Shown piece by piece: positions 1-39,019 of a stretch of DNA of 39,019 bases. The stretch spans positions 1 through 39,019 of the forward strand of contig JADGIZ010000030.1 in NCBI GenBank assembly GCA_027604665.1, in the 5' to 3' direction. The position numbers were made by a program, and so were the translations under genes. The notes beneath the pieces are model-generated. The model made no database searches. It was given only the letters and a program-made list of their open reading frames with translations, and had not been told where the DNA came from. The DNA is from Polyrhizophydium stewartii. Lineage: Eukaryota; Chytridiomycota; Chytridiomycetes; Rhizophydiales. How positions within the stretch are numbered: position 1 is the stretch's first letter; each line of letters opens with the position of its first letter.

Positions 1-58
1 CACACGCCCTCCACGCCCTGCGCGCCCCCGCCAGACCCGCGCCGCTGCAGCCCGCGCC

Positions 59-3000
59 ATGAACGGCGCCCCCTCGACCGTCTCGCCTTGGTCGGCGCGG
101 CCGCCGCAGACGACCGCCGAGCTGGCAGCGTCGCCGTCGCTCGTCAGCCTGCGCCGGCTATCGACGCCAGACCTCACCACGGAGCACCGGCCCCAGTCGC
201 AGCGCAAGCGGCAGCAGCTGTCACCGCGGCGGCTCGCTGCTGCTGTCGCCGCCGACGCCGCCGACACCAGTCCCAGCGCCCGCGCCATCACCGCGAGCTC
301 CACCATGACCACCACAGCCATCACCGCAGCCCTCGCCCCCGCCGCTGCCGGAGCATCCGCCGCTGCTGCCGCTGTCGCCGCCGACGTCCGTGTCGACACG
401 GCAGCGGCGGCCGAACCCGCCCAAGCGACGCAGCCCGCGGCCGCCGCGGCTGTCAAGGCCCTCCGCGCGGCCGTCGAGCTGCCCGACATCGAGCCCAACC
501 AACGCTGCGTCTCGGTGCTGCGGGGCCACCTGCGCCGGATCCTCTCGGTCCTGCAGGCTGCCCTGGCCGCCGACCCCAGCTGCGGCGGCTGGGAGGACAC
601 CAGCGCAACGTCTGTCGCCGTTGCTGCCACCACCACCTCCACCGCCGCCGCCGCCGCCGAGGGCAGCGCAAGCTGTGGCAGCGGCCGCAGCGGCGACGGC
701 GCAAGCGGCAGCAATGGCTGCGGCAGCGAAGCGTCGAGACGGCCGGCTTCGGCGGCCGCCAGCAACCTGTCCGCCCTCGCCGCCGTCGTCGTTCAGATCC
801 ATCGTTACGTATCGCGCCAGGCAGGCAAGAACCCGATGCGCCAGCTGCTGCAGCACACGGACGCTGCAAGGCGAATGGCCGTGCTCGGGCACCACCTCAC
901 CTGGCTTGCCGAGGTGTGTCTCTGCGCGAGCTGGCTATGCGCCTGCGTCCTGCCGGGCTGCCGTCGTGCTCCAGAGCAGCCTGCCTCGCGGGGGGCGACC
1001 GCTGGATTGTCTGGTGTCCGATGGGCCAGAGTCCAGACCGCTCCTGCTTCGCCCTCTGTCCGGCGCTGCCTCTCGCCAGCTGCTGACTCTCCCGCACGTG
1101 TCGGCTGACCGACTCGACCTGTCGTCGTCGTCGCATCCTCCGTGCTCGCTGTCTCGGTCTCCCGCTCCCACGCCGGCGGGCCTCTCAGGTTCTCAAGCTC
1201 AACGCACACATTGACCCCGCGCAGTTGTCGTTGGCCATCATCCAGGACCAAGAGCAGATCTCGCAGCTGGTGCCTGAGCTGTGCAGCATCGAGGTCGTCA
1301 ATTCTCAGTGAGTTTCATGGCGCTGCAAGCGCACATCAATCACGGTGGGGGGGGGGATGAGTCTGTTTACGCTGACGCTCGACAAGGGTCGTTGAGACCA
1401 TGGCCGACATTGACACAACGCTCACGCTGGGCCTCAGCGCGCTTCCCGGCCCGACGACGGCCATTTTGGAACACTTGATCCGCGTGCGCGGCGAGCTCGC
1501 CAAGCTGGCCGGCCGCGATCTGCTGCCCGTGAAGCTGTGGACCGCCGGCGCGGACGAGATCGAGCCGCACTTTGACGAGCCGCTGGGGATGGGCGGGTTT
1601 GGCCCGCAGTTTGGCGGACTGCTGCGCGGCCGCCGTGTCACGGTCGAGGTCCTCCCGCGCGTCCACAGCAAAGAGGTCCTCGTCACGGCCGCCAAGGAGG
1701 CCGAGGAGTGGTTCGTCCTCTGCCACGAGAACGTTGTCTCGCTGATGGCCTTTTCGGTCAACGCCGATGCGCCCGTGCTGGCGTTGCAGGCGTTCCGGTG
1801 CAGGCTCGATGCCGTCCTGCGCTCCGGCCTGGCCACGGGCTTATCCGTCAACACCAGAATCGGGTTCATCTTTGGCATCGCCAAGGGATTGCGCTACCTG
1901 CACAGCATGCCCAAGCCGCTTGTGCACGGCGACCTGCGCGCGTGCAATGTGACCCTCGGTGCGCGCCGCTGGCCCTGCTTTGCTTGTCCATACCGACTCT
2001 GCGCTGATCGTTGCGCCGCAGGATTCGAAGGCGAGGTCGCCATTGGCAACGTCGGCATGCAGCTCACCAGGGCCTTGTTCAAGCCGGGCGCCGGCCGCCA
2101 GTCGAGCTCGATCCGCTGGGTCGCGCCGGAGCGGTACCGCCGCGGATACAAGCCGGCGCCGCCCATGGACGTGTTCGCCTTTGCCATGACCGCCATCGAG
2201 ATCCTGACGGGCAGCGCGCCGTTCCTGGACGAAGAGCCCGAGGACGAGATCGTCAAGGACTGGATCCGCGATGGCGAGCGGCCCGCGAGGCCGGCGGGCG
2301 TGCCCGACGATCTGTGGCACGTGCTGGTCGAGTGCTGGCACCCGGACCCCGAGCGCCGGCCCACGGCCGCCGACGTCGTGAAGCGGATGTCCCTGCTGCC
2401 CATGGCGTCCATCCGACCCCCGCCTCTGTTCAAGCAGCTCGACGTCATGGTGCCCTCGCACACGTCTATTCCGCTAGAACAGGTGCCGCAGCCAGAGTTG
2501 CCGCCGCTGCCACCGCTGCCGCCGCTGCCGCCTGCGTTTGAGATGGCCTTATCCAGCACGGCGGGCAGCAACAGGAGGCAGCTGGATGCGGAGACGTATC
2601 TGCCCAGAGCCATCCGGGCCGCGCAGTCACCGCCTTCCCCTCAGGCCGTTGCTACTTCCAGCAAAGTCCGTGGACCGCCGGCGCTCTCCCGAGCCATCCG
2701 CACTGCGGCCGCGACCTCCTCTTCGCCGTCGTCATCGGCGGGTGACGCTGATCCGGCCATGTTCCTCGAGACGCCCGCCTCGGCCGCACAATTATCGCAA
2801 CGCCGCCTCTTGCTCCAGCATGCGCAGCCCTCGCCCATGCGCGCCACGTCGGCGCGCAAGCGGCCGCCCTCACCGGCCACCGAGGCGATCCGCTTCATGA
2901 GCATGGATCTGCCGAGCCGCTCCAACGGCCGCGAATCGGCATCTGCGTCTGCCTCTGACGCCGCTGGTTCCACAAGCGCCGCGACGCCGGCAACCGCACG

Positions 3001-6000
3001 CGCTGCTGCATCATCGTCAACGTCGGCCGCTCGCACGCCCAAGTTGGCACCACGATCAGCCAAGCAGCGGCGCATCGAGTACCACCAGATTGCGCCGCTG
3101 CTCGAGTCGGCGGGATCCGAAGGCAGTCTTTCGCTGACGCCCGAGCCTCCGGCGCTGCGGGGCAGTGACATGCACCACCGGCAATGCCAGGACCGCCAGA
3201 GCATCAACGACAGCGGCGACAGCCGAGGCAGCAGCGGCCGCAAGGCCAACGCAATTAATGGCACCAGCGGCGTCAGTAGCAGCAGCAGCAAGGCCAGGAA
3301 GATCAACGGCAGACAGAGCACGTCGAATCTGATCCTGACCCTCGATGCTTGTGCTGCAAAAGCTGCACCTCAAGAAGCTTTGGCCGCTCGAGTTTCCGCA
3401 GCAGCGGATGATGCCCGCACTACTGAGTCGGCTACCGCTGATACTGCCGCTGCCGCTGCCGCCGCTGCCGCGGAACAAGTCGAAGAGGCTGCTGCCTCGG
3501 CATTCACTGCTAGCGTGCAGCGCAAAGCTTCAGCCGGCTCTCGCAGTCGCGGCCATGACCGGAAAGAGTCTGACGCGGAAATGGCCGAAGCCGCCGACTC
3601 GGCTGCTGGAGCCGCTGCAGCCGACGGCGATGGAGATGCGGACGGTGACCGAGATCCGGCTGCTGGTGCTACTGCACAAGCAGATGACGCCGGCCACGGC
3701 GGCGCATCTGGTCATGGGATGGACGGCGCGGACTCTGGCAGCGACGAGCAGCTCACCGACTTGGACATCCTCATGCGCGCGATGCCATTGTGGGCCAAGT
3801 CGGCCAAGCGGCAGCGCGGCAGCATGGGTCCCATGTCGACGGCCGAGTGGCTGCAGATTCGGCCAAGTGACCGGCCCACGGTGGTGCACGACGACGAGAA
3901 CCGGATTCGCATTCTGTAAGTGCCCGAGAAGCGTTCTTTGTGCTGGAGGTCTTTGTGCAGCTCATGGCTGAATCATGCCTTTTTTTTTGGTCGCAGGTAT
4001 TTCCGCAACATGTACGTTGATGGCACGCTTCCGCGCAAGATCCACAGGCTGTCGCATGCCGAGATCATGTGGGTTCGGATGTGTCCTTGACTTGGCGCTG
4101 CGTTTCTCCTCTCTGGATTTCGGCGTGCTGATGATCCGCCGGCGCGCATGCTGCGTCGCAGACTCTACGAGAACAACAGCCGACTTGTTGGATCGATCCC
4201 GCCGACAATCGGGTCGCTGTCCAATCTCACAGTCCTGTGTGTTCTCGCCTAGCTTGGGTTGGAGCGAAACTCAAACAGGGCTGCTGACACAATGGGCGAT
4301 ACGGGGAACTTGTCGTGCCGGCGCATGTGATTGACAGCATCCTGGCCAAGAACGGCCTAGCGGGCGAGATCCCGGCCTCGATTGGGATGCTCTCGAACCT
4401 GACGGAGCTGTGTCTCAACCACAACCAACTCACCGGCAAAATTCCGCGCGAGATTTGCCGCTTGACCAAGCTCGTGACTCTGTGAGCTCGCTCCCTTGCC
4501 TTGCACTTTGTGAGGGACGAGCCTGTGTCTCCCTTTTGGCAGCTGACACCTGGGCGATAGCACGCTCGACTCGAACAAGTTCACTGGCTCGATTCCTACC
4601 GAGATCGGCGCCCTCTCCAACCTAATTTACTTGTATGCACTCGCGATCCTTGTTTGATGCGGCTGGATACATCGCGGCTGCGTGCTGGACAGGAGGGGGC
4701 TATCCGTGTGCTGACCAGATGAGATGCAGGTCCATGCCAGGCAACCAACTGACAGGATCGATTCCCGCCGAGATCGGCAACCTCACCAAGCTTGTCACCC
4801 TGTGCGTTGCAGTCAACCCAACACCACGGTGTCGCGTCCCGCCGCACGCGCTGACGCGCTACTTGCACATCTGCCTCATGGCTTGTATTGCCATGATCAT
4901 GCCTATGTGCATCTGGACCGAATGCAAATGGATGCGGTGCTGCCGGGCGGGGGCGGGCTCGGCATTCACAGGTCGCTCTATCACAACCAGCTTGCAGGAA
5001 GTATTCCCGAGTCGATTGGACGGCTAACTGTGCTCAAGAATCTCTACCTCAACTCAAACCAGCTCACGGGGCCTATTCCGTCGTGCATTGGCTCTCTCAC
5101 CGAGCTGGTTCAGATGTGAGTACTTGCTTGTTTTTCGTGCAGTCTTGCCCTCGCGAGCCTTGCGTTGGCATCACAGTCCGAGAGAGTTGCTTGACCGAGG
5201 CTGATACGCGCTTGGCCTTGCTTGCCTGACATGACACTGGCCGCAGCACAATCGACAACAACTTCCTGTCCGGCCCGCTGCCTGCTGGCTTCCGCGAGCT
5301 CGAGAAAGTCCGGCACTTGTAAGTGTGATTTGGTCTGCCGGTCACTTGACTGCGGCGGTATGGCTGAAGCTGATCTTTCTTGTGCGATGGCCCTTGCGGT
5401 GAACTGCAGCAATATTTCCAATAACCACTTGGAGATCCCGGTCGATCCCGAGCAGCGCAACTTGCCGCCGCAAGTCGCCGGGTGAGAGTGTGGCCAGAGC
5501 GGCGCTGGGTGGCGCATGCGTAACTCCAGCGAGCAAAGCAAAGGCTGACCAGGGTGTGTTATTGCAGAGCGCGCAAGGGCCGCAACATTTTGGCACAGCG
5601 TCGAGTTGCAGCCGAGGCTTCTGAGCCAAAGGCAAACAAGAAGCCGATCGAGAAGCGCGGCAAGGGCGGCAAGAGCGAGAAGCGGGCTGCGGCGCACGCC
5701 GAGCCGAGGCGTACCGTCACGCCCACGGGGACCCGGCGCACTTCGACCCCAACGGATCTGCGGCTCCCTTCTGCGCACGTCGAGCCGCGGCAGCCTTACG
5801 CTCCCACGCACTCCCGGCGCGCCTCAGAGTCCGGACGCGACGCGGACCAGGATGCCGGGGTCCAGGTCCGCCGCCGCAAGGCGCCAGCCGCACAAAGAGC
5901 CGTGTTGGGCGAGGGAGCACGGCTGCTCAGGGACGCGGGCATCCCGCACTTTGACGTCTTCAACCGCCACTCGGACGCCAACGAGGACGAGGACGGTCAG

Positions 6001-6261
6001 GACTGGGTCGAGAGGATCCGCTCGAACGTCTTTGGCGACTACCAGCTCAACTCTGTGGATCAAGGAGCGGACGACGAAGGCGACTTTGATCTGTACGACG
6101 ACTCTGCCGATTACGACAACGACGAACACGACCACATGCGCGGGCATGTGAGCGGCAGGCACGGGCGGACTGCGCGGTCAGCCGGCAGCAGCAGCACCGC
6201 TGGGGTCGCCCGGCGCTGGAGCTCGGCTGACGCCAGGGCCCGTGCGCACTGGGGCCAATGA
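59..6261 (+). CDS. MLKL-like helical domain / pseudokinase / LRR protein, paralog 1
   Basis: Thirteen exons: 59-913, 1189-1307, 1387-1958, 2022-3915, 3997-4068, 4162-4236, 4338-4481, 4561-4632, 4730-4801, 4972-5115, 5247-5318, 5410-5481, 5568-6261; 1618 aa. Residues about 150-345 form a helical domain with the signature RQAxKNPxRQLLQ, which resembles the MLKL-type four-helix bundle. The kinase domain (about 385-660) has a glycine loop GMGGFG (392-397), VTVEV where VAIK should be, HGDLRACN (505-512) for HRDLKxxN, and NVG (525-527) for DFG, so it lacks both the Lys and the DFG Asp. APE and DVFAFA are kept. A long Ser/Ala-rich disordered linker follows, then a short conserved linker domain and ten LRRs (1147-1387) of LxGxIPxxIGxLxxL type, and a basic then acidic tail. 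No signal peptide or membrane segment is visible. The frame is open upstream of the ATG to the window edge, so the N-terminus could be longer. The function, immune or death signalling, is inferred. Confidence 0.85.
390..1450 (+). other. MLKL-like helical N-terminal domain region (paralog 1)
   Basis: Three conserved blocks line up in the three paralogs. The first is a helix with the pattern (D/E)IE(P/T)N around residues 146-150. The second is a long amphipathic helix ending RYVSRQAGKNPMRQLLQ and then a helix ending before the first intron. The third is a separate exon of exactly 119 nt. The second block matches what is known of MLKL-type four-helix bundles, where a helix is followed by (K/R)xPxxxFL and an ELNxRLD-like helix. 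Corresponding regions lie at about 6950-7740 and 12160-12930. The fold assignment is from motif likeness, not a search. Confidence 0.55.
3758..3915 (+). other. Conserved linker domain between kinase and LRRs (paralog 1)
   Basis: About 50 residues just before the first LRR are alignable in the three paralogs although the sequence before them is not. Shared elements are a hydrophobic helix followed by basic residues, then (A/G)xWL, then an acidic/basic stretch ending in (I/T)xx(L/M) at a phase-2 splice site. Counterparts are at about 9594-9757 and 14574-14745, where KYSA precedes the WL motif. It may cap the LRR or act as a hinge. I do not recognise it as a named domain. Confidence 0.5.
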
Positions 6262-6588
6262 AGCACCGCTGCGCCTGAGGCGGGACAGTCGATGGCGCGA
6301 AGCCGCTGGAAGGAGGGAGAGGATGCCGCAATCTCCGCCGCGAGGGGCATCCACAGCTTCCCTTCGATCGCAAAGGCCGCGGCCACCGCGTCCGCCAACG
6401 CCGACGAGCGCGAGTCCCGTGCCCGCCTGCCTCCGCCGCCCGCCGCCTGGCCGCCGCGCCCGCCTGTCCCGCCCGCCCAACGCACGCCGCCCGCCTCGCG
6501 CAGGCGCCGTGCCGCGAACCTCCAACGCCGCTCGAGCGACTCCGGACACATCGCAACCACGCTCTCGTCCGACCCTCGCCCTCCCGCC
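6262..6588 (+). promoter_or_regulatory. Spacer between paralogs 1 and 2
   Basis: About 330 bases between the stop of paralog 1 and the preferred ATG of paralog 2. It is C-rich and open in the coding frame, so part may be coding if translation starts at 6292. It must hold the terminator of the first gene and the promoter of the second. No TATA-like element is evident. Confidence 0.35.
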
Positions 6589-9500
6589 ATGCCGTCGTCC
6601 AGCGCCGTCGCCGTCGAGCACGGCGACAACCCTGACGACGTGCAACCCGCGAACGGCCAGGCACCGCAGCACCCGCCGCGCCCGGGCCAGCAGCCGCTGC
6701 GGTCCGAGCCACACGGCGACTCGCGCGAACCCGCTCATCACGACCTCGGCGACCGCCAGAACCTCCAACCTCAGCAGCAGCAGGTGCCGCCGCCGCCGCC
6801 GCAGCAGCAGCACCTCAACCACCAGAAGCAGCCCCACCAAGCCCATCAAGCCCAGCCGCCCTCGAAGCAGCGCGACGGCCGCGCTGACAAGCCCGCCCCG
6901 CGCGAGAGCCAGCCCAACCGCCAGTCGGGCCAGATGCGGATCCACATCAACGTGGCGATCCGAGCGGCGAATGCGTGCATGTCCAACACCGCCGAGATCG
7001 AGCCAAACCGCCTGGCTGTGGGCCTGCTCCGCATTCGGATCCAGAAGCTCGCCGCCGCGCTGCACGCCCTGCTGTCCGCGCCGGGCATCGACCCGCACAC
7101 GCCGCCCTCTGAGGCGGCCGTCGCCGCCGCCGCCGCCGCGCAGCCGGGCGGCCGCCGGTCGTGGGTCTCGGAGACGGCCAAAGCCGCGGCTGCGTCCGCC
7201 GCCGTGCCGTCGAGCATCGCGCTGCCCGCGCTCGAGGCCTTGGCCGCCTTGCTCGCCCAGATCGCGCGGTTTCTCAAGCGCCAGGCGTCCAAGACCCCGC
7301 TGCGCCAGCTGCTCCAGCACCGCACGGCTGCGGCGCGCGTTGCCATGCTCGATAGCCAGCTCCTGGGGCTCGCGGAGGTGCGTCGAAGCTTGTCTGGGGC
7401 TGCGTGCCCCGATGTCCAAAAAGTTATGGACGCTGACGTGTGCGTTCCTGCCGCAGCCGTTGCTGATTGATCTGATCGTCGTGGACATGAGTATGAGGCC
7501 GTCCATCCAAAGGGATTACGATCTGTTGAGGGACCTGATGCCCTTGATCGCCAAAGCGCACATTGTCCAGACGCAGTAAGCAGCTTGCGTGTTGCCTCGG
7601 CCCCCCAATCTGCCTTGCTGGCGGCTGTTGCAGACGCTGATCGAGAGCCTACCCTGATATGCGCGCGTGCGCCGCAGGCTGGTCGAGACCTTGTATGATA
7701 TTGATGTCGTGATCCAAAACCAAATGGCCGACTTCCCCGTGCACATGCACACCGGGCTTTGGGCTGCCTTGACCAGTGCCCGCAGTGCGCTCGCCACACT
7801 CGCCGGCCGAGATCTGGTTCCGTACAAGGTGTGGTCTGTCAATCCGGATGACGTCGAGATTCTGTTCGACCAGTTGATCGGGCACGGCAGCATCGGCCCG
7901 ATCTACAAGGGGCTGTACAACAACCTCGACGTGGCGATCCAGATGGCTCCCTTTGTTTCCAGCGTCGAGGCAGCGCACACGTTTGCCGCCGAGGCCGAGG
8001 CGTGGTTCTTGCTGCGGCACCCCAACGTGCTTGGGCTGTGGCACTTTTGCGTCAATGTCGACCTGCCGTTCCTGGTGCTGCCGCTGCTGCGGTCGTCCAT
8101 CTCGGCGCACTTGAGGTCGCAGTCCAAGACCGACGTGGCCGTGCGCATGGGATTCATCTTTGGCATCGCCAAGGGCATGCGATACCTCCACGGCCTGCCC
8201 GTGCCCATCGTGCACGGCGACTTGCGCGCGAGCAATGTGCTGCTCGGTGAGCGCTCCCTGCTGTCTCGCCCGCTTGCTCACATCGGTCCGCGCTGACTGG
8301 CACACCGCAGGATACGACGGCGAGGTCGCCATCACGGACGTCGGCATGTCGCTCACCAAGGCGCACTGCAAGCCCTCTCCGGGCCGCCAGTCGAGTTCGA
8401 TCCGCTGGGTCGCGCCGGAGCGGTATCGCCGCGGATACAAGCCGGCGCCGCCGCTGGATGTGTTCGCCTTTGCCATGACGTGCTGGGAGGTGATCACGGG
8501 CCGCGCACCCTTCTTCGAGGAGCCCGAGGACGAGATTGTCAAGGACTGGATCCGCGACGGCGAGCGACCGCCCCGAGTGTCCATCATTCCCGACACCCTG
8601 TGGGAGGTCATGCAGGACTGCTGGCAGCCCGACCCCGAGAAGCGGCCGACCTCGACGCAGATCCTATTCCGCCTCAGCACGACGCCCATCTCGAGGCCGC
8701 TTGTCGTCGACTTTCCATATGTCCAGCCCTTGCAGCGCGCGCTTAACGAGGCGACTGGCAGCAACAACGCCATTGCACACACGGCCGCGGCAATCAAGCA
8801 CAACACTTCGTCAAAGAACAGGGCACTCGCGGCGGCGTTTTCGAAGCGCATGCCGACGTCCATCACTATGGCGTCGCACACGCTGTGCGTTCCGGACACA
8901 TCGGTCTCAAGAACCAAGCTGCTGGCATCAGAGCGAGTCAAGGGCATGACCATCAAGCCGGTTGCGGCGCTCCAGCCGCCGCCAGAGATGGTGCTCGAAA
9001 TCAACCCAGAGGCCACCGCGGCTCTTGCGCCGCGGCTGCCGGCGTCGGTGGTCTCGGCGGCCACCACAGTTTCGAATGTTGGCCGCGGCCCCAACCGCCG
9101 GCCAGATCGCCAAGGCCCTACCAGCAGCGGCTATCACTCGTACGACCGCACCGCGCGCGGACCCCGCGCCGCCCAATACTCGCAAGCCAAGACGGCAGAC
9201 AAGCTGGGCCGCCGCGCCGCAACGGCTCCGTCCAGGCGCAAGACATCCACGCACGTCGAGCCGACCGAGTCTGACAGCATGCCGAGTGATAACGAGCCGC
9301 CGCGCAAGCGCATGTCGCTCCCCGCAGCGTCCAAGCGCTCGCACAACAGTAACGACTTTTTCGATATCTCTGCGGGCACAAGGAGGAGGTCGTCTGCGCT
9401 GGAGCGCCGCGAGCCGAGGGTTGGAGGCAAGTGAACTCGACTTTTTTCATGTGCTCGAGCCGCGCTGACGGTGATGGATCTGACGGCTCCAGGTATGGTT

Positions 9501-11413
9501 TCTGCCGAGGTTGCGACCGCGTCGCCCGCACGCCAGCGCCGCCAGACAGCGTCTTTGGATGCGCCGTCTGCGCGCAAGCGAGCAAGCGACACGGACCGCT
9601 TCCTGTCCATCTTCTCGTCCATCAGCAAGCGCTTGAAGATCCGAAAGGATAACTTTTACAAGTACTCTGCCGTCACGACGCTGGCCGAATGGCTTGCGCA
9701 GGTCCCGTCAAAGCGCTTCCGTATTGGCAAGAACGAAAAGGACAACTTTACTATTATGTGAGTCGTGTTTTTGTTCGCTTGTGTCGTGTCGGTTTGTTTG
9801 CGCGAGATGCTGAAGCAGCCGTGTGTTGCGCTCGTATGACCGGCATAGTCGCCTCGCGGACGGCGACGTCAACGGCGAGATTCCAGAAGGCATTGGCGAA
9901 TTTACTGATCTGGAGTGGTTGTGCGTACCTTGCCGGTTGCCTATTTTGCCGCAAAACGAGTCTGCTCACACCAGTGTCGACGCGCACCGCACGAGGACAC
10001 AGGCAGCTCAGCAACAACACAATGGGCGGGTCGATCCCGCGACAGATCGGAAAGCTCTCGAATCTTCGTGGAATGTATGTTGGGTTGACCAAGCATGAGG
10101 TGTGTCTGCATTGGTTGTTTCGGCGATGGCTGACATGTCGGCAATGCAGACAACTCCACAACCTCGGTCTCACAGGACCCATCCCGAGCGAGATTGGAAA
10201 GCTCACGCAGTTGATGGAATTGTGCGTTTTCTGCGATCTTGCTCCTCAAGACACTTTTGGCTGACTTGCTGCTGGTGCAGGCGCATGTCCAAAAACAAGC
10301 TCACATCCCTGCCGCCCGAGATCGGCAACGTCACTCGCCTCACGTATCTGTACGTTATGCGGTGCCCAGCGTGCTCTGATGTGCAGACGATGCTGACTCG
10401 GCTCGCAGGGAACTGAGCGCCAACCGCATCTCGGGGCTACCGCCGCAGATCTGCAGGCTGACGGAGCTCGTCAAAATGTAATGCTCAAAAGCGGGCGTTG
10501 GTGTGGTTACCCGCCGACGCTCATCGATCTGCTGACGGACGCTTGCCTGAAGTAACCTGAGCCAGAACCCGCTCAACTGCCCGCTTCCAGAGGACATTGG
10601 CGACCTGGTCAGCGTGCGCGAGATGTAAGCTTGACGGTGCCTGCGAATCTGATGGCGCTCTGGCTCTGTGCTCTGCTGACCGGCGATATGCTTGGTATTC
10701 TGTTTTAGCAATATGGCAAGTTGCTCGCTCCAAGGGCCGCTGCCCACGAGCCTCGGCAAGCTGGTCAATCTTCTCAAGCTGTGGGTTGCGCTTCATGTGC
10801 ACACGCAGCCTGCCCGGCCGTGCCTGACAATAGCTTCTGCAGCGACCTGCGCAGCAACTACATCTCTGGCCCGGTGCCCAAGGAGATTGCGGGTTTGATG
10901 GACCTCACGCATCTGTGAGTTTTTTTGTGGACACGGGTGCGATCCGACCACGGCAAAAAGCTGAATGCGTGCGCACGGCCTCGCAGCGACCTGAGCCTCA
11001 ACAACCTCGAGATGCCGCCGCCGCCAGAGTTCCGCGACATGAAGCTGCTCGTCTGCTATCTGAACCAGCGCAAAGTCAAGCCCTCGGAGCTGCGCGGCGA
11101 GGGCGACAAGGCCGCGGAGTCGGAGCCAAAGGCCGATGGCGATGACGATGCGCCACAGGAAGCACAGGGCGGCGAAAGAAGCGATGATGGCGGCGACGAC
11201 GACAAGAGTCATGCCCCGGAGGCTGACGTTGATGCGGACGAGGGCGCGGAGGCGGCGGCGGAAGAAGACCGCGCGGAGAGCGCGGCCGAGGGCGGGCAGG
11301 ATGACGATTCGCCCGTGGTCAGGTCGAGCAGCGCCGACAGCGGCGCCGAGGACGCCGGCGCCGGCGCTGGCTCAGATGCAGCGGCGGAGGCGGCCGACAA
11401 TGCTTTAGATTAG
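6589..11413 (+). CDS. MLKL-like helical domain / pseudokinase / LRR protein, paralog 2
   Basis: Fourteen exons: 6589-7377, 7457-7575, 7678-8246, 8311-9426, 9493-9757, 9849-9920, 10003-10074, 10150-10221, 10281-10349, 10409-10477, 10553-10624, 10709-10780, 10843-10914, 10987-11413; 1284 aa. The N-terminus is Pro/Gln-rich. The helical domain (about 125-320) carries RQASKTPLRQLLQ. The kinase domain has GHGSIG (371-376), VAIQ (388-391, Lys to Gln), HGDLRASN (482-489) and DVG (502-504), so the metal-binding Asp is kept but the ATP Lys is lost. LRRs run from about 953 to 1165; two are 23-residue repeats (exons of 69 nt). The tail is strongly acidic. Exon 4 joins exon 5 through an apparent GC-AG intron, the only join found that keeps the frame. 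An in-frame ATG at 6292 would add 99 aa but lies only 30 bp past the stop of the previous gene, so 6589 is preferred. Confidence 0.83.
8144..8566 (+). repeat. Near-identical kinase tract, copy A
   Basis: This 423-bp segment of paralog 2 matches 13321-13743 in paralog 3 with four mismatches and no indels. It includes the 64-nt intron (8247-8310), which is identical base for base in the two genes. The flanking coding sequence diverges abruptly on both sides. This is expected of gene conversion or recent unequal exchange rather than selection on the protein. Confidence 0.9.
9427..9492 (+). other. Apparent GC-AG intron
   Basis: The donor reads AG|GCAAGT, the textbook GC-type donor, and the acceptor is CCAG with a GCTGAC branch motif upstream. 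A GT donor four bases later (9431) would leave the next exon out of frame. With the GC donor the whole 14-exon coding sequence closes at 3855 nt, divisible by three. Paralogs 1 and 3 have no intron at this place. Confidence 0.6.
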
Positions 11414-11537
11414 AAGAGGGATTTATTAAGGAGCGAGGCGGCCGACTGGCGGCCGACAATGCAGAAGCTGCCGGCGAGGCGGAAGCTGCCGGTGGTTCGG
11501 AAGCCGCCGGCGAGGCAGAGGCGGCTGAGAACCGGCA

Positions 11538-14500
11538 ATGAAAACAGGCAATGTCCCTCCGCTGTGTGTCCGAAGGCGGGGGTTCAAAGCGAGGTTTCCC
11601 GTCGACACGGCCCCCGGCTCGCCCGCCCGATCCGCACGCACCTGCCAGAGCACGGCGCCGCTAGCAGCCACCAGCGGATACACGCCGTCCGCAGCCGCCT
11701 CCCACACGCCCTCGCCCCTTGCGCTCCCGCCCTTGCCTGCACGCGCCGCAGGCCCTCGCACGCTGGGCGCCGTCATCAGCCTCTGCGCCGTCGACAAGCG
11801 CGCCGTGGTCATGGACGCTGCCGGCGGCCCGCCCGCTGTCCCCGCCAAAGCACCCCTGCAGGGCCTCGCCGGCCCAAAGTCTCCTGCCCCAGCCGCCGCC
11901 GCCGCAGAGCCCACTGCCATTGCCCCCATGGACGTCCAGGTCGCCGCGGCCGCCGCGGCCGCCACACCCGCCCCGTCTCCCCCGCGCTCGAGCCTCGTGT
12001 CCGTCCAGGAAACGAGCGTCAGCACCAGCGCCAGAACCAGCAGCGTCCAGGCCGGCACCGACGCCGGCACCGGCGCGTCTACACCGCCCGTGCCAGAAAA
12101 GGCCTCTAGCGAGGCCGTGTCGCTTATCCCGCGCCCCACCATGCAGCAGCGTCTGCCGCAGGCCGTCACCGCGTGCAAGGCCGCCAGAGCCTGCGCCGCG
12201 GCCCTCGTCGACATCGAGACCAACCGGCACGTCGTCACCGTCATGCGCCAGCATGCGGCGGATCTCGCCAACATCCTTGCGAACACGATCTCGAGCCGCT
12301 CGGGGGCCCGCTTTGGCGGACCCGAGGCGCCGCCCAGCGCCGCCGTCGCGACGCTCGAGGCCATCACCTCGGTGCTCGGCCAGGTCCAGCGGTATGTTGT
12401 CCGCCAGGCGGCCAAGAACCCCTTGCGCCAGCTGCTCCAGTACAAGGATGCCTCGGTGCGCATTGCGTCGCTCCACGGCCAGATTGCCGACTATCTCGAG
12501 GTAAGACCCCCGATTTATTCCGGGAGATGACGGCGTTCGGCATCATGTCCCGGTTGCTCCCTTACTCTCATTGTCGCATCTGCCGCGCATCGCGGCAATA
12601 CCCATTCTAGCCCTGTGTTTGCAAAAACTGACGCTTGTACATGATGCCGCGGCCGTCCGGCCCGCAGGCGCTGCAGATCGGCGCGGCGCTGGACAAGGAC
12701 ATGATGCTGCTCGCCATGCGCCACGACCAGGACCAGATCCCGCTGCTCGCGCCGCACGTGTGCAATGCCGACGTCGTGCAGTCGCAGTGAGTGCGCGCGC
12801 CTGCGCCGCCCCCAAGCTGGCTCTGCGGCCGGGCTGACGGCCGGCGCGCCGCAGGTTCGTCGAGACGCTGTCGGACATTGACCTGTCGCTCGAGACGCGG
12901 CTGGCGGACCTGCCCGAGCGCGTGCGCAGCGTCCTGGCGCCGGGGCTGCAGGCCGCCTTTGAGGTCGTCCGTGAGCGCACCGGCCGCAGCGTCGCCCCGA
13001 GCAAGCTGTGGACGCTTGAGCCGAGCGAAATCGACTTTCTGAGCGACCAGCCCATCGGCCACGGCAGTCTTGGCCCCATCTTCCGAGCCCGCCACATGGA
13101 CCGTGACTTTGCCGTCCAGGCCGTGCCGCTTGTCAAGGGACAGAGCCCCGTTGACGTTTTCGCGGCCGAGGTCGAGGCGTGGTTCGTATTGCGGCACCCC
13201 AACGTGCTCGGAGTCTGGCGCGTGTGCATCAATGCCGACGAACCGTACCTTGTCACGCCTTTGATGCTCAAAAGTCTGTCGTCGTATTTGCAGTGCAACG
13301 AGCGTATCGCCATGCCCACCCGCATGGGATTCATCTTTGGCATCGCCAAGGGCATGCGATACCTCCACGGCCTGCCCGTGCCCATCGTGCACGGCGACTT
13401 GCGCGCGAGCAATGTGCTGCTCGGTGAGCGCTCCCTGCTGTCTCGCCCGCTTGCTCACATCGGTCCGCGCTGACTGGCACACCGCAGGATACGACGGCGA
13501 AGTCGCCATCACGGACGTCGGCATGTCGCTCACCAAGGCGCACTGCAAGCCCTCTCCGGGCCGCCAGTCGAGCTCGATCCGCTGGGTCGCGCCGGAGCGG
13601 TATCGCCGCGGATACAAGCCGGCGCCGCCGTTGGATGTGTTCGCCTTTGCCATGACGTGCTGGGAGGTGATCACGGGCCGCGCACCCTTCTTCGAGGAGC
13701 CCGAGGACGAGATTGTCAAGGACTGGATCCGCGATGGCGAGCGGCCCGACCGCCCTGCCGGCGTGCCTGATGTCCTGTGGGACGTCATGCAGGACTGCTG
13801 GCTGCCCGACCCCGAGAAACGGCCAACGTTCATCCAGATCGTGCACAGGCTATCCATCATGCCGACCGCCAAGGGACTGAACGAGCCGGCAACCGTACTC
13901 AAGCATACCCGCTCAGCCAGCCCGACCGATTCGGTATTGCACTTGGATGCCAATGGCGATGGCGATATGAGCTGGGACGAGATGAACTCGAGCTTCACCG
14001 GTGCGCCTGGCTCGGCTCTCGCCGCCCGGTCCGGCAACGACAACATCGCGCAGCATCTACGCCAAGAGCCCAAGCGCTGCCGCCGCGAGAGCCCGCTCCC
14101 GCGCGACTCGGTTGACGAGCCGCCCAACGGCAGGCCTTTGAGCGAAGGATCTGGCTTCGAGAGCCTGCTGCCAGCCAGCGGCAAAAGAGCATCTCGCAGG
14201 AATAGCGCTGCATCTGATGCGCGTGCCTCGGACGCCGACTCGCGGGTCTCGGACGCATCCAGCCTGCCGCTGCCTTCCAGCCGCGTACGCAAGCAAGCAG
14301 GCACCATCTCACTGCTCGAGTCACCAGAGGCCCACCCTTCCAGCTCGCATGAGGCCATCCACCACGAGTCCGAACGCGCCATGCATGTCCCCGACGGCGC
14401 AAGAGGCTCGACGTTGCAAGCTGCATCGGGCTCGGGGTCGTCGGCGCCGCCTCTGGCGCCATCGCCCGACTCGGCCGCCAAGGCGGCCAGAGCTGCGGCA

Positions 14501-16197
14501 ATCAGGGCGTCGGCCGCCATTGTGCCGATGGAGATTGACAACACCGCGCCGCGCTCGCCGCATGAAAACATCGCCGATATCATGCTTTTCCTGCGCCTGT
14601 TCCCGAGTATCAAGCGCCGTTTCCGCATTACAAAGGACAACTGGAACAAGTACTCGGCAACCATGGATGTGGGCGACTGGCTTGCAATCAAGCGTCAGGC
14701 CAAGCCCAAGCTCGCCAACGACGACAAGGGCAGGATCACTGTTTTGTGAGTATGCAATCCAGTTGGTTCAGTGCCGCAGTTGTCGCTGTGTTGCTGACGC
14801 TGCTTTGCAGGAGTCTTACCGATGGGGATATCACCGGTCCGATTCCCGGGGGAATCATGCATCTTGAGGAGCTGCGCGCCGTGTAAGTGCGCGACGCTGC
14901 TGGCACGCAGACGATGTCGAGCCAGAGGCACGCGGCTGACAACATGCTGCCAAGTCACATCCGCAAGAATTCGCTCAACTGCGAGATCCCTCCCGAGCTG
15001 GGCTCCCTGAAGCACCTGATCAGCTTGTATGGCGCAGCTCGCTGTTAGCGTGGTGTCGTCCTAAGCACACCGCCTGCTGACGCTTATCGGGGCAGGAACT
15101 TGTCGGACAACAAGCTGTGGGGCCCCATTCCTCGCGAGTTTGGCAACTTGACGACGATCTCCAAGCTGTGCGCGTCGCCAAGTTCTCTCGCTTGCCCTGT
15201 CTGGCGTGCTGACGGATATTGCATGCAGCGTCCTCGTCAGCAACCGTCTCTCGGGACCGATCCCCCCAGAGCTCGGCCACCTTACAAACCTCACTGAACT
15301 GTGCGTTTGTGTCGCGGCAGAGTCGCACAGCAGCTTATTCGCGTGCGACACTGACTCGCATACTCTCTCGCAGGTCGCTTTCATCAAACCGGTTCACGGG
15401 CGAGATCCCGCGCGAGCTGGGCAACTTGCGAAACCTGACTCATCTGTGCGTGCTCTGCTGCCGTGCACACTCCTCCGGCGGCTGCTTACCAGACACCTGC
15501 GGCAGCTTGCTCTCATCGAACCAGCTGACCGGCTCGATCCCTCCGGAGCTTGGAAACCTGACGAAGCTGAATGTGCTGTAAGTTGGTCAAAGTGCTTGCA
15601 AAAATGCCAGAAAGCTTTGCGACGAGGCTCTGACGAGCGGCCCGGCGCAGGTACCTCAACTCGAACCACTTGATAGGCCCGATTCCGCTGGAGATCTTCC
15701 ACCTCTCACAGCTTGAAGCCATGTATCTCGGCCACAACCGCCTGACCGGCCCCATTCCGCGCTATTTTTCGAACCTCAAACGGCTGACCCATCTGTGCGT
15801 TGACCCTGCTGGGCCTGACCTTACCCCCCTGCCGCTGCTGCTCTTTTCACAGCCGCTGACGCACGAGCCTGTTGCAGCGATGTGAGCGTAAACCACTTTG
15901 ATCTTCCGCTGCCCGACGAGCTTCTGGTGATGCCTCTCAAGCTATTGTGCGTTGCGTGCCCCCGAGATGCCGTCACAGGCTTGTGCATTGTGCTGACATG
16001 CGAATCGCAGTGTGTGGAACCAACGCAAAGTCCGCCGAGAAGGCGAGATCGAAAGCATGGCGTCGACGCCCAACCCGGCCCGCGCGGAAACGCCTGTCCT
16101 GGCTCGTGCAGAGACGCCCGTGCCTGTCCGGGCACGTACACCCATCACTGCCCGCGCCGAGACACCGCCAGCAGGCGCTCACGACATGGAGTTGTGA
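11538..16197 (+). CDS. MLKL-like helical domain / pseudokinase / LRR protein, paralog 3
   Basis: Thirteen exons: 11538-12500, 12668-12786, 12855-13423, 13488-14745, 14811-14882, 14955-15026, 15096-15167, 15229-15300, 15374-15445, 15506-15577, 15651-15794, 15878-15946, 16011-16197; 1246 aa. An in-frame ATG at 11811 would give 1155 aa. The helical domain has RQAAKNPLRQLLQ. The kinase domain has GHGSLG (429-434), FAVQ (446-449, Lys to Gln), HGDLRASN (540-547) and DVG (560-562). A linker with the motif NKYSATMDVGDWL precedes nine LRRs (about 970-1185). The LRRs end in the C-cap NQRKV, which paralog 2 shares. The tail repeats RAETP/RARTP, possible proline-directed phosphosites. Exon 2 is 119 nt, as in both neighbours. 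There is no signal peptide or membrane segment. It is the last of the head-to-tail triplet and shares a near-identical kinase tract with paralog 2. Confidence 0.84.
13321..13743 (+). repeat. Near-identical kinase tract, copy B
   Basis: Partner of 8144-8566, at a constant offset of 5177 bp. It covers the catalytic loop, the intron at 13424-13487, the DVG/activation segment and the C-lobe as far as the DWIRDGER motif. The equivalent intron in paralog 1 (1959-2021) has a different sequence. Confidence 0.9.
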
Positions 16198-16435
16198 TTC
16201 GGCCCGGGTTTCTCTTCATTCTGCCTCGCGCTGCTCTCACGCACGGCAGCCCCTTTCCGACCCGCTTTGTATGCCTTTCCCCAGAAAGTCGACTCGACAA
16301 AAACCACACGAATCAAGCATGCGCAGGCTGGCCTGGCAAACACCACCCCGCACCATCACACGCGAACAATCCGCCAGGCCATGCCCTGTCAGGCATCTGC
16401 ACTCTTGTTGACGGAGACGGAAGTAAAAAAGCGTC
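16198..16435. other. Convergent intergenic region
   Basis: 238 bases between the stop codons of LRR paralog 3 (+) and 7TM paralog A (-). It should hold both 3' ends. No hairpin or repeat stands out. Confidence 0.4.
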
Positions 16436-17320
16436 TCATCCTGCAGTGCTTGTCTGCTTGGTCGAGCTTGGAAGCTCCTGCTTGTCGCTGGTGTCAAACA
16501 GGCTGTCGATTGGCTTGCTTACTCTTGGCGTGCGTATCGACCTGCCCGGCGCAGTCGACGACTTGCGAGGCAAAACGGTTCCGAGCGAAATGGCCTCGCT
16601 CGCAGCCTCGAACGACGGCCTTTCGAACGAGATGCCGTCGCGGAAGAGCTGCATCCCGCTGACGCCGTACGCCGCAAAGAACGGGTAGCAGACGTCGTTG
16701 ACTGCATATTTGATCGGGAGCGAGTCGTCGAGTAGGAAAAATGCGAGGATGCCCAGTGACATGATCGTCAGGGCCGAGGCAATGATGGCCGCGAACCGCC
16801 AGCGCATGCGGTTCGGAATTCGCTTGAAGCGAAAGAGCACCTTGTAGAACATGGTGAGCTGCAGAAAGACGTCAGCAGCGCCGTAGATGCCGCCGAATCC
16901 GACGAGGAAGATGCGGAAGCCGTTCCAGTTGCTGAGCGGGACAAAGTCGTCGAGGTTGCGCAAGGCGTTGAGCGGCGTGAAGATCACGACGAGGAGCTGC
17001 ATGATGCGCACGGTGCGTCCGGACAGCAGTGGCACGTAGTACGTCACGATCTTGACAAACTCGAGCTCGCCGACCATAAAGCTGGTGATTGTGATGGAAT
17101 TGAGGGCATTTGACACGGCGCGGGCAACGAGCGACTGGGGCGTCGGCAGGAGCAGAAAGACGCATACGGCGGGCGTGTGGAAGAGCTCGGTAATGAGGCA
17201 GATGCGCACGGCAACCGAGTAGACGCTGGCCGGCGCAAACAAGAACCTGGCCAGCGCACGCAGCACGAGCAGGTACGCGAACGCAGCGAGGACAAAGAAG
17301 GCGACCAGGACTGAATCCAT
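16436..17320 (-). CDS. Orphan 7-transmembrane protein, paralog A
   Basis: Single exon, 294 aa. The first ATG in frame is at 17320; the frame is open a little further but without another ATG. Hydrophobicity by eye gives seven membrane segments, the first at residues 2-24, followed by a cytosol-like Ser/Thr-rich C-terminal tail of about 65 residues. The third segment contains GELEFVKI, a motif shared with three paralogs at 23952-27212 as (E/Q)LEFLK or EVTFLA. A basic loop before segment six (RIPNRMRWRFA) matches the FRIKYA loop of the others. The 7TM topology suggests a receptor, but I do not recognise a named GPCR family. Confidence 0.8.
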   Translation of the reverse strand: MDSVLVAFFVLAAFAYLLVLRALARFLFAPASVYSVAVRICLITELFHTPAVCVFLLLPTPQSLVARAVSNALNSITITSFMVGELEFVKIVTYYVPLLSGRTVRIMQLLVVIFTPLNALRNLDDFVPLSNWNGFRIFLVGFGGIYGAADVFLQLTMFYKVLFRFKRIPNRMRWRFAAIIASALTIMSLGILAFFLLDDSLPIKYAVNDVCYPFFAAYGVSGMQLFRDGISFERPSFEAASEAISLGTVLPRKSSTAPGRSIRTPRVSKPIDSLFDTSDKQELPSSTKQTSTAG

Positions 17321-17681
17321 ATCGATGGAGAGTTTGGAAAAGATCCAGTCGTCACAAAAATGCGAGCCTGTCACCGTCTGCCGCTGAAAGAACTCCGGAA
17401 GCTACGGGTGGTTCCTGGAGCTCGACGGGGTGTGACGGGTGCGTGGGGCGACGGGTGACGGGCGGTTCTGGGGACGGCAAACGTGCGCATCTGAAGCGTG
17501 TGTTTATCGACAGGGGAAACCCCAAATATAAATCCAACTGTAATCATCATGGCCACGATGCGAGGCCGTCCAGACATGCCGCATGCTGGTCCGAACGGTA
17601 TGCAGCTTTACTACCGCGAGCCAGCACTTGGTGGCTTTGGGCAAGCCCGATCGTGTCTATCGCTCTCCACCGCAAGGGACC
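17321..17681 (-). promoter_or_regulatory. Upstream region of 7TM paralog A with TATA-like site
   Basis: 361 bases between the start of 7TM paralog A and the stop of the MFS gene, both on the - strand. The AT-rich stretch near 17523-17534 reads TTTATATTTGG on the - strand, about 200 bases before the ATG, and could be a TATA-like element. Nothing else is recognisable. Confidence 0.3.
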
Positions 17682-19744
17682 TCACTTGCGGCCAGCGATG
17701 AGCGAGCCGCACAGCGCCACGCTGGCGCCAACAACAAAGGCAAGCGACGGCCAGTGCGTGGCCACGCCCGACTCCCACAGCGATCCAGCGAGAGCCGGGC
17801 CGATGGTGCGCACGCACGCGGCCATGGTTGCGGCGAAGCCGTGCGCCAGGCCGAGCGCGCCGGTGCCGGCTGCCGACTCTGTGATGAGGATGATCACGGA
17901 CAGATAGCTCGTGGCCTCGCCAACACCAAAGAGCGACATGAGCACGACGGTAGCCGCAAAGAACAAGAACGACGACGGGTGCACGATGGATGCAACCGAG
18001 GGCACGATCAGGTGGATGGGCACAAACAGTCCCATGGCCGCCTGGAACGAGCCGCGCGAGCCTTGCATCACAAAGTAGCGCTTGATATGCTGGAAGAGCA
18101 CAAGCTGCGTAAACAGCTTCGAGGCCGAGATGACCGTCAAGCAGAATGATGTGTCGCGCGAGTTGAGCCCGCCGCCGCCCACGTCCGCCGACGCCGACAG
18201 ATACAGCGGCAGCGACGTCATGTACATGATGTTTGTGAGCGCGATGGTGCAGTAGAGCAGAATCGGCATCAGCGTGCGCGCGCTGAGCAGGCTGAACGGC
18301 GCTGGCGGTGGTTCTGACTGCTGCTCCTGCTGCTCTTGCTGCTGCTGCTGGGGGATCTGGGCCTGGGACCGGTGCGTCTCGCCCGGATTCATGCCCGTGT
18401 CGCTCTCGACGCCCGATCGTGAGATGCTCGAGACGTCCTGCAGCGCAATCGAGTCGGACGTGTCGAGCGAGTCGCGCCCGCGATCGCCGTCCATGTTGGC
18501 GAGGTGGCTGATGAGTCTGCGGCTCGCGGCGCTGCCCACGGTCGAGTGGCTGATGTGGCTCGCATCGTGCTGGGCGCCTCGTGCGGGGCTGCCTGTGCGC
18601 ATGTCGCCGTCGTTGCTCTCCTCAGCCGTGTCGTACAGCTCGTCGGCGGGTACGTTTCCAATCAGCCCGTGGTGCGCTGATGAGCCGACAAGCTCCACGT
18701 CGCGCAGGCCCCGCCCAAACGGGTCGCGGAAGCGGCCGCCTGCCAGGCTGCCGCCGCCGAAATCGCTTTCGCCGTCACCGAGGTCGTCGCCGTCGCCAAT
18801 GTCTCCGCTGCTGCTGCCATCGTCGTCGTCACCGGCGACGGACGAGTACTGGCCCTGCAGCGTCGACGCAGACCCACCCACCGCCGCAGAGCGGCGCATC
18901 GGCGAGTGCTCCTGCAGCAGAAAGACGGTCGACAGCAGGCCGCAGACGGCGAGCCCTGCGCCGAGCAGGCACGGCAGCGCAAACGGGAACTGGCGGAGGA
19001 AGGATACCGAGCCGAACGTGCCCGGGTAGAGCGTTGCGGGATCGGCGAGCAGGCCGCCGAGGATGGGGCCGAGGATGCCGACGCTGCCGTAGATGCTGCC
19101 GTACATGGCGTATGCCCACGATCGAGCGGCATCGTCGCGGGCGATATCCCCCAGCATGCCCTTGGCCACGGTCGAGTTGGCGCCAAAGACGCCCGCGACG
19201 AAGCGGCATGCGACCGTGAGCCAGAACGTGCGGCTGAAGCCGATGGCGATGGTCGTCACCAGGCACACGACCAGTCCGGCCACGAGCACGGGCTGGCGCC
19301 AGCCGCGGAGGCCGCCGACGCAACACCGCGAGTCGAGCGCTGGCGTCAGCACGAGGCGCCGTTGCTCCTTGAGCACTGCGAGACACGGGACTCGGGGCCC
19401 ACCTTGCGGCCGTACCTGTCCGAGGCGGCGCCCCAGACGAGGTTCATGAGGAAGAGCGGGAGGTAAAAGGCCGAGCCGAGGAGGCCCACAAAGTAGCCGA
19501 TGTTGGGCTCGCTCGGCAGCAGATGGCGGACCATGAACGGATACAGGGGGATCAGCGTCGCCTCGAGCAGCGCCTCGGGCACGATCGCCAGCAGCAGCAG
19601 GAACGTCTGGCGGGTCTCGTAGGCGGACACTGCCCCGGAGGGCGGTGGGCGCCGGGCGGCTCCAGCGCGGCGCGGGCGGCCTCCGGCGTGGCCGCGGGCG
19701 GATCGGCCACGGCGCGGGTGCCGGCCGTCTGTCGCCGTGGTCAT
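17682..19744 (-). CDS. Major facilitator superfamily transporter (DHA1-like)
   Basis: Two exons on the - strand, 19744-19403 and 19292-17682; 650 aa. The basic, Gly/Arg-rich N-terminus (about 40 aa) precedes TM1. Motif A reads GAASDRYGRK (105-114) and is interrupted right after its Lys by a 110-nt phase-0 intron; splicing restores RK|PVLVAG. RFVAGVFG and the antiporter-type motif C (GILGPILGG) follow. The loop between TM6 and TM7 is unusually long, about 200 aa, acidic and Ser-rich with a short polyQ run. Six further segments complete a 12-TM fold. Family knowledge suggests proton-coupled export of drugs or small solutes, as in DHA1 and zinc-induced-facilitator-like carriers; the substrate is unknown. 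The upstream frame is open, but it overlaps the next gene, so the ATG at 19744 is preferred. Confidence 0.85.
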
Positions 19745-19908
19745 CTGAGTGGCGCCAGAAGTCGTCGGCGTGGCGGCCGACGCCCGCCATGCACCTGCGG
19801 ACGCGGGCGGGCGGCAGTTGCGCGAGCGGGCAGGGCGTGGGGAGGGATGCGCATGTTGAATGCATAAGTTCATTGGAAGCCCGCAGTTGCTCGGCCACCA
19901 TGCTCGAC

Positions 19909-21598
19909 TCACGCCAGCAGGGCGAGGGCCACGGCGATGGCGGCGAGCGCCAGGTGCCGAGCGGGCGACAGGGCCGCCGCCGACGACGACTTGACCGGCA
20001 CATCGTATGCGAGATACGGCGTCCAAAGGCGGCTCGGGTTCCACGTCTTTGGCCGCGGCTGAAGCGCCTGCGTGACGTTCAAGTAGCGCGAGTCTCGGTA
20101 GACGATGTATGCTTGCTTGCACATCTCGACCAGCGCCGAGGCATCAAAGTTGCCCAGGTTGGTTGCTGGCCAGCCCGTGCCGTTCTGCAGCGCATACGGA
20201 ATCAAAAAGTTGAGCGCTGTGGGAAGCGCGCGGCCAAGCGGGTCCTTGTAGCCAAAGAGATCAAACGGCGTCGACTTGGAGAGCGCGCCGAGCACAAAGA
20301 GCGCCTGCAGGTTGTAGTTGGAGTAGAACCACGACAGCGTGCGGTTGAGCTCGAGCGGCTGCTCGCCCGTCGGCGTGATCTGCTGCGCGATGCGGCTGAT
20401 GGTGATGGATTGCAGCACTTGCCCGGCCTCGATCGAGCGGTTGAGGAACAGAAGCATCGACACGCGCTGCACATCAAACCAGCTGCCCTGGTTGTTGGTC
20501 GACTGCGCAAAAATCTGCGCGCGGGCACTCTGCTGTGTCCAAGCGTAGAAGCGCTCGATCCACGAGACAATGGCTTGCAAGTGCGAGTCTGTGAACGAGT
20601 TCGATGTGCGCAAAATGCCAATGGCGTCGACGAGCATGTATACCTTGCTAAAGTCTATTGGTGTCGGACAGAGCAGTACGCCCCGGCCGCGCTGCGCGTC
20701 AGTGCAGAGTGTTGGCCATGCAATATTTGCGCGGCTACGCACCAAGAAGGCCGCCAGTCGACTCGTAGGTGCGAGTCGTGTTCCCAACAGTTATGGTGAT
20801 GTTGGAGATGTCGAGGGTCACGTTGGTGCCCTTGACAAAGTTGGCAAACTCGAGGTTCGGATTCATGGCCGTCCGAGGGTCAATGAACCACGTATAGAGC
20901 CGGTCGGTTGCTGTCTGGGCATATGTCTCGTTTCCGGTGAAGAAGTAAGCGAGCGCGCAGTTGCTGACGTCGGCAAGCACGACGCGAAAGTACTGCGGGT
21001 CCTGGTAAAGATAGACCTCGGGGTTTGTGTATCCGTCAAAGCGCCTGTACGGCAGCCCGTCGGTGGACTTTGCCGTGGGCCAAAAGTAGCGCGCCAGCGA
21101 GTAGTAGTCGTGAGGGTCGTTGGACGGCGGCAGCTTGTCGACGGCCTTGGTCGCGACTGAGTACCGCGTCCTGTCGCCGACTGCGCCGTTTGCGAGCCGT
21201 AGGATGCGTCTGACGGCGGGGCCGAGCTCGCGGCGGCCCTGGCGCCAAAGCACGCGGTTCTCCCACAGGTCCTTTGGACTCATGTAGAACGTCTCGATGG
21301 CGCCGGGCAGCGGCTGGCCGGTCGGGTCGGTGGGCCAGACGAGTGCGCTGGCGAAAGCGACCGAGGCCGGACTGGCGACACCTGGGCCCGCAACGGCTTG
21401 ACCGCGGGATATCCAAGGGCGTGGGACGAGGTGCATCGTTGGCGGCGTGGGTCGAGGCAGCACGGCGAGTAGGAGCAGCAGCGCAGCCAGCGACCCGAGA
21501 GGCACCCGCAGCAGAGCGACCGCGGCGGCGCCGACTGCGCCCAGCGCATCAGCGGCGACGACGTGCGCGCGCGCGGCTGGGATGGATCTGGCGGACAT
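19909..21598 (-). CDS. GPI-anchored alginate-lyase-like protein
   Basis: Two exons on the - strand, 21598-20743 and 20654-19909, joined at phase 1 across an 88-nt intron; 533 aa. A hydrophobic segment at about residues 32-47 looks like a signal anchor or signal peptide. The C-terminus ends in a small-residue site followed by a hydrophobic tail (ALAAIAVALALLA), typical of a GPI signal. Family motifs are DPHDYYSLARYFWP (161-174), NPNLEFANFVKGTN (246-259) and NNQGSWFDVQ (339-348), followed by RTLSWFYSNYNL. These are hallmarks of the alginate lyase (PL5/PL38-type) alpha-toroid. The usual NNH is NNQ here, so a catalytic His may be lost. Several NxT/NxS sequons fit secretion. It probably acts on extracellular uronate polysaccharide or the cell's own wall. 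Confidence 0.8.
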
Positions 21599-21672
21599 TC
21601 GCAGGGAGGGGGTGCAAGTGCGCAAGCAAGCGCCGCGCGGCGGGCCGGCGGGCACCGTCGGAGTTTGGTGTG
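21599..21672. promoter_or_regulatory. Short divergent promoter region
   Basis: 74 bases between the start codons of the alginate-lyase-like gene (-) and RIC8 (+). It presumably holds or overlaps both promoters or 5' leaders. No TATA element is seen. Confidence 0.4.
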
Positions 21673-23751
21673 ATGTGGCACCTTTCCCCAATGGACTCTT
21701 TTGCGGAGCTCGAGCCCAGCGCGACCAACGCCGTGGCGGCCGGGGCGGCGCTCGCGCAGTTTGTGGCTGCCCACAGCGCCGTCATGGGGCTGGTCGCCGA
21801 GCAGCGGGCGACGGCCGAGCAGAAGGCGCGGTGGACGGCCGCGCTGCTGCGCGCGCTGGCGCTCCCCGCGGGCACGGCCAGCCCCGCATGGCCTGCATCC
21901 GGTCGGTGCTCCGCGGAACCCGACAGAGCGGCCGCAACCCTGCTGACCGACGACGCCCCCCCCCAGTCACGGCGCTGGCGCTGCAGGCGCTGCGCATCCT
22001 GGCCCGCGAGCGGACGGCCTGCGACGCCGTCTACGAGCCCGCCGCGGTTGGCCTGCTCGCGGCCCACGCGGGCATCGCCGCCGGCGACAAGTTCGCCGAG
22101 TCTCCCGTCGCCGTCGAGGCCCTCAAGTGCCTCTCGAACGTGCTGCTGCAGGACGCCCCGGCTCGGTCGGCGTTTGGCGACTCGCCCTCCGTCGCCGATG
22201 CTGCCCTGGCCCTCCAGGTGCGTGCCTGCTGGTGCCAAGCCCTCGTCCCCGCCGGCACCGCCTGCGCTGACGCCCTCGCGCGGCCGCCCCACGCAGAGCC
22301 CCGACTGCGGTGTCGGCGCCGTGTTCCTGCTCGCCCGCCTTGTCTTCCTCGGCACCGTCGGCAACAGAGACGCATCGGCGCGGGTCGTCAAGCTCGGCGT
22401 GTGCGACCGCCTGGCCCACGTGCGTCGGCGGCTGCCTGCGCCGCCTGCCCGTCCGGTGCTTCCGCGGCCTGCCTGACACCAGCTCCGCTTTGCGCAGTTC
22501 CTCACGGCCCTTCACACCCGCTCCATGGCCGTCCGCCCCGACGAGGCTTGGATCTCAGAGCCGGTTGTTGTCAATGAGATCCTCAAAACCGCATTCAACC
22601 TCTCGGTCTCAATCGCCGAGATCAACACGGCCACGGGGTCGATGCCGACAATCTTTGGCGGCCCGCGGCCCGCGGCGCAGCGCTCGGCCGCGGACAACCC
22701 CGAGCGCGAGGTCATGGCTCGTCCGTTTGTCAAGTATGTCTACATCCGTCGCCTGCAGCCGTAGCCCAGACACTGACATCGGTCGGCGCGCGCAGGCTGC
22801 TCGAGGCCATTATCGACGTCTACATGCAGGTCCCATTTGCGGATCTGCCTCTGCTTGCTCCACACAGTCATGCCATCCACTTCATGATGAACGTGCCCGT
22901 GAAGCCCTTCAACGCCTCGTGGTTCGCCAAGTACGACCACGCCATTGTCAGCCGCACCGTCGATGCTCTGCATGCCACGTTCTTGAACGTATTCCCCCGC
23001 CCCCGGCCAAAGAAAGCCGGATCAAGTTCGGCTGCCGCGAATCCCAGCGACTCCGACGGTGACGAGGAGTATCTGGCCGAGATCGACGGCGTCAATGTCG
23101 AGCAGGCGCTGCCGCCCATCCTCATCCTCATGCGCAACTGGGCCAACGAAGATGCTCGCGCCAGAGCCATGCTCAAGTCACTGCTGATGCCTGATAACCT
23201 GTGAGTGACGCAGCTTACCCTCGCCAACCTTGTTGAACGCTGACCTGGCTTCGGTTGTCATTGGGTTGTGTGTGCGCAGCGACCGCTCAAAGCCGCTTGG
23301 CAAGGGAACCGGACTCACAAACTATCTGATCTCATTCATGTCGAGCGTGTCGATGCTTCAGATCCGTGACTGCGTCTGCGAGCTGCTCCTCTCTGCTTGT
23401 GGGGACAATGGTGCGTGTGCGAGGCATGCTCACGCATCAACTGGCTGCTGATTCTCGCTGTACGACGTCCTTTCAGTCGGCGAGCTCGTGACGTACGTCG
23501 GATACGGTAATGCTGCGGGTTTCCTGATGAACCGCGGCATCATGGCGCCTCCGGGCGGCGCAGACGCGGATGCCTCCACGGGTCCGTCCATCAACCCGAT
23601 CACGGGCGAGTTTGTCAGGGACGAGCCGCGCGTTGATCCGTTTGAGGGAATGACCGATGAGGAGAAAGAACGCGAGGCGGAGAGACTCTTTGTCCTGTTT
23701 GATCGGCTGCAAAAGACGGGCGTTGTCAAGGTCGTGCCAAAGCAAGACTGA
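21673..23751 (+). CDS. RIC8: Synembryn (RIC8), G-alpha chaperone/exchange factor
   Basis: Seven exons: 21673-21901, 21967-22217, 22297-22419, 22498-22733, 22796-23200, 23280-23410, 23477-23751; 549 aa from the first ATG, or 543 aa from the ATG at 21691. The length fits the family (about 530-550). Armadillo-like helices show ALQALRILARERTACD, EALKCLSNVLLQ and VFLLARLVFL. The C-terminal signature is CVCELLLSACGDN followed by TYVGYGNAAGFLMNRG, which matches the conserved RIC8 YTGYGNAAG block. RIC8 folds nascent G-alpha subunits and promotes GDP release in the cytosol and at membranes. The gene starts about 75 bp from the divergent lyase-like gene, so the two probably share a promoter. Its neighbours are 7TM genes. 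Confidence 0.9.
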
Positions 23752-23951
23752 TCGCTCATCCGCCCGCATCGCATCCGACCGCATCAGAATGAAGTCGGCG
23801 ATTCTATGCGTCGCGACCTCCGTCGGTCAAAGTTGCACATGTTTCTCCATGCGAAAAGCTGGGATTCGTGTCTGGTAGGAATGCATACGTTTTTTTCATA
23901 GAAACGCTGAAATGCGAGCTTTGCCAGCCCCGCGTTGTCGGCAAAAAGCAA

Positions 23952-24731
23952 ATGACTGTAGACGCTCTTTGGATAACGGAGGCGGTCATTGTCGCGATCA
24001 TGCTCGTTGGCGCAGCCTTCAGCGTCCCGACGCTGCTGCGTCTCAGCAACACGGCTCTCACGATGCTACTTCGCGCGAGCACCGTCTGCGTGATCGTACT
24101 GATGATCGCCCTGCTGCCGTGGTCGTACCCTTATGTCGAACAAGATCCCGTCCGCGAAACAGCCCTGACGGTCGTCATCGATTTCTCCGTGTCGTTCGCA
24201 ATTGCGTTTTTCTGGCTCGCCGAACTCGAGTTCCTCAAGCTCTTTGGCCCGCTGATAGGACTCGTCTCGCGTCGTCTGGTCACGCGGGTCCAGATTGTGG
24301 TTGCCTTTGGCAACGTGCTTCTCGTTGTGGCCCCGATCAAAGATCTGCATGTTCCTGTCATCGACCGTGTCGGCGAGACGTATGCCTTTATTTGGGCTAT
24401 TCTCTTCTGCATTTACGACCTTTGCCAGCAGTCGCTCAATATCTACCTGCTTCTCAGCTTCCTGAAGGACACACCGCTCATGTTTCGCATCAAATACGCC
24501 ATGGTGATGGCCGCCGGCTTGGTGGTCTTTGTCGTTGGAATCTACTTCGAGTCAACCGTCGGAATCGCGCCGTCGCCGCAGCGCGGCTTTTCTTATCTCA
24601 CGGTCTGCGCCTTTATCCTTCTCTCGACAAACGCGATCCTTGTCTTGCGCAGTGTCGTTGCGGAGCGGCAGCGCTCGACACGCATGGCCGTCGACTCTGA
24701 CTCGGCAGGAAAAGTGACCACAGCCGCGTAG
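23952..24731 (+). CDS. Orphan 7-transmembrane protein, paralog B
   Basis: Single exon, 259 aa. The ATG at 23952 is the first in frame and lies just before TM1. Seven hydrophobic segments are seen. TM3 ends in AELEFLKLFG, and the loop before TM6 reads MFRIKYA. A CQQSLNIYLLL segment matches YEVFQQFFLLY of paralog D. The C-terminal tail is short (about 25 aa). Codon use and base composition are slightly less GC-rich than in region 1. Its role is unknown; the topology would fit a receptor or a small carrier. Confidence 0.78.
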   Translation: MTVDALWITEAVIVAIMLVGAAFSVPTLLRLSNTALTMLLRASTVCVIVLMIALLPWSYPYVEQDPVRETALTVVIDFSVSFAIAFFWLAELEFLKLFGPLIGLVSRRLVTRVQIVVAFGNVLLVVAPIKDLHVPVIDRVGETYAFIWAILFCIYDLCQQSLNIYLLLSFLKDTPLMFRIKYAMVMAAGLVVFVVGIYFESTVGIAPSPQRGFSYLTVCAFILLSTNAILVLRSVVAERQRSTRMAVDSDSAGKVTTAA

Positions 24732-24987
24732 GCGGCCTCGAGCTCTTTGGACTGCAGTTCATTCAAAAGAGTCACAGTCTCACTCAAAGATGCCGCCGCA
24801 GCGGAGAAATGAACCAAACGTATCTTGCTCGACTGCGCATTGATCGCCTCGCCATTCGTTGTGTCCTCGGCCTGCGTTTGAATCAAAACGGAGACCAATA
24901 TTGACGACGTGCAGAAAACCCGCTGCAAAATATCAAAGCACTTGTCTCAGTCGGCATTTGTCTTCCAGCTGTCTTGCGCGCTGCCGC

Positions 24988-25866
24988 ATGCAGCCCGCTT
25001 GGGTCGCCGAGGTCGTGATGGCTTTGACACTTCTTGCGCTGCTGGCGCACACCACGCGCCAGATATCGACAATACCGCCGAGCCCGTTTTCCTGGCTGCT
25101 CAGAGTCAGTTGCGCGGCCTCTCTCGCATCGCTCGTGATCACACCCATCTGGACGTTTCCCGATACCAAAAGACATGCGCACCACGATACGGCGCTCACG
25201 ATCGCAAGCAGTTTCGTTTCCAACGCCCTTGTTGCCCTCTTCTCCATGAGCCAGCTCGAGTTTCTCAAGATCATCGGCTCTCTTTTTGCGTCCGTCGGAG
25301 CGCGCGCTGTCCTCGCGACGCAGATCATATTCACTGCAGTCCACCTTGTGTACTTGTCGACGAGTTTCTCACCGCTAATCGGCCACTATTGGAGCTCTCT
25401 GGGAGAGAAGTTTTCGTCCACATGGACCGTCACGCTGGGTGTATTGGATCTGCTGCTGCAGTGCTGGGTGCTCTACTTTGTGCTCTGGCGCATGCCCTCC
25501 GAGACTGCCCATTTTCGTCGTCAGTATTCTGCGATTGTGGCGGCTGGCGTCGGATTTCTGCTGGCAGGCGCGACGCTCGAGCAGTTTTACTCGAGTGGGA
25601 GCTCGCCTGAGCGTGGGTGCGTGCTCCTATGTGTTGTCGGCTTTGCATTGCTATCGATCCGATCGATGCAGATCCTGCGCTCGGCCTTGACAGCTGGCCG
25701 GTACCAGAGCTCGGAGCTGGGCAACGAAGCCTCTCGTGTATCGAATCCTGCTCCCCGCCGCGTCCTTGATCTGCTGGGAAAGAAAGCGCCGAACGTGAGC
25801 CGCGATGATTCGAGCACAGTTCAGGGGTGCTCAACAACCGAGCCCGGGACTCCGTCGAGCAGATAG
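24988..25866 (+). CDS. Orphan 7-transmembrane protein, paralog C
   Basis: Single exon, 292 aa, starting at the first in-frame ATG. Seven membrane segments. TM3 carries SQLEFLKIIG and the TM5-TM6 loop HFRRQYS, which align with the other members. The C-terminal tail of about 60 residues is Ser/Arg-rich and could be phosphorylated. It lies 256 bp after paralog B on the same strand, which fits tandem duplication with strong divergence. Confidence 0.77.
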   Translation: MQPAWVAEVVMALTLLALLAHTTRQISTIPPSPFSWLLRVSCAASLASLVITPIWTFPDTKRHAHHDTALTIASSFVSNALVALFSMSQLEFLKIIGSLFASVGARAVLATQIIFTAVHLVYLSTSFSPLIGHYWSSLGEKFSSTWTVTLGVLDLLLQCWVLYFVLWRMPSETAHFRRQYSAIVAAGVGFLLAGATLEQFYSSGSSPERGCVLLCVVGFALLSIRSMQILRSALTAGRYQSSELGNEASRVSNPAPRRVLDLLGKKAPNVSRDDSSTVQGCSTTEPGTPSSR

Positions 25867-26231
25867 AGGAAGCAGCTGCCGGTTGAATGAAGTGCGCAGC
25901 CTGCGAGACCATGGCAATACTCGCAAAGGCTCGCCTGTATTTTGCCGGCAGAAGCTGCAGATCTTATCATTGGCGTGACCAAATGACTTTTCAGCAGCTT
26001 CGGAGTCTTAGGTCAAAGGCGTCTTCCAATTGCGAACGGCTACTTTCTCCCGACCAAACAGCTCGAGCCCGATACGCAACTCGCACAGATTGCGAACCAA
26101 CGCCAGGCGGGCCGCGCGCAACCATCTCCAAGGAGCCCAACGAGCCGATAGCCGCAGCAGCCCGCGAGCACGCAAGCGCTTGCCAAGACCTCGCACGCCA
26201 TCTCGACCGACGGAGCGAGTACTCGCACCAA
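25867..26231 (+). promoter_or_regulatory. Spacer upstream of 7TM paralog D
   Basis: 365 bases between paralogs C and D. The frame of paralog D is open across most of it, but the translation is low-complexity and without membrane segments. It more likely holds the promoter and 5' leader. Confidence 0.35.
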
Positions 26232-27212
26232 ATGTCAGCGACAACGAACCCATTGTCTCCATCGCCAACTGCATCATCGGCGTTACCAGTCCCGCCAAGC
26301 ACGCCGCCGCCGGCGCCGCCCTCACTCGGCGTGACAGACGGCCTCGTATTCGCGCTTGTGACGATCGTCTGGCTCTCTGCCATTGCCTCGCTCGTGTCGA
26401 TCCGCAAGCTGCCTGTATCGCTCTACACGACCCTTATTCGGATTTCGCTTTGCCTCACGACCTTTCACGTTGCTGCGCGCACATGCTATCTCTACATTTC
26501 GCAGCTGCAGACTCTCATAGTTTCGTTCCTTGTTGGGCTCGTCCTTTATATTTCGATCATGCTCTTCCTGATCGCCGAGGTCACATTCCTGGCAATTATT
26601 GCTCCGTTCGCATCGGGAATCACACCAGGAGTGCTATGGTCCGTCAGGACTCTCATCATGCTAATAGCACTCGGGATCGGTTTCAACACACTCTCGAATT
26701 TCTACGATAAATATTGGTACGACCTTGCCAAGCAGGTGGCATACGTATTCACCTTGATCGGCGCCATCTACGAAGTCTTTCAGCAATTCTTTCTGCTCTA
26801 CTTTGTGATTTGGAAGCTCAAGCATGCGCCGATGTCGTTCCGCATCAAGTACGCCGGCGCGTGCGGGCTTGCTGTCACGATTATGGCCGCCTCGGCATGG
26901 TGCAATGGCCTGCGCCTCGATTACCCGCGACCACGCCGGCTGGCGGCATACGCCTTTGCGGACGCCTTTATTCTTTGCGCGCTGCTGTGCATGCAACTCG
27001 TCCGGTCGTCGCTGCAGCTTGAATCGCACGCCGTCAGCGCCTCGACGTCGCCGCACGATGTCCTTCAGAGCAAGCTGCCCGGCGTGCCGCTTCGCCAAAA
27101 GAAAATTCTCAGGACCGACATGGCCATCAAGCTATCGCGGACCCAGCTGGAAACGCAAATCGAATCGAGGCGGCCATCCAAGACGTTGGCCGATATGAAT
27201 CAAACGCAATAA
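26232..27212 (+). CDS. Orphan 7-transmembrane protein, paralog D
   Basis: Single exon, 326 aa from the preferred ATG. An upstream in-frame ATG at 25887 would add 115 low-complexity residues but sits only 20 bp after the previous stop. A Pro/Ser-rich N-terminus (about 35 aa) precedes TM1. Seven segments are seen. EVTFLAIIAP replaces the ELEFLK motif, and SFRIKYA precedes TM6. The C-terminal tail of about 75 residues is charged. It is the most divergent of the four in the TM3 motif. Confidence 0.76.
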   Translation: MSATTNPLSPSPTASSALPVPPSTPPPAPPSLGVTDGLVFALVTIVWLSAIASLVSIRKLPVSLYTTLIRISLCLTTFHVAARTCYLYISQLQTLIVSFLVGLVLYISIMLFLIAEVTFLAIIAPFASGITPGVLWSVRTLIMLIALGIGFNTLSNFYDKYWYDLAKQVAYVFTLIGAIYEVFQQFFLLYFVIWKLKHAPMSFRIKYAGACGLAVTIMAASAWCNGLRLDYPRPRRLAAYAFADAFILCALLCMQLVRSSLQLESHAVSASTSPHDVLQSKLPGVPLRQKKILRTDMAIKLSRTQLETQIESRRPSKTLADMNQTQ

Positions 27213-27383
27213 AGCTTCGGCTCAAATGGCAAGGTGTCACTCCATGTCAGCGCAGCGCACATCGCCGCGCATCCCTGTATTCCTAGTCTCCTCACGCAGA
27301 CCCAACACTCTCAGCACACCCCATGTACAAGTCTTGCCGCCGCCGTCGCTGCCGTGACCGCCGCAGCGATATGCGCGCATCAA

Positions 27384-28936
27384 TCACAGATCAGGGTCGC
27401 TTGGTCTCACGGTGCACCCCGAGACATTGTGATCCTTTGACGTGCAGCGCGCACAGACATGGTCGAACGAGCAGTGATCTAAGTTGCACTTGAGCAACGG
27501 GCCAGAATTCCAGTACGTGCACGGCCGAAACCGCCTGATCTGCCGCGATATCGGGCAGTCCCAATAGATGTGCGAGCGGCTGTCACAGCCAATGCAGATA
27601 TGCAGAAAGTGGCACTTTGGGTTGGAGCATCCCTGGTTGGGCGGGTTTGGTGAGATTCCCTTTGTCCACTTTTGCGCTCAGGATCGCGATGCATCGCGCT
27701 CACCTTCATCGAGTTCCACACAACGCAGTAGCGTCGGACCGAGCCGGTGCTTGACCGGCTCGCGCTTTGCAGCCCAGTCGACAGTGGCGCTGAGGACGGC
27801 GTCCCGCGGCTCCGGCCGTAATCCTCGTGTCGCGGCCACTTGGCGTCACGGCTGTCACTGCGCTGCATGTCCAAGCGATGGCCGCCGGGCGTGATGCGCG
27901 AAAAGCGGCGGTCTGGATGCAGAGACCTTGGATCGGTTCCGCTGTGTGCAGAGCCCGATGCGTTGCGCGACCGCGGCGACGGAGTCCTCGGCGAGCGCTT
28001 GGGGCTCACCCGCACCGGTCTATTATACGTGTATGCGCCGCCGGCGTCGGCCGAATCCCGGTCGACAACTGTTGGCGAGGCGCTCTTCTGAAAGCGGTCA
28101 GTGTCGCCCAGCTCTCGTCCGTTAGAGCGAATGCCGTTTCTCGACGCAGGCCTTGACACGATCGACTGGATAGATCTGTCGTCGCCATCAAACGCCTGCG
28201 TGGTCGCCGCATCGCGACGGGAGTGATACTCCCGTCCCATATCTCCCGAGTCAAAGGTTGCCGCACCAGTACCACCATCGCTAGCACCACCGCTGCTTCT
28301 GCGGATGCCGCCCATCGGATCAAGCTCCTGGATCTGCGTATCGATATCGTCGATCTGAGACGCAATGATCCTCGCAGCCTCGGGAAGCAGGCCAATCTCC
28401 TCGTTGATGCACTCGAGGCTGTGCGAAGCAAGCCGCAACTCGTCCTGGGCGTTGCGGAGCAACCGCTCAATCAGCTGCACCTTGCCCAGCGAGATATCCG
28501 ACTCGACGTCCATCGCGAGACGCCGTGCTCGCGTTTCGTCGGCCTGCTGCGCGAGGAGTTCCCGGCTGGCGACCATGCTGGCGCGCTGCTCGTGCAGCAC
28601 GGCGAGCCGCACCGCGGTGCTGTTGGCGTGCGTCGCTGCCGCACTCGTGGGGCCGCCAGCCTGTGTTGCTGCTGCCGTTGCCGGCGGCGGACGGGCGACG
28701 CTGCTGTTGTTGCCGCCGTTGGCGTTGGCGCTCCCGCGGCTGCCGGCTGCCGCCAGCGGCCGCATGCGCACGGGCGTCGCGGCAGCGTGGTCGAGCTTGG
28801 CTGTCCCAAAGCTGTGCGCTTCGGCGGGGTCCCGCGGCCGGCCGCCGAGCGAGAGCACCGTTGCCCGCAGCAGCGCGAGCTGCTCCGAGTGCGACAGACC
28901 GCCGAGCAGGCCGTCGAGCGTGCCGCCGCCGTCCAT
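27384..28936 (-). CDS. Coiled-coil protein with tandem CCCH-CCHC zinc module, paralog 1
   Basis: Two exons on the - strand, 28936-27704 and 27632-27384, phase-0 intron of 71 nt; 493 aa. The N-terminus is MDGGGTLDGLLGGL followed by QLALLRATVL, shared by the family. A coiled coil lies at about 120-215 and an Arg/Ser-rich disordered region at 215-400. The C-terminus has two successive composite modules with pattern C-x8/10-C-x4-C-x3-H-x-C-x2-C-x4-H-x4-C: C404, C413, C418, H422 then the knuckle C424, C427, H432, C437, and a second set to the end. A CCCH plus CCHC arrangement fits binding of RNA or single-stranded nucleic acid. The intron splits the first finger after WNSMK. The target is unknown. 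Confidence 0.8.
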
Positions 28937-29062
28937 ACGTGTGGTGTGCTGCTGCTACGGGGGCGTGCGGGAGAGGGGTTGGTGCGTGCGTTGCAGACGT
29001 CTGAGAGTCGCTCCAGGCGTGGGCGCAGAGGCGGAGGTGCAGCGCCAGGCGGAGGTGGGTGA
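28563..29062 (-). repeat. Duplicated 5' unit, copy A
   Basis: The first 374 bases (28563-28936) align gap-free with 31665-32038 at offset 3102, with about ten differences. The match continues upstream of the ATG with small indels to about 29062, so the promoter region is duplicated too. Homology stops abruptly inside the coiled-coil start (after MVASR). Confidence 0.85.
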
Positions 29063-29273
29063 GACCTCCTGTCGGTGCTTCTGGGGCAAGATCACGGACC
29101 ACCCGCCGAACTCGGCTCAACTTCGGAACCGCCGATCAAGCAACGCCTGCCTGTCAGCAGCGAATCCAAACGACCCACTGACTTCATTGTGTTGGAAACG
29201 TGAGCAAGCTCGCGACCTTTTGAGGTTGCGGCCGACAGCCGGCCATCGAACCTCGACAACCAGAAGAGAAAGA
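28937..29273 (-). promoter_or_regulatory. Spacer and promoter of zinc-module paralog 1
   Basis: 337 bases. The part nearest the ATG is the duplicated promoter segment; the rest is unique and holds the 3' end of paralog 2. No TATA box is evident. Confidence 0.4.
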
Positions 29274-32038
29274 CTAAGCGCCTAGGTTCTGCGGGCAGGT
29301 GAGCGAGTTGTGGTCTCTGGACTTGCACCGCGCGCACGCATGGTCGCGCTCGCAGCCCTGCACGGCGCAGTGTAGGCGCGGCCCGCAGTTCCACGCGCCG
29401 CAGGGGTCAAAGTCGCGCGATCGGTGCACCGTCGCGCACTCGCAGAAAGCGTGGTGCGAGCCGAGGCAGCCCATGCACCGGTGCTCGAAGCGGCAGCCCA
29501 TGATGCAGTTCTGTTTGGCGCGCGAGCCCAAGTCGGCGTCAACGACCGGCCACGCGCGGCACGAGATGGCGCTGGCCTCCGGGCCCGGATGCAGACGCGC
29601 GATGCCGCGACGAGCGCGCGACGCACCTTGGTCATGTTCCACTGGATGCAGAGACGCGTCGAAGGGGTGATGCGCGGCGGGGGGCTGCCGCCGCGGTCGT
29701 TACGCGACCCGGATGCTGTGCGAACCATGTGGTCGTCGATTCGCGGCCGCTTGGCATCGTGCGGCGGGCCATCCGACCGCGATAACCGGCGCTCCTCGAA
29801 CATGCCGCGGCGCTGCGTGTCGCTTAAACGGCCGCCGTCGCGGTGCCCGTCGCGCCGCCAGTCAGAGTCTCGCGACACGTCGCGCTCGCGGTCGTCGGCG
29901 CCATAGTGCCGGTCGTCATCACGCCGGACATCCCCGCGCCGGTCGTCCCCGCGCCGATCGTCCGCACGCCGATCGTCGTCGCGGCGATCGTCCGGATATC
30001 GCCCTCCTAACCTTGAGCGGCCTGAATCCCGCTCGACCGCATGGCGGTCATCGCCGCGGCCCGTGTCGCCGCGCTCAAGATGTGGCCGCCGGTCAGCAGG
30101 CCCCATCCGCATGTCAATAGGTATACGCATCTCCTGCGGCGGTGGCGGCACCGGCGCCGGCTGAAGCGGCGACTGAAGCGACGGCTCGCGGCGGACACGC
30201 ATCGCCATATCAACGAGCTGCGGCTCGCGCATGTGGCGCGTGCGGTCGGGGCTGACGGCTATCCGCATGCCACGTGCATCAACCATGCCGCTGTCGAGAA
30301 CGCGGCCATCGTCGCGCACGGCCGACGGCCAGACCATGCGCTGGTCGATGCGCGGCGGCTCGGGGTGCGCCATCGACTCAAAGCGAGGCGGGTCCACGCG
30401 CGGCGGCTCGAAGCGCATCTGGTCGCGCGGTGGGTCGAATCGCGGCTGAGGGTCGAAGCGATACTGCGTGTCAATGCGCGACTGCTCCATCGGGTGCGGG
30501 GGTGCACGGGGCAGCTCGGCGTGGGTTGATTGCTCGCCTCGCCCGTTCCTGAAGCCGCTGCCATCTGTCGATGCATGCTGCGTCTCCGCAGCGTCTGGTG
30601 CGCCGCGCAGCTCTTGATGCTGCTGCTGCTCTTGCTGCTGCTGCTGATGCTGCTGCTGCTGTTGATGCTCTTTCTCAAGCAGCTGTAGCTGCTGCTGGAG
30701 CCGTTGTTTTAGCTGCTCTTGCTGAAGCTGCTGCTGTTGCTGTGGTTGCTGTTGCTGTTGCTGTGATTGCTGTTGCTGTTGAGACTGCTGCGTTTGCTGT
30801 TGCGGTTGCTGTTGCGGCTGCTGCAGCTGTTGCGGAGGCTGCTGCTCCCCGGGGCCTGCATCGAGCTTGACACTGCCGCTAACGCCGCCGTCATTGCCGC
30901 CGAGCCCCACATCAGCCTGGCGCTGGTTCGGCAGCGGCGGCTCAGCCAGCACAAGATCGTCCGCATCCGAGTCGCCGCCATAATCGACCATCTCGCTCAG
31001 ATCGCCCGAGAACATGGATGCCGAAACATCAACAGACATGTCTACCGCAAACGGCGTAGAGTCGGTGCTCGGGCCGGCGCTGGGGCCGCCCGCGGCGCGG
31101 ACGCCGTTTGGCAGGCTCTTGTCGCCTGCGTGCTCCTCGGCGGCGGCAGGGATACGGTCGAGGTCCATGTGCGAGCGGGTCGCGGCCGCGGGCTTGGCGC
31201 GCGCGGCGACCATGGCTTCCTGCAGCGTGCCATCGACATTTGGGATGAGAGCGGCGGCGGCCGATGCCGACACAGACGCACTCGCAGCAGCAGCAGGGTC
31301 AGAAGCGGCAGCATGAGCAGCCGAAGCAACAGGAGCCACGCCAGCGTCGTCGGCACGGGAGGCGGCAGGGGCAGCGCCCTCAGCCCGCCCCGCCTGCGCG
31401 AGGTCAGCCAACACCCTGTCCTCGGCGCGAGCAATCTCGGCCTCCATGTCGGCGATCTGGCGCTCGATCATAGCAGCCGCCTTTGGAAGCAGCGCGGCGC
31501 CAAGGTCGATCTGGGCGAGCGCCTCGGCGTGCTGCTTCTGTTCGGCCTCGGCCTCGCGCAGCTTGTCGGCCAGCAGGCGCACCCGCTCCGCGGCTAGGTC
31601 CGCACGGCGCATCGCCTCGTGCCGGCGCGCGCCAGCGGCCTCGGCCTGGCGCAGGAGGCCCGCACGGCTGGCGACCATGCTGGCGCGCTGCTCGTGCAGC
31701 ACGGCGAGCCGCACCGCGGTGCTGTTGGCGTGCGCCGCTGCCGCACTCGTGGGGCCGCCAGCCTGTGCTGCTGCCGCCGCTGCCGGCGGCGGACGAGCGA
31801 CGCTGCTGTTGTTGCCGCCGTTGCCGTTGGCGCTCCCGCGGCTGCCGGCTGCCGCCAGCGGCCGCATGCGCACAGGCGTCGCGGCAGCGTGGTCGAGCTT
31901 GGCCGTCCCAGAGCCGTGCGCTTCGGCGGGGTCCCGCGGCCGGCCGCCGAGCGAGAGCACCGTTGCCCGCAGCAGCGCGAGCTGCTCCGAGTGCGACAGA
32001 CCGCCGAGCAGGCCGTCGAGCGTGCCGCCGCCGTCCAT
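29274..32038 (-). CDS. Coiled-coil protein with tandem CCCH-CCHC zinc module, paralog 2
   Basis: Two exons on the - strand, 32038-29627 and 29510-29274, phase-0 intron of 116 nt; 882 aa. The first 125 residues are nearly the same as in paralog 1. A coiled coil (LLADKLREAEAEQKQ) follows. The acidic motif MVDYGGDS (near 30978-31001) is shared with paralog 4. Then come a long polyQ region, a Pro-rich part and a DR/RD-repeat region (DDRRxDDRR), which resembles charged domains of RNA-processing factors. The zinc modules begin LCIQWNMTK|NC and end CKSRDHNSLTC, with full C/H spacing in both units. The ATG at 32038 is placed by identity with paralog 1. The protein is probably nuclear and nucleic-acid-binding by inference. 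Confidence 0.8.
30610..30850 (-). repeat. PolyQ-coding low-complexity region
   Basis: Mixed CAG/CAA codons with interspersed Pro, Leu, His and Glu in zinc-module paralog 2. Unlike the (CAG)25 tract of paralog 4 it is heavily interrupted. Confidence 0.85.
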
Positions 32039-32170
32039 GCGTGTGGTGTGCTGCTGCAGCGGGGGCGTGCGTGGGGGGGGAGGTGCGTGCGTGCGTTGCA
32101 GACGTCTGACAGTCGCTCCAGGCGTGGGCGCAGCAGAGGCGGAGGTGCAGCGCCAGGCGGAGGTGGATGA
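31665..32170 (-). repeat. Duplicated 5' unit, copy B
   Basis: Partner of 28563-29062, covering the first 125 codons and the proximal promoter of zinc-module paralog 2. The GACGTCTGA element and a CAGCGCCAGGCGGAGGTG block are kept in both upstream regions. Confidence 0.85.
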
Positions 32171-32460
32171 GGCAGCGGGACTGTCCGCCCTTGGATTTTT
32201 GGCGAAAGCGCCGAAACCCCCACGAGACTTCATCTCAAAGCAATAACAGGCGGCACCATCCATATGCTTCATTCAACCACGCAATGGGGCGTAGGCACAC
32301 GAGGGCACCAAGTACCATCATCCGGCACCGCACAAAACATCAGCTCTCGTGTCGCAATCCATGTCCCTAGCCCGCTTGAGCCGCCCATGTCATCCACCAT
32401 CGGAGAATTTAAGAACAGCTGCGTGCGTGTGAAGCATGCGACGCAACACTTTTCGATCTC
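32039..32460 (-). promoter_or_regulatory. Spacer and promoter of zinc-module paralog 2
   Basis: 422 bases. The first about 130 match the promoter of paralog 1. The remainder is less GC-rich and contains no intact zinc-finger codons that could extend paralog 3. Confidence 0.4.
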
Positions 32461-35400
32461 TCATATATGCCGCTCACAGCCCTGCACGAAAACAACAGAC
32501 GGGCGGCGCAAGCCAGCGTCAGCAAGCACGAGACGTCGAAGGGTCTGCATCTCACAGGACTCGACCGCCTGGCAACGCTTACCCGCTTCCCTATCCACGC
32601 GGCGCACAGCTCCATCCCGTGTGCGGATCGCAGGGGTTATCTGCGTATCAAGACAAACGCTGGATCTACGCTGCAGGACGTCCACACCAAGACAGATGCG
32701 CTTCTTGGGCTTCTCGTCGTCATGGCGTGTGTTCCAACCGAGCGACACCGGCATATCCGACTTGTGCGCATCGCGATCCGCGCATGCATGCTCGCCGTGT
32801 GCACCCGCCGCGTCGTCGGTCAAGCCCGAGCAGGTCGACGCAGCCCCCTCGGCACGCAGGGACATCAAAACTGGGTCGGTCCGCAGGCCGTGGGTTCGTG
32901 CGATCTGGCCGCCGAGGCCGAGACCCGACCCGGCCCCGCGCGTGGTAACGCCTGCGTCCATGCTATAGCTGCCGCTGCCCACGAGTGTGAATGGCACTGT
33001 TCTGTGCTCGCTGCCTTCCGTTGGAATATGCTCATGCGCGCCGGTGCCTTGACCCCCAAAGCCAACGAGCGGGTGCTTGATGCGCGACGGGTCGATGATG
33101 ATGGATCGCGGCTTGACACAGAAGCGGCCCGGAAGCGATGCAGGCGTCTCTTCGCGGATGCCATGATCCGATTCCGGCATTGTAGGCAGTGGATGCAACG
33201 GTTGAGACGGCTGCGGGGGCTGCGGCGGCTGGGGAGGCTGGGGAGGCTGGGGAGGCTGAGGAGGCTGGGACGTTGGCGACACCTGCGTCTGCTGCACGGA
33301 CAACAGCTTCCCCGCCGGCTGCAGCTTCAGCGACATGTTCTTGTAGGGCGGACGCAGCAACCGCGGCGGCGGGGCCTGTCGATCGCCGTGTGGGTCTCTT
33401 TCAACGTGGGGAGCGATGGCGATTCCCTGCCGCACCGACTGCGGCTCGATCACCGCTTCGTGCCGCATGCCCTCAAAGCCCTGCATATCGCCCGGCTGAT
33501 TGACGAAGCCCGCTGCAGGGCAAGACGCCGCCATATCGAGCTGGTGCGGCTGGACCTGATGGCGCAGCGTCGGATTGCGGTGCATCTGGTGGTGCAGCAT
33601 CTGAAGGTGCATCAACTGTTGGTGGCGCTGGATCAACGATGCAGGCAGCTGCGGTGGCGCATACACCCGCAAGAGCTGCGGACGCTGGTGGTGGTGGTGC
33701 CGCTGCTGCTGCAGCAGATACTGTTGTGGGGGGTGCTGCTGGAAGAATACACCTTGATGTTGCGGCGGAAACGGCCCAAACATGGGCGGCATGAACATGG
33801 GGTGACCTGGCGCCGGAGCCATAAACTCGGGTCGTTGGTAAACGGGCTGGAGGGACGCCAAGTGCTCTTGGTTCGCGATATGCTGTGGCGGTTGGCAGAG
33901 CGGTTGAGGTGGGGAGGTTGGGGCAGATTGGCGGCTGCGATTGGCTTGTTCCTGCTGCATTTGGCAAGCCGACATGTGCGACACGGGCTGCTGGGGAAGT
34001 GGTGATGGCGGCGACGACGAGTTGGGCTGAGGCAGGCGGGCCGGTGGGGATCCGGAACTGAGCAGGCGATCTGGCGAGCTGCAGCGCATCGGATATTGTA
34101 AAGGAGACTGCTGGCGACGCGGAGGCGACTGGCGACGTGCTGGAGGCTCAGTCTTTTCGGACCGGCTTTCGCGGTCGGCGGGAGGCTTGTTTCGCACATA
34201 AACCCGCTGCTTCGACGACTCGAGGTGCTGCTGCTCGGGCGGCTGAATCTGGATACGGTGCGGCTTGGTCTTGGTCGACTGCTCCTGCTGCTGCCTGGGC
34301 CGCGATTGGGCTTGCTGCTGCTCGGGCTGCGTTTGGAGGTCCTGAGACTCTGCGGGCTGCAGTTGAGACTGCGCTTGCGGCTGCACGTTATTCTCATTAC
34401 CACGCTTGATGCCGACTAATCCACCATGCGCTGTCTCTGCGTCCACGCGCCGAAGATCTTGGGCCGCATGTGGGCTGCTCGCAGGCATCTTGCGCACAAC
34501 CGGCCTGTCGACATCCGTCATGGCTCTGGACTTCCGCGAGACATGTCTGACCGATGCGTCGACCTTGATATCAGCACGCGGCAACGCAAAAGGCTGATTT
34601 GGGGCCGTGGCCGCTTCTGCAGCAGGTGCAGCATCTGGCGCAGCGAGCGCTCGGGCGAACAAGCCGACGTCCATGGTCCCAGAGTTGTTATCTTGATACA
34701 AGCTCTTTGCTGGCCGCGTGCGCGGCCGGCGGACGGCAGCTGGTGCAGCGGCTCTTTCAGCCATCTTTACATCGCACGCCTCTGCTTCGGTGGTGGCGGC
34801 GGCGGCAGCAGCAGCGACTTCGGCTACTTTGTCGGCCTCGCGGGCGGCTTCTCGGGCGGCCTCGCGGGCGGCTTCTCGGGCGGCCTCGCGGGCGGCTTCT
34901 CGGGCGGCCTCGCGGGCGACCAGCGCCTGGTCCCGATGCGCGGCGATATCGGCCATGAGCCGTTCGGGCACCAGCGCCGCCATCGCCCGCATCACAGCGG
35001 CCGCAACCCCGCCGGCATCGGCGGCATGCGAGTCTACCGACGCACACACAGCCAGCCCGCCGACCTCGCCCGCGAGCGCGCGCACGCCATCGTCCATCCC
35101 GCGAGCGGCATCGCAGACGGCGCCAGCGACGCGCGGCAGCGCCTGAATCTCGTCACCGACGGCCGCCGCGACGGCCCTCACCCGCGCGAGGTGCGTCTGT
35201 GCGGCGTCCACCGCAGCGGCGGCATCGCGCGCGGCGGCCTCGGCATCGCGCACGCGAGCCTCGGCCGATGCGACGGCAGCATCCGCCAGCTGCCTGCGCC
35301 GCGATGCCTCGTGCTGCGCCGCGTCGAGCGCCGCGTGCGCTGCTTGCGAATGCTTGCTCCTGTCCACCGCGGCCACGAGGCGGATCGCGGCGTCGGCGAG

Positions 35401-35877
35401 GCGGGACACGGCGGTCTGTGTCCCAAGACGTGGGGCCGCCAAGGCTTCCCGACCGGCGCCACTGCCCATGCCCGCGCCGCTGCTGTCGTTGCCGCCACCT
35501 CCGTCACTGCTGTTGTCGTTGCTGTTGTTGGCGGTGTTGTCGGCGGTGTTGCCGGCGGTGCGGGTGGAGGTGCCGCCAGATGCCCCCGAGCCACCTCCTG
35601 GCCCCGATGCCGATGCCGACGCCGACGCCGGCGCCGGCGCTGCCGGGCCAGCTGATGAGGCGGCGGCGGTGCAGCGAGCGAGCGGCGTAGCGGCCGCACC
35701 CCGGGCCACATCTGCGGCGGCCAGCGCGGCGCCAACAAGCTGAGCGGCTTGCTGGGTCGTGGCATCAAGCTCGGGCGGCGAGCCCGACAGAGGCAACACC
35801 GTCGCACGCAGCAGCGCGAGCAGCTCGACGGGCGCAAGGCCATCAAGCGTGCTCTCGAGCGTGCCCATATCCACCAT
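32461..35877 (-). CDS. Coiled-coil Q/P-rich family member lacking the zinc module, paralog 3
   Basis: One open frame on the - strand, 1138 aa from the ATG at 35877 (MVDMGTL). The N-terminal LDGLAPVELLALLRATVL matches the family motif. An Ala-rich coiled coil holds six to seven EAAR repeats, followed by long Gln/Pro-rich disorder with PPQ repeats and a His-rich patch. The C-terminus has KPKKRICLG, near where its paralogs have (K/R)(R/W)PR, but no WN-K finger or CCHC knuckle follows. A possible intron (donor GTAAGC near 32600, acceptor near 32492) would end the protein two codons later, so it does not restore the module. Either the module was lost or this copy is degenerating. Confidence 0.7.
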   Translation of the reverse strand: MVDMGTLESTLDGLAPVELLALLRATVLPLSGSPPELDATTQQAAQLVGAALAAADVARGAAATPLARCTAAASSAGPAAPAPASASASASGPGGGSGASGGTSTRTAGNTADNTANNSNDNSSDGGGGNDSSGAGMGSGAGREALAAPRLGTQTAVSRLADAAIRLVAAVDRSKHSQAAHAALDAAQHEASRRRQLADAAVASAEARVRDAEAAARDAAAAVDAAQTHLARVRAVAAAVGDEIQALPRVAGAVCDAARGMDDGVRALAGEVGGLAVCASVDSHAADAGGVAAAVMRAMAALVPERLMADIAAHRDQALVAREAAREAAREAAREAAREAAREAAREADKVAEVAAAAAAATTEAEACDVKMAERAAAPAAVRRPRTRPAKSLYQDNNSGTMDVGLFARALAAPDAAPAAEAATAPNQPFALPRADIKVDASVRHVSRKSRAMTDVDRPVVRKMPASSPHAAQDLRRVDAETAHGGLVGIKRGNENNVQPQAQSQLQPAESQDLQTQPEQQQAQSRPRQQQEQSTKTKPHRIQIQPPEQQHLESSKQRVYVRNKPPADRESRSEKTEPPARRQSPPRRQQSPLQYPMRCSSPDRLLSSGSPPARLPQPNSSSPPSPLPQQPVSHMSACQMQQEQANRSRQSAPTSPPQPLCQPPQHIANQEHLASLQPVYQRPEFMAPAPGHPMFMPPMFGPFPPQHQGVFFQQHPPQQYLLQQQRHHHHQRPQLLRVYAPPQLPASLIQRHQQLMHLQMLHHQMHRNPTLRHQVQPHQLDMAASCPAAGFVNQPGDMQGFEGMRHEAVIEPQSVRQGIAIAPHVERDPHGDRQAPPPRLLRPPYKNMSLKLQPAGKLLSVQQTQVSPTSQPPQPPQPPQPPQPPQPPQPSQPLHPLPTMPESDHGIREETPASLPGRFCVKPRSIIIDPSRIKHPLVGFGGQGTGAHEHIPTEGSEHRTVPFTLVGSGSYSMDAGVTTRGAGSGLGLGGQIARTHGLRTDPVLMSLRAEGAASTCSGLTDDAAGAHGEHACADRDAHKSDMPVSLGWNTRHDDEKPKKRICLGVDVLQRRSSVCLDTQITPAIRTRDGAVRRVDREAGKRCQAVESCEMQTLRRLVLADAGLRRPSVVFVQGCERHI
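33222..33270. repeat. 9-bp tandem repeat (GGAGGCTGG type)
   Basis: Several near-perfect 9-bp units encode repeated Gln-Pro-Pro on the - strand in zinc-module paralog 3. Confidence 0.8.
34834..34918. repeat. 24-bp tandem repeat
   Basis: About 3.5 copies of a 24-bp unit made of two 12-bp half units (GGCCTCGCGGGC and GGCTTCTCGGGC), encoding EAAR repeats on the - strand in the coiled coil of zinc-module paralog 3. Confidence 0.9.
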
Positions 35878-36447
35878 GGCTGCGTCGGTTTCCGTGTGAC
35901 CCACGCAGCGCGCTTGCTCGCAACAGAGTCTGCCTCTATCTGTCGAAGCTGGTTGGGCAGATGCAAGGCTGGCTCTTTCGTGCAGAAGGCGCGAGATGCG
36001 GGATGCGGGCAAAGTGCTCGAGCCCGCTCGAACCGCACTCGACCCTCACGAACACACGCACACATAAACTCTCAGTCACATACACACAATTCTCTCTCCC
36101 CCCCCCCACACACATACACGCCGACGCTGCCCGCATTACTAATATCTGACACATCAACCCTGCTGGTCATGCTGCGCCTCCAAACAGCCCTTTCAACAAG
36201 TCGTCCGCCATCTCCTTCCCTGATGACCACGTCTCGTTCGCTGCGTCTTGCTGCAAGCCACAACGCCGATTGCTTCCCCTATTCCGATTCGTACTCCTGT
36301 TGGCGGCTGTTCTATATCTCGAGGATGCAACCACGACAACAACCACAACAACGAAAACAACGACCGCCTGGCAAACATGATGCTTCCGTTTCCCTCCTTT
36401 TCTTCGAAACCAAACACGCGCGAGCGAGTGCGCTTCTCTTACAAATT
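35878..36447 (-). promoter_or_regulatory. Spacer and promoter of zinc-module paralog 3
   Basis: 570 bases between paralog 3 start and paralog 4 stop. It contains a CA/CT-rich stretch with a run of ten C (36098-36107); on the coding strand this reads GT/GA-rich with a G10 tract. A similar AC-rich patch lies at 36054-36090. No gene is seen. Confidence 0.4.
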
Positions 36448-37840
36448 TTAGTCCTGGTTGGTCGGTGCCGGCAACGGGCAGTTGAAAACATTATGCTCCT
36501 CGCTCGAGCACCGCGCGCACACGTGCGGGAATAAACACGTCTTGGCCGGCTGGATGCACCGCCCCTCGGGCGCCGAATTGAATCCCAAACAGAACCGTGA
36601 CTTGGTCGGATGCCGCACGTTGCAGAGCGGGTGGCTGCGCGAGAAGCACACAATGCAGCAATGCGTCTTGAGGCATCTGTTGTTGTACTTGCACTAATAG
36701 TAGTTATTTTTTTCCGCCCCGAGTGGGAGAGCGAGATACACACATGTACCGACGGACGACATTTTGCCGGTTTTCGTGGTGAGCGGTTGTTGTCGTCGTG
36801 CGTGGCATGGATACACAATTAGATCGCGGGGGGGGGTGCGTGGTTAGTGACGCGGGCAGAGGCGGGTTGGTCATGCAGAAAGAGCAGCAGGCAAATCGTG
36901 AGGCGGACCAAAGAATCGTCAAAAGCAACAGCAAGCAGCAAAAGCGACACGAGATTTGTATCAGCACATCCACAATAGAGCAACAAACAAACAAACAAAC
37001 AACAAGCAAGCTTGCAAAGGAGAAAAAGAACGAGATAAACAGGACCGCCTCAGACACAAACACAACAAGACGGGGAAAGAGTACAGAAACATAAAAACTG
37101 GGAAGAAAGAACGAAACAGCTTGGCGGCGGAGGGGAAGGCTACCTTGTTAAAGTTGAACTGAGTGCAAATGTGCCGAGTCGGGACCGAGTGATCTGCCGG
37201 ACCGTTTGCCTTGAATTCCGACTGTCTGCCGTCGCCGCCGTATTCCGGCCGCGACCCATACGCGCCGTGCCTGTCAGACGGATAGTCATCGTCGCCACGC
37301 GGGCGCTTGAGATCCGGCTGCCGCGAGCGCCATGACGCCGCATCGCGGCCGCCGGGGCGGTCGCGCGATCGGGACCGCGAGCGGCCGCGCTCTTTCGACC
37401 GCGAGCGCGAGCGCGAGCGCGACCACCTGCGCTCGAGCGGCCTCTCGCGGCTGCGGTCGCGGCCGTGCGAGCGGCTGCGCTCCCTAGACCGCGAGCGGCC
37501 GCGCGAGAGTGAGCGGCCGCGCGGGTTGCTGGGCGACCGCCGCCGCGGGACGCGATCGACGCTTGGCGAGCGATCGCGCGGGCGACGTGCAGGCGCCTCG
37601 ACATGGCGGTCCGGCGTGGGCCAGACCTTTTGCTGCTGTTGCTGTTGCTGCTGTTGAGCGGCAGCCGTGACGGGGGACAGACCGGGGCCACCTGGTGGCG
37701 GCATGACTACTCCTGCTTCGCCTGTGGCGGATCGAGCCGGCGTGGCCTGCTGCAGCTGATGGTAGAACTGGTTCTGGTGGTTGTATGACTGCCTCTGGTT
37801 CTGCTGGTGCTTCTGTTGCTGATGCTGCTGCTGGTGTTGG

Positions 37841-37918
<78 letters not shown>

Positions 37919-39019
37919 CCAGCCGCTGGTTGCGCACTCTCAGAGGGTGACTGCCACAAGATACCCGGATGCACCTGGCTGTCGGCCGACGCGGACGCCT
38001 CGGCCTGCGAAACCTGGACCTGGTCAAACCACGACTGACCCGGGGCCACGGAGCGCGACCGCTCGCTGTCCAGCGTGCTGGCTGCGCGGCGCAGGCGGCC
38101 CGTGATTGGATCGCGGATGGCGGCGGCTGAGGCGGCGACCGAGGTGGCGATGCTGTCGGTGCGCTTGATGGACACCGGCGGCGGCAGCTGCTGCTGTTGC
38201 TGATGCTGATGCTGTGGGAAGAAGTCCTGATGGAGCTGCGGCAGGGCGGGCAACACAAACTCGTCTGCCTCCGAGTCGCCGCCGTAGTCGACCATGTCGC
38301 TGAGATCGCCGCCGACGAACATGGTGGCGTCCGGGTCCGCCTCGTCGCTTCCGTTGGCGGCGGCGGCAGCCGACGCCTTGGCGTTGCCGGGGCCGTGGGT
38401 TCCGTTGACGTGCGGAGTTTCCGGGTCGGCCGCGGCGAGATGTGTGGAGGCGGTGAGGATGTAGTCGATGGTCATGGGGGCGGCGGCGCCGGCGGCGTCG
38501 GGGAGGTCGGCAGAGGGCTTTGCGCGGGCGGCGACGATGGCGGCCTGCAGCGGGCCCGAGACGGCGGGGATGAGGGCCAGGGCACCGGCGGCGACGATCA
38601 TCTGGAGGGCGGTGTCGACGTGGGCGTCGTCGACCTTTGCGGCGAGTGCAACGAGCAGGCTCTCGGCGTCGGCGATCTCGGCGTCGATCTCGGCGAGGTG
38701 GGAGCCGAGCATTGCGCCAGCCTTTGGCAGGGTCGAGAGCTCGAGGTCGACGGCCTCGAGGGCCTTTTTGGCGGCGTCGCGGTCGGCCTCTGCGCGGCGC
38801 AGCTTGTCCGCGAGCAGGCGGGCGCGCTCGGCTGCCAGGTCGAGCTGGAGGGCGGCGTCGCGGCGCTTCGCGGCAGCGGCGTCGGCGTGGAGGGCGAGGG
38901 CGGCCTTGCTCGAGGCGATGCGCGAGTGCTGGTCGTGGAGCACAGACAGGCGCACGGCGGCGCCGTTGAGCGGGGCCAGCGAGGGCGAGGCGGCGGCCAG
39001 CTCGGTCAGGGGCGAGGCG
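36448..39019 (-). CDS. Coiled-coil RS-domain protein with tandem CCCH-CCHC module, paralog 4 (5' partial)
   Basis: Two exons on the - strand, 37144 to beyond 39019 and 36693-36448, phase-0 intron of about 450 nt; at least 706 aa. The frame is open at the window end, and the N-terminal MxGxL motif lies outside. VRLSVLHDQHSRIASSKAAL aligns with paralogs 1-2. The coiled coil has ARLLADKLRRAE. The acidic motif MVDYGGDS is present. A 25-residue polyQ run, further Q/H-rich sequence and a true RS domain (SRSRSRSRSKERGRSRSRSR) follow. Two zinc modules begin ICTQFNFNK|C and end CSSEEHNVFNC; the first knuckle has an atypical H-x2-C. RS domains suggest splicing or mRNA processing in the nucleus. Confidence 0.78.
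36694..37143 (-). other. Unusually long intron in zinc-module paralog 4
   Basis: The donor follows AACTTTAACAAG and the acceptor precedes TGC, so the intron splits the first finger exactly where the paralogs have 71- and 116-nt introns. At about 450 nt it is several times longer than every other intron here and is richer in A/T, with (CAAA)n at 36981-37005 on the + strand. Part could be a decayed insertion. Confidence 0.65.
36981..37005. repeat. CAAA microsatellite
   Basis: About five tandem CAAA units within the long intron of zinc-module paralog 4. Confidence 0.8.
37843..37917. repeat. (CTG)25 / (CAG)25 trinucleotide tract
   Basis: 25 uninterrupted CTG units on the + strand, read as 25 CAG codons (Gln) in zinc-module paralog 4. 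The lack of CAA interruptions makes it prone to length change. Confidence 0.95.

Follow-up and report, generated by a model that had tools for sequence, protein, structure and literature searches.

A tandem trio of chytrid genes joining an MLKL-type helical bundle, a pseudokinase domain and leucine-rich repeats

The window analyzed here is a 39,019-nucleotide stretch of a contig of the chytrid Polyrhizophydium stewartii. Predicted splice models place in it three tandem, intron-rich genes on the forward strand, g1, g2 and g3 (Table 1). The domain order of the products is an MLKL-type four-helix bundle, a helical brace, a TKL kinase domain, a disordered linker and plant-type leucine-rich repeats (LRRs). 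The spliced models thus confirm what a sequence-only reading of this DNA had described, i.e., three head-to-tail paralogs combining a helical N-terminal domain, a kinase domain and LRRs.

No internal stops occur in the spliced models, and the introns are GT-AG throughout except for a single GC-AG intron in g2. The three genes share an exon 2 length of 119 nt, and the LRR exons measure 69, 72, 75 or 144 nt in one phase, the last LRR exon excepted. Because the genes are intron-rich, we rejected a bacterial origin or contamination. The 5′ end of the g1 model lies 58 bases from the contig end. The alternative in-frame ATGs of g2 and g3 both fall right at helix 1 of the bundle; an in-frame check found no ATG directly before helix 1 in g1. 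The public annotation fuses g1 with the front of g2 (P0002, HK105_004521), and the LRR end of g2 with g3 (P0001, HK105_004522). By a counting method, dN among the three genes is 0.36-0.54 and dS 0.61-0.95, with dN/dS of about 0.57 to 0.65.

Table 1. Positions of the three genes and their parts in the window
Feature	Position	Strand	Remarks
g1	59..6261	+	13 exons, 1618 aa; MLKL-like bundle, TKL pseudokinase, linker, 10 LRRs, charged tail
g1 four-helix-bundle region	431..913	+	end of exon 1
g1 brace region	1189..1570	+	exon 2 (1189-1307) and start of exon 3 (1387 on)
g1 pseudokinase	1571..2386	+	split by intron 1959-2021; Lys to Glu, DFG to NVG
g1 LRR exons	3997..5481	+	exon layout
g2	6589..11413	+	14 exons, 1284 aa; start uncertain, in-frame ATG also at 6934
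g2 four-helix-bundle region	6934..7377	+	profile match
g2 brace region	7457..7864	+	exon 2 (7457-7575) and start of exon 3 (7678 on)
g2 pseudokinase	7865..8669	+	split by intron 8247-8310; Lys to Gln, DVG
g2 LRR exons	9849..11050	+	exon layout; end approximate
g3	11811..16197	+	13 exons, 1155 aa; start uncertain, in-frame ATG also at 12141
g3 four-helix bundle	12141..12500	+	AlphaFold2 fold, pLDDT 87.4
g3 brace	12668..13041	+	exon 2 (12668-12786) and start of exon 3 (12855 on); 3 helices, full-length model
g3 pseudokinase	13045..13852	+	split by intron 13424-13487; Lys to Gln, DVG
g3 LRR exons	14811..15946	+	9 repeats; exon layout and full-length model
g2/g3 near-identical tract, g2 side	8144..8559	+	intron included; 180 bases exact at tract start
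g2/g3 near-identical tract, g3 side	13321..13736	+	counterpart of g2 tract 8144..8559

The N-terminal domain was compared with known families by profile. An earlier N-domain profile had included sequences from the window; the held-out profile and the hhalign comparisons were trained without them. The held-out profile scored the helical domain far above its composition, at 72.8 (g1), 70.7 (g2) and 88.7 (g3) bits, with 3000 shuffles giving at most 9.0. A profile (A5) was built from four chytrid proteins labeled with MLKL_N (PF22215), the sole ones so labeled among 120 listed of 349 found. It matched all three N-domains, the MLKL part at 30-47 bits with shuffles at or below 9.5, and the same four proteins match solved MLKL structures in the PDB with E 6e-7. 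By this two-step route, through MLKL_N-positive chytrid proteins to MLKL structures, the N-domain of the trio is homologous by profile to the MLKL four-helix bundle.

Single-step searches were less productive. The MLKL_N model had no match with the N-domains of g1-g3 at E up to 1, nor in P0001, P0004, P0005 and P0012 at E up to 0.5; one of 11 N-domain rows, from outside the trio, matched it at E 0.075. Direct profiles of 11 sequences (A1) and 25 exon-1 rows (A3) did not reach MLKL in the PDB, the top rows for A3 being mostly designed helical proteins. The Pfam HeLo and HeLo-like models gave no match with g1-g3 at E up to 1, and PF17111 was matched by one of 22 other exon-1 rows (E 0.026). A RHIM-like motif, [IV]Q[ILV]G, is absent from g1-g3 and five relatives.

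In the AlphaFold2 model of the g3 domain, the four helices are accompanied by a short additional one lying between helices 3 and 4, a feature common to MLKL and HeLo-like domains (PMC9815663, in excerpt). The predicted fold was checked against four-helix bundles, a comparison set in advance as a possible refutation of the MLKL-type N-terminus; the g3 model is such a bundle, and together with the held-out profile and hhalign it upholds that claim. A Foldseek search with the modeled bundle gave a best E of 1.9, with MLKL at rank 21 (E 6.9). In a second pass over Foldseek's list using VIA-align, mouse MLKL superposed on the bundle at 2.1 Å over 92 residues. The PDB matches listed for the full-length model are kinases and LRR proteins, and therefore give no further information on the bundle.

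In g1-g3 the hydrophobicity of helix 1, which is presumed to be the membrane helix, is no more than moderate and lies below that of most relatives with intact kinase motifs, g3 being only slightly below some of these. The helix is not recognizable in the Batrachochytrium dendrobatidis relative P0004, and at the modeled starts about 110 or more residues precede it. For these reasons the executioner role proposed in the sequence-only reading is weakened.

The brace is followed by the TKL (pseudo)kinase, in which Pfam finds the kinase domain PF07714 in all three proteins. The VAIK lysine is replaced by Glu in g1 and Gln in g2 and g3, as expected from the earlier description of a kinase lacking the ATP lysine. 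The DFG motif reads NVG in g1 and DVG in g2 and g3; the HGD Asp is kept in all three and the DFG Asp in g2 and g3. The activation loop of the trio has a run of Ser/Thr residues ahead of its APE region. Gln occupies the lysine site in five of six proteins of the pseudokinase form, Batrachochytrium relatives included, the Glu of g1 being the exception, and Gln together with DVG is common to trio members and Batrachochytrium. Since the Batrachochytrium relatives carry Gln at the same site, the pseudokinase form looks old and kept, and its distribution suggests that this state predates the split of Batrachochytrium and Polyrhizophydium.

Counted by eye on the exons, the plant-type LRRs number 10 in g1, 9 in g2 and 9 in g3, in agreement with the nine to ten read initially. 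The peak 19-residue Kyte-Doolittle mean, a crude test for a membrane segment, is 1.61 in g1, 1.71 in g2 and 1.15 in g3, which likewise bears out the lack of such a segment. The proteins are probably soluble, and with no strongly hydrophobic segment by hydropathy a membrane receptor was rejected. Neither NB-ARC nor NACHT was found by Pfam in the window exons at E up to 1, nor in P0001 at 0.5. The term NLR-like, applied to the trio on first reading, thus holds as an analogy only.

The same architecture recurs elsewhere. An unlinked locus, C575, has the domain order and exon phase of the trio; its public model P0122 (994 aa) is contained letter for letter in the 1015-aa model made here, and its N-domain used alone as a homolog query matched only that public model. 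The order is also present in proteins of B. dendrobatidis, B. salamandrivorans and Entophlyctis helioformis. Relatives P0130, P0132, P0133 and P0136 match MLKL_N above the cut-off. With bundle, TKL kinase domain and LRR region in one protein and a shared intron layout, the trio can be assigned by sequence to a chytrid MLKL-kinase-LRR family. That this family also holds members with intact kinase motifs is new here. Most relatives of the same architecture appear to be of this kind, P0122 and P0132 among them as kinase-intact members from P. stewartii. The trio belongs to a pseudokinase branch, found also in Batrachochytrium, whose helix 1 is weaker than that of most members with an intact kinase. 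Of the earlier proposal of a pseudokinase as switch, the missing lysine stands for the trio; it is not a rule of the family.

In the mechanism that we propose, the LRR horseshoe would bind a ligand or partner, the (pseudo)kinase would be a conformational switch restraining the bundle through the brace, and activation would release the bundle for assembly. The trio proteins, as pseudokinase-branch members, would be mainly sensor or regulatory partners of kinase-type members, pairing via the bundle or the kinase domain, and the latter would perform phosphorylation and membrane attack. Such pairing may be likened to the kinase/pseudokinase pair RIPK3 and MLKL, or to a sensor/helper pair. We favor partners over self-contained executioners, since in the trio the catalytic lysine is gone and helix 1 is weaker, whereas in relatives from the same or sister species the lysine is retained and helix 1 is mostly more hydrophobic. 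We hold this tentatively, at somewhat less than an even chance. An immune-type switch is plausible for the architecture; a death or immune role for the trio is something we infer.

The family might instead serve signaling unrelated to death, with cytosolic LRR kinases and pseudokinases sensing nutrients, substrates or development and the bundle used for oligomerization only. No functional data point to death, and the family has radiated widely in a zoosporic fungus: of 20 stretches retrieved because of kinase or MLKL_N hits, 16 contain the N-domain. Relatives in other chytrids have SH3 or Sel1 in place of the LRR, though their N-domain match is not significant. Against this, those MLKL/HeLo/RPW8 relatives whose function is known act in death (PMC12881547, PMC10951266, in excerpt), and P0132 matches both MLKL_N (32.0 bits, over the cut-off) and RPW8 (18.9 bits, below it). 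We consider this alternative unlikely, while giving it real weight.

Less probable still is that each protein is a complete sensor-executioner, in which LRR sensing frees the bundle via the pseudokinase and the bundle permeabilizes membranes without a partner. All the parts lie in one polypeptide, the modeled g3 bundle is close to MLKL in fold with a helix 1 barely less hydrophobic than in some kinase-intact members, and starts at 6934 or 12141 could yield an N-terminus beginning with helix 1. The properties of helix 1 described above, its position behind about 110 or more residues at the modeled starts, and the absence of such an ATG in g1 argue the other way.

It is very improbable that the genes are decaying kinase duplicates in which drift has removed catalysis and part of helix 1 and left no conserved function. 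The dN/dS ratio and the loss of both lysine and DFG Asp in g1 would fit decay, but frames and splice sites are all intact across 13-14 exons, and the Gln and DVG shared with Batrachochytrium suggest a state older than the genus split. That the helical domain, kinase and LRRs belong to different genes can practically be dismissed: the models are predictions and the public boundaries differ, but the three paralogs and C575 agree in domain order and exon phase, and this, with the P0122 match and the recurrence in three other species, supports single genes carrying all domains, as first read.

Bundles of the MLKL type occur in animals, plants and other fungi. In the present proteins a kinase or pseudokinase links such a bundle to LRRs, and therefore sensing and execution could share one chain without a nucleotide switch. 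More broadly, chytrids may possess non-NLR intracellular immune receptors that unite an LRR sensor, a (pseudo)kinase switch and an MLKL-type membrane bundle in a single chain and work as paired kinase and pseudokinase members, a possibility that we regard as doubtful rather than likely. If true, early-diverging fungi would gain an LRR-based intracellular recognition system, with parts resembling RIPK3-MLKL necroptosis and sensor-helper pairs in a kingdom reported to lack LRR pattern-recognition receptors, and kinase-type and pseudokinase-type relatives in one species would allow study of how the switch evolved. At a minimum, MLKL homologs exist in chytrid genomes, whereas a survey of early-diverging fungi lists them from Glomeromycotina only (PMC8778642, in excerpt).

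The trio shares with animal MLKL a four-helix bundle, homologous by the two-step profile route and similar in fold, a helical brace and a kinase-fold domain without some catalytic residues. It differs in its C-terminal LRR region, its weaker helix 1 and its relatives with intact kinase motifs. The pseudokinase of animal MLKL keeps the lysine and has lost the catalytic Asp; the trio does not match this pattern, having lost the lysine while retaining the HGD Asp and, in g2 and g3, also the DFG Asp. Among plant proteins, MLKL and the MLKL_NTD-kinase type (AtMLKL, wheat Pm13) share MLKL_NTD, brace and kinase with the trio. According to the excerpts of PMC10951266, Pm13 has a three-helix brace, like the g3 full-length model, and a kinase assigned to a plant receptor-kinase subfamily; they do not mention the LRRs that the trio has.

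An N-terminal MLKL-type bundle is also shared with fungal HeLo/HELL proteins, with HELL fused to a kinase or pseudokinase (PMC12881547) and with MLKL_NTD in basidiomycete NLRs (PMC9815663). The fungal NLR types use a nucleotide-binding switch, which the trio lacks, and the excerpts of these two papers mention neither an LRR and kinase combination nor a chytrid case. Soanes and Talbot, in the portion of their 2010 paper available (PMC2939053), argued against LRR receptors in fungi and listed four genes of B. dendrobatidis whose products combine LRR and kinase and lack a membrane segment, perhaps of the same family as the trio; that portion does not mention the helical domain and pseudokinase present here. 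Of the architecture initially taken as undescribed, the combination of kinase and LRR without a membrane segment had thus been recorded in a chytrid; the MLKL domain would be the new element, as no paper among the matches listed or in excerpt describes it joined with kinase and LRR. Plant LRR receptor kinases (MIK2, FLS2) have LRRs of the same type and fold, but the trio lacks a membrane segment by hydropathy, carries the LRR behind rather than ahead of the kinase and adds the N-terminal bundle. With NLR receptors the trio shares C-terminal LRRs; compared with plant CNL/RNL immune receptors it has no NB-ARC, and a kinase domain occupies the middle of the protein.

The sequence-only reading had placed an MLKL-like helical domain at the N-terminus of the tandem trio g1, g2 and g3, and this likeness is reached through relatives of the three proteins. 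Their N-terminal helical regions (N-domains) have no match to Pfam MLKL_N (PF22215). A PF22215 search of the P. stewartii genome (12.86 Mb in 690 contigs, the window being contig C30, whose protein matches point to this chytrid) gave seven places, none in the window; only C623 lay above the cut-off (27.3 bits), the next five scoring 20.9-24.5 bits on contigs with TKL kinase matches nearby. With the g3 N-domain as query, C575 was found at E = 7e-4 and C297 at 3e-3. Used as query for homologs, an alignment of seven members of the family found 349 matches, and among the 120 listed four proteins carried the PF22215 label: P. stewartii P0130 and P0132, B. dendrobatidis P0133 and Homolaphlyctis P0136. 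P0130 and P0133 also have kinase and LRR domains. In fresh scans all four exceeded the PF22215 cut-off (30.7, 32.0, 28.8 and 28.0 bits, respectively). Searched against the PDB, their alignment gave MLKL entries as its top seven rows (six at E = 6e-7, mouse 4btf at 2e-4), the match spanning alignment positions 20-142. The alignment of the pseudokinase branch matched the four-protein alignment with probability 99.7 (E = 9e-26). The held-out profile, built from these four proteins with no window sequence, scored 67, 70 and 86 bits on whole g1, g2 and g3, and 36, 30 and 47 bits when cut to its MLKL part, with shuffles at 9.5 or below.

The same profile matched 28 of 43 relatives (P0001-P0012, P0122-P0152) at E < 1e-10, including the four that built it; five matches were partial only (P0005, P0009, P0127, P0137, P0138). 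Kinase and LRR labels were also present in 24 of the 28, from P. stewartii, B. dendrobatidis, B. salamandrivorans and E. helioformis, a count that includes the window's own P0001 and P0002 and some repeat annotations. Of 20 stretches of the P. stewartii genome, chosen for kinase or MLKL_N matches, 16 contain the N-domain according to a profile whose training sequences included family members. Five stretches (L047-L051, on C253, C135, C409, C57 and C161) form a second subfamily closer to MLKL_N. Four of them have an LRR motif, and the kinase appears degenerate in C253 and C409, the two that were read. Related TKL kinases of Boothiomyces (P0140/P0141) and Polychytrium (P0152) are fused to SH3 or Sel1 repeats and lack LRRs; their N-domains gave no significant match to the held-out profile. 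P. stewartii P0003, P0009, P0130, P0132 and P0138 are publicly named U1 snRNP protein despite their TKL kinase domains, some having MLKL_N or LRR.

The trio was spliced by hand from sequence, giving 12, 13 and 12 introns in g1, g2 and g3, all GT-AG except a single GC-AG. In each gene the first exon encodes the bundle, exon 2 is 119 nt long, exon 3 ends at the intron that follows the catalytic loop, and the LRRs are mostly encoded one per exon. This layout recurs at the unlinked locus C575, where the public model P0122 is contained letter for letter within our hand-made model. It is therefore very unlikely, on gene structure, that bundle, kinase and LRRs belong to separate genes. A near-identical tract, 64-base intron included, is common to g2 (8144-8559) and g3 (13321-13736), with 39-40 of 40 identities per block from 8160 on; the sequence preceding it is mostly at about 60% identity, and outside the tract the two genes are far less alike. 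It looks like recent gene conversion, and could instead be an assembly error or effect.

Among 15 aligned kinase domains, all eight from kinase-intact members keep the VAIK lysine. The residue is replaced by Glu in g1 and by Gln in g2, g3, B. dendrobatidis P0004, B. salamandrivorans P0005 and P. stewartii P0012. The DFG motif reads DVG in g2, g3, P0004 and P0005, NVG in g1 and HFA in P0012; the catalytic-loop Asp is kept in five of these six, P0005 having HGN. A tree of 31 kinases grouped the six with support 92/83, below the program's starred level; P0012 is a long row, and without it the other five have 94/76. Members with intact kinases from Batrachochytrium and Homolaphlyctis stand next to the six (83/64). 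In Entophlyctis P0010 the lysine is kept but the catalytic loop reads HGN, and this protein appears to have lost catalysis independently; once P0010 is included, the pseudokinase label requires two changes on the tree. Because the Gln is found in more than one genus, the sequences argue for a kept pseudokinase, against decay.

The hydrophobicity of helix 1 (best 15 residues) is at least 1.45 in 13 of 15 kinase-intact proteins, nine of them scoring 1.7-2.3, with the segment starting at residue 2-15; the exceptions are P0131 (0.36) and P0135 (0.79). The scores are 1.23, 0.92 and 1.38 in g1, g2 and g3, where the helix starts at residue 113-122 of the gene models, and 0.11 and -0.85 in P0012 and P0004; the gap between g3 and the kinase-intact proteins is narrow.

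The four hydrophobic-segment proteins elsewhere in the window are mutually related, with 5-6 such segments each. Products of the first two tandem relatives share 72% identity over 208 residues, and the neighbor beside them looks similar in composition to the Gln- and Ser/Arg-rich relatives.

Other features of the window
Feature	Position	Strand	Remark
Hydrophobic-segment protein 1	16439-17401	-	no Pfam hit (E ≤ 0.01)
MFS transporter reading frame	17685-20078	-	PF07690
Alginate lyase reading frame	19912-20790	-	PF05426
Hydrophobic-segment protein 2	23793-24728	+	no Pfam hit (E ≤ 0.01)
Hydrophobic-segment protein 3	24844-25863	+	no Pfam hit (E ≤ 0.01)
Hydrophobic-segment protein 4	25887-27209	+	no Pfam hit (E ≤ 0.01)
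Tandem relative	27482-28954	-	parts rich in Gln or in Ser/Arg; no Pfam hit
Tandem relative	29285-32272	-	parts rich in Gln or in Ser/Arg; no Pfam hit
Neighbor	32464-36045		no blastp match
Tandem relative	36964-39018	-	parts rich in Gln or in Ser/Arg; no Pfam hit

In the trio proteins, sensing by the LRRs would lead to release of the bundle, and pairing would be a step as well. In the available portions of the literature searched, we found no description of an MLKL-type bundle, kinase and LRRs in one protein. Three sources report related systems: LRR-kinase genes of B. dendrobatidis without membrane segments (PMC2939053), MLKL_NTD in basidiomycete NLRs (PMC9815663), and kinase-HELL fusions in fungi, mentioned in a 2025 review (PMC12881547).
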